Assembly: GCA_958295745.1 (NCBI GenBank)
Contig: OY282370.1
Coordinates: 372,001-436,000 of the forward strand
DNA from: an uncultured Acidimicrobiia bacterium
GTDB lineage: Bacteria > Actinomycetota > Acidimicrobiia > Spongiisociales > Spongiisociaceae
Reading direction: 5' to 3'
Length of the DNA stretch: 64,000 nucleotides
Part shown: in pieces, positions 1 through 64,000 of the stretch
Layout of the letters: each line of letters begins with the position of its first letter
How positions within the stretch are numbered: the stretch's first letter is position 1
Made by a program: the position numbers and the translations under genes
The notes under the pieces: model-generated
What the model saw: only the letters and a program-made list of their open reading frames with translations
What the model was told of the DNA's origin: nothing
Databases searched by the model: none

Positions 1-1
1 C

Positions 2-310
2 GACAAGCGGGGCGGGTCCCGGGGGCAGGTGAGCGTGGACTACGCCATCTCCCCGACCGAGAGAGGCTCCCGGGTGGTCGTCGATGCGAATATCACCATT
101 TCGGGGGCCGCCGCCCAGTTCGGGCGCACCGGGCTCATCAACCAGATGTCCCAGCGGCTCATCCAGGATTTCGTGGCCTGCCTGGAAGCCAAACTGGAAG
201 CCGAGGACTCGTCCGAGGCAGACCGGATCGAAGCCGGCGAGGTCCGGGGGATATCGCTGTTCTTCTCTACCCTCGCCGCCGGGATCAAGAGGCTGTTCAG
301 CCGCGGCTGA
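2..310 (+). CDS. CoxG-family (SRPBCC) protein, 5'-truncated by window edge
   Basis: The reading frame is open from the window edge, so only the C-terminal ~100 residues are seen. The pattern (YAISPTERGSRVVVDANI, then GRTGLINQMSQRLIQDFVACL) matches the C-terminal half of the carbon monoxide dehydrogenase subunit G (CoxG) family, whose SRPBCC domain is followed by an amphipathic C-terminal helix that helps recruit the enzyme to the membrane. The last ~20 residues (ISLFFSTLAAGIKRLFSRG) fit such a helix. A CoxG paralogue unrelated to CO oxidation is equally possible, because the upstream genes are not visible. Confidence 0.75.
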   Translation, partial: DKRGGSRGQVSVDYAISPTERGSRVVVDANITISGAAAQFGRTGLINQMSQRLIQDFVACLEAKLEAEDSSEADRIEAGEVRGISLFFSTLAAGIKRLFSRG

Positions 311-353
311 CCTGCGGGCGGCGCCGTCCCGGGCGGCGGGCCCACACCCAAAA

Positions 354-1478
354 TCAGACCGAAAGCGCCTCTATCACATAGTCGATGCAGGCGAGCAGGG
401 CTTCGATGTCCGAGCGGGGGATAGACGGCCACAGCCCGATGCGTAGCTGGTTGCGGCGCAGCGCCGGATAGGACTCCGTGTCGACCACGCCGTTGTCCCG
501 CAGGACGGAGGCGATCAGGTTGGCCGAAACCTCGGGTTCGAAGTCGATGGTGCCGCTCACCTGGGATCGCATGGCCGGATCGGTCACGAAAGGCGACGCC
601 AGAGGGTGCGCCTCCGCCCACCCGTACAGTATCCGGGCGTTCTGCGCGCAGTGCTGCGACGACCAGGCCAAGCCGCCCTGTTCGAGCATCCACTCCACGT
701 TGCCGGCCAGCAGGTGGATGGTGGCTAGGGCGGGGGTGTTGTAGGTCTGGTCCTTGCGGGAGTCGGAGAGCGCCTTGGCCAGGGAGAGGAAAGGGGGTAT
801 CCACCGCCCGGAGGCGGCTATCCGCTCCACCCTCTCGACCGCCTTCGGTGAGCACAGCGCCACGTACAGGCCGCCGTCCCCGCCGAAGGCTTTCTGCGGC
901 GAGAAGTAGTAGATGTCGTACTGGTCAGGCCGGATAGTCATCCCGCCGGCGGCCGAGGTGGCGTCCACCACGGTAAGGCCCGCACCTTCCACCCGGCTCA
1001 CCGGCATGGTCACTCCGGTGGAGGTCTCGTTGTGGGTGAGCGCGTACAGGTCGATCCGGTCCGACGGCCTGGGGAGAGGGTGGGCGCCGGCCTCTGCTTC
1101 GATCACCTCGGGCGAATCGAGATGGGGGGCGCCGACAACCGCCTGAGCGAACTTGGAGGAGAACACCCCGAAGCTGAGATGCTGGCTGACCCGCTCGATC
1201 AGGCCGAAAGCGGCGCTGTCCCAGAAAGCGGTGGCGCCTCCGTTGCCCAGCAGCACCTCGTATCCGTCGGGAAGCCCGAACAGGGCCGTCATCCCCTCCC
1301 GAACCCGGCCCACCACCCGGCGCACGGTGGGGCGGCGGTGGGAAGTCCCCATATAGGAAAGCCCCTCCTCCGCCAGCCGCTCGAGCGCTCTCTGGGGCAC
1401 CCGGGAAGGTCCGGAACCGAACCTGCCGTCCGCCGGGAGCATCTGGCTCGGTATCTGTATCGACACGCCGCCGGTCAT
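354..1478 (-). CDS. serC: Phosphoserine aminotransferase (actinobacterial type)
   Basis: PLP-dependent class V aminotransferase converting 3-phosphohydroxypyruvate to phosphoserine. About 374 residues from the ATG that gives [10 protein letters not shown]; an upstream in-frame extension of 26 residues is not family-like. Signatures are the N-terminal FGSGPSRVP and MGTSHRRP, the glycine-rich [17 protein letters not shown], the PLP aspartate in [10 protein letters not shown] and the Schiff-base lysine in [13 protein letters not shown]. This sequence style is typical of the actinobacterial SerC subfamily. It is divergent from the aspartate-type aminotransferase, with a ~60 bp shared promoter region. 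Confidence 0.93.
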
Positions 1479-1540
1479 GTCTATCCCCTCTATCCTTCCG
1501 TTCCGAGAACCAAAATAGTCGAACGCCTCATGGAGAGAAC

Positions 1541-2734
1541 ATGGTAGGAGTATCACAGCGAATACAAAAGGTTGCGGAATCGGCCACCATGGCCATCACC
1601 GCCAAGGCGCGAGACCTGCGGGCCGCCGGCCATCAGGTCATCGGATACGGGGCGGGGGAACCCGACTTCCCCACGCCCGCCCCCATTGTGGAGGCGGCCA
1701 TCGCGGCGGCGGCGGACCCGGCCATGCACAAGTACACCCCGGCGGGCGGCCTGCCGGCGTTGCGGGAGGCGGTGGCCGCCAAGACCGGGCGCGACTCGGG
1801 CTTCGAGGTGGAAGCCTCGCAGGTGATCGTCACCAACGGCGGCAAACAGGCCGTGTACACCGGCGTCCAGTGCCTGGTGGACCCGGGAGACGAGGTGCTG
1901 ATACCCGCCCCCTATTGGGTCACCTACCCGGAGGTCGTGAGCCTGGCGGACGGGGTCCCGGTCCCCATCGAGACCGGATCGGACAGCGGCTTCAAGGTCA
2001 CCGTCGACCAGCTCGAGGCGGCCCGCACCCCCCGCACCAAGCTGTTGATCTTCGTTTCCCCCGGCAACCCGACCGGGGCGGTCTACACCGCGGAGGAGGC
2101 GGCCGAGATCGGCCGATGGGCGGTGGACCGGGGTATCTGGGTGCTGACCGACGAGATATACGAGCATCTCGTATACGGCGGCGCCGCCTTCGCCTCGCTC
2201 CCGGCGGAGGCGCCGGAGCTGGCGGAGCGGTGCGTGGTGGTGAACGGGGTGGCCAAGACCTACGCCATGACCGGGTGGCGGGTCGGCTGGATGATCGGCC
2301 CGACGGAGGTGATCCGAGGCGCCCTCAAGCTCCAGGGACACCTGACCTCCAACGTGTCCAACGTGGCCCAGGCGGCGGCCCTGGCCGCCGTGTCCGGCCC
2401 CCTCGACGAAGTGGCCCGCATGCGGGAGGCGTTCGACCGGCGGCGGCGCACCATGCATCGAATGCTCAACCAGATCGACGGGTTCGACTGTGTGGAACCC
2501 CAGGGGGCTTTCTACTGCTTCCCGTCGGTCCGAGGAGCGCTCGGACGCCGGATAGGCGGCAGGCGGGCGGACACCGCCCTCGAGCTGGCCGAGATCTGCC
2601 TGGATCGGGCCGGGGTGGCCTTCGTGCCGGGCGAGGCGTTCGGGGCGCCTGGCTACGCTCGGTTCTCCTACGCCATGGGAGACGACGACCTGGCAACCGG
2701 CCTGACCTGGCTCCAAGACCTGCTGAACGGGTAG
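1541..2734 (+). CDS. Aspartate-type aminotransferase (class I/II)
   Basis: A 397-residue fold-type I PLP aminotransferase. Visible are the N-terminal [10 protein letters not shown] substrate loop, [25 protein letters not shown], the [10 protein letters not shown] asparagine motif, [11 protein letters not shown] and the PLP-binding lysine in [18 protein letters not shown]. The order and spacing are those of the bacterial Iγ aspartate/prephenate aminotransferase group. It probably transfers amino groups between aspartate or other acids and 2-oxoglutarate in the cytosol. It faces serC head to head and converges on the dehydrogenase downstream. The exact substrate is not readable from sequence. 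Confidence 0.9.
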
Positions 2735-2793
2735 TTCCGGGTCACACCCGATCTTCACATCCAGCACCCTGGAGGGGTTGCGTGAACGGCCGG

Positions 2794-3774
2794 TCAACCA
2801 TCCCCTGGCCGACCGCCGGGTTCGCGGAAGTCCTCCGCTCGTCTGCGCCGGTCTGATTCGAGTTTCATCAGCTCGCGATCGCGCCACAGCACGTGGTGTT
2901 CCCACCGGGCTGACGGGAACCTCGACTCGAGGTCTTCCACCGCCCGCCGGATCGCCTCGGCGGTCCACGGATCCTCCGAGCCGCGCTCGAGGCCGATGCG
3001 GGCGTACACCGAGCCGATCGACCGCGCGTGCGCCCGGATCCCGCCGCGGGTATTCAGCTCGGCGGCGGCGAAGGGGCCGACGACGGACCACCGGCGGCCC
3101 AACCCTCCGGTGACCACCCGATCCAGATCCCCCGCAGTTACGACTCCGTCCCTCACCAGGCACAAAGCTTCCCGCAGCAGCGCGCCTTGGAGCCGGTTGA
3201 ACACGAGACCCTCGATCTCGCTGCGGACCATCACCGGCACCATGCCGACCATCGACATCAGGCGGACGACCGACTCGACCGCGGCCGGATCCGTGAACGG
3301 GGCGGGGGCCAACTCGACCACCTCCAGCAGGTAAGGGGGGTTGGCGGGATGCGCCAGCAGGCACCGGCCGCGCCCGGGAACACCCGCGGCGATATCGGAG
3401 ATCGTCATGGTGGACGAGGAGCTGGCGAGGGTGGTTCCAGCATCGGCCAGAGAGTCGAGCCGCCTGAAGAGGTCCGCCTTCAAGTCGAGTAATTCCGGAG
3501 CGCACTCCTGGACATGTGCGGCGCCATCGACCGCCTCGGCCAGGCCGCCGCCGACGGCCACCCGGCCCGCCGCGGCGTCGGGATCCTCGTCCAGCAGACC
3601 GTGGGCCTCCAGCTCGAGCAACCGCCGATGTATCTCCGAGGGCAGGATCGAGCGTCGATCGGCGTCGGGTTCGTAAACCGTCGTCTCGAGGCCCGCCCGG
3701 GCGAAGACGATCGCCCATCCGACCCCGATCGAGCCTCCCCCGACCACCCCGACCTTAGGAGGATCGATCAGCAC
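2794..3774 (-). CDS. 3-hydroxyacyl-CoA dehydrogenase family protein (lambda-crystallin-like)
   Basis: 326 residues with an N-terminal NAD-binding Rossmann fold (VGVVGGGSIGVGWAIVFARAG), the middle motif ECAPELLDLKADLF, ASSSSTMTISDI and LLAHPANPPYLLEVVELAP, then the C-terminal helical domain with the family motif FNRLQGALLREALCLV. Length and motif order fit the single-unit 3-hydroxyacyl-CoA or L-gulonate 3-dehydrogenase (lambda-crystallin) group rather than the FadB fusion. It lies just downstream of the DapA-family gene on the same strand (27 bp gap), so both probably serve one catabolic route. The true substrate is unknown. Confidence 0.85.
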   Translation of the reverse strand: MLIDPPKVGVVGGGSIGVGWAIVFARAGLETTVYEPDADRRSILPSEIHRRLLELEAHGLLDEDPDAAAGRVAVGGGLAEAVDGAAHVQECAPELLDLKADLFRRLDSLADAGTTLASSSSTMTISDIAAGVPGRGRCLLAHPANPPYLLEVVELAPAPFTDPAAVESVVRLMSMVGMVPVMVRSEIEGLVFNRLQGALLREALCLVRDGVVTAGDLDRVVTGGLGRRWSVVGPFAAAELNTRGGIRAHARSIGSVYARIGLERGSEDPWTAEAIRRAVEDLESRFPSARWEHHVLWRDRELMKLESDRRRRAEDFREPGGRPGDG

Positions 3775-3800
3775 CCTCTAGACGTCCATGGGAAGTACAT

Positions 3801-4733
3801 CTAGAAGCCCATCGAGTCGACCAGGGATTCGAGTTCTTCGATCAGCGGCATCATCTCGGCCATCCGCTGGCGGCCCTCGTCGCCGAGCTCGGGGAAGGTG
3901 GTGAGGGGAGGCCTTACGTCGCCCATCGGGTGGCCGACCGCGGCGGCCAACGCCTTCGAATAGCACTGGTGGCCGTAGGTCGGATGGCCCTCGGCGATGA
4001 TGTGGTCGATCCGATCGATCAGTCTCTGGACGGCGAGGGCCTCGTCTATGCGGCCCTGCTCACACAGGTCGAAGATACGATACGACGGCCTCGGGATGTA
4101 GTTTCCGTAGGGATTGACGTACCCGATCGCCCCCAGTAGGTACGAATCCACCACCCGCTCACCGGCGTACACCTTCATCTGCCCGTCGGATTCGACGATC
4201 ACGTCGCGCACGCGGCCCAGATCGAGGCTCGACTCCTTGACGTATTGAACCGACTCCAGCTCCAGGCACATACGGGCCATCAATTCGGCCGACATGTCGA
4301 CGTTGGCGGTAACCGGGTTGTTGTAGAGCATGATCGGGATCGAAACAGCCTCGTCGACGGCGGCGTAGTAGTTGAATATCTCATCATCGGTAGGCGTGTA
4401 GTAGTAGGGCGGGATGATCATCAGCCCGTCGGCGCCCTGCTCCTCGGCCTCGCGGCTGTAGCGGACCGCGTTGGGGGTGTGGGCGTTCATGGTTCCGATG
4501 ACCACGGGGATGCGGCCGTCGATGTGGTTGACATAGGTGTCGACGATCAGCCGGCGCTCCTCGTCGTCGACCGCCAGGAACTCGCCGGTGCTGCCCAGCG
4601 CGATGATCCCCGGCACGCCCACGTCCAGCTGCCAATCGAGGAAATCCTTCAGGGCCCCCACGTCGATGGCCGATCCGTCCTGGGTGAATGGGGTCACCGA
4701 CACGGTGTAGCTGCCCCGAAACTCTTTGGTCAT
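3801..4733 (-). CDS. DapA-family (dihydrodipicolinate synthase/N-acetylneuraminate lyase) protein
   Basis: 310 residues from the ATG preceded by a strong AGGAGG at ~5 nt; an upstream 15-residue extension is rejected. TIM-barrel Schiff-base lyase or synthase signatures: GIIALGSTGEFLAV, YTPTDDEI with the Tyr-rich PPYYYTP segment, MLYNNPVTANV and the catalytic lysine in VQYVKESSLDLGRV. The context is an FAD/2Fe-2S dehydrogenase upstream and a hydroxyacyl dehydrogenase downstream, not lysine biosynthesis. This suggests a catabolic member, for example like the pyrroline-4-hydroxy-2-carboxylate deaminase of hydroxyproline breakdown. That assignment is inference. Confidence 0.85.
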   Translation of the reverse strand: MTKEFRGSYTVSVTPFTQDGSAIDVGALKDFLDWQLDVGVPGIIALGSTGEFLAVDDEERRLIVDTYVNHIDGRIPVVIGTMNAHTPNAVRYSREAEEQGADGLMIIPPYYYTPTDDEIFNYYAAVDEAVSIPIMLYNNPVTANVDMSAELMARMCLELESVQYVKESSLDLGRVRDVIVESDGQMKVYAGERVVDSYLLGAIGYVNPYGNYIPRPSYRIFDLCEQGRIDEALAVQRLIDRIDHIIAEGHPTYGHQCYSKALAAAVGHPMGDVRPPLTTFPELGDEGRQRMAEMMPLIEELESLVDSMGF

Positions 4734-4835
4734 AGTTTCCTCCTGTCTGACCGGCGGATGTTCTGATTCTCGCCGCAACTATACGATCTCCGGCGGCCGG
4801 CGCCTCCTCCATGACCTTCTCCGCCGCCGGCGTGA

Positions 4836-6581
4836 TCAGGCATCGGGCAGTACCACCCCGGCCACCTCTGCGATCTCTACCGGCCGGACCGGGGCTTGGG
4901 GGGCGAAACCCGAGAACTCATCCGGAGGGGCGCCGCCCGCCTCGGCGGACAAAGCCAGGATCGAAGGGCTGCAGTACCGCCCCTGGCACTTCCCCATCCC
5001 CGCCCTGGTCAACCGTTTCACGGCGCCCGCCGACACGGCCCCGTCCGAGATCGAACCGCGCAGCTCCCCCAGGGAAACAGACTCACACCGGCAGACCACG
5101 GTGTCGTCGTCCGCCAGCTGTGTGGTCAGCGGACGCGCCTCGTACAGACGGCGGAGGGCGCCCTGGAACCTCAGATGGCGCCGCAGCGGCTTCTCCTCCC
5201 GGCGCATGAGGAATGCGGCCCGATCCGTGGACACCGCCCCCAGATCGGCCAGCACCTCGGCGCCCGCCATGGCGCCCGAGGCCTGAGCGGCATGGGCGCC
5301 GTCGACGCCTCCGGCGTCGCCCACCACCCAGACCGTATCGATCGAGGTCCGGCCGGTGCGGGTGCGGGTGGTGACCAAACTCCCCGACCATGGATCGATA
5401 TGGTGCCCGCAGCCCAGCGCCCTCGGTATCTCGTTGGCGGGTACGAACCCGTAGCCGAGACAGACCGCGTCGGCCGCCATCTCCCGCTCGGCACCCGGAA
5501 CGCGGTTGCCCGCCGGATCGAGGGACGCCACCACGGCGGATTCCACCCTCCCGGCGCCCCGTATCTCGACGACGGAGCTGCGGTCGAGAACAGGGATACG
5601 GGCCCGGGCCAGGGCCGCCCGGTAGGAAAAACCCCTGGCTGCCAGCTCGGGTGCCGAGAGGAGCATGGAGGCGCCGGACGACAGGTTGGTCCACCATCTC
5701 AGGTCGGCCTGCTCGACCAGGGCCGCAACCACCACACCGGCCCGCACCAGCTCGGCGGCCACCTGCATGTTCAGCGGGCCGTTGCCCGACAGCAGCACCC
5801 TCTCCCCGGGCGCCACCTGGCTGGAACGGAGAAGGGTCTGGGCGGCGCCGGCGGTCATCACACCCGGAAGGGTCCATCCGGGAATCGGCACCCCCCGCTC
5901 GTGCGCTCCGGTGGCCAGCACCAGACGCCGGGGCCGGAGAACCCACGAACGCCCGCCGCCGCGGGCTGCCAGCAGATCGGGGCGGAACGCCCCCCAGACG
6001 GTGGCGTTGTCGATGACCGTGACCCCGGCCTCCATCACTCTCGCCGCGAGCGCCCGCCCGGCCCGGTACTGGCCGTCGAGTCCGGCCTCGTCGATCTCCC
6101 GCGCCGGACCGGGCTGCTTGAAGAACTGTCCGCCGAGCTTGGACCGCTCGTCCAGGAGAACGACGTCCACTCCCGACTCGGCGATCGCGGCCGCCGCCGA
6201 GAGACCGGCCGGCCCTCCCCCCACGACGAGGACGGAAGGAGCGAGCTCCCTGGTCTCCGGGAACGCCGGGTCGGATCCGGACGCGCCGGGCGGCGCCGGG
6301 TCGGCCGGCTGCCTCCTGACTACCATGCCGTCCTCGGCCTCGACCATGCAGGCGAGACGCCCCGGCCGTCCGTCGACCTCCACGGCGCATTCGTGGCAGG
6401 CGCCCATACCGCAGAAGACCCCCCGGCGGCTTCCGTCCTCTGCATCCCGCAGGGCAAGGCGGCCCGCGTCGATCAGTGCGGCCGCCAGGGTGTCCCCCGC
6501 CCCCGCCTCTACGGCCCGGCCTTCGTAGACGACCCGGAGCGTCCCGTCCGGTCGTCCGACACCCGGCACCGCGGCGCGCAC
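4836..6581 (-). CDS. FAD-dependent oxidoreductase with N-terminal 2Fe-2S and C-terminal BFD-like domain
   Basis: 581 residues, GTG start. An N-terminal ferredoxin-like 2Fe-2S domain (Cys57, Cys62, Cys65, Cys78, motif CGMGACHEC) is followed by a two-dinucleotide-binding flavoprotein core (VLVVGGGPAGLSAAAAI; LVLATGAHERGVPIPGW; VLLSGNGPLNMQVA; VWVVGDAGGVDGAHAA) and a C-terminal BFD-type cluster domain (VVCRCESVSLGEL, then GKCQGRYCSP). This is the fused alpha/gamma arrangement of sarcosine oxidase alpha, HCN synthase and D-hydroxyproline dehydrogenase relatives. A separate DAO-type beta subunit would be expected, and one exists at 11.3-12.5 kb. It sits 7 bp behind gcvPB in the same operon. Confidence 0.88.
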   Translation of the reverse strand: MRAAVPGVGRPDGTLRVVYEGRAVEAGAGDTLAAALIDAGRLALRDAEDGSRRGVFCGMGACHECAVEVDGRPGRLACMVEAEDGMVVRRQPADPAPPGASGSDPAFPETRELAPSVLVVGGGPAGLSAAAAIAESGVDVVLLDERSKLGGQFFKQPGPAREIDEAGLDGQYRAGRALAARVMEAGVTVIDNATVWGAFRPDLLAARGGGRSWVLRPRRLVLATGAHERGVPIPGWTLPGVMTAGAAQTLLRSSQVAPGERVLLSGNGPLNMQVAAELVRAGVVVAALVEQADLRWWTNLSSGASMLLSAPELAARGFSYRAALARARIPVLDRSSVVEIRGAGRVESAVVASLDPAGNRVPGAEREMAADAVCLGYGFVPANEIPRALGCGHHIDPWSGSLVTTRTRTGRTSIDTVWVVGDAGGVDGAHAAQASGAMAGAEVLADLGAVSTDRAAFLMRREEKPLRRHLRFQGALRRLYEARPLTTQLADDDTVVCRCESVSLGELRGSISDGAVSAGAVKRLTRAGMGKCQGRYCSPSILALSAEAGGAPPDEFSGFAPQAPVRPVEIAEVAGVVLPDA

Positions 6582-6588
6582 CGGCTGT

Positions 6589-8160
6589 TCAGCCTTCGGA
6601 TGCCGCGGCGGCTGCTCCGCTCCCGTGCTTGCGCCGATAGGCGCGCCAGGTGGTCGCCCACCGCTCCGGATCGTCGAGCCCCGATCCTTCGAGACGGTGG
6701 ATCGGCTGGTTGTGCGGGGCGGTTTTCACGATCTCGGGATTGGTGCGGGCCTCGTCGCAGATGGCGGCGATCACATCGATCCAGTAGTCCAAGTCCTCGA
6801 TCGACCACATCTCCCCCGCTTCGGGCGTGAACGGCTCCGGGATGAACCACGGCTCGTGGCTCATCCAGTAGGCGTCTACGCCGTAGTCGACCATCCGGTT
6901 CTGTACGTCGACCGTGGTGACCCCGGTTTCCTCGGTCAGCTCGCCGAGGCTGTAGCGGGTCATCTCCATGCGGTATTCGTCGAGGTGCGGCAGTCCCTTG
7001 GTGATGCCGGGTATCTCGAGCAGGCGGGTTTCCATGTAGTTGTTGGCGAGCAGGGAGAGATCGGCCGCCTCCTTGACTCCCTCCGCACCCATGGCGCGCA
7101 GCCAGGAGTAGGCCTTGACGATCACCGGGATGTTGCCCAGGTACTCGCGCACCTGGGTGGTCCGGGCCGCCCCGGACGACTCGACCGTGTAACCGCCTTC
7201 CTTCTTCACCACGACGGGGGTGGTCAGGTAGGGCGCCAGCTCGCTCACACACCCGTAGGCGCCGACCGCGGGGCCTCCGCCGGCCTTGGGGGCGCCGAAG
7301 GTCTTGTGCAACATCATCATGCAGGCGTCGAAGCCCAGCTCACGGGCGCGGACGCGCCCCATGACCCCGTTGAAGTTGGCGTGGTCGTAGAAGCAGAGAC
7401 CCCCGGCCTCGTGCACTATGTCCACCCACTCCTCTATATGAGGGTTGTAGATGCCTATGTCGTCGGGGTTGTTGACCATCAACGCCGCGGTTCTCTCCGA
7501 TACGACCGAACGGAGAGCCTCTACGGAGGCGTATCCCTCGCTCTCGAGGGGAAGGGTTATGACGTCGAAGCCGGCCGCGGCCGCCGTAGCCGGATTGCAC
7601 GGGTGGGCCTGGGCCGTGGTGATGATCTTCCTCCTCTGGGAGAGCGCTCCGGCGGCCTGGTGATAGGCCCGCGTAACGGTAGCGTGCAGGAAGGCGGCGT
7701 CGGCGCCTCCCCCCGGCTGGAACACGAACCGGTCCATACCCGTCAGATCCCGGAGCATCTCGTCGAGCCCGTGTATCACCTCCAGCGTCCCCTGCAGGGT
7801 CTCGATGTCCTGATCCGGGTGGGTGTCGGCCACGAACGGCAGACGGGTGATCGACTCGGCGATCCTCGGGTTGTACTTCATCGTGCAGGTTCCGAAGAGG
7901 CTGATGCCCATCATCCCCAGCGTCTCCTGCGACAGGTGCAGGTAGTGGCGGAGCACTTCCGGCTCGGACAGCTCCGGCAGGTCGGCGGCCTTCTCACGTC
8001 GCATCCCCTCGGGCACCAGGCCCCCAGCATCCCCCGCCAGGGACTCGAGCTCCGGCTCGGCGTCCGGGAACAGCATCCCCCGCCTGCCCGGGGCGCCCAT
8101 CTCCATCACCAGAGGCTCGTCCCACACCGCCGCGTGGTACTTCCTCAAACCGTTATTCAT
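6589..8160 (-). CDS. gcvPB: Glycine dehydrogenase (decarboxylating) subunit 2
   Basis: 523 residues, C-terminal half of the split P-protein that decarboxylates glycine and passes the aminomethyl group to lipoylated GcvH. Motifs: GTCTMKYNPRI, FQPGGGADAAFLH, TTAQAHPCNPATA, NNPDDIGIYNP, DHANFNGVMG, the PLP lysine region LHKTFGAPKAGGGPAVG and NIPVIVKAYSWLRAMG. The ATG chosen overlaps the gcvPA stop as ATGA and has GGAGGAGG upstream; an in-frame GTG lies two codons earlier. No gcvT, gcvH or lpd is visible nearby, so the rest of the cleavage system must be elsewhere, or the pair has another role. Confidence 0.93.
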   Translation of the reverse strand: MNNGLRKYHAAVWDEPLVMEMGAPGRRGMLFPDAEPELESLAGDAGGLVPEGMRREKAADLPELSEPEVLRHYLHLSQETLGMMGISLFGTCTMKYNPRIAESITRLPFVADTHPDQDIETLQGTLEVIHGLDEMLRDLTGMDRFVFQPGGGADAAFLHATVTRAYHQAAGALSQRRKIITTAQAHPCNPATAAAAGFDVITLPLESEGYASVEALRSVVSERTAALMVNNPDDIGIYNPHIEEWVDIVHEAGGLCFYDHANFNGVMGRVRARELGFDACMMMLHKTFGAPKAGGGPAVGAYGCVSELAPYLTTPVVVKKEGGYTVESSGAARTTQVREYLGNIPVIVKAYSWLRAMGAEGVKEAADLSLLANNYMETRLLEIPGITKGLPHLDEYRMEMTRYSLGELTEETGVTTVDVQNRMVDYGVDAYWMSHEPWFIPEPFTPEAGEMWSIEDLDYWIDVIAAICDEARTNPEIVKTAPHNQPIHRLEGSGLDDPERWATTWRAYRRKHGSGAAAAASEG

Positions 8161-9557
8161 GCGCACACCGCCTCCTCCAGCGCCCCTGCCAGACGATCTA
8201 TGTCGCCGCGGGTGTGGACCTCGGTCACGCAGTAGAGGGCGCTCTGGCCTAGGCCGGGGAAATCACCGCTCAGATCCTTGCCGCCGAATATGCCTTTCGC
8301 CCTCAGACGGGCGCCGACCTGCGCCGCCGAGAGGCCGGTCTCGTCGTAGCGGACCACGAACTCCTTGAAGAATCCGGTCGGCCACTCGACCGACACCGAA
8401 GGGATCTCGGCGATCCGCCGGGCCGCATAGTGGCTCCGCCGGAGGACGGCCCGCCCCAGCTCCTCGAAACCGGTCGGGCCGAGCACGGACATGTAGGCGG
8501 CGTTGGCGATCGCCCACAGGTAGACCGAGTTGCCGGTCCAGTCCTTGCCCTCCTCGCGGGAACCGTAGGAGCTCTGCTGGAAGAGGGTCAGCCCGAAGGC
8601 CCGCTCCCCTTCCACGATCGTGTCGGTGAGGCTGACCTGGAGGGTCGGGTACTCCCGTGCGTAGCGTTCCTCGTCCCTGGTTGCGATGAAACCGCCCACG
8701 CCCCCGCCGCCGTTCATGTGGATGCCCAGCGGCTGGGTGGTGCCGACCGCGATGTCGGCGCCGTAGTCGGACGGCGGGGCGATGACCCCCAGCGAGATGG
8801 GGTCGACGCCGACTATCGCCTCGGCGCCCCGGCGCCGCGCCATCCGGCAGACGGCGGCCGCCTGATCCTCGATGACCCCCAGATACGAGGGGTTTTCGAA
8901 GTAGACCGCGGCGGTTTCCCGGTCGAGCTTGCCGTCGAGATCGGCCAGGTCGAGCCGGCCGGTGGCGGGATCGTATGCGACCGCAACCATCTCGAGGTGA
9001 CCCTCCTGTTCGGGAAAACCGCAGTAGGTGCGGGCCACGTCGAGGCGCTGCGGATCCATGAGGGCGGGAACCAGCACCCGGGTCCGTCCGGTCATCCGCG
9101 CTGCCATCCGGAACGCGTGGCCGACGGCCGCCCCCCAGCTGTATACGGGCAGGCCTACGAAGTCCATGCCGACCAGCTCGCCGAGCTGGCTGGCGTACTC
9201 GAACCAGGCCTGGTTGCGGCCCAGATCGGACGACGGGGTCCCCCAGACGGATGTGAGGAACTCGCTGCGCGACCATATCTCGTCGCAGATCGCCGGCACG
9301 TGGTGCTGCCAGACGCCTCCTCCCAGGAAGTTCAGGTTGTTCTCGCACGTCTCGTTCTTTCCGAGAACATCGAGGAGATGCCGCTTCAGAGCAACTTCGG
9401 AGGTGAGCGGGGCGGGAAGCCGGAACTCCCGCCGGGTCAGATGTTCATCGGGAATCTGCTCGAAGAGCCGGTCTACGCTGTGGACGCCGATGGCCTCCAG
9501 CATCTGGTTCTTGGCCTCCTCAGTGGAGTTGGCCATATATGGGTGTGCTCTGGTCAC
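8157..9557 (-). CDS. gcvPA: Glycine dehydrogenase (decarboxylating) subunit 1
   Basis: About 466 residues, N-terminal half of the two-subunit P-protein. Motifs are MLEAIGVHSVDRLFEQIP, FLGGGVWQHHVPAI, SEFLTSVWGTPSSDLGRNQAWFEY split over the usual N-domain, and GTTQPLGIHMNGGGGVGGFIA. I chose a GTG start because AGGAAG lies ~9 nt upstream and the N-terminus (TRAHPYMANSTEEA) then aligns with the usual short lead of the family. An ATG seven codons later is the alternative. Stop and start overlap with gcvPB implies translational coupling and the expected 1:1 heterodimer. Confidence 0.92.
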   Translation of the reverse strand: MTRAHPYMANSTEEAKNQMLEAIGVHSVDRLFEQIPDEHLTRREFRLPAPLTSEVALKRHLLDVLGKNETCENNLNFLGGGVWQHHVPAICDEIWSRSEFLTSVWGTPSSDLGRNQAWFEYASQLGELVGMDFVGLPVYSWGAAVGHAFRMAARMTGRTRVLVPALMDPQRLDVARTYCGFPEQEGHLEMVAVAYDPATGRLDLADLDGKLDRETAAVYFENPSYLGVIEDQAAAVCRMARRRGAEAIVGVDPISLGVIAPPSDYGADIAVGTTQPLGIHMNGGGGVGGFIATRDEERYAREYPTLQVSLTDTIVEGERAFGLTLFQQSSYGSREEGKDWTGNSVYLWAIANAAYMSVLGPTGFEELGRAVLRRSHYAARRIAEIPSVSVEWPTGFFKEFVVRYDETGLSAAQVGARLRAKGIFGGKDLSGDFPGLGQSALYCVTEVHTRGDIDRLAGALEEAVCA

Positions 9558-9685
9558 TCGATTCGACTTCCTGCGGCTCTCCTGATGCGATCCCATGCTC
9601 CGGTCACGTCGCATATGTCGCTTCGGGCGGGCCCGGCGGTGAGGTTCGCAAACAGACATCCCGTCAGGGCGCGCCGACAGCGTAC

Positions 9686-9691
9686 ATTATA
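9686..9691 (-). promoter_or_regulatory. -10 element of gcvPA-gcvPB operon
   Basis: Read on the minus strand this is a perfect TATAAT, ~130 bp ahead of the gcvPA start, the only consensus -10 in this divergent region. On the plus strand the overlapping TACATT (9683-9688) ends 7 bp before the NAD kinase ATG, which would give a leaderless transcript. No convincing -35 is seen for either. I looked for a glycine riboswitch in the gcvPA leader and did not find its conserved core. Confidence 0.45.
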
Positions 9692-9695
9692 GGTT

Positions 9696-10946
9696 ATGGA
9701 CGATTGCGGCGAGATACCCGGGGGCGAGGGCCGATTCGAGCAAGAGCGGGATGCACACCCGCCCCGCCCCGTCCTTCAGCCTATGAACCGCGGCGCCCGA
9801 CTCCCCGAACACCGTACCTTCCGCACCGGCGACCCCGGACAGTATCCGATCCGGATCGGGCTGATAATCAATCCCATAGCGGGGATGGGGGGTGCGGTCG
9901 GCCTTCACGGAACGGACGGGAACTCCTACCGGCGGGCCGCCGACCTGGGGGCGGCCCCCATCGCGGGGAAGAGAGCCGCCAGGGCCCTGCGGCATCTGGC
10001 CTCCTCCCATCCGAACCTGGACATGTTGACCGCTTCGGGGAGTATGGGTGAGGACGCGGCCCGGAACACCGGCTTCGATCCCGAGACGATTCCTGTGCGA
10101 TCCGAACCCACCACCTCGGAAGACACGAAATCCGCCGCCCTGGCGATGAAATCCGCAGGGGTGTCCCTGATCCTCTTCGCCGGGGGCGACGGCACCGCCC
10201 GGGACATCGTGGAGGCGGTCGGCGGCGAAGTGCCGATCCTCGGGATCCCGACCGGAGTGAAGATGCACTCGGCGGTGTTCGGCACCACGCCGGAGGCCGC
10301 CGGCGCCATGGCGGCCCGTTTCGTGAAATCCCCCGGTCGGATACGGATACTGCCCCGTGAGGTGCTCGACGCCGGGGGCGGCCCGGGCGGGGTAGCCGGG
10401 TTCTCGGTCGCTTCGGTCCCCTACGTGCGCGATCTCCTGCAGCCGGGCAAAGCCGCGGCATCGATCGGGAACGACCACCACATCGACCGCCTGTGCGCGG
10501 CGTTCGCCGCGGATATGGCCCCTGATCACCTGTACATATTGGGGCCGGGGACGACCACCAAGCGCATCCTCGATCATCTCGGTCTTGCCGGAACGACGGC
10601 CGGCGTCGATGTCGTGTTGAACGAAGAATCGGCCGCCGTCGACGCCACCGAGTCTCGGCTACTCGAGCTGCTGCGGACGGGCCGGCCGGCCGTCATCGTC
10701 CTCGGTGTCATCGGAGGTCAGGGGTTTCTCCTGGGCCGGGGCAACCAGCAGATAAGCCCGGCGGTGATCGAACAGGTCGGCGAGGAGAACGTCCTGATCC
10801 TCGCCGCCGAGGAAAAAGTACGGCTTCTCGATCCGCCGGTCCTCAGGGTGGACACCGGCGTCGAGGCGTCGAGGCCGGTGATGCTCGGTTATCGCCGCGT
10901 CCATACCGCGCCGGGCAAGAGCATCGTGATGAAGGTCGTGGCCTGA
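9696..10946 (+). CDS. ATP-NAD kinase family protein (AcoX-like)
   Basis: 416 residues. The core holds IGLIINPIAGMGGAVGLHGTDG, SLILFAGGDGTARDIVEAV (the GGDG nucleotide motif), PILGIPTGVKMHSAVF and GPGTTTKRILDHLGL, the order of the long NAD kinase/AcoX family (COG3199). The first ~45 residues are not conserved. I keep the 9696 ATG because a TACATT -10 lies 7 bp upstream, suggesting leaderless expression; an ATG at 9783 would remove the unconserved part. It may phosphorylate NAD or a related dinucleotide. AcoX members near catabolic operons have no settled function. Confidence 0.82.
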   Translation: MDDCGEIPGGEGRFEQERDAHPPRPVLQPMNRGARLPEHRTFRTGDPGQYPIRIGLIINPIAGMGGAVGLHGTDGNSYRRAADLGAAPIAGKRAARALRHLASSHPNLDMLTASGSMGEDAARNTGFDPETIPVRSEPTTSEDTKSAALAMKSAGVSLILFAGGDGTARDIVEAVGGEVPILGIPTGVKMHSAVFGTTPEAAGAMAARFVKSPGRIRILPREVLDAGGGPGGVAGFSVASVPYVRDLLQPGKAAASIGNDHHIDRLCAAFAADMAPDHLYILGPGTTTKRILDHLGLAGTTAGVDVVLNEESAAVDATESRLLELLRTGRPAVIVLGVIGGQGFLLGRGNQQISPAVIEQVGEENVLILAAEEKVRLLDPPVLRVDTGVEASRPVMLGYRRVHTAPGKSIVMKVVA

Positions 10947-10948
10947 GC

Positions 10949-11179
10949 ATGGCCACCTCGATCCGGCTGTCGACCGAAGCCGAGGAGCGCCTTGCATTGC
11001 TGGCTTCGCAGACCGGGCGCACGAAGGATTTCTACCTACGTGAGATTATCGACCGCGGACTCGAGGACATCGAAGACTACTACCTGGCTGCTGAAGTACT
11101 CGAACGTACCCGCAAAGGACAGGAGCAAGTACATACTGCCGCGGACGTGAGAAAAGAGCTCGACCTAGGAGAGTGGTGA
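10949..11179 (+). CDS. Ribbon-helix-helix antitoxin-like protein, partner missing
   Basis: 76 residues. MATSIRLSTEAEERLALLASQTGRT is a typical RHH DNA-binding N-terminus (MetJ/Arc, RelB/DinJ style), followed by a helical tail (DYYLAAEVLERTRKGQEQVHT, ADVRKELDLGEW) like those that wrap a ParE/RelE toxin. It begins 2 bp after the NAD kinase stop, so the two are probably co-transcribed. Downstream a GTG overlaps its stop as GTGA, where a toxin should begin, but that frame gives only 30 unrecognised residues ending at 11268. The toxin seems lost. Confidence 0.8.
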   Translation: MATSIRLSTEAEERLALLASQTGRTKDFYLREIIDRGLEDIEDYYLAAEVLERTRKGQEQVHTAADVRKELDLGEW

Positions 11180-11313
11180 TAATTGGGGGACGAAATAAGA
11201 TAATACCGCTAACGAAAATATGGCAGTCGATCAAGGCAAGGCGGTTTAGGATGCCGTATCAGCATTAGGGAAGTTGCCCCAAAACCTGTTGGAGAGGGAT
11301 AGGGGCAGTCAGA

Positions 11314-12468
11314 TCAGAAACGGTCGAGGGCGAAAGGCTTCAGGTCTACTTCACCGGGAAGGTCTAGAACGAGCCGGGCGAGTACCCGGCCCAGCAGCGG
11401 TCCGGCGGTAAGACCCATGTGGGGATAGACCCCGAAGACCAGCCCCGGAGGACCGGCAGAACCCACGATCGGGGACAGGTCGGGCGTCCCCAGGCCCGCT
11501 CCGGACCAGGTCCGGATCAGGCTTACCCCCGCAAGAGACGGCACGACCTCGAGCGCGATTCTCATGTTGGCGACCAGATTGCGGGGGTTGACCTTCGTCC
11601 GGCCCGACACCGGATCGACATCGGCGTGCCAACCTCCTCCGATGAGCAACGTACCGGCCTTCGCCTGCTTGAAGGTCAGCTTTCCGCCCGCGTAGTAGAC
11701 CAAGTGGCGAACCATGGACGCCAGAGGCTCCGTTGCGCCGACCTGCGCCGGTTCGTCGAAGATCGGTATCGGACGGCCCCATAGAGACGCGAAGCGGTTC
11801 ATGCCGTTGCCGGCCGCCAGCACCACCCGGCTTGCCGTCACCTTTCCCGAAGCGGTGGTCACCGTGAACGTGCCGTTCTCCCATTCCAGCCCGGTCACCG
11901 AGGTGTTGATCCTGATCGCGGCGCCGCGGTCGGCGGCGGCCCGAGCGAAGGCCGGCGCGGCGAGCATGGGGTTGGCCTTGCCCTCGACCAGGCAGAGCTG
12001 GGCGCCGGCCATCGATTCGGACACGTATGGGGCTATCCGCTGCAGATCCGCCGAGTCGAGGATGTGGGAATCCACACCTGCGGTTCTCTCGAGGGTGACC
12101 TTGCGTTCTATGTCCCTCATCTGTTCGGAGGTCTCCGCTATCAACAGACCGCCGTTCAGGGAGACCTCGAGGTCGGCCGCCAGCTCCTTGTCGAGGCTTC
12201 TCCACATCTCCAGGGAGTCGACCAGAAACCGGAAAGCCGGCAGAAAACGGCGCGCCCAATCCTCGCCCCGCCCCACGAATTGATCGTGCTGTATCTGACC
12301 GTGAAGACTCCCGGCGTTCCTCCCGGATGCGCGGGTGTTCAGATCGAACTCTTCCAGGAGGAGCACATCGGCGCCGTAGCCTGCGAGATGCCAGGCCGCC
12401 GAGCAGCCGGTGATCCCCCCGCCGATCACCAGAACATCACAGTGCACCGTCCCGGTGTGCGCCATCAT
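11314..12468 (-). CDS. DAO-family FAD-dependent oxidoreductase
   Basis: 384 residues with a single N-terminal FAD-binding Rossmann motif (CDVLVIGGGITGCSAAWHLAG), the RASGRNAGSLHG substrate-side segment, VVLAAGNGMNRFA and the C-terminal RTWSGAGLGTPDLSPIVG and GVYPHMGLTAGPLLGRVLA that closes the FAD site. This matches glycine oxidase, sarcosine oxidase beta and D-amino-acid dehydrogenases. It is a candidate catalytic partner for the FAD/2Fe-2S protein at 4.8-6.6 kb, though they are in different operons. It lies 4 bp behind the CoA-transferase beta gene on the same strand. Confidence 0.88.
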   Translation of the reverse strand: MMAHTGTVHCDVLVIGGGITGCSAAWHLAGYGADVLLLEEFDLNTRASGRNAGSLHGQIQHDQFVGRGEDWARRFLPAFRFLVDSLEMWRSLDKELAADLEVSLNGGLLIAETSEQMRDIERKVTLERTAGVDSHILDSADLQRIAPYVSESMAGAQLCLVEGKANPMLAAPAFARAAADRGAAIRINTSVTGLEWENGTFTVTTASGKVTASRVVLAAGNGMNRFASLWGRPIPIFDEPAQVGATEPLASMVRHLVYYAGGKLTFKQAKAGTLLIGGGWHADVDPVSGRTKVNPRNLVANMRIALEVVPSLAGVSLIRTWSGAGLGTPDLSPIVGSAGPPGLVFGVYPHMGLTAGPLLGRVLARLVLDLPGEVDLKPFALDRF

Positions 12469-12472
12469 TCGA

Positions 12473-13249
12473 TCACGAGCGGGCCTTGAGGGCGCGCAGA
12501 ACCTCCAGCTCCTCCTCGGTGGGAGGCTCGGTTTCCTCGATCCGGCGGGCCGCCCTCAACGGCCATCGGGTCTGCTCCCGTACATCCTCGACGGTGACCC
12601 CGGGATGGACGGCGACGAGCGTCAGCTCCCTGTCCTCGGGATGCGGCTCGAGGACCCCCAAGTCCGTGATGACGGTACGCGGCCCCGCGCCGGTCAACCC
12701 CAGTTCCGACCTGGTTTCAGGACTTTCGCCCAAGCCCACCGAGGTCAGGAAGTCGAGCTCGGGAACGAAGGCTCTGGACCGGTGGCGCATGATCACGGTG
12801 ACCTCACGGCAGAAGGAGGCTATCTCGGGGGCTCCGCCCGCACCGGGGAGGCGGACGGCGGGGTTCCGGTAGTCGTCACCGATCACGGTGGTGTTCAGAT
12901 TGCCCATCTTGTCGATCTGGGCCGAAGACAGATATCCCATATCGATGTGGCCGCCCTGCAGCCAGTAGTTGAATATCTCCGGCACCGTAACAACCGCGTC
13001 GGCCGTTTCGGCCAGCTCTCCGTCGCCTATGGACAGGGGGAGGCGGGTGGGCTTGCTCCCCAGCACGCCCGACTCGTAGACGAGCAGCAGATTCGGCGCG
13101 TGGAGTGCACGGGCCAGGTTGGCGACCGTGCTGGGTATGCCGATCCCGACAAAGCACGACATGCCGTCGCGGAGGCTTCTCGATCCGACCACCGCCATGA
13201 TCTCTTCGGAGGTCCAAGGCAGGCCGCGGGGGGTAGTAGGACTGTTCAC
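12473..13249 (-). CDS. CoA-transferase beta subunit
   Basis: 258 residues from a GTG that overlaps the alpha-subunit stop as GTGA. Family I CoA-transferase beta features: FVGIGIPSTVANLARALHAPNLLLVYESGVLGSK, then AQIDKMGNLNTTVIGD and EPELDFLTSVG-like FVPELDFLTSVG. The subtype resembles glutaconate/3-oxoadipate CoA-transferase and the IpdB steroid-ring hydrolases. Together with the alpha subunit it would move or hydrolyse CoA on a carboxylate. The substrate cannot be told from sequence. Confidence 0.88.
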   Translation of the reverse strand: MNSPTTPRGLPWTSEEIMAVVGSRSLRDGMSCFVGIGIPSTVANLARALHAPNLLLVYESGVLGSKPTRLPLSIGDGELAETADAVVTVPEIFNYWLQGGHIDMGYLSSAQIDKMGNLNTTVIGDDYRNPAVRLPGAGGAPEIASFCREVTVIMRHRSRAFVPELDFLTSVGLGESPETRSELGLTGAGPRTVITDLGVLEPHPEDRELTLVAVHPGVTVEDVREQTRWPLRAARRIEETEPPTEEELEVLRALKARS

Positions 13250-14055
13250 CGGGCCTCCAGCACCGACTCGGTCAGCCATTCCATGAAGCTGTCCCGCTCT
13301 TTGCTGATCTCCAGCCACTTCCGGTAGAAGGCGTTGTCGCGCTCGTAGTAGTCCTGCACGTACGAAGGATGGGCGCCGCCGGGGGCCTCGCAGATCGCGT
13401 CGACGGCCATCGCCGGGATGACGATATCGCCGGGCCGGCGGTCCAGCTCATCCACGACTTCCTCGACGGTAACGATCGACCGCCGCGAGGCCAGCACCAC
13501 CTCTTTCAGAACCCCTGAAATACCCCATATATGGACATTGCCGGCCCGGTCGGCCCGCTGGGCGTGGACGATTCCGACATCCGGGTTGACAGCCGCTATG
13601 GCCGTCACCTTCTGGCCGGTGAAGGGGCAGTCCAGAAAGGCCGCGTGCTCGGCGATCTCCCCGAGGGTGGTGCCCAGATAGCTCTTCGTCACCGTGAACG
13701 GCATACCGGAGGCGCCCGCCGCGTAACGGTTGGCCAGCCCGGCGTGGCTGTGTTCCTCGATCTCCAAAGGCGCCGGCCAGCCGTTCTCCACCGCATCGCG
13801 GAAACGCCACAGCGAACCGACCCCTGGGTTGCCGCCCCAGGAGAACAGCAGCTTTCGGACGCATCCGGCGCCGATCATCTGGTCGTAGATGAGGTCCGGG
13901 GTCATCCTGACCAGGGTGAGGTCCCGCCGCCCTTGGCGGATGATCTCGTGCCCCGCCGCAAATGGAATCAGGTGTGTGAAACCCTCCAGGGCGACGGTGT
14001 TTCCGTCCTGCACATATTTCGAGACGGCTTGGCTCAGCTCAAAGTGTTCGACCAT
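13246..14055 (-). CDS. CoA-transferase alpha subunit
   Basis: 269 residues. Signatures are VQDGNTVALEGFTHLIPFAAGHEIIRQ, LTLVRMTPDLIYDQMIGAG, LFSWGGNPGVGSLWRFRDA and GNVHIWGISG. It belongs with the GctA/IpdA group of family I CoA-transferases. Its start codon lies only 12 bp after the DUF262-gene stop, so its original promoter region appears to have been displaced by the AT-rich insertion. Expression may now depend on read-through from the DUF262 gene or from the SDR further upstream. Confidence 0.88.
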   Translation of the reverse strand: MVEHFELSQAVSKYVQDGNTVALEGFTHLIPFAAGHEIIRQGRRDLTLVRMTPDLIYDQMIGAGCVRKLLFSWGGNPGVGSLWRFRDAVENGWPAPLEIEEHSHAGLANRYAAGASGMPFTVTKSYLGTTLGEIAEHAAFLDCPFTGQKVTAIAAVNPDVGIVHAQRADRAGNVHIWGISGVLKEVVLASRRSIVTVEEVVDELDRRPGDIVIPAMAVDAICEAPGGAHPSYVQDYYERDNAFYRKWLEISKERDSFMEWLTESVLEAR

Positions 14056-14067
14056 GGAACCCGTATC

Positions 14068-15900
14068 CTATTCAACCGCCAACAAACGGTCAGGGTCCCA
14101 GACCCTTTCGCATATTTGCCGATACAAGTCCTGGCGTTCTCCCATATCATGCTTGGAGAAGCCGTCTGGATAGGGCTTGAACGGAAGACCAGTTCTAGCT
14201 ATGAAATCACGAAATCTAGGGTTGTGTTTGTAAGTCAGCGGATGAAAGGACTGGGCAAGAAGGTTCGTCTGGGCACGATAATGATCTAATTTCTCCTCAT
14301 AAGGTTTGGCTCCAAAGCTGGCGTTGAAGCTCTTAGGCAACAAGAGAAGACCGCCGAAACGATTTCGGTGGCGGGCAAAATCGTATTTGTCTTGAAAAGC
14401 ATCCTCATAGCGCTCGAAGAAATTCGCCCATATATGTTCAACTTCGTAAGGGTCCTTGCGGTTTCTCTCAACATACTCAAAAAACCGATTTTCTCTTCCA
14501 CACTCCTCCTCGATCCAAGAAATCATCCGGGCCAACAGGTAGCGAATATTCCATCCATTCCTCATATGGAGCCCGAAATAATTTATACGATTGAAAGAAG
14601 GTAAACCAGATACCCGATCCATCAGTATTTCACTTATTTGATGTGATTCAAGATTGCGGATTCCTTTAGCTAAATTGAAAATATTATATACAATAGTGGA
14701 GTAACCAAAATTGTTATAATTGACCATACGTCTTGCTATAAATATATTCAAATAACTAGCTACGAGTCGCGTCTTAGTATGAAAAGTTTGCTCATCATCA
14801 TCGGGTGTGACGGCTGCCATAATCGGCAAATATTGGAGTGTGACTCCGATCTTGGAGTTATAGAATACATGCTCAAGGCCAGGAGTGATTATGTTGGATG
14901 CTTTGATGAGTTGCATGTAACGGATACTCATCTTTTCAAAGTCCTTATTGATGAAGTTCTGATAGTCATTGGGATGGTAGAGTCCGATTTTCTTTCTGTT
15001 GTCTCTTACCCATCTGTGGAAAGCTGTTCCAATTATATCAAAGTCTCCTTGCTTAGCATTCCTCTTACGGGCACGGATACTGTCAGCGTATTTACTTCGT
15101 AACCATACCTTGAAAAACTCTGATTCAGTATCTTTATCTAGTCCGACAAGTTCGGCAATACGCTTTCTCCACCGTTCATTTGCTTCTTTTATATATAGTG
15201 GGTCGCTAGCTTTGCTGAGTAGAAAACTCTTCAACATGTCTGTGCTAGACAAACTTAACCCTCGGTCGTTCATAGTTTCAAATATCTCCAGTGCCATACT
15301 CTGATCTGAGGTACTAATTTCAACCAGTAAAACTCTTTCCAGTAGCCAATCGATAAAATAAGGAAGGGGTTTGTCCATGAGTTTCTCTGGAAACTCATCA
15401 ACGATATCATTAAACCGGTGATAAATTTTACTTACTGAACTCGATTTTTTATTGGTATCAAAATCTTTTTTCTTGAGGATAGCTGTCATTACTTCCTCAC
15501 GTTCAGGCACGTTTATATTGAAGGTATATTTGCCGTACTTTTCTGAACGAATCAAAGGCTTAAGGTCCGCACCATCCTTGTTTTCAGACAAATGATGCAG
15601 ATGCATAAGTAGCAGTGTCAGGGTAGTAAGGCGTTGCTGGCCATCAACCAAAAACCTGGACCCATTAGCTTGGCTAGTAACTATAGGTCCTAGAAAGTAG
15701 TTGTTATAATTTCCAACTTGTGTTCGTTCGTGATCTTCGCTGTATTCGTTGAGGAACCTGCTGGTCAAGTCATCCATCAGTTCAGCTACCTCTGCTTTAG
15801 TCCAGGCATACTCTCGTTGGTAATACGCCAGACTATACTTGTGGCCGGTGAAAAGCTGTCTCACCGTCAATGTCTTACCGATCAATTCGTTCGATGCCAT
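14068..15900 (-). CDS. DUF262/HNH (GmrSD-like) putative restriction or defence nuclease
   Basis: 610 residues and much more AT-rich than its neighbours, a sign of transfer. The N-terminal DUF262 ParB/Srx-like domain shows YSLAYYQREYAWTKAEV and the hallmark FLVDGQQRLTTLTLLLMHL (residues ~85-103), followed by the usual LVEISTSDQSMALEIFETMNDRGLSLS. The C-terminus carries a DUF1524-type HNH motif (EVEHIWANFF, then HRNRFGGLLLLPKSFNASFG). Relatives include GmrS/GmrD type IV enzymes that cut glucosylated or modified phage DNA in an NTP-dependent way. It stands alone between two metabolic genes on the same strand. Confidence 0.85.
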   Translation of the reverse strand: MASNELIGKTLTVRQLFTGHKYSLAYYQREYAWTKAEVAELMDDLTSRFLNEYSEDHERTQVGNYNNYFLGPIVTSQANGSRFLVDGQQRLTTLTLLLMHLHHLSENKDGADLKPLIRSEKYGKYTFNINVPEREEVMTAILKKKDFDTNKKSSSVSKIYHRFNDIVDEFPEKLMDKPLPYFIDWLLERVLLVEISTSDQSMALEIFETMNDRGLSLSSTDMLKSFLLSKASDPLYIKEANERWRKRIAELVGLDKDTESEFFKVWLRSKYADSIRARKRNAKQGDFDIIGTAFHRWVRDNRKKIGLYHPNDYQNFINKDFEKMSIRYMQLIKASNIITPGLEHVFYNSKIGVTLQYLPIMAAVTPDDDEQTFHTKTRLVASYLNIFIARRMVNYNNFGYSTIVYNIFNLAKGIRNLESHQISEILMDRVSGLPSFNRINYFGLHMRNGWNIRYLLARMISWIEEECGRENRFFEYVERNRKDPYEVEHIWANFFERYEDAFQDKYDFARHRNRFGGLLLLPKSFNASFGAKPYEEKLDHYRAQTNLLAQSFHPLTYKHNPRFRDFIARTGLPFKPYPDGFSKHDMGERQDLYRQICERVWDPDRLLAVE

Positions 15901-15959
15901 CTCACGCCCTGGATTGCACGGCCACAGCCTAGCCGGTCAGAGTCAGGGGCTAGAACGAC

Positions 15960-16739
15960 TCACCTGGCTGTGTAGCCGCCGTCCACGGTGAGGACCGCTC
16001 CGGTGATCCACTCGCTTTCGTCGGATGCCAGGAAGGCTGCCGCAGAAGCCACGTCCGACACTGCGCCGAGACGGGGCCAGGGAATCAGGTCGTGTTCGGG
16101 GTTCACCCCCATCGCCGGCCTGGACATGGCCGTCTCCACGAAACCGGGGGCCACCGCATTGACCCGGATCCGATGCCGGGCGTGGTCGACCGCCAGCTGC
16201 CGGGTCAGGCCGATCACCCCGCCCTTGGACGCCGAGTAGGCCGGCTCGGTCACCAACCCGACCATACCGGCGATAGACGCGATGTTGACGATGCTTCCGC
16301 CTCCTCCGGCCCGCACCATGTGGTCGATGGCCGCCTTGCATCCCAGCCACACCCCCTTGAGGTTGACAGCGATGGTCGAGTCGAACTCGGCTTCGGTCTC
16401 CTCGATGATGGTGCGGCGGCCGTGCCAGATACCGGCGTTGTTGACCATGATGTCCAGCCCGCCCAGCTCCCCCGCCGCCGCTTCGACGAGGCGCCGCATA
16501 TCGGGCGCCGAGGTGACATCGGCCTCCACGAACACGGCCTTCCCGCCCGCCGCCCGGATCAGATCGACGGTCGATGCGGGACCGCCCACCTCGTGATCGC
16601 CGTCCCTGGGCTGACGATGCAGATCGGCCGCCACCACCCCGGCGCCCTGCTCGGCGAGACAGCGGGCCGCGGCCCGTCCGATCCCGGAGGAGGCGCCGGT
16701 CACCACGGCGGACTTTCCTTCCAGAGGCCGGCCAGTCAC
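15960..16739 (-). CDS. SDR-family oxidoreductase
   Basis: 259 residues, GTG start 10 bp after the PPK2 stop. Classical short-chain dehydrogenase: cofactor motif TGASSGIGRAA, VNNAGIWHG, catalytic Ser in IVNIASIAG, catalytic pair YSASK and the C-terminal GAVLTVDGGY. An acidic residue after the glycine motif (ADLHRQ) favours NAD(H). A 2,5-diketo acid, sugar or hydroxyacyl substrate is possible; nothing in the context decides. DUF262 lies directly downstream, which probably separates this gene from its former operon partners. Confidence 0.87.
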   Translation of the reverse strand: MTGRPLEGKSAVVTGASSGIGRAAARCLAEQGAGVVAADLHRQPRDGDHEVGGPASTVDLIRAAGGKAVFVEADVTSAPDMRRLVEAAAGELGGLDIMVNNAGIWHGRRTIIEETEAEFDSTIAVNLKGVWLGCKAAIDHMVRAGGGGSIVNIASIAGMVGLVTEPAYSASKGGVIGLTRQLAVDHARHRIRVNAVAPGFVETAMSRPAMGVNPEHDLIPWPRLGAVSDVASAAAFLASDESEWITGAVLTVDGGYTAR

Positions 16740-16749
16740 GGCGGAAACT

Positions 16750-17580
16750 TCAGTATCTCTCTTCCACGAAGGTCTGATCGGTTATCGGCGGCCGGACATA
16801 ACCCACCCCCGATTGGCGCTCGGGCAGCTCGATGTCCTTCCATGGCACATCCTCGTACGGAATCTGCTCTAGGAGGTGGGCAATGCAGTTCAGCCTGGCC
16901 CGCTTCTTGTTGTCGGCGTTCACCACGAACCAGGGGGCCTGCTTGATGTCGGTGTGGGCGAACAGGGTGTCCTTCGCCATGGAGAACTCCACCCACCTGG
17001 TCCTCCCCTCCAGATCGACCGGCGACAACTTCCAGCGCTTGACAGGGTCGTTGAGGCGGGCCTGGAAGCGGCGCTCCTGCTCGGCGTCGCTCACCGAAAA
17101 CCAGTACTTGACCAGGATGATCCCGGAGCGGACCAGCATCCGCTCGAACTCCGGGCACGAGCGCAGGAACTCCCGGTACTCCTCCTGGGTGCAGAACCCC
17201 ATCACCGGCTCGACCACGCCGCGGTTGTACCAGCTGCGGTCGAACAGGACCATCTCGCCGGCCGCAGGCAACTCCGCCGTGTACCGCTGGAACCACCACT
17301 GCGTCTTCTCGCGGTCGCTCGGCGTGCCCAACGCCACCACCCGAACCACGCGGGAGTTCAACCGCTCGCTGATCCTTTTTATGACCCCGCCCTTGCCCGC
17401 CGCGTCCCGGCCCTCGAAGATGACCACCACCTTGAGCCCCTTGTGGCGTATCCAGCGCTGGAGCCGGACCAGCTCCTCCTGAAGACGCCCCAGCTCCTTC
17501 TCATACACCTTGCGTTTCAGCTTCGGACGTTCGGGATGCACCCGGTCGGACGAAGCCCCGCCCATGAAATCAACCGTCAT
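16750..17580 (-). CDS. ppk2: Polyphosphate kinase 2 family protein
   Basis: 276 residues, the usual length for one-domain PPK2. It has the Walker A motif FEGRDAAGKGGVIKRI, Walker B LFDRSWYNRGVVEPVMGF, and the lid region RSCPEFERMLVRSGI, followed by WFSVSDAEQERRFQARLNDP and WKLSPVD. Such enzymes transfer phosphate between polyphosphate and nucleoside mono- or diphosphates in the cytosol. The subclass (ADP or AMP preferring) is not certain by eye; the single domain suggests class I or III. Confidence 0.92.
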   Translation of the reverse strand: MTVDFMGGASSDRVHPERPKLKRKVYEKELGRLQEELVRLQRWIRHKGLKVVVIFEGRDAAGKGGVIKRISERLNSRVVRVVALGTPSDREKTQWWFQRYTAELPAAGEMVLFDRSWYNRGVVEPVMGFCTQEEYREFLRSCPEFERMLVRSGIILVKYWFSVSDAEQERRFQARLNDPVKRWKLSPVDLEGRTRWVEFSMAKDTLFAHTDIKQAPWFVVNADNKKRARLNCIAHLLEQIPYEDVPWKDIELPERQSGVGYVRPPITDQTFVEERY

Positions 17581-17734
17581 AGCGCCGAGGATAGCCCAAA
17601 GTCCGGATGCGCGCCCACACCACCCTGGTCTCTCCTCCAGCCGAACCTGCCCGGGCGACAGACCGCTCCGACCCGACTGCTACCAGGCCGGGGTCCAAAA
17701 TGAAAATGGCAGATCATGTTAGCAATACGAGAAT

Positions 17735-18139
17735 CTACTCCCGGGAAATCCAGGCTGCATTCGTAACTTTCAACAAAGCTTGAATGAACGAGAAAAGAGA
17801 GTGACCGTACCTGTCCTCACTAATAGGTAGTATTAGCTCTCCGTCACGATCCTCAATATGGAACATCGATAAAGCATCTGTTATCCTTCTGTATCGGGTT
17901 CCTTTATAGAGATTAGGTTCGTCTATATCATAGGTTAGACGCATGAAGGTATGAGCTTCATCAGATAGTATCCAATTATCTTTTTCCTTCTTGAGAACTA
18001 TGGCTAGATGATCTCCACCGTCTAGTAGGAAAGGAGTAAATATACGATAACGCTCTATCCCTTCTTGTAAGAGACGTATCTGTTGAGAAACCTTGTCTCG
18101 AAAGTCCTTTTCAATATGAACTATAGATGTTACAGGCAT
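17735..18139 (-). CDS. DUF1828-type protein, C-terminally truncated
   Basis: 134 residues, strongly AT-rich relative to the flanks. FRDKVSQQIRLLQEGIERYRIFTPFLLDGGDHLAIVL, split over two halves, and WILSDEAHTFMRLTYDID look like the DUF1828 domain, a small PD-(D/E)XK-like fold often linked to defence or mobile loci. Full-length relatives are usually about 250 residues with a C-terminal DUF1829 domain; here the frame stops immediately after LLKVTNAAWISRE, and no continuation is visible in other frames. I read it as a transferred and truncated gene. Confidence 0.6.
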   Translation of the reverse strand: MPVTSIVHIEKDFRDKVSQQIRLLQEGIERYRIFTPFLLDGGDHLAIVLKKEKDNWILSDEAHTFMRLTYDIDEPNLYKGTRYRRITDALSMFHIEDRDGELILPISEDRYGHSLFSFIQALLKVTNAAWISRE

Positions 18140-18229
18140 CAGATGTTCATCCCTTCTTCTCTACGGGAGACCCGCATATCAGGAAGAGTTTCGTTACTCA
18201 CCCGAGAAATTCTCTCCTCGGCGTTCCAG

Positions 18230-18256
18230 TTTATACTCTAGGGCAACAGAGGTCAA
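18230..18256 (-). promoter_or_regulatory. Putative promoter of the DUF1828 gene
   Basis: Minus strand TTGACC (18251-18256) and TATAAA (18230-18235) with a 15 bp spacer, in AT-rich DNA about 90 bp upstream of the DUF1828 start. The short spacer makes this tentative. Confidence 0.35.
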
Positions 18257-18313
18257 CGAGAAATCCGTGTACGGGTTCGAAGGGGCGGTACCTCAAAGAC
18301 ACGACTTCTTTAT

Positions 18314-18337
18314 CCGGGATCCACCGGTGGATCCCGG
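18314..18337. terminator. Perfect 24 bp palindrome after the amidohydrolase gene
   Basis: Two 12-base half-sites (CCGGGATCCACC and its reverse complement) abut with no loop, directly after the stop codon of the histone-deacetylase-like gene. There is no T run, so it could be a transcription terminator of the actinobacterial hairpin type or a protein-binding site. Confidence 0.45.
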
Positions 18338-18338
18338 C

Positions 18339-19367
18339 TCAGGCGAAGGCGGCCAGCACGGCGGGGACCGCGCTTTCGAGGACTCCCTCTCCGTATCCGC
18401 CTTCCTGGACGAGGACAGAGGGCAGCTGCAGTCCGGTCATCAACGCCTCGCCAATCGACGGGTAGTCGTCGTCCCCGAGGGCCAGCACCCGGTCGGCGGC
18501 GTGGGTGTCGACACCGAGCGCCGCCACCAGCACATCGGCCCCGAACGCATCGACCGCCGACAACGCCCGGTCCAGGGCGGGGGCGTACTCGTCCCAGAGG
18601 GCGCCGCTCGGAAGCGGAAGGTTGAGGTTGGCGCCCGCCCCCGCCCCCTCCCCCGTCTCCTCCGGAAATCCGGCGAAGAACGGGAAATGCACCTCGGGGT
18701 CGCCGTGTATGGAAACGGTCAGCACGTCGCCGCGGTTCCAGAACACCGCCTGGGTGCCGTTGCCGTGGTGGGTGTCGACGTCGACGATCCCCACCTTCGC
18801 CCCTTGGGAGGCAAGCCAGGCGGCCGCCAAGGCGGTGTTGTTGAGGTAGCAGTATCCGCCGAAGGCGGCCGGTCCGGCGTGGTGGCCGGGCGGACGGCAC
18901 AGGGCGTAGACGGCCGTCTCCTCCCCGCGGTAGACATCCCGCGCCGCGGCCAAAGCGCACGCCGCCGCCGACAACGCCGCCCGCCAGGTCCCCTCCAGGA
19001 TGGGATCGACGTCGTTGGAGTAGTAGCCGAGCTGGGCGTCGACGTGGGTGGGCTGCCGCCGCGGCATACCCGGGAGGGGACGGATATAGGCAACGGCCTC
19101 CCCGTCGGCCGGCCCGCCCGTGACCTCGCGCCAGCGGGAATGGGCGGAGCGCAGGAACTCCAGATAGGGCTGTTCATGGACGAGTAGCAGGTCGTTCTCG
19201 TCTATCTCTTCAGGAACCCGCACCTCGAAACCGCCTTGGTCTGACAGGGCGCGCAGGATCCGCTCGGATCGGGAGGCCGTCTCGGCGGGCGGGAGCAGCA
19301 AACCGCCGAACCGGTGGGGTTCCACAGGGTCATGGAGACGGTGGTCGGGATGGGAATATACGATCAT
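18339..19367 (-). CDS. Histone deacetylase-like amidohydrolase (acetylpolyamine amidohydrolase family)
   Basis: 342 residues from the ATG giving MIVYSHPDHRLHDP, the usual start of acetylpolyamine amidohydrolases. Active-site features are the His pair in RPPGHHAGPAAFGGYCYLNN, the zinc-binding Asp/His of IVDVDTHHGNGTQ, the ALGVDTHAAD loop where the second zinc Asp sits, and the C-terminal VLVQEGGYGEG with the catalytic Tyr. It likely removes acetyl groups from polyamines or other acyl-amines in the cytosol. It is divergent from the NMT1-type ABC operon. Confidence 0.9.
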   Translation of the reverse strand: MIVYSHPDHRLHDPVEPHRFGGLLLPPAETASRSERILRALSDQGGFEVRVPEEIDENDLLLVHEQPYLEFLRSAHSRWREVTGGPADGEAVAYIRPLPGMPRRQPTHVDAQLGYYSNDVDPILEGTWRAALSAAACALAAARDVYRGEETAVYALCRPPGHHAGPAAFGGYCYLNNTALAAAWLASQGAKVGIVDVDTHHGNGTQAVFWNRGDVLTVSIHGDPEVHFPFFAGFPEETGEGAGAGANLNLPLPSGALWDEYAPALDRALSAVDAFGADVLVAALGVDTHAADRVLALGDDDYPSIGEALMTGLQLPSVLVQEGGYGEGVLESAVPAVLAAFA

Positions 19368-19459
19368 GGTGCTGTCCACCAAAGTCGGACGGCCCACGCG
19401 GGGCATGAAACAGGAGCATATAACACCCTTGCTATCCTGACAGGTGCGAGAGACAGAGT

Positions 19460-20236
19460 GTGTCGGAGAATGCCGGGCTGTCAGGGCAGGAAAGGACTCG
19501 TTCCACTTTGGATCCGGTCATCTCTTTAACCGATGTATCCAAGTCCTTCGGCTCGACCCACGCGCTCGACCGCGTCCAACTGACCGTCCAGCAGGGCGAG
19601 TTCGTGTCCCTGGTGGGGCCTTCCGGCTGCGGAAAATCAACCGTACTCCAGCTCTGCTCCGGCCTTATCCGACCCTCGTCCGGCGCCATAGAACGTTCAT
19701 ATGAGAACATCGGTTACATATTCCAGGAACCGACCCTGATGCCTTGGCGGACGGTGGAACAGAACGTTCGGTTCCTGGGCGAGCTGGAAGGGATGAGCCG
19801 CCGGGAGAGCCGCCGCCGCGCCGCAGAGGTGCTCGCCCTGGTGAGGCTGGAGGAGTTCGACAACCACTATCCGATGGCATTGTCGGGCGGGATGAAGATG
19901 CGTACCAGCATCGCCCGCTCGCTGTTGCTCGACCCCGACCTGTTCCTGTTCGACGAGCCCTTCGGCGCCCTGGACCAGATCAGCCGGACGCGCCTCAACG
20001 AAGAGCTCACCTCGCTCTTCGCCGACCGGCGCTTCGGCGCCCTGTTCGTGACCCACTCGGTCGACGAAGCCGTCTATCTGTCCTCCCGCCTCCTGGTCAT
20101 GTGTAAGCGTCCGGGAAGGATCGCGGCCGAGTTCGAGATCCCTTACGAGTTCCCCAGAATCCCGTCGATCCGCTACGAACCCGAGTTTGCCCTGCTGGCC
20201 GGCAAGGTGGCGGCGGCCCTCGCCGAGTCGTCATGA
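19460..20236 (+). CDS. ABC transporter ATP-binding protein (NitT/TauT type)
   Basis: 258 residues, GTG start. Walker A GPSGCGKST, Q-loop IFQEPTLMPWRTV, signature LSGGMKMR and Walker B LFLFDEPFGALD with the H-loop VTHSVDEAVYL are all present. The MPWRTV context and length are those of SsuB/TauB/ThiZ-type importers for sulfonates, nitrate or pyrimidine precursors. Its stop overlaps the permease start as ATGA. With the permease and the binding protein it forms a complete importer. Confidence 0.93.
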   Translation: MSENAGLSGQERTRSTLDPVISLTDVSKSFGSTHALDRVQLTVQQGEFVSLVGPSGCGKSTVLQLCSGLIRPSSGAIERSYENIGYIFQEPTLMPWRTVEQNVRFLGELEGMSRRESRRRAAEVLALVRLEEFDNHYPMALSGGMKMRTSIARSLLLDPDLFLFDEPFGALDQISRTRLNEELTSLFADRRFGALFVTHSVDEAVYLSSRLLVMCKRPGRIAAEFEIPYEFPRIPSIRYEPEFALLAGKVAAALAESS

Positions 20237-21093
20237 GCGGCGCACCCGCCCTCGAGCCGACGGGCGCCGAGGAACGCCCCTCGAAGGGCGGAATCGGACC
20301 GTTCCTGAGGATGGCCGCACCGCCTACGCTGGTCGCCCTCCTGATCGTCCTCGCCTGGTACGGGGTCACGTATTTCGTTCTCGAACCGGACCGCCGGTTC
20401 CTGCTCCCTCCCCCCCACGGAGTCATCCTGCAAGGGTTCCTCGACGGCGGGGTGCTGACAGAGATCCTCGGCGGCCTCTACCAGACGGCGTTGGTCGCCG
20501 TATACGGGCTCGCCATCGCCTTCGCCCTCGGGTTCTCGATGGCGCTGGTCATGAGCCAGGCCAAATGGATCGAGCGCTCCCTCTACCCGTGGGCGGTGGT
20601 CTCCCAGACGGTCCCGATCCTGGCGCTGGTTCCGCTTCTCGGGTTCTGGTTCGGCTTCGGCCTCATGTCGCGGGTGACGGTGTGCGTGATCATCTCCCTC
20701 TTCCCGATCGTCATCAACTCGCTGACCGGCCTCCAGAGCGTCGAGCCGAAGCTGCACGATCTGCTGACCCTCCACGACGCCGGCCGGTGGACCCGGGCCC
20801 TGAAACTGCAGATCCCGGCGGCTCTTCCCCACATATTCACGGGTCTGAGAACCTCCGCCGGGCTCTCCGTGATCGGCGCCATCGTCGGCGACTTCTTCTT
20901 CGGCCGGGGCCGGCCGGGGATCGGGATACTGCTCGACCGCTACAGCCGCCGGCTGCGGAGCGAGGAGCTGCTGGCCGCTGTGATCGTCGCCTGCCTGCTC
21001 GGGGTGGCGGCCTTCTGGATATTCGGGGTAATCGGACGCCGCTCCGTCGGCCACTGGGACCCTTCCTGGTCCGATAAACGGCAGAAACGGTAG
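20233..21093 (+). CDS. ABC transporter permease (NitT/TauT type)
   Basis: 286 residues with about six predicted hydrophobic segments, the first at ~30-50 after a hydrophilic N-terminus. The BPD_transp_1 core includes MALVMSQAKWIERSLYPWAVVSQTVPILALVPLL and the EAA-like loop DAGRWTRALKLQIPAALPHIFTGLRTSAG, split here only for display. It pairs with the ATPase upstream. The 3' end runs into a repeat-bearing leader in front of the binding-protein gene. Confidence 0.91.
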   Translation: MSGAPALEPTGAEERPSKGGIGPFLRMAAPPTLVALLIVLAWYGVTYFVLEPDRRFLLPPPHGVILQGFLDGGVLTEILGGLYQTALVAVYGLAIAFALGFSMALVMSQAKWIERSLYPWAVVSQTVPILALVPLLGFWFGFGLMSRVTVCVIISLFPIVINSLTGLQSVEPKLHDLLTLHDAGRWTRALKLQIPAALPHIFTGLRTSAGLSVIGAIVGDFFFGRGRPGIGILLDRYSRRLRSEELLAAVIVACLLGVAAFWIFGVIGRRSVGHWDPSWSDKRQKR

Positions 21094-21126
21094 GAGTAGG
21101 GTAGAGAGGTGAAGATGATTTCCGGC

Positions 21127-21190
21127 GGGGAAGAACAGACAGACAAGAACAGACGAACGGGGAAGAACAGACAGACAAGAACAGACGAAG
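21127..21190 (+). repeat. Two tandem copies of a 32 bp repeat in a leader
   Basis: Unit 1 (21127-21158) and unit 2 (21159-21190) are identical except for the last base. Each begins GGGGAAGAACAGACAGACAA and itself contains AGAACAGAC twice. They occupy the space between the permease stop and the RBS of the binding-protein gene, so they lie in its leader or intercistronic RNA. Confidence 0.9.
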
Positions 21191-21212
21191 CCCCGATGAA
21201 AGGAGCCGCGCC

Positions 21213-22412
21213 ATGAGAGGACGATCGATCAACAGAAGCAAGGGTTGGGCCGCTCCGATATGTCTGCTGGCCGTGCTGGCGCTCATCGCGGCGGCGTGCG
21301 GCGGTGATGATACGACCACCACGACGACCCGGGCGCCGACCACCACCCAAACTCCGACCACCGCCGCCGCGACCACGATGGCGGCCATGACGCTGGCCGA
21401 TGCATGCCCCGACCCGTTGGTGATCCAGCTCGACTGGGAACCCGAGTCGGAGCACGGGGGCGTCTACCAGATGGTCGGGGACGGCTACGAGATAGACGTC
21501 GACGCCAAGAGCGTGACCGGGCCCCTGGTGGCCGGCGGCGAGGACACCGGCATCGACATAGAGGTTCGGATCGGCGGGTTCGCGGTCGGGTTCCAGCCGG
21601 TGCATTCCCTCATGTATCAGGATCAGGACATCTTCATGGGCTTCGTGAGGTTGACCGAGGTGATGACCAGCGCAGCCGATCTGCCGGTCGTCGCCGTGAT
21701 GGCCACCTTCGAGAAGAGCGCCTACTCGATCTACTGGGATCCCGAGACCTACCCGAACGTCGAGGAGATCGCCGACCTCAAGGACGAAGGGGCCACGATC
21801 CTGCTGGGCCGCCCGGACGTGTTCCAGGACTACTGGCTCGCCGAGGGGATCATGGACGAGTCGCAGATGGACCTGACCGACCAGCCCAAACCGGCCGCTT
21901 TCATCGGCGCCGGAGGGAGGATCGCCGAGGCCGGGTTCGCCACCGCCGAGCCGTACATCTACCAGTACGACGTTCCGGAATGGGGCAAGCCGGTGAAGGT
22001 TCAGCTCATCCACGACACCGGGTTCCGCGAGTACTTCCAGGCCATGGGGGTGCGCACCGCGGACGCAGCCGAATATTCCGACTGCCTCGGCCGGATAGTC
22101 CCGATGCTGCAGCAGGCCCACGTCGACTTCCTCAACGCCCCTGACCGGACCAACAGCCTCATCCTGGAGCTGGTGGACACCTACGACACAGGATGGCCGT
22201 ACTCCCAGGGCGTGGCCGACTTCGCGGTGGAGACCATGCTGGAGCTCGGCATCATGGGGAACGGCGCCAACAGCACGCTCGGCGACTTCGAGATGGCTCG
22301 GGTAGCCGAGCTGATCGAGATAATCGACGAGGTCACCGACGCCGACGTGAGCGGCCTCTCGCCGGAGGACGTGGCCACCAACGAGTACATCGACACGTCC
22401 ATCGGCTTGTAG
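21213..22412 (+). CDS. ABC transporter substrate-binding lipoprotein (NMT1/THI5-like)
   Basis: 399 residues, ATG with AAGGAG upstream. Signal peptide with lipobox ALIAAAC (lipid-modified Cys29), then a Thr/Ala/Pro-rich linker (~33-58) and an NMT1-type ligand-binding domain that begins ADACPDPLVIQLDWEPESEHGG. Residues such as WEPESEHGGVYQM and IGGFAVGFQPVHS resemble binding proteins for pyrimidine or related heterocycles. Its neighbours, a nitrilase-like protein and a TRZ/ATZ-type deaminase, suggest that a nitrogen-containing ring or amide is imported and broken down. The ligand is inference. Confidence 0.9.
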   Translation: MRGRSINRSKGWAAPICLLAVLALIAAACGGDDTTTTTTRAPTTTQTPTTAAATTMAAMTLADACPDPLVIQLDWEPESEHGGVYQMVGDGYEIDVDAKSVTGPLVAGGEDTGIDIEVRIGGFAVGFQPVHSLMYQDQDIFMGFVRLTEVMTSAADLPVVAVMATFEKSAYSIYWDPETYPNVEEIADLKDEGATILLGRPDVFQDYWLAEGIMDESQMDLTDQPKPAAFIGAGGRIAEAGFATAEPYIYQYDVPEWGKPVKVQLIHDTGFREYFQAMGVRTADAAEYSDCLGRIVPMLQQAHVDFLNAPDRTNSLILELVDTYDTGWPYSQGVADFAVETMLELGIMGNGANSTLGDFEMARVAELIEIIDEVTDADVSGLSPEDVATNEYIDTSIGL

Positions 22413-22416
22413 AAAG

Positions 22417-23286
22417 ATGGTTGCGGGGCTCTTCCGCCTGGCCGTCGCGCAGCCGCGCGCGGCGGGCGGGCCGGAGGCCGAATGCAACGTCGTCCGGGCG
22501 GCGGAACTGGCCGCCCGGGCGGCGCACATGGAGGCGGATCTGATCCTCTTCCCCGAAAGCTACCCGGGGCCCCTGCTGACCAGGCCCACCGACGTGTACG
22601 ATGCGGCGCCGGCCATGGCGTCCGCCGCCCGGGAGAACGGGATAGCGATCTGCTGGAGCCGCATGGAACGGTGCGGGGACGGCAACTACCGCTTGGTGGT
22701 ATACGCCGTGGACGACCGGGGCGGGCAGGTGATCCGTTACGAGCGCGCCCATCCCGCCACCCTGCCGCCCGACGAGACCAGGGTGTGGACGGCGCCCGGA
22801 GAGTCCCTCGGTCTGTTCGAGTTGGGCGGCGTGAAGATAGGGATCGTGGTGTGCTCGGAGCTATGGATACCGGAGCCGGCCAGGGTGCTGGCTCTGAGGG
22901 GCGCCCAGGTGATCCTGTCGCCCGCCGGGGGCCGCTTCACCTCCCTCACCGAGAACTGGCAGATCGTGGTGCGGGCCCGGGCGATAGAGAACCTGTGCTG
23001 CGTAGCCATGACCAACAACATCTGGGCGGACGAGACAGGCGCGGCGATGATCGCCGGACCGGAGCATGTGCTGGCCGAATCGGGTACCGATGAGATGCTG
23101 GCGGCGGACCTGGATCTCGACCGGGTGGAGTGGCTGCGGTCGCGGGACGATTCGATGGTGGAGCCTAAGGGGTTCTCCTCCATCCCCGGCCTGCTGCGGG
23201 CGAGGCGGCCGGAGCTGTACGAAGACCTGGTGAAACCGGGCGACGGCCTGTACGACTTCCATACTCCTCCCGGGGTCCGGCCATGA
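22417..23286 (+). CDS. Nitrilase-superfamily (carbon-nitrogen hydrolase) protein with altered triad
   Basis: 289 residues. Fold markers are AAHMEADLILFPESYPGPLL (catalytic Glu in FPES) and KIGIVVCSELWIPEPARVLAL (nucleophile Cys). At the place of the invariant catalytic lysine (usually Y-R-K-x-H) this protein reads RYERAHPATLPPDE, so Lys appears replaced by Arg. The rest, including AIENLCCVAMTNN, is well conserved. It may hydrolyse a carbamoyl or amide compound if Arg can substitute. It overlaps the following amidohydrolase gene as ATGA, so the two are translationally coupled. Confidence 0.85.
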   Translation: MVAGLFRLAVAQPRAAGGPEAECNVVRAAELAARAAHMEADLILFPESYPGPLLTRPTDVYDAAPAMASAARENGIAICWSRMERCGDGNYRLVVYAVDDRGGQVIRYERAHPATLPPDETRVWTAPGESLGLFELGGVKIGIVVCSELWIPEPARVLALRGAQVILSPAGGRFTSLTENWQIVVRARAIENLCCVAMTNNIWADETGAAMIAGPEHVLAESGTDEMLAADLDLDRVEWLRSRDDSMVEPKGFSSIPGLLRARRPELYEDLVKPGDGLYDFHTPPGVRP

Positions 23287-24647
23287 GCGGCGGCATCCTG
23301 ATACGCGGGCGTTACATCCTGACCTCGGCCGACCCGGACGTGATAGAGAACGGCGCCGTCCGGATAGTGGACGGGGTGATCGACTCCGCGGGGCCGTGGG
23401 GGGACCTGCGCGCCGGCCACCCCGACGATGAGGTGTACGGGAACACCGACGACATCATCACCCCCGGGTTTGTCAACACCCACAGCCATTTCTCCGAAGG
23501 CCTGACCACCGGAATCGGCGAGGAGTTCACCCTGTGGGAGTGGATAGCGAGGATCGTCAGCCCCATGGCGGGCCATATCACCCGGGAGATGGCGTACATG
23601 GGCACCTTGCTGGCCGGGATGCAGATGCTGCTGACCGGCATCACCACCGCCAACGAGATGTTCGTGTGCGACCCGGGCGACCCTCCGGTCACGCCGGGGT
23701 GTGTGGAGGCCTTGGACGAGCTGGGCCTGCGGGGGGTGGTGTCCTTCGGCGCCTCGGACGTACGGGGGCCGGACGTACGGGGGCCGGCACTGGAGGCGAT
23801 CCTGGAAGAGCACGCCGCCCTGCTGGAAGCGGCCGAGGCCAGCCGCCTGAGCCGGTTCCGGACGGGGATCGCGCTGCTGGATGCGCAGTCGCACGCTCTG
23901 ATGGAGGCTTCCTTGGATCTGGCCGCCGTCCATGGCAGCCACATACATCTCCACGAGGTGAGGGAGGAGGTTACGGCGGTCCGCTCGAAGACCGGGCGCT
24001 CCCCCATCGCCCAGTGCGCCCGCCTGGGGCTGTTCGGGGCGCCCACCCTCGCCGCCCACTGCATCTGGGTGGACGGGCACGACCGGGAGCTGCTGGCCGA
24101 ACACAACGTGGGGGTGGCCCACAACCCGGTCTCCAACATGATCCTGGCGTCCGGCGTGTGCCCGGTTCCGGAGCTGCGCCGGCTGGGGGTGAACGTGGGC
24201 ATCGGCGTGGACGGACCGGCCAGCAACGACCGCCAGGACATGCTCGAGGCGATCAAGCTGGCGCCCCTGCTGCAGCGGGTGGACAGTCTCCAGGCCACCG
24301 CCCTCTCGGCCAGGGACGCGCTGACGATGGCCACCATCGAAGGCGCCCGCTCCATCTGTATGGAGGACGAAGTGGGTTCTATAGAACCCTCCAAACAGGC
24401 CGACCTGGTGGTTTTCGACGGTTCCTCCCCCGCCCTGGCCAATATCCACGACCCCTTCCAGGCAGTCGTCTACTGCGCCGGACCGCGGGACGTAACCGAC
24501 GTGTGGGTAGCCGGGGAAAGATCAGTCGCCGACGGAAAGATCGTCAACGTGGACCCGAACGAGGTGGTCCAACGCTCGCGCCCCCTCGCCCGGAAACTGG
24601 CCCGCCTCGGCGAGCTGAGCGACTATTCGGTCCTCGCCCGAGCCTAA
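23283..24647 (+). CDS. TRZ/ATZ-family amidohydrolase (SAH/guanine deaminase-like)
   Basis: 454 residues. Metal ligands of the mononuclear deaminase subgroup are present: PGFVNTHSHFSEG (HxH), the His pair in HIHLHEVREE, LAAHCIWVD and the Asp of GIGVDGPASNDRQDM. The C-terminus ends with the usual GSIEPSKQADLVVFD. Such enzymes hydrolyse amino or chloro groups from purines, triazines or S-adenosylhomocysteine. A short in-frame duplication gives VRGPDVRGP near residue 160. Its stop codon overlaps that of the convergent mscS gene by 4 bp. Confidence 0.9.
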   Translation: MSGGILIRGRYILTSADPDVIENGAVRIVDGVIDSAGPWGDLRAGHPDDEVYGNTDDIITPGFVNTHSHFSEGLTTGIGEEFTLWEWIARIVSPMAGHITREMAYMGTLLAGMQMLLTGITTANEMFVCDPGDPPVTPGCVEALDELGLRGVVSFGASDVRGPDVRGPALEAILEEHAALLEAAEASRLSRFRTGIALLDAQSHALMEASLDLAAVHGSHIHLHEVREEVTAVRSKTGRSPIAQCARLGLFGAPTLAAHCIWVDGHDRELLAEHNVGVAHNPVSNMILASGVCPVPELRRLGVNVGIGVDGPASNDRQDMLEAIKLAPLLQRVDSLQATALSARDALTMATIEGARSICMEDEVGSIEPSKQADLVVFDGSSPALANIHDPFQAVVYCAGPRDVTDVWVAGERSVADGKIVNVDPNEVVQRSRPLARKLARLGELSDYSVLARA

Positions 24648-25651
24648 CCGAAAGAGGGGTAGCTTTCTCTGTCGCCCTCGGTGTGCTGGACGATCACCGT
24701 CCTGTGCGGGAAGGGTATCTCTATACCTGCCGCGTCCAGAGCCTCTTTGATCCGCAGGCGCAACTCGCGTTCCGTTCTCCACTGCAGAGAAGGCTTGGTT
24801 TTGGCCCTCACCCGTATGAAAATGCTAGATTCCCCCAAAGATTGAACGCCTTTGACTTCGGGTGGTTCGGATAGCTCGTCCCCGCCCCATTCAGGGTCTT
24901 CCCACATTTCTTGACCAGCCTTCCGGATTACTTCTATCGCCTCACGTAGGTCACAGTTGTATGAGACTTCTATATCTATCTGTGCTCGAGCCCATAGCTG
25001 AGAATAATTAGCTATGAAATCTATTCTACCGTTGGGAACATTCCAGACGACCCCCGTACGAGTACGGATCGAGGTAGATCTCAACGACACTTTCTCCACG
25101 GTTCCTCGACCTTTTCCAAAATCTATATCATCCCCAACGCTGTAGATATCTTCTATCATCATGAACACGCCGCTCAAAAAGTCCCTGACGACGGCTTGAG
25201 CCCCGAAACCTATGGCGATACCGATGATACCGGCACCGGCGATAAGCGGTCCCAGGTTGATGTTGAGCTGACCTAGAGCCAGCAATACTGTAAACACCCA
25301 TATAGCGATCAGAGCCACGCTGCGAAGCACCCCGGCCAGCGTCTCGGCTCTGGCTTTGGCTCGTAACTTGTCCGCTTCTACCGAGGCTGAGGAATCGCGT
25401 CCCACCTCCCTGAGATCGGTCCTGTCTATCCGTTCCGTGAAATGTGCGATAGCCCGCTTGACGATACGGGATATGATCCATCCGCCCAGCAGTATGAACA
25501 GCACTATCAAACCGCGTCCTACGAACCAGTCCGCCAGTTCGGCCAGCACCCTGCTGTTAGACCATTCGTAAACCGCGTCGCACGCGAAGCTCGCTTGTTC
25601 ACCGCACACCGACGATGGTCCGGTGCTGGTTTGCTGGGCTAGAAAGATCAT
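24644..25651 (-). CDS. Mechanosensitive ion channel of the MscS family
   Basis: 335 residues. Two or three membrane segments: ~45-65 (GLIVLFILLGGWIISRIV), ~108-130 (SVALIAIWVFTVLLALGQL) and the pore helix with the glycine/alanine face IAGAGIIGIAIGFGAQAVV. The beta domain then shows DFLSGVFMMIEDIYSVGDDI and VVWNVPNGRI. It opens under membrane tension to release solutes after hypo-osmotic shock. GC content is visibly lower than in the neighbouring amidohydrolase. No clear Shine-Dalgarno precedes the ATG. Confidence 0.93.
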   Translation of the reverse strand: MIFLAQQTSTGPSSVCGEQASFACDAVYEWSNSRVLAELADWFVGRGLIVLFILLGGWIISRIVKRAIAHFTERIDRTDLREVGRDSSASVEADKLRAKARAETLAGVLRSVALIAIWVFTVLLALGQLNINLGPLIAGAGIIGIAIGFGAQAVVRDFLSGVFMMIEDIYSVGDDIDFGKGRGTVEKVSLRSTSIRTRTGVVWNVPNGRIDFIANYSQLWARAQIDIEVSYNCDLREAIEVIRKAGQEMWEDPEWGGDELSEPPEVKGVQSLGESSIFIRVRAKTKPSLQWRTERELRLRIKEALDAAGIEIPFPHRTVIVQHTEGDRESYPSFG

Positions 25652-25966
25652 TTGGACACACCCATGCTTAGATTCAAGAAGCCGCCGCGAAGTGGGGCAG
25701 AACCGAATCCTAGCGGCATCGCCCGGCCGGGGGCGCGGTGCGCCGCCGACAGCAACCCTTCGAATATGGACTCGGACGAGGCGGCGGGATCCGTAAGAAG
25801 GCTATCGAGGGGTGGGCGAGACCCACGACTTCCGGTCCCGGCCGCGCTGCCAAATCGTGGTCGATCCGATGAACAACGCTGCTGATCCTACGGTCCTCGC
25901 CTTCCGCGCCGGGGTCCGGCGAGGCGGGCAACCCCTACCGGCAACCATGCCCGCAGCCGGCCTGGC
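25652..25966. other. Gene-free stretch between divergent mscS upstream region and aminotransferase end
   Basis: No convincing gene: ORFs here are short, GC-driven and lack RBS or family features. It should hold the mscS promoter at its left end. I see no clear -10/-35 pair, repeat or terminator hairpin. Confidence 0.5.
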
Positions 25967-27940
25967 TCAAAGAGGGCCGGTCAATGCGGCGGACAACACT
26001 TCGAGGAAGCGGTCTATGTCGGAACGCTCCACTACCAGCGGGGGGGCTACCCGGACGGTTCCCGCGGAGTTGAGCATCGAACCCACCACCACCCCCCTCC
26101 GTTCCATGTCCTCGACAAGCGGCTGGGCCATCTCCGCCGGGACCAAGTCGAAGGCGCACCACAGGCCGAGGCCTCTCACGGCGGCGATGGCGCCGGGGCG
26201 CCGCTCCCCCACCTGACGGAGGCCGTCCCGCAGGTATTTACCCATCTCCCGGGAACGCTCCACCAAGCCTTCGCTCCGGATCACGTCGAAAGCGGCGACA
26301 GCCGCCGCGCACGAGACCGGATTGCCTCCGAAGGTGGTGAGGTGGGACAGGGGCGGATCGAGGAAAGTAGCGAATATCTCCTCGGTCGAGACGAACGCGC
26401 CGAGCGGGAGGCCGCCGCCGAAGGCCTTGGCCATGGTTATCACATCCGGCGTCACCCCCCAGTTCTGGCACGAGAACCACCGGCCGGAGCGGCCCATCCC
26501 CCCCTGCACCTCGTCGCATATCAGCAGGGCGCCCCGCTCGGTGCACAGCTCCCGCAGACCGGGCAGAAAACCGTCCGACGGGATCCGCACCCCTCCTTCT
26601 CCCTGGATCGGCTCGACGATGACCGCCGCGATTTCCTCGTTGATCGCCGCGTCCGCCGCGTCCAGATCGTCGAAAGGCGCGAACCGCACCGGCTCCAGCA
26701 ACGGCTCGAAAGGCTTACGCCACGCCTCCTTCCAGGTAACCGACAAGGAGCCGAAGGTGCGTCCGTGGAACGACCGCTCGAAGGCTACGAAACCCGGCCG
26801 CCCTGTGTACTTGCGGGCCAGCTTCAGGGCCCCTTCGGTGGCTTCGGTCCCGGTGCTGGTCAAAAAGGCCACGTCCAGGCCACCCGGGGTCACCGACGCC
26901 AGACGGCGGGCGATCTCCACCTGCGGCGGCAGGGTGAACCGACCGTACACATCGACGTGGGCGAAGCGGTCCAGCTGGTTCTTGACCGCCTCTACGACCG
27001 CCGGGTGGCAATGCCCCAGGTTGGAGACCCCGATCCCCGAGATCATGTCCAGCAGGATGCGGCCATCGGCGGTCTTGAGCGAACATCCGGCGGCGTCCAC
27101 CACCACAGTGCCCTTGATCCCCGGCACCGTCTGGGAGAGGTGCTTCACGAAGTCGGTGCGGTAACGGTCCGCCTCCTCCTCGGACATGACCGGCCTGGTG
27201 TCGAGCTGCTTCACTCCGGTCGGTCCGATCCGCTCCCGGTCTCCCCGACCACTGACGCCGCCGGTCGGCTTTCCGTAGGCGCGAAGGAACCAGGCCTTGG
27301 CCCGGACCAGCTCGGCGTCCGAATCCCCCAGCCGCCTCGCCCAAGCCGATTCATCCCGGTCGGTCGGGGCGAGACCGGCCCGGCGGGCCTGAACCACCAC
27401 CCGGGCCCGTTCCTCCAAGAACCAGAGGCGGGAGGCTGCCTCGAGAAGATCCCCTCCCACCGACAGGCATCCGTTGGCCTGCAATATCACCGAATGGCCG
27501 CCTCCCAGGGTGCGGGCCACCGCCGCCGCCTGCTCCGGCGTCTTGACCAGCTCGATGTCGGGATGGACCGGAACCGCCGCCCCGCTCATCCCGCCCAGCC
27601 CGTGCATCAGCGGAAGCTCCTCGGCGCCCGTTCCCCACACCGCCGTGTAAGGCGGATGGCCCCGGCAGACGGCCGCCGCGTCGGGGCGGGCCCGGTAGAC
27701 GGCGGCGTGCATCGGGGTTTCCATCGGGAGGGCGTCCACAGGTCCCGCCGCCGGACGGCCGCCCCTCACCTCGATGACGTCCTCGGCCCTCGCATCGAGC
27801 ATGGGTGCGGTGCTGGTGATCAGGAACCCGGTCGGGGTCCTGGCCGAGACATGGCCGAAGGCCTCTACCAAACCGGCGGCGGCCAGCATCCGGGCTGTCG
27901 AGGCCACGTCCTCCCGCCGGACCGCCGGCGCGGCGTTCAC
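25967..27940 (-). CDS. Class II aldolase fused to class III aminotransferase
   Basis: 657 residues in one frame from a GTG that overlaps the upstream stop as GTGA. Residues ~1-200 are a class II aldolase/adducin domain (SARTPTGFLITSTAPMLDAR; HAAVYRARPDAAAVCRGHPPYT; VILQANGCLSVGGDLLEA). From ~250 a complete class III (acetylornithine/GABA type) aminotransferase follows: DMISGIGVSNLGHCHPAVV, FERSFHGRTFGSLSVT, LLICDEVQGGMGRSG and the PLP lysine in VITMAKAFGGGLPLGA. The linker (~205-245) shows no break. One polypeptide could cleave or decarboxylate an aldol and transaminate the product. Substrate unknown. Confidence 0.85.
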   Translation of the reverse strand: MNAAPAVRREDVASTARMLAAAGLVEAFGHVSARTPTGFLITSTAPMLDARAEDVIEVRGGRPAAGPVDALPMETPMHAAVYRARPDAAAVCRGHPPYTAVWGTGAEELPLMHGLGGMSGAAVPVHPDIELVKTPEQAAAVARTLGGGHSVILQANGCLSVGGDLLEAASRLWFLEERARVVVQARRAGLAPTDRDESAWARRLGDSDAELVRAKAWFLRAYGKPTGGVSGRGDRERIGPTGVKQLDTRPVMSEEEADRYRTDFVKHLSQTVPGIKGTVVVDAAGCSLKTADGRILLDMISGIGVSNLGHCHPAVVEAVKNQLDRFAHVDVYGRFTLPPQVEIARRLASVTPGGLDVAFLTSTGTEATEGALKLARKYTGRPGFVAFERSFHGRTFGSLSVTWKEAWRKPFEPLLEPVRFAPFDDLDAADAAINEEIAAVIVEPIQGEGGVRIPSDGFLPGLRELCTERGALLICDEVQGGMGRSGRWFSCQNWGVTPDVITMAKAFGGGLPLGAFVSTEEIFATFLDPPLSHLTTFGGNPVSCAAAVAAFDVIRSEGLVERSREMGKYLRDGLRQVGERRPGAIAAVRGLGLWCAFDLVPAEMAQPLVEDMERRGVVVGSMLNSAGTVRVAPPLVVERSDIDRFLEVLSAALTGPL

Positions 27941-28968
27941 TGTTCTTCCAGCCAGTCCGTCAGATGCGTCAGGCTCTCCGGCAGTCCGAGAGGGGTGTCG
28001 TTGCCGTCCCCGCGGGCGTAGACGGCCCGCACCGCCCCCGGCGAATCCCGGCGGCCCTCTGCCCGGAGCCGGCGGGCGAGCCGTTCGCGGGCGTCTGCGA
28101 GCTGTTCTTTGATGGGCATGACGGTGACCAGCCCCGGCGCCCCGTCCAGCACCCCGACCAGGCGGACCGGACCCTCGGTGCCCAACCGGGACTGGGGCAG
28201 GCCGTCCGCCTTGCGAAAGGCGCGGTCGGCGAGGAAGCTGCGGTGGGTGAGCCCCGGCGAGACCCAGGCGCCGATCGCCGAATATGAGGGGGCGAGCCGC
28301 ACCAACGCCGCCCTGATCACATCTGCCAGCAGGTTGTGGGTTTCGGCGTAGGCCTGCCGCTCGCCCGGCCCCCAACGCCACCGCCCGTCGCTGAGGGGGA
28401 CGGCGGTGCAGTCCGGGCGCTCGGGCGACACCGAAGTTCCCCTCGCCTCGAAGAGCCCCGGATCGTCGTAGGAGGCGGCCGGGCTGGGGCGGCCCCTCCA
28501 GTAGCAGATGTGTTCGTAGGGGACCAGGGCGAGCGGCTCCGACATGACGAAGCGGTCGAGATACACGTCGCCGCGGCGAAGCGGCCCGTCATGCAGCACC
28601 TCGGGGGTCTCGCCGTCGTCCAAGAATTCGGAAAGCGTCTCCGGCGCCGTCGAGTCCCCTTCGGGTTTCCAACCGGCTTCCAGCAGGGCGCCGTTGATGG
28701 CCCGGTGTTCCCGGCTGGTGGAGTAGGGCTTGTACTTGGTGCAGGGAATCAGCAACGCCGCCCGCCTGGCGCCTTCGGCGGCGGCCGGGGGTTCCCACTC
28801 TTCGGCGATGAAGGAATGAAAAGCCTCGACATCGGGATGCTCCATACCGTCCAGGTTGTCCTGCGGCGAGTAGAAGCGGAGGGAGAGGTCGAGCTCGAAC
28901 GGCGGGCGTATCTTGCGGGACGAGTCGGACAGCCGCGCCTCCTTGGGGTCTATTCGGAGAATGGTCAT
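27937..28968 (-). CDS. DUF5591-like protein (archaeosine synthase-related domain)
   Basis: 343 residues. The most recognisable motif is AALLIPCTKYKPYSTSREHR with a following AINGALLEAGW, close to the 'PCSKxKPYSxSxxH' signature of the DUF5591 domain found in archaeal tRNA archaeosine synthase. Other parts (FVMSEPLALVPYEHICYW; HRSFLADRAFRKADGLPQSR) I do not recognise. It overlaps both neighbours by 4 bp, so it is made together with the DUF1989 protein and the aldolase-aminotransferase, a context of amino or urea-like catabolism rather than tRNA modification. The function is open. Confidence 0.55.
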   Translation of the reverse strand: MTILRIDPKEARLSDSSRKIRPPFELDLSLRFYSPQDNLDGMEHPDVEAFHSFIAEEWEPPAAAEGARRAALLIPCTKYKPYSTSREHRAINGALLEAGWKPEGDSTAPETLSEFLDDGETPEVLHDGPLRRGDVYLDRFVMSEPLALVPYEHICYWRGRPSPAASYDDPGLFEARGTSVSPERPDCTAVPLSDGRWRWGPGERQAYAETHNLLADVIRAALVRLAPSYSAIGAWVSPGLTHRSFLADRAFRKADGLPQSRLGTEGPVRLVGVLDGAPGLVTVMPIKEQLADARERLARRLRAEGRRDSPGAVRAVYARGDGNDTPLGLPESLTHLTDWLEEQ

Positions 28969-29588
28969 GAGTCTCTCCCTTCGGGTTGCTCATCCCGCAC
29001 CCTCATCAGCATCGCGGTGGGGTTGAAATCGTTGCAGGGGGTGAGATCCTGGGGGCAGGAGGACAGCAGCACCACCAGGTCCTCGTGGGCGCGCAGCGTG
29101 ATGGTTGCGCCCGCCTCGTGCGCGGCCGGATCCGTCACCACGCCCCCCTCGTCGGTAACCCGGTTGTGCATGAACACGTTCCAGGCCATCTCACCGGCCA
29201 GATCGAAGTCCTCCCCCAGCAGGTCGCGGCCTTGTTCGAGGTTCCCCAGGCAGTGCCCGTGATCGTCCAGCCCGTAGTCGCGTTCGAAACGTTCGTGGTC
29301 GCAACAGGGAACGATGATGTCGTGGCGCTCCACGTCGTCCCGCACGATCGTGAACACCGGGTTGCGGCGGTTGGAGAAAACCTGCGATCCCGTCCCGAGT
29401 GCGATCGAGGCGTTGCAGGAAACGGTGTGGGTCGGCGACAGATACTCGGACGGATCGTTGCGGAACCAGGCGATCAGATCCCCTACCTGGCGGCCTTCGA
29501 GGTCGACGATGTCGAGCATCTGCCCCTCGTCTACATAGACACCCCGCCCCTCGCGGGCCGGGACGACGACTTCGTTTGGTTGGTTCAT
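28965..29588 (-). CDS. DUF1989 (urea carboxylase-associated family) protein
   Basis: 207 residues from an ATG with AGGAG at ~6 nt; an upstream in-frame TTG is rejected. Features: VVVPAREGRGVYVDEGQMLDIVD, split around the conserved EGQ, DLIAWFRNDPSEYLSPTHT, VCCDHERF-like VPCCDHERFERDYG, AWNVFMHNRVTDEGG and the C-terminal SSCPQDLTPCNDFNPT that supplies cysteine ligands in this family. Members accompany urea carboxylase or are glycine-cleavage-T-like amine-processing proteins; the reaction is not settled. First gene of a three-gene overlapping operon. Confidence 0.9.
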   Translation of the reverse strand: MNQPNEVVVPAREGRGVYVDEGQMLDIVDLEGRQVGDLIAWFRNDPSEYLSPTHTVSCNASIALGTGSQVFSNRRNPVFTIVRDDVERHDIIVPCCDHERFERDYGLDDHGHCLGNLEQGRDLLGEDFDLAGEMAWNVFMHNRVTDEGGVVTDPAAHEAGATITLRAHEDLVVLLSSCPQDLTPCNDFNPTAMLMRVRDEQPEGRDS

Positions 29589-29882
29589 CGGCAACTCCTA
29601 GAAATGCTATTCGGGCAGGCCGCCCCCTGCAGGATAGGTTGGCGAGGCAGGAGCAATGCGGACTCAGGGTAAACCATCCACACGCCGCAACTTCGAGATG
29701 GGCGTGACCGGAGGCGCCGGCGGCTCCACCTTCGACCCGGCGGGTTCTTGCCCACCGGGCCCTCGTCTCCTATATACATAGAGGCCGGTTAGCATGAGTC
29801 CTGTACTCGTGTGAGGAGAGGAGAGGCGTATGGCGGCGGCGCCGGACGGTCCGGAAAGAAGCCAGATTGCTCGAAGCAGACG

Positions 29883-31736
29883 GTGAAAACCCTTGCCATC
29901 GCCCTCGTTACGTGCCTGGTGATACCTAGTTGCGGCGATTCTCGAACCGCTGACCCGCCTCTGGAGTCATACGTGGAGCGGGGAGAGTACGCGGTCGGTA
30001 TGAGGGCGCTCTACTTCCACGATCCGACCCGGCAGTTCGACAGTTGGAACGCCGCCCACGCCTCCGACGGCTACAAGGCGGTCCTGAGGGAGATCAACGA
30101 CGCAGGCGAAACCCAGATAGTCGCCGCGCACGTGTGGTATCCGGTCGACGATCCCGGCTCGGCGCGCCAAGCAACCCTCGACGATTTCGCGGACAGCATC
30201 AGCCAGACGTTCCGCAACCAGTACGAGTTCGGCTCGATGTTCTTTCTCGCCAACCTCGTAGACGCAGAAGGTCAGGCCATCTTCTCGAACCCGGCGGCGA
30301 TGCCGTCGATCCTGGCAGAGGCGAGGGAACGGCTTGTCGACGCCTACTACCAGGCCCCCATAGCGGAGGGCAGCTTTCCGGTGATCATCGCGGCGCACGG
30401 ACTGGGGGGGAACTCGTTCGGGTGGACGGCGTTCGCGGAGTACCTGGCAAGCCACGGCTATGTGGTGGTCGCTCCGAGCTTCATCTCCGACAGCTCGCTG
30501 CCGAACGTGCTGGACAGCCCCGATTCCAGGTACGCCCGGGCATCGGACGCAGCGGCGGTCGACAGGGCGTACCAGACGATCCTCGGTGAGTCCAAGGTGA
30601 TACCCGGCTTCTACAAGTACTTCTTCGGTGAGGAGCAGCCCGGATTCGGAGGCCCGGGCGGATCCGGGGAGCCAGGCGGATTCGGAGAACCGGGCGGATC
30701 CGGGGAACCGGGCGGATTCGGGGAACCGGGCGGATCCGGAGAACCGCCGGACCAGGCGGAGCAGCCGGGATTCGAAGGGCCGGAGGGGATGCGTGCGCTA
30801 CCGGGCGGGGCCCGGAAGGTGGGCGAGATGATGGGTGAGTTCTTCACGCAGCGGGTGGCCGACGTGGAGACCGTCATCGACGGCCTGTCCAGCCTCAATG
30901 AGAGCCTGGATTCGTGCTCCTCCGAATACACGGCGCAAGGTCAACCGGTGCACGGCGCCGAAGTGTGCGGCTTCTTCTCCGACGCCCTCGACGTCGAGAA
31001 CATCGGCGTCATGGGGCACTCTCTCGGTTCGATGACCGCGCAGTTCACCGTGGCGAGCAACGAAAAGGTCGCCGCGGCCGTCGGCTACAACAACGGCCCG
31101 CCCCGCTATTGGGAACCTGCGGGCATCTTCGGCGGAGGCGCCGCCGAGGACGGTCAGCCCGCCGGAAGCTCCAGGCCGGTCATGCAGATCCACGGTTCTG
31201 AAGACGCCTTCGTTCAGGGTGTATTCCGCGGCCTGATGTGGAACACCTACATTGCGGCGGGCGGCAACCCGGAGGACATCTGGCTGCTCGAACAGGAAAG
31301 GGTCCCGCCCACCGATGAGAACCCTCAGCCGATAGCGAGGAACGCATACAACCGGGCCACCGGCGACAAGGTGATCATCTCGGTCAAGGACGTGAACCAC
31401 GGCTTGCTCGTAGACGACTTCACAGCCGTGTTCTCCGAACAGAATCCCCTGGAGGTGGACGGCCGGAGGTACTGGAGCGCGGCGCAGCCGATTCCGAGGA
31501 AGGCCGTGGGCCAGGACGTTCTCGACCCCGCATTTCGGGGTGCGCCGTACACGCCCCTGGCCTGGGACACGGTGGGCGGCAGCGAGGTCTACATGCCGAT
31601 CTTCATACGGAACTACTTCACGAAGAGCTGGTTCGACTACTACCTCAAAGGAGACGAGAGCGGGCTCAGGTTCACCGAGAACCCGATCGAGGAAACGGGC
31701 CTGCTGGACATCCGCAGCGACCTGCCCGATAGGTAG
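29883..31736 (+). CDS. Alpha/beta-hydrolase lipoprotein with Gly-rich hexapeptide repeat
   Basis: About 617 residues from GTG 29883, chosen because it places a short signal peptide and lipobox (LVIPSC) at the start. Hydrolase features are the oxyanion region PVIIAAHGLGGNSFGW, nucleophile Ser380 in GVMGHSLGSMTA, an acid in HGSEDAFV and the catalytic His in DVNHGL. This resembles PAF-acetylhydrolase/dienelactone hydrolase-like secreted enzymes but is longer. An insertion of five GGSGEP/GGFGEP hexapeptides precedes the nucleophile. It is likely anchored outside the membrane and acts on esters. The RBS is weak. Confidence 0.78.
   Translation: MKTLAIALVTCLVIPSCGDSRTADPPLESYVERGEYAVGMRALYFHDPTRQFDSWNAAHASDGYKAVLREINDAGETQIVAAHVWYPVDDPGSARQATLDDFADSISQTFRNQYEFGSMFFLANLVDAEGQAIFSNPAAMPSILAEARERLVDAYYQAPIAEGSFPVIIAAHGLGGNSFGWTAFAEYLASHGYVVVAPSFISDSSLPNVLDSPDSRYARASDAAAVDRAYQTILGESKVIPGFYKYFFGEEQPGFGGPGGSGEPGGFGEPGGSGEPGGFGEPGGSGEPPDQAEQPGFEGPEGMRALPGGARKVGEMMGEFFTQRVADVETVIDGLSSLNESLDSCSSEYTAQGQPVHGAEVCGFFSDALDVENIGVMGHSLGSMTAQFTVASNEKVAAAVGYNNGPPRYWEPAGIFGGGAAEDGQPAGSSRPVMQIHGSEDAFVQGVFRGLMWNTYIAAGGNPEDIWLLEQERVPPTDENPQPIARNAYNRATGDKVIISVKDVNHGLLVDDFTAVFSEQNPLEVDGRRYWSAAQPIPRKAVGQDVLDPAFRGAPYTPLAWDTVGGSEVYMPIFIRNYFTKSWFDYYLKGDESGLRFTENPIEETGLLDIRSDLPDR
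30657..30746 (+). repeat. Five 18 bp in-frame repeats (36 bp higher-order period)
   Basis: The units alternate GGCGGATCCGGGGAACCG-like and GGCGGATTCGGGGAACCG-like, coding GGSGEP and GGFGEP in turn. The array lies inside the lipoprotein hydrolase gene and keeps the reading frame whatever the copy number. Confidence 0.93.
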
Positions 31737-31775
31737 ACGACCCGGGCCCTCGCAAGCCGCCCGCCGGGCGAAATG

Positions 31776-32972
31776 CTATACGTGGGCCGATCCCGGGAGC
31801 TCTCCGACATCGGGCGTGACCGTAACCTGGCGCGCCGCGGCCGGGGTGTTGCGGCTGCGCAGCGCCCTCACCCGTCCGTCGATGATCACCGCACCGATGC
31901 CGGGTATGTCGCCGCGGGCGAGCGACCCGAGGGCGTCGCCCCCGTACGACCCCCAGGGGGCGTCGGCTATCACCAGGTCGGCGGGGCGGCCCGCCTCGAT
32001 CTTCCCTGCTTCCAGCTCGTACACGTCGGCGGTTGCTCCCGAGGCCCAAGCCCACACCACCGCCGGATCGGCGCCGGTGAGCGACGACAGCTCCGCCATG
32101 GTCTTGATCACCCCCAGCGGCATGACTCCGGTGCCGGTCGGAGTGTCGGAACCGATGATCACCCGGTGCTCGGCGCCGTGCTCCAGTACGGATTCGACGA
32201 TGCGGACGGCGCTGCGCAGGTTGCCGGCTTGGACGATCTGGAGCACCAGGTCGGTGGAGGCGATGATCTCCTCCAGCCCGTCGTCGTCCAGCGAGGTGGG
32301 ACCGCCGTTTATGTGGCCGCACACATCGGGGCGGAGCAGCATGAGGTGCTCGGCGGTGATGGGCTTGGAGCCGGGGATGGAGGCGCCTCCCGAGTGGCAC
32401 ATGACCCGGATGCCCACCTCTTGGGCGGCCCGGACCTGGGGAAGGCCGTCGGCCGGATCGTCGTACAGCCCGAACCCGAACTTGGCGAGGCGGATTCCCT
32501 GATCGGCCATGTACCGGAAGTGGCCTTCCTCCAGGGTGGGTTCGAGCACCACCGCACCGGCGTGCACCTTCATGCCGTTGGGCCGGTAGTTGCTCCACGA
32601 CCGCTGGGCGAGGACGGCCAGAGCCATCACTCCGTGGGCGTCGTGCGGCCGGCCGGGGGCGTGGATCTCGCCGGGCGAGATCGCCTGGGTGATCCCCCCG
32701 TGCACATAGGAGCTGAGGAAACCGACCGTGTTCTGGCGGGGGGTGTAATCCCCGATCACCACATGGCAGTGTGAGTCGACGAGGCCCGGCCCTACGGTGG
32801 CCCCGTTGGCGTCTATCACCTGGTCGGCGTCGTCGAACCCGAGCCCCGACCCTACGGAGGCGATCAGCCCGTCCTCGATGAGCAGGGAGTCTGCTTCGAT
32901 CACCGGCCGGGCGAGGTCGCCGGTGACCAGCGCCCCGATGTTTACCACCGCGGTGAGCTTCGGCCCCTCCAC
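31776..32972 (-). CDS. Enamidase-like amidohydrolase
   Basis: 398 residues, GTG start 3 bp after the preceding stop. Amidohydrolase metal motifs: GPGLVDSHCHVVIGDY, MKVHAGAVVLEP, the His of VMCHSGGASIPGSK, GHINGGPTS and the Asp of IIGSDTPTGTG. The AVVNIGALVTGD start and GDYTPRQNTVGFLSSYVHGG segment recall enamidase of anaerobic nicotinate breakdown, which opens a cyclic enamide. Last gene of a four-gene operon with an isochorismatase-like hydrolase and a hydantoinase-like protein, consistent with heterocycle ring opening. Confidence 0.85.
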   Translation of the reverse strand: MEGPKLTAVVNIGALVTGDLARPVIEADSLLIEDGLIASVGSGLGFDDADQVIDANGATVGPGLVDSHCHVVIGDYTPRQNTVGFLSSYVHGGITQAISPGEIHAPGRPHDAHGVMALAVLAQRSWSNYRPNGMKVHAGAVVLEPTLEEGHFRYMADQGIRLAKFGFGLYDDPADGLPQVRAAQEVGIRVMCHSGGASIPGSKPITAEHLMLLRPDVCGHINGGPTSLDDDGLEEIIASTDLVLQIVQAGNLRSAVRIVESVLEHGAEHRVIIGSDTPTGTGVMPLGVIKTMAELSSLTGADPAVVWAWASGATADVYELEAGKIEAGRPADLVIADAPWGSYGGDALGSLARGDIPGIGAVIIDGRVRALRSRNTPAAARQVTVTPDVGELPGSAHV

Positions 32973-32975
32973 CGG

Positions 32976-33557
32976 CTAGATCAGCCCGTCCTCGCCTACC
33001 GCGTCTTCGGGGGCCAGACCGCCCAGGCGGGCGTTGGGGCGGCCCCGGTTGGCCGCCGCCACCGCCACCACCACCTCGTCGGGCCGGGGGGCGTCGCCCG
33101 GGTACAAGGTGGCGGCGTCGTAGTGGTCCCGCACGTAGAGGGCGTCCTTGTGGGCGAGCGGAATGGTGATGGGCGTTCCCGCAGGGCCGGTGATGGTGGC
33201 GGACGACATCCAAGCCACCCCGCCCCCGACCTTCTCCCGGAACGGATCGGCGAAGGCGGTCGAAAGGAACATCACCACGTGCTCCTGCGATCCGTCGAGC
33301 CCGGCGATGCCGCCCTTGCCGTAGGAGAGCACCGGCGCACCGATGGCTTCCACGACCATCTCTCCGAGCCGGGCGCCCAGACCGGCGGAGAACTCCACCG
33401 CCGCCGACAGATCATCGTGATAAGCACCCGCGTAGGGGTTGTGGATGACGGCGGCTACGACCGCCTTGCGGAGCGGAGGGTCGGCTGCGACACCTTCCCG
33501 GCTGTGCTCCTCCTCGGTTTGGACGATGAACTTGCGGAACGGGAAGGCGGCGTTCAT
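32976..33557 (-). CDS. DUF1185 / 'amino acid synthesis' family protein
   Basis: 193 residues from the ATG that overlaps the upstream stop as ATGA. Recognisable segments are FRKFIVQTEEEHSREG, VVAAVIHNPYAGAYHDD, GARLGEMVVEAIGAPVLSYGKGGI and VWMSSATITGPAGTPITIPLAHKDALYVR-like text ending AHKDALYVRDHYDA. This small family sits in catabolic operons and its reaction is not established. Here it lies between the isochorismatase-like hydrolase and the enamidase-like gene, so it may handle a ring-opened intermediate. Confidence 0.82.
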   Translation of the reverse strand: MNAAFPFRKFIVQTEEEHSREGVAADPPLRKAVVAAVIHNPYAGAYHDDLSAAVEFSAGLGARLGEMVVEAIGAPVLSYGKGGIAGLDGSQEHVVMFLSTAFADPFREKVGGGVAWMSSATITGPAGTPITIPLAHKDALYVRDHYDAATLYPGDAPRPDEVVVAVAAANRGRPNARLGGLAPEDAVGEDGLI

Positions 33558-34315
33558 CCGGACCCCTCCCGGGCGGCCGCGGCGGACGGCGGATAGGTGC
33601 GGTCGAAGAGGCCGGGCGGCAGGCCTTCCAGATAGGAGAGGACATCGCCGAGGTCGGTTACGTCCACGTACTTCATGTGCAGGTCGAAAAGGGCGATCTT
33701 GTGGGACACCTCGCCCCGGTCGAAGACGGCCTCGTGGGGGATGGTCACCCTGAAGTCGTAGGACAGGGCATCGACCGCGCTGGCCCGCACACAGCCGCTG
33801 GTGGTAGTGCCGGTGAGGATTAGCGAATCGGCGCCCATCATGTTCAGGTGGCTGACGAGGGGGGTGCCGAAGAATGCGGAGGGCTTGCGCTTCTCGATGA
33901 ACAGGTCGCCCTCCTTCGGCGCCACCTCGGCCACGATCTCGTTGCCCTTGTGGCCCATGACGTCCACTTCGTCCTCGGCCCGGGTGCTCTTCAGCGACCA
34001 CACGCCCAGATCGAATCCGTCGGGCCGCCGGGGGTTGGTGGTGTAGATGATCGGAAGCCGCTTCCGGCGGGCGGCCTCGAGTATCCGCCGGATGGCGGGG
34101 ATGCCCCGCTCCCAGGCCGCCGGTCCGCAGGAATACCGCCATCTCCTGATCGAGTCGAGGATCGGCTCGGCCCGGTCCCCGCAGAAGTTGTAGTTGACAT
34201 CGATCACCATGACCGCCGGGCGCTCCCCGTATCCGGCCCGCCTGCCCCAACCGGCCTCGGCGAAGACCGTCCGATCGGTTTCGGTGAGAACGTCGTCCCA
34301 GACCGCCACTTTCAA
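33554..34315 (-). CDS. Isochorismatase-family cysteine hydrolase
   Basis: 253 residues, TTG start within a GGGGAGG-TTGA overlap with the upstream stop. Catalytic triad of the family: Asp in AVMVIDVNYNFCGD, Lys in LFIEKRKPSAFFGTPL and nucleophile Cys in LTGTTTSGCVRASAVDAL. The extra N-terminal ~35 residues and the NPRRPDGFDLG segment resemble N-carbamoylsarcosine or maleamate amidohydrolases. It should release ammonia (or CO2 and ammonia) from an amide or carbamoyl group in the same ring-opening pathway as its neighbours. Confidence 0.88.
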   Translation of the reverse strand: MKVAVWDDVLTETDRTVFAEAGWGRRAGYGERPAVMVIDVNYNFCGDRAEPILDSIRRWRYSCGPAAWERGIPAIRRILEAARRKRLPIIYTTNPRRPDGFDLGVWSLKSTRAEDEVDVMGHKGNEIVAEVAPKEGDLFIEKRKPSAFFGTPLVSHLNMMGADSLILTGTTTSGCVRASAVDALSYDFRVTIPHEAVFDRGEVSHKIALFDLHMKYVDVTDLGDVLSYLEGLPPGLFDRTYPPSAAAAREGSG

Positions 34316-35919
34316 CCTCCCCTGACGCCCCTGTATCGGGTGGTCTCGGCAGAGAAACCCGGGCGCACGAAATCGTCGGCCAGCCAGCGGTCGGTGAGGG
34401 CCGCCCGCACCGGGCTGGTGTCGATGACCTGGCGCTTGGGGCGCAGGGAGCGCGGCTGATACCGGCCGCGCGGTTCCCCCACCGGCCGCATCCCCGGCGA
34501 GTCATCGGCCCACTCCGCGCTGACCTCGCCGCGCAGGATGGTCATGACGGGCCAACCGGTGAAGGTGTGGCCTTCCATGATCGACCAGCCCGAACGGGTG
34601 TTGATGTGCTCCTTGCCTACGGTGACCTCCCGTCCGAGGTCGATGATCACGAAGTCGGCGTCGAACCCCGGCAGCAGCGACCCTTTCTTCCCCCACAGGC
34701 CGGAGGTCTTGGCCGGGTTCTCGCTGCTGACCTGCACCGCCCGCTCCAGGCTGATGCGGCCCTTGTTGACGCCCTCGGAGAGAAGCACGGGCAGGAACAG
34801 CTCCACCCGTGAGAACCCGGTGCGGCAATCCCATATGACGGGGTTGTACATCTCTTCGTGGGAGGTAGGCTCCCATCCCACCACGTGGTCGGAGCCGACC
34901 ACGTCCACGATCCCCTCGGCCAGCGCCACCCACAGCGCTTCTATGTTGTCCCGGCGGCGGAGAGGCACGTTGATGCGCCAGCCGTATTCCGGTTCGGCCC
35001 ACAGCCAGGGCGGGCCGGTCTGGGCGTAGAGCTCCAGCCCCTCGGCGCGGGCCCTGGCCACCTCCTCGAAGGAGAGCCTGGTGGTGCAGTGCTGCAGGTA
35101 GAGCGGCACGCGGCCGGGGGTCTGCATGGCGAGGTATGCGTAGGAGCGGATGTGATGCGCCTCCATGAAATCGGGCGACCGGTCCGTCCAGGAACCGAAG
35201 TCGGTCCTGCCTCCGGCGCGGAGCCGTTCCTCGAAGATCCGGCCGATCTCCCAGTTCTCCGGATGGATGTGGACGATTCCCGGGTAGCCGAGGTGCGCCG
35301 TTTCCTCCATGACCATGAACACGGTGCCGTCGTCGATGCCGGTCCCCAGCCCGGCCCGCCGTGAGGGCCAGTTGGTGTCGTCGTCGTCGGACATACCCTT
35401 CATGGAACGGGTCTGGAGGTACAGCTTGAAGGATGTGACCCCGTGCTCCTCGGCGTACTGGGGAATCTCCCGGGCGTGCTGGTCGGTTTCGACCATGTAG
35501 GTCAGGTAGGCGTCTACGTGGCTGTGCTCGTTTATGACATCCCGCCCCGAGGGGAAGGACTCGTTGAAGGAGACCACATCGGCCCTGGCCACCACCTCTT
35601 TGAACGGTTTGGTTCCGAGGCGGGTGGTCGGGGCCTGGATGCCCCAGGTGGTGATGCCGGCCGCGGCGGCCGCCCTCGATTCGGTTTTCATGTCGTAGTC
35701 GAAAGGCACGTAGCAGCCGGGATGCGCCTCGGAGTCGATGACGCCGGGCAGCACGTAGTTGCCCTTGGCGTCGATGGTGCGGGCCGCGGCGGGGAGCATC
35801 TCCTCGGTCGCCAGCACCGCCACCTTGCCGTCCTTGACCCCCACCCCCACCCTGTAGCGCCCTCCCCCCAACACCACCGTCCCGTTGATTACCGCCAGAT
35901 CGAGGGGCGCGCCCGCCAT
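34312..35919 (-). CDS. Hydantoinase/dihydroorotase-like amidohydrolase with altered metal motif
   Basis: 535 residues, ATG with CGGAGG. Cyclic-amidohydrolase pattern: YVLPGVIDSEAHPGCY, VTSFKLYLQTRS with the lysine that is carboxylated in this family, IVHIHPENWE, QHCTTRLSFEEVARARAEG, VDVVGSDHVVGW and GSLLPGFDADFVIIDL. Where the canonical enzyme has H-x-H after the first beta strand this protein has Glu64-Ala65-His66, so one metal ligand is changed. First gene of the operon; its promoter region faces the palindromic element of the divergent regulator gene. Confidence 0.86.
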   Translation of the reverse strand: MAGAPLDLAVINGTVVLGGGRYRVGVGVKDGKVAVLATEEMLPAAARTIDAKGNYVLPGVIDSEAHPGCYVPFDYDMKTESRAAAAAGITTWGIQAPTTRLGTKPFKEVVARADVVSFNESFPSGRDVINEHSHVDAYLTYMVETDQHAREIPQYAEEHGVTSFKLYLQTRSMKGMSDDDDTNWPSRRAGLGTGIDDGTVFMVMEETAHLGYPGIVHIHPENWEIGRIFEERLRAGGRTDFGSWTDRSPDFMEAHHIRSYAYLAMQTPGRVPLYLQHCTTRLSFEEVARARAEGLELYAQTGPPWLWAEPEYGWRINVPLRRRDNIEALWVALAEGIVDVVGSDHVVGWEPTSHEEMYNPVIWDCRTGFSRVELFLPVLLSEGVNKGRISLERAVQVSSENPAKTSGLWGKKGSLLPGFDADFVIIDLGREVTVGKEHINTRSGWSIMEGHTFTGWPVMTILRGEVSAEWADDSPGMRPVGEPRGRYQPRSLRPKRQVIDTSPVRAALTDRWLADDFVRPGFSAETTRYRGVRGG

Positions 35920-35998
35920 GTTGCCTCCGTAACTCCGCCAGATATCTTGCCGACCGACAGACCGAGCCTAGCCGCGTCATCCAACCTGGCTCCGTCCC

Positions 35999-36023
35999 GA
36001 AGGAAGGAAGGAAGGAAGGAAGG
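35999..36023 (+). repeat. (GAAG)6 tetranucleotide microsatellite
   Basis: Six GAAG units plus one G in the divergent intergenic region, 80 bp upstream of the hydantoinase-like start and about 40 bp from the palindromic element. Copy-number changes by slippage would alter promoter spacing but no protein. Confidence 0.95.
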
Positions 36024-36060
36024 TTTCCCACGATCTGAACGCTTGTTCCGTCCTTCCGCC

Positions 36061-36132
36061 GAAAGATAACAATATATTTCGCGAATAAAGGCCCGAAACG
36101 CCTATTCTCCAGAAAGATAGTAATATCTTTTC
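36061..36132. promoter_or_regulatory. Left near-palindromic element with two ~20 bp operators
   Basis: A 72 bp AT-rich element. Site 1 (36061-36080) and site 2 (36112-36132) follow the consensus GAAAGATAnnAATATCTTTC, and between them GAATAAAGGC and GCCTATTC form a stem. The reverse complement of the whole element matches the element at 37842-37914 over nearly its full length. It ends 8-20 bp before the possible starts of the regulator gene, so it would cover its promoter. Confidence 0.8.
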
Positions 36133-36139
36133 CGGTCTG

Positions 36140-37786
36140 GTGGACGGAGGCATGAAGACCCTCGGCGATATACCCGGCGAGATGACTGCCGACGAATTCT
36201 GGGGTCTGTTCGGCCGGCGCGAGCACGCCGGGCTGGACTTCAAGCGAGGGGTGTCCAAGGGTCTCCTCGACGCCATCCCGGCCATGGCGATGACCAACGG
36301 CGGGTTGATCGTTCACGGCGTAGAAGACGACCGCTCTATCGTCGGATGCCCGCTCAGCCAGAACACCCAGGACAGGATCCACCGCTTCGCAGCCGAATGC
36401 GATGTCGAAGTTCAGATCAGAGCGGTGATCGTCGACGGCGTGGAGCTCACGATCACCTCGGTGACCGAGGTCCGCGAGCGGATCGTCACCACCCCCGACG
36501 GACGGCTTCTGCGGCGCGTCGGCGACGACTCCCTCCCGCTGCGGGGAGACGCTCTCCGTAGATTCGTGATGGCCCGCTCCGAATATCCCGGCGAGGACGA
36601 GGCCGTCGGACACTTCGACGCAGGTGGCTTCGACCTAGGGCTGGTGAACAAGGCGCTGAAGGCCGACGGCAGAAGACCAATCAAGAGGTCGAGCCTGCCG
36701 CGGGCCCTCGTCGACCTCCGGGTCGCCCGCCCGGCCGATGGAGAATCGGATCCGCAGGTGTTGAGGGCTGCGGCGGTTCTGTTCGCTGCAAACCCCGCGG
36801 AACACATATCAGGAGCGAGGGTGCAGTTCGTGCGCCGCGCCGGGGTCGGCCCCGGTCCGGGACCGACCAGCGCGCGAGCAGAGATAAAGGGACCGCTGCC
36901 CATCGTCGTAGAAGAGTGTCTACATATGATCGCCGATCACACAAGGCAGTTCGAAGCCGTGGTGGGCGTGAGGAGGGAGACTATCCAGGAGTATCCGCGG
37001 GAAGTGCTGCGGGAGGCCGTGGTGAACGCGCTCGCCCACCGGGACTACGGCTTGGCGGGCGCCACCGTCGACATCACGGTTTGGGATGACCGTGTCGAGG
37101 TAACCAGTCCGGGGCCGCTGCCCGGACACATCACGGTGGACAACATGCGAACCGAGCACTACAGCCGCAACCCCCGGATCATGAGCGTGCTCAAGAAGAT
37201 GAGGCTCGTAGAGGAATACGGTGATGGGGTGGACCTCATGATCCGGGAGATGGAATCACGCCTGCTCAAACCGCCCGCCTTCGACGCGAACCAGGATTCC
37301 GTGACCGTCACGCTGCACAACCGCGCTCTGGTAGGTGTGGAGGACCAGATCTGGCTGCAGCTTTTCGCGGACCATACGATGACGGTCGAGGAGCGGCTGG
37401 CCCTGGTAACCGCCCGAGCCGAGGGCTCGGTCACCCCCCGGCGTCTACGCGAGCTGATGATCGGGGTGGATGCGGGCGCGGTCCTGGCCGGAGCGGCCGC
37501 GAAGGGCCTGCTCACCCGGGTCGGCGTCCGGGGCGGCGCCCGCTACGTGCTCTCCGATGAGGTCGTGCTGCGCACCGGCGGCGCCGGCATCCAAGCCCGC
37601 AGCCGCCAACAGCAGACCCTGCTCGACGAGATCGGCCGCCGCGGCAGCATCTCGACCGTGGAAGGCGTCAAGCTCTTGGACAAACCGATGACGGTGGTCC
37701 GGAACCTTCTGAACGATCTCGTGCGGTCGGGGCATGCCCGCGCCGAGGGGCAAACCCGGGCAAGGCGCTACTACCCTGCCGGATGA
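36140..37786 (+). CDS. AlbA_2/COG2865 ATP-binding putative transcriptional regulator
   Basis: 548 residues from GTG 36140 (ATG 36152 is possible). The N-terminal AlbA_2 (Schlafen-like) domain has HAGLDFKRGVSKGLLDAIPA and MTNGGLIVHGVEDD. The middle carries a HATPase_c_4-like domain (VLREAVVNALAHRDYGLAGA, VTSPGPLPGHITVDNMR, RNPRIMSVLKKM, LVEEYGDGVDLM). Tandem winged-helix-like segments follow (~430-548; QTLLDEIGRRGSISTVEGVKLL). Such proteins often regulate their own loci. Two near-identical palindromic elements flank this gene, and the protein is the obvious candidate to bind them. Confidence 0.85.
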   Translation: MDGGMKTLGDIPGEMTADEFWGLFGRREHAGLDFKRGVSKGLLDAIPAMAMTNGGLIVHGVEDDRSIVGCPLSQNTQDRIHRFAAECDVEVQIRAVIVDGVELTITSVTEVRERIVTTPDGRLLRRVGDDSLPLRGDALRRFVMARSEYPGEDEAVGHFDAGGFDLGLVNKALKADGRRPIKRSSLPRALVDLRVARPADGESDPQVLRAAAVLFAANPAEHISGARVQFVRRAGVGPGPGPTSARAEIKGPLPIVVEECLHMIADHTRQFEAVVGVRRETIQEYPREVLREAVVNALAHRDYGLAGATVDITVWDDRVEVTSPGPLPGHITVDNMRTEHYSRNPRIMSVLKKMRLVEEYGDGVDLMIREMESRLLKPPAFDANQDSVTVTLHNRALVGVEDQIWLQLFADHTMTVEERLALVTARAEGSVTPRRLRELMIGVDAGAVLAGAAAKGLLTRVGVRGGARYVLSDEVVLRTGGAGIQARSRQQQTLLDEIGRRGSISTVEGVKLLDKPMTVVRNLLNDLVRSGHARAEGQTRARRYYPAG

Positions 37787-37841
37787 TCCCACCGGTAGCG
37801 GCGGCGGTCGGAGCAACAGTCATCAGGCAACGCCGGCCCCG

Positions 37842-37914
37842 GAAAAAGATATTACAATCTTTCTGCGATAAAGGCCGAAAAGGTCTTTATTACGGAAATA
37901 TAATCTTATCTTTC
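37842..37914. promoter_or_regulatory. Right near-palindromic element with two ~20 bp operators
   Basis: 73 bp counterpart of the element at 36061. Site 3 (37842-37863) and site 4 (37894-37914) flank a stem of ATAAAGGCC and GGTCTTTAT. It lies 99 bp before the deaminase gene, so it could control that gene; alternatively the pair are the ends of a small mobile unit. Confidence 0.8.
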
Positions 37915-38012
37915 TACTCGAACCGAGCCTCGCGGCACCCTTCCCAGGATCGACAGACAAGGCAGGCGGGCCCGCGGTAGGGTGAGTATCAGCCCAAGGA
38001 AGGACAGCACCG

Positions 38013-38603
38013 ATGAACCCGGCCGCTGATATCCCCGCCTCGGTGCGGAGCGAGCTTCTGGACCTGCTCGACGAGGTGAGGAGCCTGCCCGATGAGCGTC
38101 CTGACGATGCTCACTCCCGCATCACCGTGGTGGAGGCCATCGAAACCGGGCTGGAGGGGAACGCCTCCATTGGGGCGCTGATCGCTGACCCGGACGGACG
38201 GGTGGTGTTGAGCGAACGGAACCGTATGTTCTTCCCCCGGTTCCGCAGCGACCTCCATGCCGAGATGACCCTATTGACCAGGTACGAGAACGAACATGCC
38301 CCTAAGGCCGACCTGCGTGGCCATACCCTGGTCACCTCCCTCGAGCCGTGCGAGATGTGCACGATCCGCATCATCAACTCGGGCGTGACCAGCTGCCTGT
38401 ACGTGGCCTCGGACCTGGGGAAGGGGGGCATCACCGGCCCCAACCGGCTCGCTCCGCACTGGGCGCGGCTGGCCGAGCACCAGAACTTCGCGGCCGCCGA
38501 TTGCTCCGACCGCCTGGCGGAGATCAGCCTGGCGGCCTTCGAGGCCACCATCGGGGGGGTGATCCGGAAGCTGATGGCCCGGCGGCTTCTCGAAGGATCG
38601 TAA
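38013..38603 (+). CDS. Cytidine/deoxycytidylate deaminase-family protein
   Basis: 196 residues, ATG with AAGGAAGGA. Zinc motifs of the CDA fold: the His and catalytic Glu in SDLHAEMTLL and the Cys pair in TSLEPCEMCTIRII. Spacing fits the nucleoside or guanine deaminase/TadA-like branch. The C-terminal ~40 residues are helical and unassigned. It may be controlled by the palindromic element upstream. It lies 7 bp ahead of the DUF2165 gene and is probably in an operon with it. Confidence 0.87.
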   Translation: MNPAADIPASVRSELLDLLDEVRSLPDERPDDAHSRITVVEAIETGLEGNASIGALIADPDGRVVLSERNRMFFPRFRSDLHAEMTLLTRYENEHAPKADLRGHTLVTSLEPCEMCTIRIINSGVTSCLYVASDLGKGGITGPNRLAPHWARLAEHQNFAAADCSDRLAEISLAAFEATIGGVIRKLMARRLLEGS

Positions 38604-38610
38604 GAGACCC

Positions 38611-39117
38611 GTGGACGCCGCTGTCCCTGCCGCAGAGATCGTCTTCCGACTGATCCCCCTGCTCCTTCTCCTGGGGACCGCCCTCATGGGCGCCGTCGTC
38701 TGCCTCAACAACATCACCGCCCCTGGTGCGAACCTCGCCTTCGTCCGGCACGTCATGACGATGGACACCACCAACATGGACCCCGGCACCCAATGGCGGG
38801 AGGTGCGGTCGCCGGCCTTGCATCGGGCCGCGTTCATCGCCATGCTCGTGTGCGAGATCGCGGTTACGGTGCTGGGCCTGTTGGGCAGCTATTTCCTGGC
38901 CGTCAACCTCACCGCGGCGGACGGGGCCTGGGAATCAGCCAAGCTGTTCGGCTACCTCACCTTCCTGATGGCCCTAGTCGTGTGGTTCCTGATCATCCAG
39001 GTGGTCGGGGCCGAGTGGTACGTCAGCTGGCAGTCCGAGAAGTGGAACGCCATCCGCGACTCCATCCGCATCAACCTGATCACCATCGCCGGGATAATCA
39101 TCCTCCGCCTCTCCTGA
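38611..39117 (+). CDS. DUF2165-like integral membrane protein
   Basis: 168 residues, GTG start. About four hydrophobic helices: ~10-32, ~73-97, ~110-130 and ~148-165. The motif VCLNNITAPGANLAFVRHVMTMDTT, split across the first loop, and EWYVSWQSEKWNAI match the predicted small membrane proteins of DUF2165. Function unknown. It converges on the phosphotriesterase-like gene. Confidence 0.8.
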   Translation: MDAAVPAAEIVFRLIPLLLLLGTALMGAVVCLNNITAPGANLAFVRHVMTMDTTNMDPGTQWREVRSPALHRAAFIAMLVCEIAVTVLGLLGSYFLAVNLTAADGAWESAKLFGYLTFLMALVVWFLIIQVVGAEWYVSWQSEKWNAIRDSIRINLITIAGIIILRLS

Positions 39118-39204
39118 TCGACACCGCCGTTATGTCGAGCTGAAACCAGACTTCGAGATCGCCGGTGATAGGCGCCGGGCCTGTTGGACGACAGGAATCA
39201 TCTG

Positions 39205-40104
39205 TTACACAGCCAGCACGCGGGCTGGGTTGGTGTGGGTCATGGCACGGATGGCTTCCTCGGAAACCCCCTCGGCTCTCAACATGGGCAGGAAGTTGTC
39301 GATGAGGTGCTGGTAGCCGTGGCCGCCGTTGGTTTTCAGGCGGGGCCGGGCAGGCATGTCCTGGGCGATCAGCAACCGGTCCTGGTGGCCCTGCCGCACC
39401 AGCTCGGCCAGGAACTCGGCCCGCCGCCGATCGGTGTTTATCCACTCGATTCCGATCAGGTCGAACTCCATGTAGGCACCGGTGGCGGCCACCCGCTCCA
39501 GCTCGTGCATCTCCAGCACCCCGTCCAGGTGGCCGATGATCACCCGGTCGGGCGCCACTCCCTCTTCCTGGAATATCTCGAGAAACGTCAGAGCCATGTA
39601 CATCGTCGTATGGGTGGTGATGGGCAGGCCGGTCGCCGCCTGGGCGCGGGCCGCGGCGCGCAGCACCCGTTCCTCCACCCCCTGGACCCAGGTCTTGTCC
39701 AGCCCGATCTCACCGATGATGCCCGGCCTGATCCCGGTGCCGCCCACCCCGTTTTCGATCTCGTCGATCATGTAATCGGCCAACCGCCGGGTGGTCCACT
39801 TGTTCACGAACTCGGGGTAGTAGGGCTCCCGGTAGAAGCCGGTCCCCATGACTATATGCACGCCGGTCGACTCCGACACCCGGCGGAGTTTCTCGGGGTC
39901 GCGGCCGATGTGCTCGAGGGTGGGGTCCACGAGCGTCCTTCCCCCGGCCTCCCGGTAGAGCCTCACCTCCTCGGTCATCTGCACCTCGTCGGTGATCGGC
40001 AGGGCCAGCCAGCGGTGGCGGGGCCACGAGAGGTCGGAGAAGACATGCTCGTGCATCTGGGTATGGCCCAGATCTTCCGGCGCTACAGGGCCCCGAACGG
40101 TCAT
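39205..40104 (-). CDS. Phosphotriesterase-like (PLL lactonase-type) amidohydrolase
   Basis: 299 residues from ATG; a TTG five codons earlier with GGGAGG at ~4 nt is an alternative. Binuclear metal site: HTQMHEHVFSDL (HxH), the bridging Glu of IIGEIGLDKTWV, THTTMYM, IIGHLDGVLEM and the Asp of LLIAQDMPARPRLKTNGGHGY. PLL members with Glu in place of carboxylated Lys hydrolyse lactones as well as phosphotriesters. It follows the sugar-isomerase-like gene by 58 bp on the same strand, so the substrate may be a sugar lactone (inference). Confidence 0.88.
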   Translation of the reverse strand: MTVRGPVAPEDLGHTQMHEHVFSDLSWPRHRWLALPITDEVQMTEEVRLYREAGGRTLVDPTLEHIGRDPEKLRRVSESTGVHIVMGTGFYREPYYPEFVNKWTTRRLADYMIDEIENGVGGTGIRPGIIGEIGLDKTWVQGVEERVLRAAARAQAATGLPITTHTTMYMALTFLEIFQEEGVAPDRVIIGHLDGVLEMHELERVAATGAYMEFDLIGIEWINTDRRRAEFLAELVRQGHQDRLLIAQDMPARPRLKTNGGHGYQHLIDNFLPMLRAEGVSEEAIRAMTHTNPARVLAV

Positions 40105-40162
40105 CACCCGTTTGGACAAGGCGCCTCCCTCGCTCCGCCTGCCGGACAGCTGCGAGACCTGC

Positions 40163-41047
40163 TCAGGCCGGTCCCGAACGTGCGGCCGAGATCGCCTCAC
40201 GCGCAAAGGCGGCGCCCCGTTCGAAGACCCGCTCGGCGTGCTCCTCCCTGGCGTGGTCCTCGAAGGCCGCATACTTGGCGGTCCCGTCCCGCTCCATCTC
40301 CATGAGCAGACCCCGGTAGTTGATGCCGTCGTCCCCGACCGCCACAGGGAGGAAGGCACCGGCATGGGAATCGGAGAGGGTCTCGTATTGATCGGCCGAG
40401 CCGTACAGCTTCTCCGAGAAACGGGACATGCCCTTGAGGTGCGCATAGGCGATGTAGTCCCGCAGTATCCGGTACCCGTAGGGCCACGGCTCGATCCCGG
40501 CCGCGTAGACGTTTCCGGCGTCGAAGTTGACCCGAACGTGGGGCGCGTCCAGGGCGTCCAGGAAGCGGGCGGTCAGCTCCGGCTCTCTGACCACGTCAGT
40601 GGCCTCGGGGTCCTCGTTGCGGAGGTCGAAGTGGTTCTCGAGCAGCATGGTCACGCCCTTGTCGGCGGCCAGGTCGTGGCAGGGCGCCATCCGCCGCTTG
40701 TAGCGCTCGACTATCTCCTCGAAACTCCATGCCGGGTTGTGCCCCGGGTAGGTGATGACGAACTCGGCGCCCACCTCGTCGGCGAGGCCGATCACACCGC
40801 AGATCGCCCTCTGGGCGGCGGCCACGTCGTCGGTGATCATCACCCTCCATTTGGCGGTGGCGTTGATACAGACGATGCGCACCCCGTATCCATCGAGGGT
40901 CTCGGCGGCGGAGTCGAAACCCTCGTTCTGGGGGTAGTAGACGAGCTCCAGGGCCTCGATGCCCAGCCGCCGGCACCGATCGCCGAGCCGGTCGTAGGTA
41001 GGGTGCCAGCGGTTCCAGGACGAGTCTGCGCAGATCGCCAATTCCAT
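40163..41047 (-). CDS. Sugar phosphate isomerase/epimerase (xylose isomerase-like TIM barrel)
   Basis: 294 residues. AP_endonuc_2/xylose isomerase-like fold with metal-binding side chains in GVTMLLENHFDLRNEDPEA (Glu, His), HVRVNFDAGNVYAAG (Asp), IAYAHLKGM (His) and a C-terminal Glu in KYAAFEDHAREEH. Such proteins epimerise or isomerise sugars and inositols. It is the first gene of a two-gene unit with the phosphotriesterase-like lactonase and is divergent from the ScyD-like lipoprotein. Confidence 0.87.
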   Translation of the reverse strand: MELAICADSSWNRWHPTYDRLGDRCRRLGIEALELVYYPQNEGFDSAAETLDGYGVRIVCINATAKWRVMITDDVAAAQRAICGVIGLADEVGAEFVITYPGHNPAWSFEEIVERYKRRMAPCHDLAADKGVTMLLENHFDLRNEDPEATDVVREPELTARFLDALDAPHVRVNFDAGNVYAAGIEPWPYGYRILRDYIAYAHLKGMSRFSEKLYGSADQYETLSDSHAGAFLPVAVGDDGINYRGLLMEMERDGTAKYAAFEDHAREEHAERVFERGAAFAREAISAARSGPA

Positions 41048-41132
41048 GATCGGTCCCCTCTCAGCGGGCCTTCGTTATAGAAGGAAGCCTACGCGGAGGG
41101 CCGCCGATGAGCACCCGGCTAGGCTTCGCCCC

Positions 41133-42557
41133 ATGAAGGGGAACGGGTGTCAGGCGGCTGCGCTCCCGGCGGACTTTCCCCCCGATGACCTTCCCCCCGA
41201 TCCTGACCGGCCCTCCGCTTTCCCGGCCCGGATCTCTCTCCGGCTCGGACTTTGGGCATTCGCTGCGCTGCTGGTGTTCTCCGCCTGCGGCAGCTCCGCT
41301 CCCCCGCCGGAATCAGTACCCAGCCCGCCGCCCGATACCGCCCCCGGGACGACCCCGAATACGACCGCCGTTTCGACCGCCGCCTCCCGGCCAACCACAA
41401 CCACCGCGCCGGCAACAACCGCCGCTCCGGCCGCGACCACCGCGCCCAAGGTGCTGAGTGTCGAGGTGATCATCACCGACCTCGAGAACCCGCGCGGGAT
41501 CGGGATCGACCGCCGAGGCACCCTCATCATCGCCGAATCAGGGTACGGGGAGGACGCCGAGGCTCCGATCCTGCGAACCGGGCGCCTCACCCGCTTCCTC
41601 GACCGCAACGCCGACGGAGACTTCGACGACCCGGAGGAAACCGAGCGGTGGCTGGACAACCTGATCAGCTTCAACTCGGTCAACAAGTACGACACCGGCC
41701 GCGACGAGGTGAGCGGCCCCACGGACGTGTTGGTACACGCGGACGGGCGGGTGTATCTGTCCCTGGACGGGGGCATCGACCAGAGCGGCGGCACCTTCAT
41801 CCTCTTCGAGATGGACGAGCGCGGGGCGGTCCTCCGGGAGATACCGCAGTATTCCAACATGACCGGCATCGGGTTCTCTCCCGATCAGCGCCGAATCTAC
41901 GCCACGCAGAGCACCCTCAACCAGCTGATCGAGATCGACCTCGAGACGGGAGACCGGCGGGAGATCGTCACCTTCGAGGATCTCCGGAGCGGCCAGCAGG
42001 CGGTCCCGGCCGGCCTCGGCGTCGATCCGGGCACCGGCGACGTGCTGGTTGCGCTGTTCTCCGGAGTGGCCAAAGCCGAGGGAGAGGCGTGCCGCTTCGT
42101 ACCCGAGGCCATGTGCGACGGCCGCTACCTGCCCCTCGTCCCCACCGACGCCAAGGTGGTCCGGGTCGATCCCGAAACGGGCGCGGTGACCGACGAGGTA
42201 ACCGGTCTGACCGCCGCGGTGGACGTAGCCGTCGATCACGATGGAAACGTCTTCGTGGTCGAGATGGCCGCCGATCACGCCCAGCTCTTCCATCGGGGGG
42301 TGGACCTGTTCGCTCCCGACATCCCGGCCCTGCACGGCGGGTATGTCCGGTTCAGCGGGAAGGTGACTATGCATCCGCCGGGGGGCGCCGAACCCCGAAT
42401 ACTGGCCGACGGCCTCGACGAACCGACCAACATCACGGTCGGACCCGACGGCGTGCTGTATGTATCGACAGGACAGGGAACCCCGGGCCGGCCCATACCG
42501 GGTCCCGAGGGGCGAACGGTGATAGTCGGAGAGGTGATCCGTATCACGGGATACTGA
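41133..42557 (+). CDS. ScyD/ScyE-like beta-propeller lipoprotein
   Basis: 474 residues from ATG 41133. Signal peptide (LGLWAFAALLVFSAC) with a lipobox Cys about residue 51 after an unusually long, Pro/Asp-rich N-terminus. Then comes a low-complexity Pro/Thr/Ala linker to ~residue 110 and a beta propeller with repeated NHL/SMP-like blades (NPRGIGIDRRGTLIIAESG; GPTDVLVHADGRVYLSLDGG; MTGIGFSPDQRRIYAT; VDVAVDHDGNVFVVEM; PTNITVGPDGVLYVSTGQGTPG). A surface protein that binds or oxidises sugars or polymers is plausible; function unproven. Confidence 0.84.
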   Translation: MKGNGCQAAALPADFPPDDLPPDPDRPSAFPARISLRLGLWAFAALLVFSACGSSAPPPESVPSPPPDTAPGTTPNTTAVSTAASRPTTTTAPATTAAPAATTAPKVLSVEVIITDLENPRGIGIDRRGTLIIAESGYGEDAEAPILRTGRLTRFLDRNADGDFDDPEETERWLDNLISFNSVNKYDTGRDEVSGPTDVLVHADGRVYLSLDGGIDQSGGTFILFEMDERGAVLREIPQYSNMTGIGFSPDQRRIYATQSTLNQLIEIDLETGDRREIVTFEDLRSGQQAVPAGLGVDPGTGDVLVALFSGVAKAEGEACRFVPEAMCDGRYLPLVPTDAKVVRVDPETGAVTDEVTGLTAAVDVAVDHDGNVFVVEMAADHAQLFHRGVDLFAPDIPALHGGYVRFSGKVTMHPPGGAEPRILADGLDEPTNITVGPDGVLYVSTGQGTPGRPIPGPEGRTVIVGEVIRITGY

Positions 42558-42620
42558 CCGCAAGTACGGGCCCTCACACGGCTGCTCCTGTACCTTGTGG
42601 ACGGTTCGGCGCCGCGTCGC

Positions 42621-42626
42621 TATATT
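42621..42626 (+). promoter_or_regulatory. -10 element of the first stalked binding-protein operon
   Basis: TATATT 66 bp ahead of the ATG, in GC-rich DNA. No good -35. The binding-protein gene at 60263 has the same GCTATATT context. Confidence 0.4.
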
Positions 42627-42691
42627 CACGGATACGGCATGACTCCCGGTGAAGGGCGGACCGACATCGGTAAGGGGCAGGAGGAGGAAGC

Positions 42692-44551
42692 ATGACCAAA
42701 CATCGATTCAGGGCATTGTCAGGGCTGTTGCTCGTGTTCGCCCTGGTAGCCGCGGCGTGCGGCGGCGGGGACACGACCGCGGCGGACAACGAAGCCGCTG
42801 CGGCGCGGGCAGAGGCGGCCACGGCCCAAGCGCAGGCCGACGCCGCCCAAGCGGAAGCCGACGCCGCCCAGGCGCAGGCTGACGCCGCCGAGTCCGCCCT
42901 AGCCGAGGCCCAATCCGAGATGGAAGCAGCACAGGCGGCGGCCACCGAAGCCATGGAGGGAGACGAGGCATCCCAGGCGGCCCTGGCCCAAGCCCAAGCA
43001 GCCCTGGAAGAAGCCGAGCAGGCCGCAGAGGAAGCCCGGATGGCCGCCGAAGCCGCCGAGGCCGAAGCCGTAGCCGCGACCTCCACCACCATGGCGCCGC
43101 CCATGGAGGAAATGGTCGAGATCGTGGTCTCGGAAGACAGCGACATCTTCAACTTCGATCCGAAGAACTCCGCCGGGGGCGAGTTCGACGCTCCGGTCTT
43201 CACCACCGTGTACGAGGCCCTCGCCTGGACCTCCCCCTCGGGTGATGTGCTGCCCCGGCTGGCCACGGACTGGACCATCTCGGAGGACAAGAAGACCTAT
43301 ACGTTCAACCTGCGCCAAGGAGTCGAGTTCCACAACGGGGATCCCTTCACCGCCGATGACGTGGTCTACAGCGTCAACCGGGCGGTCGCCCAGGGCATCC
43401 CGATGGTTCAGCAGCGGGCCCAGAACCTGGAGAGCGTGACCGCGGTAGACGACTACACCGTCGTCTACCAGCTGAGGGAACCGTCCACCGCTTTCCTCCT
43501 CAACATCGCGGACACCACCGGACTGGGATTCTCTTCGATCCTCACCTCGTCGGCGCCCGCACACGGGACCGCGCCGGTGGGAACCGGGCCGTTCCGGTTC
43601 GTGTCGTATGTGCCCGGCTCCGAGCTGGTGCTGGATGTCAACCGCGACTACTGGGACTCTTCGGTGCTGCCGGACTACGACCGTCTGCGGGTGAGGATCA
43701 TCAAGGAGGACGCCACGATGGTGGCGGCGCTGCGGTCCGGCGAGGTGGCGCTGATCCATCCCACCTCCACCGCCACCGCCCGCAGCCTGCGGGACGACCC
43801 CGACTTCACCATCGTGGACACACCTTCGCGCACCTTCTGGATCCACGCCAGCAGGGTGGGGAAGACCCGGGACGAGGCGGTGGTCAAGGCGCTCTGGCTT
43901 TCCATGGACCGCCAGGCCTTGGCCGACATCGCCTTCCTCGGGGAGGCCACGCCGTGGTCGACCGCCCATCCGCTGGTGGAATACGCCCTCGGACCCGACG
44001 ATCTGCCCAACTACCAGCGGGATGTCGAGGAGGCCAAGCGGGTATTGGCCGAGGCCGGCTACTCCGACGGGATCGAGCTCGAATTCGTCTACCCGACCCG
44101 GGTTCCTTACGAAGACGTGTTCTTCGAAGTCCTCCAGGCATCGTGGGCAGAAGCCGGGATCACGGTGACGCTCAACCCGGTCGAGCAGGCGGTCTGGATA
44201 CCGAAGCTCATCAACGCCGACTACGACCTTTCCGCTACCGACCAGGGCTGGTACTCCAACCCCTACCGGTATGTGCTGCCCCGGACCGGATGGCAGGCGC
44301 CGCCGGAGGAGATACTTCCCGACCTGATCCCCGAGCTGGCGGCGTTGGCCGCGGCGACGCAGGAGGAGCGCCCGGAGATCTTCCAGAGGATCCAGAGGCT
44401 CGAGGCCGAGAACGTATACCCGTACGCCGGAACGGTCTACGCCAACGCGTCGCACGTCTACCGATCCGACCTGATCTCCGACGCCGACCTAGGCACCTAC
44501 ATCACGGGTGACAAGCGGGCCCTGTACCTCTCCCTGGCGCCGGCCGGATAA
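42692..44551 (+). CDS. Peptide/nickel-type ABC substrate-binding lipoprotein with coiled-coil stalk
   Basis: 619 residues, ATG with AGGAGGAAGC. Signal peptide and lipobox LVAAAC (Cys23). Residues ~30-129 are an Ala/Glu/Gln-rich heptad coiled coil without proline, broken only by a GDE at ~90. Then a STTMAPP linker and an SBP_bac_5 domain: PVFTTVYEALAWTSPSGDV, LPRLATDWTISEDKKTYTF, LRQGVEFHNGDPFTADDVVYS and VGTGPFRFVSYVPGSE. It should capture oligopeptides or similar ligands for the Dpp-type transporter genes that follow. The stalk is not part of the known SBP_bac_5 architecture. Confidence 0.9.
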   Translation: MTKHRFRALSGLLLVFALVAAACGGGDTTAADNEAAAARAEAATAQAQADAAQAEADAAQAQADAAESALAEAQSEMEAAQAAATEAMEGDEASQAALAQAQAALEEAEQAAEEARMAAEAAEAEAVAATSTTMAPPMEEMVEIVVSEDSDIFNFDPKNSAGGEFDAPVFTTVYEALAWTSPSGDVLPRLATDWTISEDKKTYTFNLRQGVEFHNGDPFTADDVVYSVNRAVAQGIPMVQQRAQNLESVTAVDDYTVVYQLREPSTAFLLNIADTTGLGFSSILTSSAPAHGTAPVGTGPFRFVSYVPGSELVLDVNRDYWDSSVLPDYDRLRVRIIKEDATMVAALRSGEVALIHPTSTATARSLRDDPDFTIVDTPSRTFWIHASRVGKTRDEAVVKALWLSMDRQALADIAFLGEATPWSTAHPLVEYALGPDDLPNYQRDVEEAKRVLAEAGYSDGIELEFVYPTRVPYEDVFFEVLQASWAEAGITVTLNPVEQAVWIPKLINADYDLSATDQGWYSNPYRYVLPRTGWQAPPEEILPDLIPELAALAAATQEERPEIFQRIQRLEAENVYPYAGTVYANASHVYRSDLISDADLGTYITGDKRALYLSLAPAG

Positions 44552-44562
44552 TCGAAGCTGAC

Positions 44563-44594
44563 GATCCGGGGGAGGCCCGGCCCTCCCCCGGATC
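44563..44594 (+). terminator. 13 bp hairpin after the first stalked binding protein
   Basis: GATCCGGGGGAGG (44563-44575) pairs perfectly with CCTCCCCCGGATC (44582-44594) across a 6 nt loop. It lies between the binding-protein stop and the ATPase RBS, where a partial terminator or mRNA 3'-end stabiliser would raise binding-protein output. Confidence 0.75.
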
Positions 44595-44620
44595 CCGAAT
44601 CATCGTTCCCTTTGGAGGTC

Positions 44621-45655
44621 ATGGCGGACCCAGACGCTGATCGCGGCGGCACGATCCTGTCTGTGCGGGATCTCGTTACCGTGTACCCGACCAGGCTCGG
44701 CGACGTTCCCGCCGTGGACCGCGTGGGCTTCGATCTGCGGGCCGGCGAGATATTGGGCGTCGTCGGGGACTCGGGCAGCGGCAAGACCACCCTGGCCCGC
44801 TCCCTGCTCGGTCTGGTCGCCGCCCCCGGACGCATCGTCAGCGGGGAGATCCGGCTGCACGGACGGGACCTGCTGACGATGACCCGCAAAGAGATGCGGC
44901 AGGTGCGGGGCGCCGAGATCGCCATGATCTTCCAGAACCCCATCCGCTCCTTCCATCCGGCCTTCACGATCGGCCGGCAGCTGGCCGAAGCGGCCACCCG
45001 CCACCGGCGCATCTCCCGCCGGGCCGCCAAGGAGAAGGCAGCCGAGGCGCTGACCTGGGTCGGCATGCCGGAACCGAGGGTGCGGATGAGGGACCATCCG
45101 CACCAGTTCTCCGGGGGCATGCTGCAGCGGGTGATGATCGCCATGAGCCTGCTGAACGAACCGGCGGTGCTGGTCGCCGACGAACCGACCACCGCCCTCG
45201 ACGTCACCATCCAGGCACAGATACTCGAGCTGATCCAGCGGCTGGCCGTCGACCGGGGGTTGGGGGTCATCCTGGTTACGCACAACCTGGGCATGGTCGC
45301 CAGCATCTGCGATCGGGTCATGGTCATGTACGCCGGCCAGATCGTGGAGGAGTCGTCCGTAGATGCGGTGTTCGCAAGCCCCGCCCACCCCTACACCGTC
45401 GGGCTCCTCGACTCCCAGCCCGACCGGGCCGAGGGGTCGCGGCTGGAGGCCATGGCGGGCAGCTCGCCGAAGATGACCGACCTGCCGCCGGGATGCCGGT
45501 TCCAACCGCGCTGCGCCTACGCCGAGGCCGCCTGCTCCGATCCGCCCGACCTCTGGGAGATACCCGGAGGGCAGACCGTACGGTGTTGGGTCAGCCGACG
45601 CGGCGGAAAGCTGCCCGACCGCCGCCCCGGACGGAGCGGGGGGGAAGAGCGATGA
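44621..45655 (+). CDS. Peptide ABC transporter ATP-binding protein (DppD-like)
   Basis: 344 residues; ATG 44621 has GGAGG ~5 nt upstream, preferred over an in-frame TTG. Walker A GDSGSGKTT, Q-loop MIFQNPIRSFHPAF, signature FSGGMLQR, Walker B VLVADEPTTALD, and the H-loop VTHNLGMVA. The C-terminal oligopeptide domain ends with CRFQPRCAYAEAACSD, the Cys-rich motif of DppD/OppD. It overlaps the DppF-like gene as ATGA. Confidence 0.93.
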   Translation: MADPDADRGGTILSVRDLVTVYPTRLGDVPAVDRVGFDLRAGEILGVVGDSGSGKTTLARSLLGLVAAPGRIVSGEIRLHGRDLLTMTRKEMRQVRGAEIAMIFQNPIRSFHPAFTIGRQLAEAATRHRRISRRAAKEKAAEALTWVGMPEPRVRMRDHPHQFSGGMLQRVMIAMSLLNEPAVLVADEPTTALDVTIQAQILELIQRLAVDRGLGVILVTHNLGMVASICDRVMVMYAGQIVEESSVDAVFASPAHPYTVGLLDSQPDRAEGSRLEAMAGSSPKMTDLPPGCRFQPRCAYAEAACSDPPDLWEIPGGQTVRCWVSRRGGKLPDRRPGRSGGEER

Positions 45656-46710
45656 GCCTGGTGCGACTCGACGGCGTCTCGGTGCATTTCTCCCTCCGCA
45701 GGCGCGGCCGGGGCGGCGGGGTGGTGCGCGCCGTCGACGACGTGGACTTGACCATCGGAGAGGGAGAGGTGCTGGGCATCGTCGGGGAGTCGGGCTGCGG
45801 CAAGACCACCCTGGGGCGGGTCATCGTCGGGCTGCAGAAACCCACCTTCGGCGGCGTGATCGTCAGGGGCGAGAAGCGGCCCCTCCGCCAGAGGCCGGGC
45901 GCCAACGCCCGCCGCGACGGGTTCCAGATGGTCTACCAGGACGCGGCCGGGTCGCTCAACCCGTGGAAACGGATCGGCTGGAGCATCGCCGAGCCGCTGC
46001 GCAACGAGGGCGTCAAGAAGTCCGTCATGCGCCGGCGGGTACTGGAGCTCCTGGAACAGGTGGGACTACCGGATTCGATGATCGACCGCTATCCGGGAGA
46101 GCTGTCCGGCGGGCAGCAGCAGCGCGCCGCCATCGCCCGCGCCCTGGCCGGACGACCCCGGCTGATCGTGCTCGACGAGGCGGTCAGCTCGCTGGACATG
46201 TCCACCCAGGCGCAGGTCCTCAACCTGCTGAAGGACCTGGCCCGCCAGCACTCGGTCAACTACGTCTTCATCTCCCACGACATCGCGGCGGTCGATTTCA
46301 TGAGCGACCGGGTGGCTGTCATGTACCTCGGCAAGATCGTTGAGCTCGAAAACGCCCACTCCAAGCGCAAACCTCTGGTCCATCCCTATTCGATCACCCT
46401 GAGATCGGCCGTCCCGGTGCCCGACCCCGCCGTAGAGCGCAGGCGCAACCGCATCGTCCTGACCGGGCCGGTGGCCAGCGCCGTCGATCTGCCCTCCGGC
46501 TGCCGCTTCCACACCCGCTGCCCCATCGCCCAGCAGCCGGCCTGCTCCGATACCGAGCCGGAGCTGGTCGACCACTCGCCGACCGGCCTCGTCGCCTGCC
46601 ACTTCGCCGGAGAGTTCGAGGCGCGCCGCGCCGCGGCCCAAAATCGCGCCGGGGCCCAGAGTGCGACGGGCCAGAATGCGGCGGCCCGGAATATCGAGAC
46701 ACCCGCATGA
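45652..46710 (+). CDS. Peptide ABC transporter ATP-binding protein (DppF-like)
   Basis: 352 residues from the ATG inside the ATGA overlap. Walker A GESGCGKTTLGR, QMVYQDAAGSLNPW, signature LSGGQQQRAAIARAL, Walker B LIVLDEAVSSLD and the C-terminal CRFHTRCPIAQQPACSD. After the oligopeptide domain there is an Ala/Gln/Asn-rich tail (~325-352) with AQNRAGAQSATGQNAA, unlike usual DppF. Its stop overlaps the DppB-like start as ATGA. Confidence 0.92.
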   Translation: MSLVRLDGVSVHFSLRRRGRGGGVVRAVDDVDLTIGEGEVLGIVGESGCGKTTLGRVIVGLQKPTFGGVIVRGEKRPLRQRPGANARRDGFQMVYQDAAGSLNPWKRIGWSIAEPLRNEGVKKSVMRRRVLELLEQVGLPDSMIDRYPGELSGGQQQRAAIARALAGRPRLIVLDEAVSSLDMSTQAQVLNLLKDLARQHSVNYVFISHDIAAVDFMSDRVAVMYLGKIVELENAHSKRKPLVHPYSITLRSAVPVPDPAVERRRNRIVLTGPVASAVDLPSGCRFHTRCPIAQQPACSDTEPELVDHSPTGLVACHFAGEFEARRAAAQNRAGAQSATGQNAAARNIETPA

Positions 46711-47657
46711 TCCTGTTCACCGCCCGCAGGCTCGCCGAAGCGATCGCCGTGCTGTTGGTGCTCACGTTCCTGATCTATGCGATCAGCACGATCGTTCCGG
46801 GTGACATCGCCCAGCAGATGGCCGGCATCGAAGGCGCCACCCCCGAACGGATGGCGGAGATGCGCCAACGCCTGGGGCTGGACCGGCCGCTTCTGGTCAG
46901 GTACGGAGAATGGCTCGGCAACGCGGTGCGCGGGGACTTCGGCCACTCGCTGTTCACCGGACGCAACATCGCCGCCGACATCCGTTCCCAGTTCCCCGTC
47001 TCCCTAGAGGTGGCCGTAGTCAGCGTCCTGCTCGCGGTGATCATCGGCATACCCCTGGGGGTGTACGCGGCGGTCCGCACCGGAAGCTTCATCGACCGGA
47101 TCCTGCGCGGCATCTCCCTGCTCTTCTTCTCGGTGCCGACCTTCGTGTCGGGGGTATTGTTCGTATGGCTGGGTTCCATCGTGCTGCGGTCGTTCTACTC
47201 CTCGTTCTACGTCCCGCTCACCCAAGACCTGCTGGCCAACCTGCGGTCGATCCTCCTGCCGTGCCTGGCGATAGCTCTGCCCACCTCGGCGGCCATCATC
47301 CAGATGACCCGCACCACGATGATCGCCAGCCTGCAGGAGCCATTCATCGACACCGCCCGGGTGAAGGGCGCCCGGGAGAGCCGGGTCCGCTACATACATG
47401 CGCTGCGGGCCTCGCTGGGGCCGGTAGTCACCCTCATCGGTCTGATCTTCGGGGCGCTGGTAGGAGGGCTGATCATCGTCGAGCAGATCTTCAACCTGCC
47501 CGGGCTGGGGCGGGGAGTGCTGCTGGCGATCGGAGAACGGGACTTTCCCTTCGTGATAGCCGCGACCCTGGCAATCGCCGGCGTCTACATCGTGGTGAAC
47601 TTCCTGGTCGATCTGCTCTATCCGATCCTCGACCCGAGACAGCGGGAACAGACATGA
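46707..47657 (+). CDS. Peptide ABC transporter permease (DppB-like)
   Basis: 316 residues. N-terminal membrane helix (LAEAIAVLLVLTFLIYAIS) followed by the periplasmic PGDIAQQMAG motif typical of DppB, then about five more helices. The EAA loop reads DTARVKGARESRVRYIHALR. The end LVDLLYPILDPRQR is typical. ATGA overlap to the DppC-like gene. Confidence 0.93.
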   Translation: MILFTARRLAEAIAVLLVLTFLIYAISTIVPGDIAQQMAGIEGATPERMAEMRQRLGLDRPLLVRYGEWLGNAVRGDFGHSLFTGRNIAADIRSQFPVSLEVAVVSVLLAVIIGIPLGVYAAVRTGSFIDRILRGISLLFFSVPTFVSGVLFVWLGSIVLRSFYSSFYVPLTQDLLANLRSILLPCLAIALPTSAAIIQMTRTTMIASLQEPFIDTARVKGARESRVRYIHALRASLGPVVTLIGLIFGALVGGLIIVEQIFNLPGLGRGVLLAIGERDFPFVIAATLAIAGVYIVVNFLVDLLYPILDPRQREQT

Positions 47658-48562
47658 CCGGCCAACCAGAAAGGACCGGGCAACGCAGGGCGGCTTCGAT
47701 GATCCGCCGCAGCCGGTTCTGGCACCAGATCCGGGCGGTGGTCGGGCATCCCTCCGGGAGGTTCGGCCTAATCCTGATCGCACCGGTCCTGATCCTGGCC
47801 GTGATAGGACCGCTGGTCATCCCGTGGGACCCGATCCAGATCAACCCTTCCGACTCGTTGGTGGGACCGTCCGCACGGCACTGGTTCGGGACCGATCAGC
47901 TCGGACGGGACCTGGCGGCGCGGGTGGTCAGCGCCATCCCGGTGGTGCTCTGGGTTCCCCTGGGCGCGGTCCTCCTGGCGGTCACGGCCGGGAGCGCCGT
48001 CGGCATCCTGGCGGGGTACCGCCGGGGCTGGCTGGAGCGGTTGCTGATGGCGGGAACGGACGTGCTCTTGGCCATGCCCGGCCTGCTGACCGCCATCCTG
48101 ATCGTCGGGGTGTTCGGAGGCGGCGCCCGCAACATGATCCTCGCCATCGGCATCATCTACCTGCCCCGCTTCACCAGGATCGCCCGCGGATCCACCCTGG
48201 AGGTGCGGGGCCTCCCCTACGTAGACGCGGCCCGACTGTCGGGGACCAAACCGCTGCCGCTGGTCACCCGCCATATCCTGCCCGGCATCAGCTCCCCCCT
48301 GTTCGTGATGGCGGTGCTCAGCCTGTCGACGGGGCTGCTGGTACAGACCTCCCTCAGCTTCCTGGGATTCGGGTTCGAACCCCCCGCCGCCGACCTGGGG
48401 AGGATGCTCGCCAACGCGGTGGACTTCCTGGTGATCGCCCCCTGGATGGCGATCTCCCCCGCCCTGGTGATCACCCTGCTGATCCTGGCCTTCAACAACC
48501 TCGGCGACGCGGTACGGGACGTGATGGACCCGGAGGTGGCCCGAGCTGCCGGCGCCGTATGA
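47654..48562 (+). CDS. Peptide ABC transporter permease (DppC-like)
   Basis: 302 residues from the ATG in the ATGA overlap. DppC pattern: FGTDQLGRDLAARVVSAIP, six membrane segments, the EAA loop YVDAARLSGTKPLPLVTRHILP and the C-terminal LLILAFNNLGDAVRDVMDPE. Last gene of a five-gene importer. A second, decayed copy of its final ~100 bp occurs at 49632-49730, on the other side of the abortive-infection gene. Confidence 0.92.
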   Translation: MTGQPERTGQRRAASMIRRSRFWHQIRAVVGHPSGRFGLILIAPVLILAVIGPLVIPWDPIQINPSDSLVGPSARHWFGTDQLGRDLAARVVSAIPVVLWVPLGAVLLAVTAGSAVGILAGYRRGWLERLLMAGTDVLLAMPGLLTAILIVGVFGGGARNMILAIGIIYLPRFTRIARGSTLEVRGLPYVDAARLSGTKPLPLVTRHILPGISSPLFVMAVLSLSTGLLVQTSLSFLGFGFEPPAADLGRMLANAVDFLVIAPWMAISPALVITLLILAFNNLGDAVRDVMDPEVARAAGAV

Positions 48563-48678
48563 CCCCCTACTTGAAAAGGTACAACCAGACCGCCTCGCTT
48601 CAGGCCAACAAAGCCCTCACCACGTCGCGAGGTTGTTTGAGGCCAACTACCCAAGCCCGAATGCAGGCCCTCACTCGG

Positions 48679-48684
48679 TATACT
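48679..48684 (+). promoter_or_regulatory. Putative -10 of the abortive-infection gene
   Basis: TATACT 82 bp before the Abi_C start, at the change from GC-rich to AT-rich sequence. No convincing -35. Confidence 0.35.
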
Positions 48685-48765
48685 CTCTGTGACATTACCA
48701 GCGCAAGGGTCAGGGCAGAGTGTGTTGAAACTGTACCATTCACAAGACCTACGGCAGAGGAAACT

Positions 48766-49587
48766 ATGATTAGTAAATCCACTCGTATACATTTTCAAGA
48801 AGCCTGTGCGAGCCATCTGACCCTTCATGCAATCAGAATGTGTTTTGAAGGAGAGGAAATAAGTTGTGATGAAAGTTATAATCCTCCAGATAAGGGACAA
48901 CGTCGTACTCTGGTAGCACAATATTACAATTCAATTCAATTCGATTCGGTAAGAGATATTACAAAACTCTGTCGAGTATATGATGAAATAATTAATATTA
49001 TCGAATCAGATGACTATAGAGAGTCATACTACCTCGTTGATGATCTCGTAAGGCGTATGAAGGAGGATGGCTATACCATAATAGATGGTCGCTTTTCCCC
49101 AATATCACATATTGAAATACCCTTAATCGAAACTATCAAAGAATATATTGAGTCCAAAAATCTTCAAGGTTTGCAGACCCAAATAGATCGTATGTTAAAG
49201 GCCACAGAAAATGATCCTCCATTAGCAATCGGTACAGCTAAGGATTTTTTAGAGACAGTCTGTAAGACAATTATGGAAGAGAGAAATATCCCTTTAAATA
49301 TAGAATCCTTTCCAACACTGTTTCGTAAGGTGACCAAGGAACTTAAACTCTTACCAGAATCGGTACCAAACGGTAAGAAAGGAGCAGAGACGATTCGTAG
49401 AGTACTAGGTAGCTTTAATCAGGTTGCTCAAGGAATAGCTGAACTGCGTAATCTATACGGTACAGGTCACGGTACTACTGGCACTGCTGGTGGTCTATTA
49501 CCGAGACACGCCAGGTTAGCTGTAGGAGCTGCCACAACTTTGGCAACCTTTCTGTTGGAGACACATTTGGCACGTCTCCCCGATTGA
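48766..49587 (+). CDS. Abortive-infection C-terminal-domain (Abi_C) protein
   Basis: 273 residues from ATG 48766, with AGAGGAAACT as RBS; the longer open frame upstream is a shadow of dppC. Strongly AT-rich. The C-terminal ~80 residues (FNQVAQGIAELRNLYGTGHG, TAGGLLPRHARLAVGAATTLATFLLETH) are a clear match to the Abi_C domain, which has a HEPN-like RNxxxGxGH core and acts in phage abortive infection. The N-terminal part is helical and unassigned. It stands alone between dppC and a decayed copy of the dppC 3' end. Confidence 0.82.
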   Translation: MISKSTRIHFQEACASHLTLHAIRMCFEGEEISCDESYNPPDKGQRRTLVAQYYNSIQFDSVRDITKLCRVYDEIINIIESDDYRESYYLVDDLVRRMKEDGYTIIDGRFSPISHIEIPLIETIKEYIESKNLQGLQTQIDRMLKATENDPPLAIGTAKDFLETVCKTIMEERNIPLNIESFPTLFRKVTKELKLLPESVPNGKKGAETIRRVLGSFNQVAQGIAELRNLYGTGHGTTGTAGGLLPRHARLAVGAATTLATFLLETHLARLPD

Positions 49588-49623
49588 TGGGTTATTTTCA
49601 GCACGAAGATAAATAGTTTATGT

Positions 49624-49643
49624 ATCTCCACATGGATGGAGAT
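49624..49643 (+). terminator. Small hairpin after the Abi_C gene
   Basis: ATCTCCA and TGGAGAT form a 7 bp stem with a 6 nt loop, 37 bp after the stop. Weak, no T run. Its right half merges with the dppC remnant. Confidence 0.3.
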
Positions 49644-49730
49644 CTCCCGCCCTTGTGATCACCCCTGCTCATCCTGGCCTTTAACAACCTCAACGACGCG
49701 GTGCGAGATGTGATGAACCCGGAGATAGCC
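49632..49730 (+). pseudogene. Decayed copy of dppC 3' end
   Basis: About 100 bp align with dppC 48443-48543 at roughly 85% identity by eye, including GATCCTGGCCTT-CAACAACCT and GACGCGGT-CG-GA-GTGATG. Small indels break the frame, but the last stretch still reads VRDVMNPEIA, against VRDVMDPEVA in the intact gene. It lies on the far side of the Abi_C gene in direct orientation. Confidence 0.85.
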
Positions 49731-49911
49731 GACGACACCGGCAGGGTGGCGGCCATGCACCGGCATGTCTGTCGATTGATGAATGCCCGGTTAGCAAGCA
49801 GCGGGCCAACAATCGTCATTGATCAGCACCCCCGAGGGCGGGATATCAGACGCGGCGACCGACTAACCTGGGCGCACCTAGAGGCCTGACGCGGATTGCG
49901 AGGTGAACGAG

Positions 49912-50337
49912 ATGGCCGAAGCACCCAGCTGGATGGTTTCGGATCTGGCCGAGGAGATCCGGCGGGCGCTGGCCGAGGGAGGCGCCGGGGACGGGAACCT
50001 GGTGGAAGGGCGGGCGACCGCAGTGAAGGCCTCGCCGGCTCTGGGCAATACCTCCAAGATGGTGATGGGAACGTCGTGCCTGCCGCCCAACTTCTCCACG
50101 GTGCCCCACGTCCACGAGGCGGAGGAGGTGTCGGTGGTCCTCTCCGGCGGCGGGTGGGTGGACATCGACGGAACAGCCAACCCCTTTGAGGAGGGGATGG
50201 TCTTCTTCGTCCCCTCCAACCTCCCGCATCAGACCCACTCGGGGCCGGAAGGCCTGACCGTGCTCTGGTTCTACGCCCCGCCCGGCTCGGAAGCGCGCTG
50301 GATGGCGCCGGACGGCGGCGGAGACCCGCGAGCATAG
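49912..50337 (+). CDS. Cupin-domain protein
   Basis: 141 residues from ATG 49912 (GAGGTG ~7 nt upstream; a GTG at 49903 is possible). Cupin motif 1 is FSTVPHVHEAEEVSVVLSGGGWVDIDG and motif 2 is VFFVPSNLPHQTHSG, each shown in part; the metal ligands are His, His, Glu and His. Single small cupin domain, probably an isomerase, dioxygenase-like enzyme or ligand sensor. First gene of the cupin-SDR-ceramidase-dppD set. Confidence 0.87.
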   Translation: MAEAPSWMVSDLAEEIRRALAEGGAGDGNLVEGRATAVKASPALGNTSKMVMGTSCLPPNFSTVPHVHEAEEVSVVLSGGGWVDIDGTANPFEEGMVFFVPSNLPHQTHSGPEGLTVLWFYAPPGSEARWMAPDGGGDPRA

Positions 50338-50345
50338 GCCCGGAC

Positions 50346-51122
50346 ATGATCTCCGATACAGCCGCCGCAGCCATCGTCACCGGGTCGGCGGGGGGCATCG
50401 GCGCCGCGGTGTCTGAAGCCCTGCTCGCCGAGGATCCGCTCTGTCGGGTGGCCGCGGTGGATCTGCATCCCGGCCACGCCGCGCCGCTCATAGAAAAACA
50501 CGGGGCGGACCGGGTGCTGGAGGTGGTCTGCGACGTGGCCGACCCCGACTCGGTGCGCCGCGCCGCCGAGCAGATCGAAGGGCGGTGTCCCCCGGTGCGT
50601 TTCCTGGTGAACTGCGCCGGAATCCAGCGGGCGGCGCCCAGCGCCGAGTTCGACCCCGAAGTCTGGCAGAAGGTGATCGGCGTCAACCTGTCGGGAACCT
50701 TCTACTGGTGCCAGGCGGCCGGACGGCTCATGATCTCCGGCGGGGGCGGCGCCATCGTCAACTTCTCCTCGGTGGCCGAGTTCTTCGGATGGCCCCTCCG
50801 CGCCCCTTATGCGGCTTCCAAGGCGGGGGTCAGCTCCCTGACCCGCACCCTGGCCGCCGAGTGGGCCCACCTGGGAATCAGGATCAACGCGGTGGCGCCC
50901 GGATACATCGACACCGCCTTTTCACGGGAGGCCGTCGAAAGCGGGCGCATGTCCAAACCGGAGGCCGACCGCCTCCACGCCCAGCAACGATTCGCCGACA
51001 CCTCCGAGGTTACGGCGGCGGTGTGCTTCCTGCTGTCCCCGCGGGCGGGGTTCATCACCGGCGAGACGCTCAAGGTGGACGGGGGCCTGACTGCCAAGAA
51101 GCTCGACTGGCCGCCCGGGTGA
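50346..51122 (+). CDS. SDR-family oxidoreductase
   Basis: 258 residues. TGSAGGIGAAV cofactor motif, VVDLHPGH-like AVDLHPGHAAP giving an acidic residue for NAD, VNCAGIQRAA, Ser in IVNFSSVAEFFG, YAASK catalytic pair and the C-terminal GETLKVDGGL. It resembles 3-oxoacyl-ACP reductase or sugar/hydroxyacid dehydrogenases. It lies 8 bp after the cupin gene. Confidence 0.88.
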   Translation: MISDTAAAAIVTGSAGGIGAAVSEALLAEDPLCRVAAVDLHPGHAAPLIEKHGADRVLEVVCDVADPDSVRRAAEQIEGRCPPVRFLVNCAGIQRAAPSAEFDPEVWQKVIGVNLSGTFYWCQAAGRLMISGGGGAIVNFSSVAEFFGWPLRAPYAASKAGVSSLTRTLAAEWAHLGIRINAVAPGYIDTAFSREAVESGRMSKPEADRLHAQQRFADTSEVTAAVCFLLSPRAGFITGETLKVDGGLTAKKLDWPPG

Positions 51123-51179
51123 GCGGGTGAGCGGAGCCTCCTCCGGTATCCTCTACTCCAGCCGAGCGGGAGGGCTTCC

Positions 51180-52589
51180 ATGAGGGCAGGAGCGGGACGC
51201 GGAAACATAACCCCGCCCATCGGGATCGAGCACGCCGGGTGGGGGGCCCAGAATCACGACCGGGCCGAGGGGGTCCATCTCGACCTCTGGGTGACGGCGC
51301 TGGTGGTGGAAGCCGAGGCCGACACCTTCGCCATCCTCGACTACGACCTGATGGTGGTGACCGTGGAGGACTCCGACCGTATCCGGGCCGACGCAGCCGG
51401 GGTGCTGGGCATCGACCCGGCCAACGTCCGGGTCTCCTTCACCCACACCCACGCCGGACCGGTATGGTCGAACTTCTTGGGCGACCGGTCGGGGCGGGAA
51501 GGCCATGAGCTGGTCCCCGGTTACCGGGAAACGGTGTGGTCCCAGACCCTGGGCGCCGTCCACCAGGCCAAAGCCGCCCTCCGCCCGGCCCGGATGGCGG
51601 CGGGATGGGGCGAGAGCTCCATCGCCGTCAACCGAAGGCTGCGGGCCCCCGGCGGGGCTGTGGTCGTGGGGCAGAACCCGGAGGGGTTCAGCGACCCGGC
51701 GGTGATGGTGGTCCGCTTCGACGACCTGGACGAGAACCCGCTGGCCGCCCTGGTCTGCTACGCCGCCCACCCCATCGTCCTCGCCTTCCAGAACCGGCTG
51801 ATCAGCCCCGACTTCCCGGGGGTGGCCAAGCGGGTGGTGGAGGACCTGACCGGCGCCGTCTGCCTCTACCTGCAGGGTTGCGCCGGGAACATCATGACCG
51901 TCGAGGCCCTGACCGGCGATCCGGCCGCCGCCGAACGGATGGGAACCAGGCTGGGGGCGGAAGCCGCCAAGGTGTTCACCGGCCTCCGCACCCTCCCCAC
52001 CCGGCGCCGGTTCGACCGCATCGTCGAGTCGGGGGCGCCCCTGGGAATGTGGGTGGACGAGCCGCTGCCGGACCGGGCGCCGCAGGTAAAGGTGATAGAA
52101 CGCCGTATAGAGATGCCGCTCCGAGAAACCGCCTCCCCCGAACAGGCGCAGGCGGAAGCCGACGGGCTGTCGCGGCGGTTCCTGGAACTTCGCGCCTCGG
52201 GAGCGGATGAAGCCGAGGTGCTCGAGGCCCGCTACCGGGCGCGCCGGGCTCTGATCAGCGCCGCCTGGGCGAAGCTGTGCGGAGGCCGGACCGCCCTTCC
52301 CACCGCCTTGCACGGCATCCGGATCGACGACGTGGCGCTGGTGGGCTTCCCCGGCGAACCGTTCGCCGAAACCGGAGTCCGGGTCAGGGAGGCGTCGCCC
52401 TTCGAGTTCACCCACATGGCGGGCTACACCAACGGCGTCACCGGCTACGTCCCCACCGCCGAGGAGTTCGCCCGGGGGGGCTACGAACCGGAGTGGGCCA
52501 CCGCATTCACCGCCGGGGCGGCGGAGGTGCTGGAAGCGGAGGCCCGCGCCCTCCTCTCCGAGATGGCCGGGCCGGACGACCGAACGTGA
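51180..52589 (+). CDS. Neutral/alkaline ceramidase-like N-terminal domain hydrolase
   Basis: 469 residues. AGAGRGNITPPIGIEHAGWG and VRVSFTHTHAGP are the opening and zinc-binding segments of the neutral ceramidase N-terminal domain; CYAAHPIVLAFQNRLISPDF and LYLQGCAGNIMT follow in family order. No signal peptide is visible, unlike secreted ceramidases, and the length equals the shorter bacterial paralogues. It probably hydrolyses an amide bond of an unknown substrate in the cytosol. TATCCT at ~51148 could be its -10. It lies 7 bp ahead of dppD. Confidence 0.84.
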   Translation: MRAGAGRGNITPPIGIEHAGWGAQNHDRAEGVHLDLWVTALVVEAEADTFAILDYDLMVVTVEDSDRIRADAAGVLGIDPANVRVSFTHTHAGPVWSNFLGDRSGREGHELVPGYRETVWSQTLGAVHQAKAALRPARMAAGWGESSIAVNRRLRAPGGAVVVGQNPEGFSDPAVMVVRFDDLDENPLAALVCYAAHPIVLAFQNRLISPDFPGVAKRVVEDLTGAVCLYLQGCAGNIMTVEALTGDPAAAERMGTRLGAEAAKVFTGLRTLPTRRRFDRIVESGAPLGMWVDEPLPDRAPQVKVIERRIEMPLRETASPEQAQAEADGLSRRFLELRASGADEAEVLEARYRARRALISAAWAKLCGGRTALPTALHGIRIDDVALVGFPGEPFAETGVRVREASPFEFTHMAGYTNGVTGYVPTAEEFARGGYEPEWATAFTAGAAEVLEAEARALLSEMAGPDDRT

Positions 52590-52596
52590 CGACCGC

Positions 52597-53625
52597 ATGA
52601 CCGCCGCAGCCGCCGAAGAAACCCCGCCCCTCGACCGCGGCCGGAGAGAGGCCGGCCCCCTCCTGGAGGTTCGCAACCTCTCGGTCTCCTTCCGCACCCA
52701 TTCGGGAATCCTCTCCGCCGTCGAGGACGTGGGATTCACCCTGTATCCGGGCGACATACTGGGCCTGGTCGGTGAATCCGGCTCCGGGAAAACCGTTACG
52801 GTCTCCTCCCTGGTGGGGTTGCTGCCCGACAACGCCCGGGTGGTCGGCGGAGAGGTCATATACGGGGGGAGGAACCTGCTGGAGCTGTCGGACAGGGAGC
52901 TGGAAGAGGTCCGGGGCGGGGAGATAGCCATGGTATTCCAGGATCCCATGACCTCGCTCAACCCGGTGATGAAGGCGGGGCGCCAGATCACCGAGGCCCT
53001 GCGCATCCACGGAATATCCCGCGCCGAGGCCAAGCGGCGGGCGATAGAGCTCCTCGACCTGGTGGGCATCCCGCAACCCCGCCGGCGTTACGGCCAGTAC
53101 CCCCACGAGATGTCGGGAGGCATGCGCCAGCGGGTGGTGATCGCCATCGCCATCGCCAACCGGCCCTCCATACTGATCGCCGACGAACCCACCACCGCCC
53201 TAGACGTCACCATCCAGGCCCAGGTACTGGAGGTGCTGGCCGCCGGATGCGGCGCGGCGGGCGCCTCGATGATCCTGGTCACCCATGATCTGGGAGTGAT
53301 CGCCGAGGTGGCCGACCGGGTGGCCGTGATGTACGCCGGTCGGATAGTGGAAACCGGAACGGTGGAAACGATCTTCAACCGCCCCCGCCATCCCTACACG
53401 ATCGGGTTGTTCACCAGCCTTCCCCGGTTGGACGGGGAACTGGATCAGCTGGCACCGATTCCCGGCGCCCCGCCCACCCTGGCGGCCCGGCCCACCGGAT
53501 GCGCCTTCCATCCCCGCTGCTTCCTATCCCAGGGGCGGGAGCCGTGCCGGAACCAGACCGCTCCTATGTCATCAGTGGGATCGGGGCAGTCGGCCGCCTG
53601 CCACTTCGTCTCCGAAACCGCCTGA
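52597..53625 (+). CDS. Peptide ABC transporter ATP-binding protein (DppD-like, second system)
   Basis: 342 residues. Walker A GESGSGKTV (Val in place of the usual Thr/Ser after the first Thr), MVFQDPMTSLNPVM, signature MSGGMRQR, Walker B ILIADEPTTALD, VTHDLGVIAEV and the C-terminal CAFHPRCFLSQGREPC. No DppF partner is next to it; its likely membrane and binding partners are at 55.4-59.3 kb, separated by two insertions. Its 3' 189 bp are repeated at 54096-54294. Confidence 0.91.
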   Translation: MTAAAAEETPPLDRGRREAGPLLEVRNLSVSFRTHSGILSAVEDVGFTLYPGDILGLVGESGSGKTVTVSSLVGLLPDNARVVGGEVIYGGRNLLELSDRELEEVRGGEIAMVFQDPMTSLNPVMKAGRQITEALRIHGISRAEAKRRAIELLDLVGIPQPRRRYGQYPHEMSGGMRQRVVIAIAIANRPSILIADEPTTALDVTIQAQVLEVLAAGCGAAGASMILVTHDLGVIAEVADRVAVMYAGRIVETGTVETIFNRPRHPYTIGLFTSLPRLDGELDQLAPIPGAPPTLAARPTGCAFHPRCFLSQGREPCRNQTAPMSSVGSGQSAACHFVSETA

Positions 53626-53647
53626 CCGCCTGACGGTGCTCTCCGGC

Positions 53648-53653
53648 TATTCT
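53648..53653 (+). promoter_or_regulatory. -10 element for a leaderless MNT gene
   Basis: TATTCT ends 8 bp before the MNT ATG, the spacing expected for a leaderless actinobacterial transcript. No RBS precedes that ATG. Confidence 0.45.
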
Positions 53654-53661
53654 GGTATTCC

Positions 53662-54051
53662 ATGGAGACGGCAGACCCCTGGCCCACCCGAAAGGATGCG
53701 ATAGACGCCGCGGCGGCCGCCGCCGACCACGCCCATAGAGTGTACGGCGACATATTGGAGGGGGTGTGGCTGTACGGGTCGCGGGCCAGGGGCAACCATC
53801 GCGCCGACTCCGACCTGGACCTGTTGCTGGTCAAGAAATCGAAAGAGTCCGACCCCCGCGATCGCCTGTGGCCTGTTCTGCATAACGCGTTGATGGAGGA
53901 CCCTTATTTCGGCGGCTACGACGACGAAGGTCCTTACTACGGCCCGCTGGGGTGCTGGGTGTCCATACACACGGGCTACTCCGAACAGTTACGCGAGTGG
54001 GACACCATGTTCTACCGAAGCGTCCGCGCCGATGCTATAAAAGTTGCATGA
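53662..54051 (+). CDS. MNT-domain nucleotidyltransferase (antitoxin of MNT-HEPN type)
   Basis: 129 residues. Polymerase-beta-like minimal nucleotidyltransferase motif VWLYGSRARGNHRADSDLDLLLV, shown over the GSRARG and DSDLDL parts, and a later acidic strand region WVSIHTGY. Such proteins neutralise HEPN RNase toxins by modifying them. A partner start overlaps its stop as ATGA but is cut off after about 16 codons by the repeated dppD 3' end. It is therefore an orphan antitoxin. Confidence 0.82.
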   Translation: METADPWPTRKDAIDAAAAAADHAHRVYGDILEGVWLYGSRARGNHRADSDLDLLLVKKSKESDPRDRLWPVLHNALMEDPYFGGYDDEGPYYGPLGCWVSIHTGYSEQLREWDTMFYRSVRADAIKVA

Positions 54052-54095
54052 CATCGACGCAAGAAGCCTGGTCATTGCTGAACCTTGCTCATGAG
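54048..54095 (+). pseudogene. Start of a truncated HEPN-like partner gene
   Basis: From the ATGA overlap the frame reads MTSTQEAWSLLNLAHE and then runs directly into the duplicated dppD sequence. A helix beginning with Glu-Ala-Trp fits the first helix of HEPN proteins paired with MNT, but 16 residues cannot prove it. Confidence 0.5.
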
Positions 54096-54294
54096 ACTGG
54101 ATCAGCTGGCACCGATTCCCGGCGCCCCGCCCACCCTGGCGGCCCGGCCCACCGGATGCGCCTTCCATCCCCGCTGCTTCCTGTCCAAGGGGCGGGAGCC
54201 GTGCCGGAACCAGATCACACCCTTGGCGTCGGTGGGATCGGGGCAGTCGGCCGCTTGCCACTTCGTCTCCGAAGAGCCCCGAAACCGCCTGACC
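54096..54294 (+). repeat. Second copy of the dppD 3' end
   Basis: Direct copy of 53439-53627. The first 87 bp (53439-53525 and 54096-54182) are identical; the rest differs at about 11 positions and by one 10 bp insertion that removes the dppD stop. The reading frame and the CAFHPRCFLS motif are kept, so it derives from a functional dppD allele rather than drifting sequence. Confidence 0.95.
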
Positions 54295-54316
54295 TGGCCT
54301 TTCGTCCCGATCATCG

Positions 54317-54499
54317 CTACGAGGAAGACTCGTCGGTAGGTGTTCTCCCTTCCTGACCCTTGCCGTGATCACCCGACTGATTCCTTTTCCTATAACCGGC
54401 CATCCAGTGTGGCGGAGGCGGACCTATCTCGTCGGGACCTACGGGAGGGGCCATATAAGGATACGGGGAAGTTTTACGCTTAGGTTTTTTCTTTGGCAT
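54317..54499 (-). CDS. Small Pro/Lys-rich protein following DUF6338
   Basis: 60 residues, ATG with AGAAGGAGAG about 6 nt upstream, so probably translated. Basic N-terminus MPKKKPKRKT, then a Pro-rich middle (MAPPVGPDEIGPPPPHW). No recognised domain. It follows the DUF6338 gene by 13 bp on the same strand. Its C-terminal tail runs close to the repeat junction and may be altered. Confidence 0.5.
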   Translation of the reverse strand: MPKKKPKRKTSPYPYMAPPVGPDEIGPPPPHWMAGYRKRNQSGDHGKGQEGRTPTDESSS

Positions 54500-54512
54500 T
54501 CACTCTCTCCTT

Positions 54513-55160
54513 CTACCAACGTCCGAACTCCAAATATTCTACCTCATCCCAGCGGATCAGCAAACCGCTAGAGTGCAATATAGGCTCGCCCTCGGCATCT
54601 TTGAGCAACGCACCTGATTCAGGATCAGCCTCTACAGTATAAGATAGGTAGATGTCTTGCGGCTCAGGATATCCAGCTACATATGATCCCTCTATGAAGA
54701 TTCCAGCTTTGAACAACCCGGATTTAGTCTTCAATCATACCCAGCCAACTAGGTCATTTCGTCTAAATAAATGATCCCAAGCACGAGGAGCAGGAGAGCG
54801 CCCTATCAAGAAATGAGTCCAACCATATTTTTTGTGGAGATTCCAATCAGTCTCACGAACGGCCGACCCCACCAACCATCCCATGGATATAGGTATCAAT
54901 ATATATACAGCCATAGCTGCCCATATCAATAGACTTATCCGGTTGCCCTCTCTGATCATATCCCACTGTGTCGACCATAGATGATAAGTCAAAGGTATAA
55001 ATATTAGATGGAAGACAGCGGAATAACCTATCGATCTCAATAGCCCGCCGCCTATGCTGGTCGTCAACCTTCCCACCTGTTGCTCGAAGCCCCACACAAA
55101 TAGCAGACCCGGCAAGATGGCCAACCAGATGAATATCAGCCAAGGCAGGGCTGTTTCCAT
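54513..55160 (-). pseudogene. DUF6338 membrane protein split by an in-frame TGA
   Basis: Two parts in the same frame: residues 1-141 (METALPWLIFIWLAILPG, three to four helices, then HFLIGRSPAPRAWDHLFRR) and, after TGA at 54735-54737, a 72-residue continuation (KTKSGLFKAGIFIEGSYVAG, YPEPQDIYLSYTVEAD, SSGLLIRWDEVEYLEFG). Together they match the layout of full-length DUF6338 proteins (membrane helices, 'PRAWDxLF', then a small beta domain). A CGA to TGA change would explain the break. AT-rich, likely transferred. Confidence 0.7.
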
Positions 55161-55410
55161 CCGTCGTCCTTTCTGGCAGCCGACCTGCTACAAGAGAGCC
55201 GACCGCCGCAACCGTATCCTCCTGTCGAGGCGCCATCGGCGCTCTCCACAGCACTTTAGGGGCGGTACACCCCCGCAACACATCTCCACCGCCGTCCGGT
55301 TTTCGCGAAGCCCCCGATTTTTTTGTCAGCCTTCTGGACGAGGGGTATCCTGGCTGTGCTCTGGAGCGGGGGACAATCCCCCACCACCAACCAACAACGA
55401 GGAGCCAACG

Positions 55411-57384
55411 ATGCGAAACCTCTTCGGAAAGAGACTTTCCGGACTACTCGGCGTCTTCGTGGTGCTGACCCTGCTGGCATCCGCCTGCGGCGGCGAGGAC
55501 ACTACGGCGGCCGACCAGGCCGCAGCCGAAGCGGCCGCAGCCCGAGCGCAGGCCGCCAACGCCCAGACGGAGGCCGATGCCGCCCAAGCCGAGGCCGAAG
55601 CCGCCCAGTCAGAGGCCGAAGCCGCCGCGTCAGCGCTGGCCGAGGCCCAGGCCGAGCTGGAAGCCGCCCAGCAGATGGCGGCCGCAGCCATGGAGGGCGA
55701 TGAGGCCGCGCAGTCGGCGCTGGCCGAGGCCGAGGCGGCCGCCCAAGAGGCCATGCAGACCGCCGAGGCGGCGCAGCAGGAAGCCGAAGCCGCCCAAGAG
55801 GCCGCACAGGAAGCCGAAGAGGCCCAAGAGGCCGCACAGATGGCCCAACAGGAAGCACAGATGCAGGTCGATGAGATGATGGGCGGCGGCACCATCGTCT
55901 TCGGCGGCAACCAGGAGCCGTCCCAGCTGGACGCCTTCGCATCTACCACCGTCAACGACCAGGCCGTGGTGGCCCAGATAAACGAGACCCTGGTCATCCT
56001 CGGCCAAGGCATGCAGCTCCACCCCGGATTGGCGACCACCTGGAGCCTCAGCCCGGATGCCATGAGCCTGCGGCTCACCCTGCGGGAAGGCGTGACCTTC
56101 CACAACGGCGATCCTTTCAACGCCGAGGTGCTGAAGGCCCACTTCGACCGTATGAAGGGCGAGGTCTCCGGCTCGCAGACCGCGCTGATCGCCGGCTATT
56201 ACAAGGACACCGAGGTGATCGACGACTACACGGTGGATCTGGTCTTTTCGAAGCCCGCCCCCGACGCGCTCATCGACTTGGCCGCCCCGGGCGCCGGCAT
56301 CACCAACGCCGCGGCGGTGGAGGCGATGGGTGACGACGCCGGCCAGAACCCCATAGGGACCGGGCCGTTCATGTTCGAGGAATGGGTCGAGGGAAGCCAC
56401 ATCTCCATGGTCCGCAACCCGGACTGGACCTGGGGGGAGTTCTCCTTCTACGGAACCACCGGACCGGCCCGCGCCGAACGGCTGATCTTCCGGTTCATCC
56501 CCGACGAACAGACCCGCACCGCCGCCCTCTCCACCGGGGAGATCCACTTCCTCGACTTGGTGCCGTTCCAGAACATCGCCCCGCTCGAGGAGCTGGACGG
56601 CGTGACGGTGGAAGGGTTCTCCCTCCCCGGCCTGCCGCAGGTCAACTACATCAGCCCGGTCATCTCCCCCACTTCGGACATCCGGGTGCGCCAGGCCATC
56701 CTGCATGCCGTGAACCAGGAGGAGATCGTCGACGCGGTGTTCTTCGGCCGGGCGCCCCGCGCCTACGGCCCCCTCTCCAGCGACTTCGCCGAGTACGACC
56801 CGATCGTGGAGACCTACTACCCCTACGATCCGGACCGCTCGGCCGAGCTGCTGGACGAGGCGGGCTGGACGGCGGGCGACGACGGAATCCGCACGAAAGA
56901 CGGCGAGACCCTCCGCGCCCGGATCATCGAGAACCGCAGCTGGAACCCGTGGGTGACCCTCCTGCAGGATCAGCTGCGGAAGATCGGATTCGACGCCGAG
57001 GTGATCACGCTGGAAGGCGGCGGCTACTTCCAGGAGACCGGCGAGACCATCTTCGAGCTGGCCTCCATGGGAGACGTGTTCGGATCCCCCGCCACCCTGC
57101 GCCGGGACTTCCACTCCTCCTCGATCGGCCCCGGCAACATCAACGTGGGGCACATCGACGATCCGAGGTTGGACGAGCTGCTGGACGCCGCCTCCGTGGA
57201 GACCAACCTCGGAGTCCGGGCCGAGATCCTCTCCGATGTACAGCGCTACGTCATGGATCAGGCCTACATAGTGCCGATCATCGAGCTGCATTTCTTTACG
57301 GCGTTCTCCAACGCCCTGAGCGGCTTCTCGGTGGACGGAACCGGGTTCTACAAGTACTTCGGCGGAGCATCCCTGAGCCAGTAG
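55411..57384 (+). CDS. Peptide-type ABC substrate-binding lipoprotein with coiled-coil stalk (second)
   Basis: 657 residues from the ATG with GAGGAG ~8 nt upstream; the longer frame upstream is not coding. Lipobox LLASAC (Cys26). Residues ~33-156 form an Ala/Glu/Gln coiled coil with one GDE break at ~96-98, followed by GGGTIVFGGNQEPS and an SBP_bac_5 domain (LATTWSLSPDAMSLRLTLREG; VTFHNGDPFNAEVLKAHFDRM; NPIGTGPFMFEEWVEGSH). It should feed the permeases at 57.5-59.3 kb and the DppD-like ATPase at 52.6 kb. Confidence 0.9.
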   Translation: MRNLFGKRLSGLLGVFVVLTLLASACGGEDTTAADQAAAEAAAARAQAANAQTEADAAQAEAEAAQSEAEAAASALAEAQAELEAAQQMAAAAMEGDEAAQSALAEAEAAAQEAMQTAEAAQQEAEAAQEAAQEAEEAQEAAQMAQQEAQMQVDEMMGGGTIVFGGNQEPSQLDAFASTTVNDQAVVAQINETLVILGQGMQLHPGLATTWSLSPDAMSLRLTLREGVTFHNGDPFNAEVLKAHFDRMKGEVSGSQTALIAGYYKDTEVIDDYTVDLVFSKPAPDALIDLAAPGAGITNAAAVEAMGDDAGQNPIGTGPFMFEEWVEGSHISMVRNPDWTWGEFSFYGTTGPARAERLIFRFIPDEQTRTAALSTGEIHFLDLVPFQNIAPLEELDGVTVEGFSLPGLPQVNYISPVISPTSDIRVRQAILHAVNQEEIVDAVFFGRAPRAYGPLSSDFAEYDPIVETYYPYDPDRSAELLDEAGWTAGDDGIRTKDGETLRARIIENRSWNPWVTLLQDQLRKIGFDAEVITLEGGGYFQETGETIFELASMGDVFGSPATLRRDFHSSSIGPGNINVGHIDDPRLDELLDAASVETNLGVRAEILSDVQRYVMDQAYIVPIIELHFFTAFSNALSGFSVDGTGFYKYFGGASLSQ

Positions 57385-57433
57385 ACGACAGCCGAGGACC
57401 GAACAGACAGGGTGTCGACCCGAACCGGCGCCT

Positions 57434-57471
57434 CATGTGCGGCAGGGTGTTCTGACGCCTTGCCGCACATG
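57434..57471 (+). terminator. 11 bp hairpin after the second stalked binding protein
   Basis: CATGTGCGGCA (57434-57444) and TGCCGCACATG (57461-57471) are perfect inverted repeats with a 16 nt loop, between the binding-protein stop and the permease start. Confidence 0.7.
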
Positions 57472-57500
57472 TCTACGGACTCGACGAGCAAGGGCCTGCG

Positions 57501-58433
57501 GTGCTGAGATACCTCGCCGGCCGGATGATCCTCACCATCCCCGTGCTGGTAGGGGCGGCGATCCTGATCTTCCTGCTCATGCAGCTGGTGCCCGGAGACG
57601 CCGTCTCGGCCGTCATGGCCGGGGGGGCCAAGCTCTCCCCCGAGCAGCAGCTGGAGATGCGGGAGGCGCTGGGCCTGAACCGTCCGTTGGTGGTGCAGCT
57701 GGGCGACTATCTATGGGGTCTCGTCCAGGGCGACCTGGGCCGATCCACCAGATCCGACCGCACGGTGATATCACTGGTCGGCGCCCAGATATCCTCCACC
57801 TTGATCCTGGTGGCGGCGGGGATGGCGGTCGCCCTCCTCATCGGAGTTCCTCTGGGGGTGCTGGCCGCCCGGCGGCGCAACACTCTGGTGGACACCGCCG
57901 CCATGGGAACCGCGGTGCTGGGGCTGTCCATCCCCCAGTTCTGGCTGGGGTTGATGCTGATCCTCCTGTTCGCGGTGAACCTGGGATGGTTCCCGGCCCT
58001 CAGCTCGGGAGGCTTCAGGGCGCTCGTGCTGCCCGCCTTGGCCTTGGGCCTGGCCGAGGCGGCGGTGCTGGCCCGGCTGGTGCGCAGCAGCCTGATCGAA
58101 TCCCTCGAACAGGACTACACCACCACCGCCCGCGCCAAGGGCGCCTCCGACCGCCGGATCACCTGGCGGCACGGACTGCCCAACGCCCTGGTTCCGGTGG
58201 TGACCATGATCGGGCTGCAGGTGGGGAACCTGATGGGGGCGGCGGTGGTGATCGAGATGCTCTTCGCCCGCCCCGGCTTGGGCCAGCTGGTAGTTAACAG
58301 CATCCTGCGCCGGGACCTCCCGGTGCTGCAAGGCTCCATCCTCATCCTGGCGGCGATCTTCGTGTTCATCAACTTGGCGGTCGACGTCATCTACAAGTTC
58401 CTCGACCCCCGCGTCGAGCTGGGGGCGGCCTGA
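57501..58433 (+). CDS. Peptide ABC transporter permease (DppB-like, second system)
   Basis: 310 residues, GTG start with AAGGG upstream. MLRYLAGRMILTIPVLVGAAILIFLLMQLVPGDAV is the usual DppB opening helix and PGD motif, shown whole only by its ends; six membrane segments; EAA loop TTARAKGASDRRITWRHGLP. It ends two bases before the DppC-like ATG. Confidence 0.92.
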   Translation: MLRYLAGRMILTIPVLVGAAILIFLLMQLVPGDAVSAVMAGGAKLSPEQQLEMREALGLNRPLVVQLGDYLWGLVQGDLGRSTRSDRTVISLVGAQISSTLILVAAGMAVALLIGVPLGVLAARRRNTLVDTAAMGTAVLGLSIPQFWLGLMLILLFAVNLGWFPALSSGGFRALVLPALALGLAEAAVLARLVRSSLIESLEQDYTTTARAKGASDRRITWRHGLPNALVPVVTMIGLQVGNLMGAAVVIEMLFARPGLGQLVVNSILRRDLPVLQGSILILAAIFVFINLAVDVIYKFLDPRVELGAA

Positions 58434-58434
58434 G

Positions 58435-59343
58435 ATGACCGCGCCGGCCCCCGTTTCGGCCACTGCTTCCGCCCCCGTCCCGGTTCGGGCCGACGACACC
58501 CGCATCAGCATCTGGCGGAGGCTGGCCGGCCACCGCTCGGTGGTGGTGGGAGGGGCGCTGTTCCTGTTGGTCCTCACAGCCGCCCTCTTCGCCGGGTGGA
58601 TCGCCCCCTACGGCCCGGTGGCCACCGACACCTCCCGCGCCCTCCAACCCCCCGGCTGGACGCATTGGATGGGTACCGACCAGTTCGGCCGGGATGTGCT
58701 CAGCCGGGTCATCTACGGCGCCCGGCCTTCCCTGGTGATGGGGATGGCGCCCATGCTGATCTCTTCGGTGATCGGAACCGCCCTGGGGATGGTGATCGGC
58801 TACTACGGGCGTTGGACCGATCTGTTGATGACCCGCCTCGTGGACATCGCCCTGGCCTTCCCGCCCATCCTCCTGGCCCTGACGGTCGTTGCGGTGCTGG
58901 GGCCGGGCCTCTGGAGCATCGCCTTGGCCCTGGGCCTGTCGGGGATACCCTTCTACATCCGCATGGCCCGCGGGCAGGTCATCCAGGCCAAGGAGGCGCC
59001 TTTCGTGCTCACCGCCGTCGCCGTGGGCGCAAGTGACATGCGGGTGATGTTCCGCCACATCATCTACAGGGTGATCCCCCCCATCCTGGTGATGATGACC
59101 ATACATGTGGCCGGGGCCATCCTGGCCGGGGCGGCCCTCAGCTTCCTCGGGCTGGGGATACCCCCGCCCAGCCCCGAATGGGGGACCATGATCCAGGACG
59201 GCAGGAAGTTCATCGCCCTTTCGTGGTGGATGGCCTTCTTCCCGGGTGTGGCTTTGGCGGTGACCGTCTTCGCCACCAACCTGCTGGGAGACGGCCTGCG
59301 GGATGTGCTGGATCCGCGATCCAAAGGAGAGCCGATCAGATGA
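58435..59343 (+). CDS. Peptide ABC transporter permease (DppC-like, second system)
   Basis: 302 residues. Pro/Ala-rich cytosolic N-terminus, first helix at ~38-58, then MGTDQFGRDVLSRVIYGARP, the EAA loop LTAVAVGASDMRVMFRHIIY and the terminal TNLLGDGLRDVLDPRSKGEP. Its stop overlaps the SDR start as ATGA, tying the SDR to this transporter. Confidence 0.92.
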   Translation: MTAPAPVSATASAPVPVRADDTRISIWRRLAGHRSVVVGGALFLLVLTAALFAGWIAPYGPVATDTSRALQPPGWTHWMGTDQFGRDVLSRVIYGARPSLVMGMAPMLISSVIGTALGMVIGYYGRWTDLLMTRLVDIALAFPPILLALTVVAVLGPGLWSIALALGLSGIPFYIRMARGQVIQAKEAPFVLTAVAVGASDMRVMFRHIIYRVIPPILVMMTIHVAGAILAGAALSFLGLGIPPPSPEWGTMIQDGRKFIALSWWMAFFPGVALAVTVFATNLLGDGLRDVLDPRSKGEPIR

Positions 59344-60113
59344 GCGGACAGAGAACGGCGGTGGTGACCGGAGGGGCCTCCGGCATAGGCCGGGGATGCG
59401 CCTTCCGGCTGGCCGAGGAGTCGTACCGGGTGGCTGTGGTGGACATCGACGAGGCGGGCGGCAGACAGGTCGCGGCCCGGATACGGGAGGGCGGCGGGGA
59501 GGCCTTCTTCCTGGAGGCGGACATAGGAGAGCCCGACGCCTTCGAGGCGGTCGTCTCGGCGGTGTCGGCCCGGTGGGGCGCGCTGCATGTAATGGTGAAC
59601 AACGCCGGGCTCGACTACCACGAACCGCTCCCGGAGATGACCGTCGCCGCCTGGGACCGGTGCGTTGCGGTGGACCTGCGCAGCGCCGCCTTCGCCGCCC
59701 AGGCCGCTTCCGAGATCATGGAACGCTCCGGCGGCGGCAGCATCATCAACATCGCCTCGGTGATGGCCTGGTACACCTTCCCCGGCTATTCCGCCTACAC
59801 CGCCTCCAAGGCCGGGCTCATCGGCCTCACCAAGACCCTCTCCCTGGAGCTGGGTCCCAAGGGCATCCGTGTGAACGCCATCGCGCCCGGGTTCATCGAC
59901 ACCGGCGCCTGGGAGCGGGTGCTGGCCGACTTGGACGACCCTGCCAGGTTCGCCGCCTCGGTCTCGGCCCTGCATCCACTCGGCCGCCGGGGAAAACCCG
60001 CCGACATCGCGGCGGCCGCCGCCTTCCTGGCCGGGGAGGACGCCTCCTTCATCACCGGCCATACCCTGGTGGTGGACGGCGGCCTCACCGCCCAGCTGCG
60101 GACGCCTGCCTGA
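59340..60113 (+). CDS. SDR-family oxidoreductase
   Basis: 257 residues from the ATG in the ATGA overlap. TGGASGIGRGCA, VVDIDEAGG (acidic, NAD-type), VNNAGLDYHE, Ser in IINIASVMAWYTF, YTASK and GHTLVVDGGL. It is translationally coupled to the second transporter, so it probably oxidises or reduces the imported compound, as the SDR at 50.3 kb might. Confidence 0.88.
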   Translation: MSGQRTAVVTGGASGIGRGCAFRLAEESYRVAVVDIDEAGGRQVAARIREGGGEAFFLEADIGEPDAFEAVVSAVSARWGALHVMVNNAGLDYHEPLPEMTVAAWDRCVAVDLRSAAFAAQAASEIMERSGGGSIINIASVMAWYTFPGYSAYTASKAGLIGLTKTLSLELGPKGIRVNAIAPGFIDTGAWERVLADLDDPARFAASVSALHPLGRRGKPADIAAAAAFLAGEDASFITGHTLVVDGGLTAQLRTPA

Positions 60114-60173
60114 GGAAGCGCCGGCCTGCGGTTCTGCCCTCTCGGGGGGGATTCGATACCAAAATGGCCTGAT

Positions 60174-60204
60174 TTGGGATCAGAGGGGTTCCGGCCGCTA
60201 TATT
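60174..60204 (+). promoter_or_regulatory. Promoter of the third binding-protein operon
   Basis: TTGGGA (60174-60179) and TATATT (60199-60204), spacer 19 bp, about 60 bp upstream of the ATG. Bases 60201-60215 (TTATCTTTCTGGA region) resemble one half of the operators around the COG2865 gene. Confidence 0.45.
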
Positions 60205-60262
60205 ATCTTTCTGGAATCGCGTGCCCTTGGGCGCGACGATCGGGCGAGAGGAAGGAAATCCG

Positions 60263-62062
60263 ATGAAGAGACTTAGAGGCGCCATCGTGTTGATGGCGGC
60301 CCTGGCATTGCTGGCTACGGCCTGCGGCGGCGACACTACCACCACGGATACTGCGGCCGAGGCTGAGGCCCGGGCGGAAGCGCAGCGCCAATCCGCCGCC
60401 GCAGCCGAAGCCGAAGCCATGGCCGCCGAGGCCCAAGCGGAAGCAGATGCCGCCGCCGCCGATGCGGCTGCGGCCATGGCGGACCTGGAAGAAGCCCAAG
60501 CCGCGCTGGAAGCCACCATGGCTGCTGCGGAGGCCGGCGACGCCGAGGCCCAGGCTGCCTTGGAGGCGGCTGAGGCAAAGGCCGCGGAAGCTTCTGATAT
60601 GGCGGCCGAGGCCGAAGCTATGGCAGAGGCCGCCGCCGCCGATGCCGAGCAAGCCCAAATGGAACTGGAGATGGCCTCGATGGTGGAGGCGCCCGAGATC
60701 CGGGCCGCCGAGGTGGCGATGGGTATCTACCCCTGTTGCGCCGACCTCGCCTACTGGCAGATTCCGATCGAGCTGGGATGGTGGGATGAGCTGAACATCA
60801 CCATCACCCCCAATTCGCCCACCTATCACTACTTCACCGCTTCCCAGGAAATCGTTCCCTGGCTGCAACGCGGTGACGGCGACGTGGCCCAGGCCTGGGT
60901 GCCGGGATCCTTCGGGACTCTGGAGACCTTCGGCCAGACCCTCCCGCCCATCCACTTCGCGGACATCTACGTCGGCTACGCCATTCTGGTGGACCCCACC
61001 AGCGACGCCAAGACGGCTCTGGAGTTCATGGAGGAAGGGATGAGCTTCTCCGAAGCAGCCACCGCGGCAGTCCAGCAGCTGGTGGGCAAGGAAGTTCACA
61101 TCCCGCCGCACAGCACCACCCAGGCCCAGTACTCGGACGCCTTCTTCGCCTACCTGCCCCAGTGGTGGGAAGATGTCCAAGAGGACATTCCGGCTCTGGA
61201 CGGTGAAGGAAACCCGCTGGTGTTGCTCGGCAGGGACGGAACCCCCGTCTTGGACGACGACGGCAACACGCAGCCCATCCGCATCACCACCAACGACTGG
61301 CGCAACTACTCCACACCGGTGTATGTCGACGACCCGACCATCGTGCAGCTCTCTGCTGTTGCCGGGCGGATCGAGTTCGCCATGCCCTACGGCGCCCCGA
61401 CGCTGGTGCAGATGATGCGCAACGGTTGGGACCCGCTGATCAACTTCGCGATGATGTACGAGTACGACGCGGCTTCCCAGCAGACCGCCATCGCGTCCGC
61501 CACGGTCGGCGGAACCGGCCTGTTGGCTCGCCGCGAGTGGGTCGAGGAGAACAAGGACCTGACCTATCGGATCATCTCCGTGGCCAACCGCATCTTCGCC
61601 CAACTCGAGGATCCCGATACCCAGTATGAGCTTTGGGAGATCGAGGCCAACCTCATCAACGAGAAGCGCCAGCTGGAGATGGAGCCCGAGGACATCGGGA
61701 TCATCTGGGACACCATCGACCCGTCCTTCAACTGGGAAGACCAGGAAGCCCTGTGGGACCTGAGCATGCCCAGCTACCACCCGGAGACGGTGTTCAGGAC
61801 CCAGATCGAGAAGCTGAAAGCGGGCGGAGTCCTGTCTGCGAACTACGACACGCAGGCGGGCTTGGAAGAGTTCTTGCTGGCCCAGGAGCTCTACTACGAC
61901 CTCAAGGGCATGCAGGAGCGCTCCGACGACCTCTTCGCGAGGGCTTCGGGCATGGATCTCTCCGAGAGCCAGCAGTCCCTGGTCGACCAGGCGCAGGTCT
62001 TCTACGACCGCTACAACTTCTACGACTCCCTCCGCTTCCTCGAGGCGGCCCTGATCGGATAG
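60263..62062 (+). CDS. ABC substrate-binding lipoprotein with coiled-coil stalk (third, NitT/TauT-associated)
   Basis: 599 residues from the ATG with AGGAAGG upstream. Lipobox LLATAC (Cys21). Residues ~31-143 are an Ala/Glu-rich coiled coil with one GDA break at ~92-94. The ligand domain starts EVAMGIYPCCADLAYWQIPI and continues with VPWLQRGDGDVAQAWVPGSF and YVGYAILVDPTSDAKT; it is not SBP_bac_5 and resembles periplasmic binding proteins of the NMT1/OpuAC groups. The following permease and ATPase are of NitT/TauT type. Ligand unknown. Confidence 0.87.
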   Translation: MKRLRGAIVLMAALALLATACGGDTTTTDTAAEAEARAEAQRQSAAAAEAEAMAAEAQAEADAAAADAAAAMADLEEAQAALEATMAAAEAGDAEAQAALEAAEAKAAEASDMAAEAEAMAEAAAADAEQAQMELEMASMVEAPEIRAAEVAMGIYPCCADLAYWQIPIELGWWDELNITITPNSPTYHYFTASQEIVPWLQRGDGDVAQAWVPGSFGTLETFGQTLPPIHFADIYVGYAILVDPTSDAKTALEFMEEGMSFSEAATAAVQQLVGKEVHIPPHSTTQAQYSDAFFAYLPQWWEDVQEDIPALDGEGNPLVLLGRDGTPVLDDDGNTQPIRITTNDWRNYSTPVYVDDPTIVQLSAVAGRIEFAMPYGAPTLVQMMRNGWDPLINFAMMYEYDAASQQTAIASATVGGTGLLARREWVEENKDLTYRIISVANRIFAQLEDPDTQYELWEIEANLINEKRQLEMEPEDIGIIWDTIDPSFNWEDQEALWDLSMPSYHPETVFRTQIEKLKAGGVLSANYDTQAGLEEFLLAQELYYDLKGMQERSDDLFARASGMDLSESQQSLVDQAQVFYDRYNFYDSLRFLEAALIG

Positions 62063-62105
62063 TTCCCAAACGGCGATTCGTCCGAACAGACAGAGAAACC
62101 AGCCG

Positions 62106-62139
62106 ACGCGGGGTCGGACCCAAAAGTCCGACCCCGCGT
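62106..62139 (+). terminator. 14 bp hairpin after the third stalked binding protein
   Basis: ACGCGGGGTCGGAC (62106-62119) and GTCCGACCCCGCGT (62126-62139) are perfectly complementary with a 6 nt loop and a short T run after it. It lies 44 bp after the stop and ahead of the permease gene, so it is a strong intrinsic or partial terminator. Confidence 0.85.
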
Positions 62140-62188
62140 TTGGCTGACAGAAATGGATAGCAACCACACGCAAGGAAACTGATATCCG

Positions 62189-63115
62189 GTGACCATGACC
62201 ACGACCGATGTCCTCGATGTGAGGGCAAAGGCCAGACGAGACAAGCGAAAGCGCCAGAGCCTCTTCATCCTATATCTGACCTTGGGAATAGCGATCTTTC
62301 TGGGAGTTTGGCAGGTGCTCTCTGTGTGGTTTCCTTTGTATTTTCCTTCGCCCCTAGGCGCCGTCCGCCACTTCACGGACAACTTGATGACCAGCGAGTG
62401 GACAAGGAGATGGTTCGCCCATGCCAATGCTTGTCCTGCTTTGATAGGGTCCGGCGCGGATATTCCGCCTTACTGCTCCGGGTACGTCCTACATCTGTTG
62501 GTGACTACCCGCAACATTCTGATCGGTGCCGCTCTGGGGACTATCTTGGGCTTGGCGGCCGGGCTGGGCAGCCTGGTATTCCCCAAGATCGCCGAGGTGT
62601 TCACCCCGGTGGCCTCCTTCTTTGGCACCGCCCCGATCTTCATCGCCGCCCCATTCTTCGTGATCTGGTTCGGGGTAGACGTTGCCCTCTTGACCACCGT
62701 CGGGCTGATCACCTTCTACACCACCCTTCTCATGTATTTCTTCAGCCGTCGGGCGGCGGAGAACATACCGGTGGGAATCATCGAGTCGGCGCTCACCCTG
62801 GGAGGAACTCCCCGCTCTATTTTCCGCTGGGTGTATATGCCGGGAACCGTACCCGAGATCGCCGGGGGTTTTCGGATCGCCCTGGCCGGAGCTTGGGGAC
62901 TGGGTGTGTTGGTGGAAGTATTGGGAATCCAAAGAGGAGGAGGATTCCTGATCGCAATGTGGAGATTCGGCGTGGGTCTCGTCGAGTGGCCGGCGGCGGT
63001 GGTCGCTCTGATCACATTCTTTGGCGTGCTGGCCGTGATCGTCGACGGCATACTGGTGGTGGGGATCCGTTTTCTCACCAGGTGGGCCGAGTCCGGTCGC
63101 CGGCTGGGGCTATAA
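62189..63115 (+). CDS. ABC transporter permease (NitT/TauT type)
   Basis: 308 residues from GTG 62189 (AAGGAA 11 nt upstream); ATG 62195 is the alternative. Hydrophilic start rich in Arg/Lys, first helix ~28-50, a loop of ~45 residues with HANACPALIGSGADIPPYCSG that is longer than usual and holds two cysteines, then the BPD_transp_1 core with ESALTLGGTPRSIFRWVYMPG as EAA loop. It works with the next gene and the stalked binding protein. Confidence 0.9.
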   Translation: MTMTTTDVLDVRAKARRDKRKRQSLFILYLTLGIAIFLGVWQVLSVWFPLYFPSPLGAVRHFTDNLMTSEWTRRWFAHANACPALIGSGADIPPYCSGYVLHLLVTTRNILIGAALGTILGLAAGLGSLVFPKIAEVFTPVASFFGTAPIFIAAPFFVIWFGVDVALLTTVGLITFYTTLLMYFFSRRAAENIPVGIIESALTLGGTPRSIFRWVYMPGTVPEIAGGFRIALAGAWGLGVLVEVLGIQRGGGFLIAMWRFGVGLVEWPAAVVALITFFGVLAVIVDGILVVGIRFLTRWAESGRRLGL

Positions 63116-63127
63116 GCAAGGAGAGCT

Positions 63128-63904
63128 ATGTCAAAAATAGTCAGTTTCGAGGATCTGTGGTGCGTGTTCGAACACCGTTCCGGCCAACTGGTGAACGCCC
63201 TCCAGAATGTGAATTTCCAGGTCAAGAGCGGCGAATTCGTGTGTGTGGTGGGGCGGTCCGGGCACGGCAAGACCACCCTGCTCCGGGTGCTGGCCGGCCT
63301 GCAGCCTCCTACCGCCGGTCGGGTGAGGCTGGGAGACGAGGTGGCCACCGGTCCTGGCGCCGATCGGGCGATGGTTTTCCAGCAGGACACGGTGTTTCCC
63401 TGGTTGCACGTCCGCGAGAATATCGAATTCGGCCTCCGGGCCGGCAAAACACCGCGTGAGGATCGGGAGAGGATCACCCAGCATTGGCTGGCCGCGGTGG
63501 GGCTTGAGGATTTCGCCGACTCTTGGCCGCGGGAACTCTCGGGAGGAATGCGCAAGCGGGTGGCGCTGGCGTCGGCGATGGCGGTGGGATCCGATGTCGT
63601 CCTGATGGATGAGCCCTTTGGATCGCTCGACTACTTCACACGCCGCAACCTGCACGATGTTCTCCTCGACCTATGGCGCGAAACCCAAAAGACCATCTTC
63701 TTCGTCACCCACGATATCGAAGAGGCTTTGATCCTGGCCGACCGAGTTATCCTCTTGGCCGAAGGGAAGCTGGTGGACGACATCCCGGTCACGCTCCCCC
63801 GCCCTCGCGACGAAGACGTGCGGGCCAGCGAAAAAGCGGTAAACATCACCAAGGTGATCCTGGCTCATCTGGGCATCACCGAAGAGGAAGCGACAAGGGC
63901 TTGA
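63128..63904 (+). CDS. ABC transporter ATP-binding protein (NitT/TauT type)
   Basis: 258 residues, ATG with AAGGAGAG. Walker A GRSGHGKTT, MVFQQDTVFPWLHVREN, signature LSGGMRKR, Walker B VVLMDEPFGSLD and the H-loop VTHDIEEALIL. The FPWLHV context is that of TauB/SsuB ATPases. Completes the third importer. Confidence 0.93.
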   Translation: MSKIVSFEDLWCVFEHRSGQLVNALQNVNFQVKSGEFVCVVGRSGHGKTTLLRVLAGLQPPTAGRVRLGDEVATGPGADRAMVFQQDTVFPWLHVRENIEFGLRAGKTPREDRERITQHWLAAVGLEDFADSWPRELSGGMRKRVALASAMAVGSDVVLMDEPFGSLDYFTRRNLHDVLLDLWRETQKTIFFVTHDIEEALILADRVILLAEGKLVDDIPVTLPRPRDEDVRASEKAVNITKVILAHLGITEEEATRA

Positions 63905-63909
63905 ACGGT

Positions 63910-64000
63910 ATGCGTCTCCTCCGCATCCTTTTCTGGATAGGGTGGGTTGTCTGGTTATTCGTAGCACCGGTGTTGCTTATACAGTTGTCAAGCAGCTCCT
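63910..64000 (+). CDS. Start of a membrane protein, cut by window edge
   Basis: From an ATG 5 bp after the ATPase stop the frame is open to the edge: MRLLRILFWIGWVVWLFVAP and a further hydrophobic stretch (VLLIQLSSSS). One hydrophobic helix preceded by Arg residues. It may be a further permease or a small membrane protein of this operon; too short to name. Confidence 0.5.
   Translation, partial: MRLLRILFWIGWVVWLFVAPVLLIQLSSSS

Follow-up and report, generated by a model that had tools for sequence, protein, structure and literature searches.

Which compound is taken apart by four tightly packed genes for a hydantoinase-like protein, an isochorismatase-fold amidase, a DUF1185 protein and an enamidase relative is the question raised by this locus, which lies in a 64,000-nucleotide stretch of DNA analyzed at its full length (the window). 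The four core genes are as follows.

34312..35919, minus strand: HYD, a cyclic amidohydrolase (hydantoinase-like), 535 aa; Pfam Amidohydro_1/3; ExH-K-H-H-D metal site
33554..34315, minus strand: ISO, an isochorismatase-fold amidase, 253 aa; Pfam Isochorismatase; Asp39-Lys144-Cys175
32976..33557, minus strand: DUF1185 / AA_synth (PF06684), 193 aa; Pfam assignment; nearest solved relative 2QTP
31776..32972, minus strand: ENA, an enamidase relative, 398 aa; Pfam Amidohydro_1/3; match to 2VUN; HxH-K-H-H-D metal site

The four open reading frames and their junctions, as given in an earlier sequence-only reading of this DNA, are borne out by the sequence, and all four genes lie on the minus strand. 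HYD and ISO share a TTGA overlap (34315-34312), ISO and DUF1185 share an ATGA overlap (33557-33554), and DUF1185 is separated from ENA by a 3-bp gap (TAG-CCG-GTG). That reading also held the gene set to be unlike the nicotinate, pyrimidine and hydantoin pathways, which agrees with the literature searched (subscription journals mostly lay outside its coverage): among the papers listed, it yielded no described pathway with this gene set, and no report combining an enamidase, a hydantoinase and an isochorismatase. The description of the locus as a four-gene operon proved too narrow, as the conserved unit is much longer and the core is part of an island of linked genes spanning ∼18 kb or more. The remaining genes of the island are listed below.

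38013..38603, plus strand: DEAM, cytidine/deoxycytidylate-deaminase-type; divergent neighbor of HYD in the window's family
29811..31736, plus strand: alpha/beta-hydrolase-like gene between ENA and DUF1989; absent from the relatives examined, in most of which ENA and DUF1989 are adjacent
28965..29594, minus strand: DUF1989 (PF09347; Pfam), distantly like urea-amidolyase-associated proteins
27937..28968, minus strand: ARCS, an ArcS/DUF5591-like protein, 343 aa; PC-x3-KPY-x2-S-x2-H motif; model matches AF0587 (2Q07)
25967..28381, minus strand: one open frame with a class II aldolase (about 27242-27961) and a class III aminotransferase (about 25970-27241); its upstream part, overlapping ARCS, is probably not coding
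23283..24647, plus strand: TRZ/ATZ-type amidohydrolase, a probable heterocycle deaminase; scores below cut-off for every named deaminase family
22417..23286, plus strand: carbon-nitrogen (nitrilase-superfamily) hydrolase
21213..22412, plus strand: probable ABC substrate-binding protein, 399 aa; no Pfam match, assigned by position
20233..21093, plus strand: ABC permease (BPD_transp_1)
19460..20236, plus strand: ABC ATPase
18339..19406, minus strand: HDAC-like amidohydrolase (PF00850)

The sequence-only reading proposed a search for the same four genes elsewhere, and all four occur together in 22 loci from three phyla (duplicate contigs removed). ISO is the same-strand neighbor of HYD in every one of the 27 de-duplicated HYD loci, and because of these two counts the linkage of the core is beyond chance. 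Within view in the 27 loci are also DUF1185 (26), ENA (23), DUF1989 (22), ARCS (22), the class II aldolase (19) and the class III aminotransferase (15); the last four form the relatives' run beyond the core, and all four are present in the window, separated from the core by one inserted gene. The ABC transporter, the CN-hydrolase and the TRZ/ATZ amidohydrolase form a second block, which in Actinocorallia (L097) has DUF1185 on one side and ENA on the other and which adjoins ARCS in several other relatives; this block, with the HDAC-like amidase, belongs to the island. Among named cultures, Actinocorallia sp. API 0066 and Mycolicibacterium austroafricanum carry all or part of the island. Locus L141 carries HYD-ISO-DUF1989-DUF1185-ENA as well as ARCS. 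Other genes are more sporadic: 7/27 loci have a BMP (PnrA-like) ABC protein within view and only 8/27 an aldehyde dehydrogenase (ALDH), none of these 8 being from the window's own family, and no relative of the ALDH, XDH or BMP copies tested as queries was found within the window. For these counts and for the window search, eleven loci had been dropped beforehand as repeats of contigs, recognized by their length, or of the window itself, and the counts depend on identity thresholds set per protein by the analyst's choice. Some of the gene calls come from a frame-composition picker that mis-picked some frames (in the window, for instance, it missed DUF1185 and called an antisense frame instead). 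Four loosely annotated genes become part of a set conserved across phyla, for which an order of reactions can be tested.

The nearest solved relatives of HYD are L- and D-hydantoinases, and with these and dihydropyrimidinase it has in common the fold family, the position of the carboxylated Lys, two His and an Asp. Its metal-site residues are E64, H66, K165, H219, H277, and D344, the last four of which align with the binuclear-site Lys, two His and Asp of 1K1D/1NFG. HxH metal ligands are a defining trait of hydantoinases and dihydropyrimidinases, whereas ExH replaces HxH in 26/26 readable de-duplicated copies of HYD (35/36 rows when duplicates are included, the remaining row, L141, beginning within the gene). 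In addition, HYD scores 188.6 bits against the hydantoinase/dihydropyrimidinase family TIGR02033, below the curated cut-off of 393.25. The ExH site may carry out different chemistry; the structure model of HYD is weak (mean pLDDT 68, built from 13 sequences).

The best solved matches of ISO are N-carbamoylsarcosine amidohydrolases (E 5e-32 and 2e-30), and it shares the isochorismatase fold and the Asp-Lys-Cys triad with these, with the biuret hydrolase BiuH and with RutB. The triad (D39, K144, and C175) is kept in 36/39 rows; one further row has an unreadable Asp, and two remote group-B rows carry Arg in the triad. ISO differs from BiuH (54.6 bits, cut-off 370) and RutB (42 bits, cut-off 378) in falling far under both cut-offs and in being coupled to an unusual hydantoinase-like protein. 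The earlier description of two ring-opening-type amidohydrolases with an amide hydrolase stands, with the amide hydrolase now specified as N-carbamoyl type, but HYD as a plain hydantoinase does not, given its family score and the missing first His of HxH.

The enamidase-like assignment of ENA is upheld by a nearly full-length alignment (residues 7-383, E 1.1e-104) to the solved nicotinate enamidase 2VUN, whose HxH, His, His, and Asp are all kept. The two differ at the bridging Glu of 2VUN, where ENA has Lys164, as well as in their partner genes. Across 50 ENA rows, the bridge position is Lys in 39 full and 2 partial rows, Glu in 7 and unreadable in 2. The island thus holds two amidohydrolases with altered metal ligands, one ExH hydantoinase-like and the other Lys-bridged and enamidase-like.

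The DUF1185 protein matches Pfam AA_synth (PF06684) at 187 bits (cut-off 27). Genes of this family are usually found near enamidase-like genes, including in unrelated clusters, and in one locus (L040) the gene adjoins an ALDH above the MMSDH cut-off (460 vs. 448.5). This family, held in the sequence-only reading to have no settled role, does have a lead: according to one report, the homolog TgnF stimulates succinate-semialdehyde oxidation during trigonelline breakdown, although the same authors saw no such effect for HcdD, a homolog from 7-hydroxycoumarin breakdown (PMC7913881). Like the window protein, both are DUF1185 members inside catabolic gene sets; the remaining steps of their pathways differ, and the DUF1185 partner in the window is enamidase-like. 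The tie between this uncharacterized family and enamidase-like enzymes makes its role assayable with a defined partner.

Linked genes had also been suggested as a guide to the substrate, and the transporters, deaminases and ArcS-like protein now narrow its class. We tentatively favor, at somewhat less than even confidence, the view that these genes supply the central hydrolytic steps of an island for the catabolism of an amino-substituted N-heterocycle, with a guanine-like fused bicycle as the likeliest substrate. The reactions, their order and the substrate that we infer from the genes, cross-phylum linkage, families and key residues observed here would be as follows. The ABC transporter would import the substrate, and its exocyclic nitrogen would be removed by the TRZ/ATZ-type protein, the cytidine-deaminase-type protein, or both. 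HYD would then open a pyrimidinedione-like ring to give an N-carbamoyl (ureido) acid, from which ISO would strip the carbamoyl group. ENA would hydrolyze the remaining (cyclic) enamide and release an aldehyde in the form of a 2-formyl acid, as happens in nicotinate breakdown. Disposal of this acid would be by transamination or through an aldehyde dehydrogenase, and DUF1185 would assist at the aldehyde step, in keeping with its ALDH neighbor in L040 and the effect reported for TgnF. Several points count against the scheme: it assigns no firm role to DUF1989, ARCS, the aldolase or the HDAC-like protein, the ExH site of HYD may serve other chemistry, ALDH genes are scarce in the HYD loci, and HcdD showed no stimulation. 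The evidence on the deaminase class cuts both ways. The TRZ/ATZ protein of the window scores 261 against 8-oxoguanine deaminase (cut-off 532), a cut-off passed by only 2/13 copies tested, namely those of L141 (615) and of Rhizobium ACO-34A, where the gene lies beside ARCS (618). Uracil and thymine are unlikely substrates and were rejected, since an ordinary dihydropyrimidinase-MMSDH pair lies elsewhere in the window's genome: two genes other than HYD score above the TIGR02033 cut-off (558.8 and 556.0 bits), and one of these dihydropyrimidinases is 90 bp from an over-cut-off MMSDH (722 bits).

A monocyclic pyrimidine, such as the amino-methylpyrimidine part of thiamine, is an unlikely substrate. 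It would undergo deamination, side-chain oxidation, ring opening by HYD and amidine cleavage by DUF1989 or ISO, after which ENA would split an N-acyl enamine; with an acyclic enamide as its substrate, ENA would act much as in the breakdown of vitamin B6. NMT1/THI5-like ABC binding proteins in four loci (L076, L141, L148, and L149) and the malonate-semialdehyde-type ALDH in L040 are consistent with such a route, although NMT1/THI5-like proteins bind many other ligands. Because ISO groups with carbamoyl hydrolases, however, a 2-oxo rather than a 2-methyl ring would be needed, and a single ring calls for fewer than two ring-opening amidohydrolases.

A nicotinate-like or pyridine pathway, in which ENA would open a tetrahydropyridone while HYD and ISO deal with a side amide, draws on ENA relatives that adjoin a MoCo hydroxylase, a luciferase-like monooxygenase and an ALDH (L041, L045, L046, and others) or, in Mariluticola, an FAD monooxygenase and SSADH. 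HYD occurs in none of those loci, however, and no relative of the MoCo hydroxylase or luciferase-like protein was found in the window. The XDH-linked ENA copies also group on a branch of their own, carrying Glu where the others have the bridge Lys (7 vs. 28 rows, support 100/100, in a tree of 35 rows that leaves out duplicates, L050, L083, L095, L152, and copies matching over ≤330 residues). We consider this pathway quite improbable and set it aside.

Ordinary hydantoin or creatinine-type utilization, with HYD opening a hydantoin, ISO decarbamoylating the product and the other genes present by chance, would suit the nearest solved relatives of both proteins, but is very doubtful given the score and metal site of HYD and the recurrence of the other genes in 22-26 of 27 loci. 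Equally hard to credit is an island for the synthesis or detoxification of a compound instead of its use as a nutrient, with a flavin amine oxidase (in view in 12/27 HYD loci) and an O-methyltransferase (9/27) as tailoring enzymes, since the island consists mostly of hydrolases, deaminases and importers, and the pair is dispensable because the amine oxidase has no near relative in the window's genome (best match 28% identity); both were accordingly dropped as core steps.

A more far-reaching candidate is the class of 7-deazaguanine-type tRNA bases (preQ0, archaeosine or queuine-like), in whose breakdown ARCS would have a part. The ARCS motif residues C76, K80, P81, Y82, S85, and H88 are invariant across 38 rows, and the ARCS model aligns with AF0587 (2Q07) at Z 11.1 and rmsd 2.5 over 137 residues (VIA-align on Foldseek candidates; next row Z 5.2). 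A direct Foldseek search with this model returned nothing at E ≤ 0.001 (lowest E 0.69), and AF0587 was not among the 50 rows listed. Against PF17884, ARCS alone scores 25.0 bits (cut-off 26) and passes when taken with its neighbors. It thus has the motif and DUF5591-domain fold in common with ArcS and AF0587, but unlike ArcS it is a free-standing bacterial protein of 343 aa encoded within a catabolic island, and its scores stay far under the cut-offs for the ArcS family (28 vs. 600 and 23.9 vs. 440 bits). ArcS itself is reported to be inactive on preQ0 as a free base (PMC11298593). In the literature searched, again with subscription journals mostly outside its coverage, we found no paper on the DUF5591/ArcS motif and, judged by title, none on 7-deazaguanine catabolism. 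Hydrolytic catabolism of these bases is a rather improbable proposal: a nitrile or amidine side chain would be handled by ARCS and the CN-hydrolase or DUF1989, the deaminases would take off the 2-amino group, HYD and ISO would dismantle the pyrimidinedione ring by way of a ureide, and the lactam that remains of the aminopyrrole would be opened by ENA to yield a 2-formyl acid. With ARCS, the archaeosine-synthase domain is located in catabolic islands of bacteria. If this proposal holds, ARCS would be the first case of such a domain employed in bacterial catabolism, and the island would show natural recycling of modified tRNA bases.

The sequence-only reading had described a four-gene operon for opening an unidentified heterocycle. 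The gene set is real and conserved, but the unit is wider than that description, as linked genes flank it in relatives. An ORF and junction check of the window bore out the four reading frames and their junctions (TTGA, ATGA, and 3 bp):

34312-35919 (-), hydantoinase-like cyclic amidohydrolase (HYD)
33554-34315 (-), isochorismatase-fold amidase (ISO)
32976-33557 (-), DUF1185 (AA_synth) protein
31776-32972 (-), enamidase-like protein (ENA)

Pfam identifies the products as two amidohydrolases, one isochorismatase-fold protein, and one AA_synth/DUF1185 protein. The nearest solved structures are the nicotinate enamidase 2VUN for ENA (E 1e-104), L-hydantoinase 1GKR for HYD (3.6e-48), N-carbamoylsarcosine amidohydrolases for ISO (E 5e-32 and 2e-30), and 2QTP for DUF1185 (1e-39). 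The HYD metal-site pattern ExH-K-H-H-D is present in 26/26 readable de-duplicated copies, to as low as 50% identity, and all 13 aligned copies carry an identical stretch, EAHPGCY. ENA retains HxH-H-H-D, with Lys in place of the Glu of 2VUN and of seven XDH-linked copies; in a 35-row tree, one branch with 100/100 support splits the two states (the long Glu row L058 was flagged as unsure). Because some Lys-type ENA copies lie elsewhere than in HYD islands (Thermomicrobium roseum, Rhodococcus USK13, Agrobacterium vitis, Mariluticola), the Lys state is not pathway-specific.

DUF1185 matches occur in 26 of 149 sampled relatives, and the full run in 11 of 14 sampled same-family genomes; one more leaves its contig inside ENA, G005 has DUF1185 of another type only, and G002 gave no match. 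HYD is rare (12/296 genomes of the class, E <= 1e-80). After removal of duplicate contigs, 27 HYD loci were left, and ISO adjoins HYD in every one. Also in view are DUF1185 (26), ENA (23), DUF1989 (22), ARCS (an ArcS/DUF5591-like protein; 22), aldolase (19), aminotransferase (15), amine oxidase (12), deaminase (11), O-methyltransferase (9), ALDH (8), and BMP protein (7). ENA is not in view in L039, L050, L051, and L148, nor DUF1185 in L104, all short contigs or stretches from which real loss cannot be read. All four genes occur in 22 loci, 20 from Actinomycetota (including the window and its kin) and one each from Chloroflexota (L100) and Pseudomonadota (L141).

In most same-family genomes with the run, DUF1989, ARCS, class II aldolase, and class III aminotransferase genes directly follow ENA, and ten relatives from the window's family have a cytidine-deaminase-type gene as the divergent neighbor of HYD. 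The window carries:

38013-38603, cytidine-deaminase-type gene, shifted one gene away from HYD
25967-29594, DUF1989, ARCS (27937-28968, -), aldolase, and aminotransferase, with an alpha/beta-hydrolase-like gene on the opposite strand between them and ENA
18339-24647, second block: HDAC-like amidase, ABC ATPase, permease, probable binding protein, CN-hydrolase, TRZ/ATZ amidohydrolase

The second block belongs with the island: most of it is interleaved with the four genes in L097 (Actinocorallia; HYD, ISO, DUF1185, ATPase, permease, binding protein, CN-hydrolase, TRZ/ATZ protein, ENA, DUF1989, ARCS; second-block proteins 49-61% identical to the window copies) and lies behind ARCS in L089 (ENA, DUF1989, ARCS, then relatives of all six proteins).

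The joint between ENA and DUF1989 that holds the alpha/beta-hydrolase gene in the window holds type III CRISPR genes (RAMP, Cmr2/Cas10) in genome G004 (L029:6483-11887). Aldolase and aminotransferase share a single frame with no intervening stop at 25967-28381, as in L028, whereas L030 and other loci encode them separately. In the window's family, the cassette has as neighbors relatives of the DUF2165 membrane protein (38611-39117) and of the binding protein of an oligopeptide-type ABC system (42692-47657). A protein without Pfam match (60659-62059) is encoded 25 kb from the cassette, unlike its relatives (87% over 467 aa), near it in several same-family genomes.

ARCS occurs in 4/296 genomes of the phylum, and its alignment against 84,980 named species genomes gave 76 loci. 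The motif PC-x3-KPY-x2-S-x2-H, presumably known from archaeosine synthase work, was kept in 8 aligned copies and then in 38, bar the Pro (90% or more); no account of it was found in the literature searched, mostly outside subscription journals. ARCS falls far below the ArcS family cut-offs, and plain Foldseek with its AlphaFold model (pLDDT 93) returned nothing significant. Its motif, the same pattern in the archaeal AF0587 chain, and the match of the model to AF0587 (Z 11.1 over 137 residues; next, uracil-DNA-glycosylase-fold and tubulin chains, Z about 5) nevertheless identify it as a DUF5591-type protein; DUF5591 family matches occur in 3 archaea among 14 control genomes. In 43 further ARCS loci, mostly alphaproteobacterial and with neighbors from our own gene calls, we found HpaB-like monooxygenase (26), TRZ/ATZ amidohydrolase (25), FAD protein (25), amidase (24), 8-oxoguanine-deaminase-type protein (16), class III aminotransferase (11), PuuE-like protein (10), and ALDH (8). 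The setting of ARCS with HpaB-like monooxygenase, PuuE-like protein, amidase, and 8-oxoguanine-deaminase-type proteins (L105-L145, L056, L151; mostly alphaproteobacterial) resembles an oxidative route to a guanine-like compound; L141 has this setting and the HYD island within one stretch. In L143 (Lachnospiraceae MAG, a gut Firmicute), ARCS lies beside a BMP-type ABC transporter, with the four genes not in view.

DUF1185 usually accompanies enamidase-like genes but is more widespread than ENA (312 vs 25 plasmid records). It lies within 10 kb of the ENA relative in 20 of those 25 records, with one further pair if AP027375 is circular; in one record it is 24 kb off, and none is annotated within 9 kb in those of Haloarcula GH36, Prescottella equi, and Rhodococcus qingshengii. 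An aldehyde dehydrogenase adjoins DUF1185 in L039, L040 (over the MMSDH cut-off), and L100. According to a passage in PMC7913881, the DUF1185 homolog TgnF stimulates succinate-semialdehyde oxidation in trigonelline breakdown, and no such effect was seen for HcdD, the homolog of 7-hydroxycoumarin breakdown. The gene neighbors, the MMSDH score, and the TgnF passage suggest that DUF1185 is a helper at the aldehyde stage, while the HcdD result counts against extending such a role to DUF1185 generally.

From this gene content we infer a route that probably begins with deamination of the substrate, after which HYD would open the pyrimidinedione ring, ISO would take off the carbamoyl group, ENA would hydrolyze the remaining enamide, and the formyl acid would be handed on by ALDH or aminotransferase, DUF1185 assisting. 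A guanine-like substrate is favored, mainly because of the oxidative ARCS setting with 8-oxoguanine-deaminase-type proteins, and two successive ring-opening enzymes would fit a fused bicycle. Relatives of DUF1989 presumably include carboxyguanidine deiminases, a kinship that would suit an amidine group. Work on carboxyguanidine deiminases is cited in PMC9800807. Three points count against the scheme: neither the window nor its family showed an ALDH, the window's deaminases reach no family cut-off, and several island genes have no place in it. In line with the sequence-only reading, no described pathway with this gene set was found in the literature searched, which lay mostly outside subscription journals; the system combines known enzyme families in a new way and is not a new kind of system.

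The enamidase/DUF1185 pair also has other settings. In L041-L046, L048, and L058 it accompanies MoCo hydroxylase subunits, with a Glu bridge in ENA and, in several, a luciferase-like monooxygenase and ALDH, in what looks like an uncharacterized pyridine- or pyrimidine-type pathway. In L054 (Thermomicrobium roseum plasmid) the pair serves another pathway, beside a molybdopterin subunit, ring-hydroxylating dioxygenase, SDR, and enoyl-CoA hydratases. Sulfitobacter sp. CB2047 (L058:5878-7043) has a tandem pair of DUF1185 genes beside a UPF0280 protein and the MoCo hydroxylase.

Follow-up and report, generated by a model that had tools for sequence, protein, structure and literature searches.

Two matching double-palindrome elements, each of 71 bp plus a few flanking bases, bracket a bacterial Schlafen gene in the 64,000-nt stretch of DNA analysed here (the window), and the question raised by this locus is what these elements do for the gene between them. 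In a repeat search, E1 (36061-36131) and E2 (37844-37914) came out as inverted arms of 71 nt that are 75% complementary and 1712 nt apart. Each contains two ~20-bp palindromes with the core AAGAT-n6-ATCTT, making four half-sites. An earlier note on this DNA had described paired near-palindromic elements with two such palindromes about 52 bp apart; both points hold, and the start-to-start offset is 51 bp in E1 and in E2. At up to three mismatches, the pattern GAAAGATANNAATATCTTTC gives eight strand-matches in the window and none in 100 dinucleotide shuffles of it. Across the 3.3-Mb genome, only these four palindromes appear at up to two mismatches, so that the search for further copies, suggested earlier as a sign of a regulon, found none beyond this locus; a looser core adds two chance-like matches genome-wide, and a reversed-pattern control gives one. 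The description of the left element as the right one reversed stands in part: the two are 75% identical when inverted and 66% when read directly, but the self-complementarity of each single element (62-65%) already accounts for part of the reversed match, which is therefore weak evidence for terminal repeats.

Table 1. Positions of the elements, the gene between them and the adjoining features in the window.
Feature	Position	Strand	Basis or remark
Amidohydrolase, beyond the block; faces the deaminase directly in relatives (empty site)	34312..35919	-	Pfam, locus comparison
E1 outer palindrome GAAAGATAACAATATATTTC	36061..36080	.	Pattern search of window and genome
E1 spacer, oriented, with CGAATAAAGG arm beside the outer palindrome	36081..36111	+	AATAAA side conserved in most copies
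E1 inner palindrome GAAAGATAGTAATATCTTTT, its end 8 bp short of the GTG start codon	36112..36131	.	Placement conserved in orthologues
COG2865-type bacterial Schlafen gene, 548 aa, GTG start (alternative ATG 36152)	36140..37786	+	ORF, Pfam, model
Schlafen AlbA_2 region; E28, D33, D63 aligned to SLFN14 E206, E211, D249	36197..36538	+	Pfam, profile alignment
GHKL-type ATP-binding domain (HATPase_c_4)	37058..37315	+	Pfam
Two C-terminal winged helices, residues ~400-475 and ~483-548	37337..37783	+	Model secondary structure, fold matches (MarR)
E2 first palindrome AAAAGATATTACAATCTTTC	37844..37863	.	Pattern search of window and genome
E2 second palindrome GAAATATAATCTTATCTTTC	37895..37914	.	Pattern search of window and genome
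Weak promoter-like pair upstream of the deaminase, CAGACA-n18-TAGGGT	37954..37983	+	Read by eye
Cytidine/deoxycytidylate-type deaminase, possible second target	38013..38603	+	Pfam
DUF2165 membrane protein, after the deaminase	38611..39117	+	Pfam

A short tandem run of GGAA (window ~35999-36023) lies between the amidohydrolase and E1.

Sequence and a predicted structure indicate that the encoded protein is a bacterial Schlafen, with an AlbA_2 Schlafen core, a GHKL ATP-binding domain and tandem winged helices. Pfam matches are 31.8 bits for SLFN_AlbA_2 (cut-off 25.3) and 81.7 bits for HATPase_c_4, and profile comparison matches SLFN14, SLFN5 and SLFN11. The AlphaFold2 model has a mean pLDDT of 80.5 and a pTM of 0.58, the domain arrangement therefore being uncertain; Foldseek with this model ranked 3LMM first, followed by Schlafen parts and winged-helix proteins such as MarR. 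The AlbA_2 and C-terminal winged-helix segments proposed earlier are thus recovered, the former by Pfam and the latter as two winged helices in the model, and of the label COG2865 ATPase/regulator the ATPase part agrees with HATPase_c_4, while bacterial Schlafen is a better name than plain regulator. PADLOC returned matches only from distant pAgo-type models, via shared domains. The three carboxylates aligned to the catalytic residues E206, E211 and D249 of SLFN14, a candidate RNase site, are all kept in five of eight orthologues; the third is lost in G002 and G001, and two of the three in L013. These three loci retain their putative operators despite the lost carboxylates.

To follow the elements beyond the window, we compared its gene (G000) with orthologues in G014 (76% identical), G002 (74%), G001:C3 (60%), two other MAGs (L013 and L014, both 63%) and a genome of the same class (G701, 54%), together with a frameshifted copy in G009. 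The earlier note had made its proposal depend on conservation of the elements beside orthologues; palindromes, intact or eroded, stand upstream of the gene in all eight. G014, G001:C3, the second G002 element and the deaminase element of G001 all have an offset of 51 bp; it is 52 bp in L014, and 51 and 50 bp between three successive palindromes in G701. Spacing of 51 ± 1 bp is thus maintained at orthologues of 54-63% identity while the element sequence drifts. The outer palindrome of E1 in G002 has a centre two bases shorter, L013 retains one clear palindrome plus a half-site, and G009 has a single clear palindrome upstream of the gene; of its two elements downstream, one is eroded, as is the gene itself. 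The gap from the inner palindrome to the start codon is 2-8 bp in seven orthologues and ~25 bp in G701. The broken L013 orthologue has an in-frame stop near codon 73 (3202-3204), and the broken, frameshifted G009 orthologue occupies 166-1776 of L059.

An order-wide scan of 137 genomes with the model R1 located elements in G000, G014, G009, G002 and G001, which are the genomes of the order with a close orthologue, and marginally in a sixth, G105. R1 was built from those same genomes and its co-occurrence test is partly circular; a simple palindrome search points the same way. The exceptions to site-gene co-occurrence are a gene-less element on G001:C93, the G001 orthologue lying elsewhere, and G105, which is without a close orthologue and whose more distant COG2865 genes do not carry the motif. 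The G105 match (L102, contig C69, ~1425-1573, after nuoN) consists of two tandem element-like copies, in which the palindromes are spaced by 52 bp and recur after 76 bp. Among 395 genomes of the class, the exact paired core occurs only in G001, G002 and G014, and a phylum sample of 396 genomes yielded no further close orthologue. Three viral contigs also contain the exact paired core; they are of 34-39% GC and have no related gene, and these matches were taken as chance. A phage or plasmid origin was likewise set aside, there being no close viral relative and all plasmid and phage matches lying below 60% identity (25-30% among the matches listed).

Paralogues, in which repeats of other sequence have the same placement, argue most strongly for the repeats being operators of their own proteins. 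Three paralogues 31-33% identical to the window protein (L090-L092, in G001, G002 and G008) carry inverted repeats TGACATACTTG / CAAGTATGTCA at a 33-bp offset, with the start codon inside one repeat arm; a further copy is found 141-145 bp upstream in L090 and L091, and in L092 downstream of the gene. An ungapped-dyad scan upstream of the paralogues missed these gapped repeats, which were then found by reading the sequence. In L020 and L021, a 23-bp palindrome (CTACTCTAACAATGTTAGAGTAG in L021) stands just before the start. This pattern is how operators co-evolving with their protein would look. Near a likely gene start in G105 (L107, contig C38), two and a bit copies of a ~90-bp AT-rich direct repeat (GCGAAATAATGGAACAACC...) lie directly upstream of a 29%-identical COG2865 gene, as a candidate operator of yet another clade.

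We propose that the elements are probably operators of the Schlafen protein encoded between them, and that this protein most likely binds the start-codon element to control its own gene. Such operators and self-control had been suggested earlier, and the comparison supports them well through the conserved elements with spacing kept as their sequence drifts along with the protein, the start-codon placement, the restriction of elements within the order to five orthologue genomes plus one marginal match, the joint erosion in G009, and paralogues that each have an unrelated repeat over their own start codon and a second copy nearby; the winged helices in the predicted model also fit. Against it stand the G105 copies without a close orthologue, the partial circularity of the R1 test, a second copy whose neighbour differs between genomes, and the description of related proteins as effectors (PMC12839542) or as growth-arrest factors (TrlG, PMC7554251) and not as repressors. 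In the mechanism that we envisage, the winged helices would bind the palindromes as dimers, nearly on one face of the helix (51 bp = 4.9 turns). The promoter would have to overlap or adjoin the inner palindrome, since the gap to the start codon is too short for a leader that includes a ribosome-binding site, and occupancy of the element would shut off this promoter (autorepression) until the protein is released by ATP or by a stress or phage signal acting on its GHKL or Schlafen domain. The second copy could raise the local concentration, permit a repression loop, or extend this control to a neighbour, in the window the deaminase-DUF2165 pair.

In G000 and G002, that second copy lies downstream of the gene, ahead of the deaminase; in G014, it is found 316 bp upstream, ahead of a divergent PIG-L deacetylase, and in G009 downstream, ahead of glpD; in L013, L014 and G001:C3, only upstream elements were seen. 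On G001:C93, the deaminase element is retained, the gene is gone from the locus and a single palindrome remains on the far side. The deaminase elements of G001 and G002 are 82% identical compared with 46-51% in their 70-bp flanks, and thus seem constrained. In the window, E2 ends 98 bp short of the deaminase start (ATG, 38013; 99 bp in the earlier note) and ~40 bp upstream of the weak promoter-like pair, a position that would fit activation as well as looping; by eye, and in a gapped alignment that is rough, this pair corresponds to TTGACA-n18-TAGAAC in insert-free relatives. These observations would suit a dedicated metabolic regulator that acts from E2 and serves chiefly to govern the deaminase-DUF2165 operon, the more so as the element is kept in G001 where the locus lost the gene. 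We nevertheless consider such a regulator unlikely: the deaminase of most relatives has neither gene nor element, in G014 and G009 there is no element at the deaminase and the gene is located elsewhere, among different neighbours, and a ~100 bp repeat separates the element from the deaminase in G001. Control of the deaminase through the element, as proposed earlier, is possible in the three genomes that retain it there, but would not be general, because the second copy adjoins other genes in other genomes. Copies of a ~100-bp MITE-like repeat (AGGACGGTGCTGAACAATGACGATTGCTCGG...) occur in L061 (G001:C93) at ~160-262, 1538-1640 and 4920-5025; one repeat of this type separates the G001 element from the deaminase, and L086 has a similar one before pigL.

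The gene and its elements form an accessory block, since the site is empty at two loci in relatives: in genomes of genus g4, the amidohydrolase and deaminase are divergent neighbours with no insert, and in G005, G007, G008, G012 and G013, glpD adjoins pigL where G014 has the block. Such presence and absence, together with relatives in unrelated MAGs that suggest horizontal spread and the inverted look of the window's two copies, is what a single-gene mobile unit would produce if the elements were its terminal inverted repeats, transposition ends recognised by the protein. This second proposal of the earlier note appears quite improbable. Scored with an orientation matrix built from E1 copies alone, the window E2 is ambiguous (54.9 vs 57.5), while the second copies of G002, G009 and G014 score higher in the gene's direction and are thus direct copies, so terminal inverted repeats are not supported. 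Moreover, the second copy is variously upstream, downstream or missing, the genome has no free element copies, domain searches found no transposase-type domain, and the rough gapped alignment of the window's empty site revealed no clear target duplication; a mobile unit also leaves the start-codon placement unexplained. Schlafens bind RNA, and each palindrome could fold into a hairpin, both of which count for the elements acting as RNA or single-strand hairpins (a terminator, an attenuator or a Schlafen substrate) instead of duplex operators. We regard this as highly improbable given that the constant offset, at nearly five helical turns, fits duplex DNA, that E2 lies outside the gene's leader, that the elements co-occur strictly with one protein, and that the paralogues have clade-specific start-codon repeats.

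The operator reading may be extended, tentatively and with considerable doubt, to a single-gene self-repressing Schlafen defence module that combines effector, sensor and repressor in one chain. The winged helices would tether the protein to four half-sites by the start codon of its gene, and an ATP state or phage signal would free it, at once derepressing the gene and releasing an RNase. If this were true, clade-specific start-codon operators would be a general mark of GHKL-wHTH Schlafens. COG2865 proteins are widespread, frequently misnamed RecG-like helicases and poorly understood, and recent work places them as Schlafen RNases adjoining defence loci. A conserved candidate operator of exact spacing offers a defined DNA ligand and a reporter, and with them a testable model of bacterial Schlafen silencing; the start-codon inverted-repeat approach has already yielded distinct candidate operators for another clade.

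GalR and lambda CI, classical repressors that regulate themselves through paired or looped operators, resemble the arrangement proposed here in their palindromic sites at their own promoter, helical-turn spacing and distant second operator, although their protein architecture is unrelated to that of the window protein. In the literature searched, we found no self-operator of the AlbA_2-GHKL-wHTH Schlafen family. The best full-length match to the window protein is 3LMM (DIP2311 of Corynebacterium diphtheriae, a solved structure), which is 18-20% identical and has no known operator or function. COG2865 proteins also occur in "Xre-COG2865", a predicted toxin-antitoxin family (PMC5308263), with a likeness in the accessory, toxin-antitoxin-like setting, and self-control would itself be of that type; no Xre antitoxin gene is adjacent in the window, where the immediate neighbours are the amidohydrolase and the deaminase, and here the DNA-binding and putative RNase parts would share one chain. 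TrlG, from the temperature restriction locus of Photorhabdus, causes conditional growth arrest and shares AlbA_2, HATPase_c_4 and accessory status with the window gene, but its operon has three genes, the others encoding TrlF and, as a distinct protein, the putative regulator TrlR (PMC7554251). Effectors that join a Schlafen RNase, a minimal histidine kinase and a wHTH have been described beside BREX loci in an account that also refers to preprint work on anti-phage defence by bacterial Schlafens (PMC12839542). These effectors and the window protein share the order of Schlafen core, GHKL-type ATPase and C-terminal wHTH, as well as a patchy distribution; unlike them, the gene has no BREX genes noted adjoining it in the loci examined, and it adds putative self-operators, which the passages considered do not mention for the BREX-side effectors.
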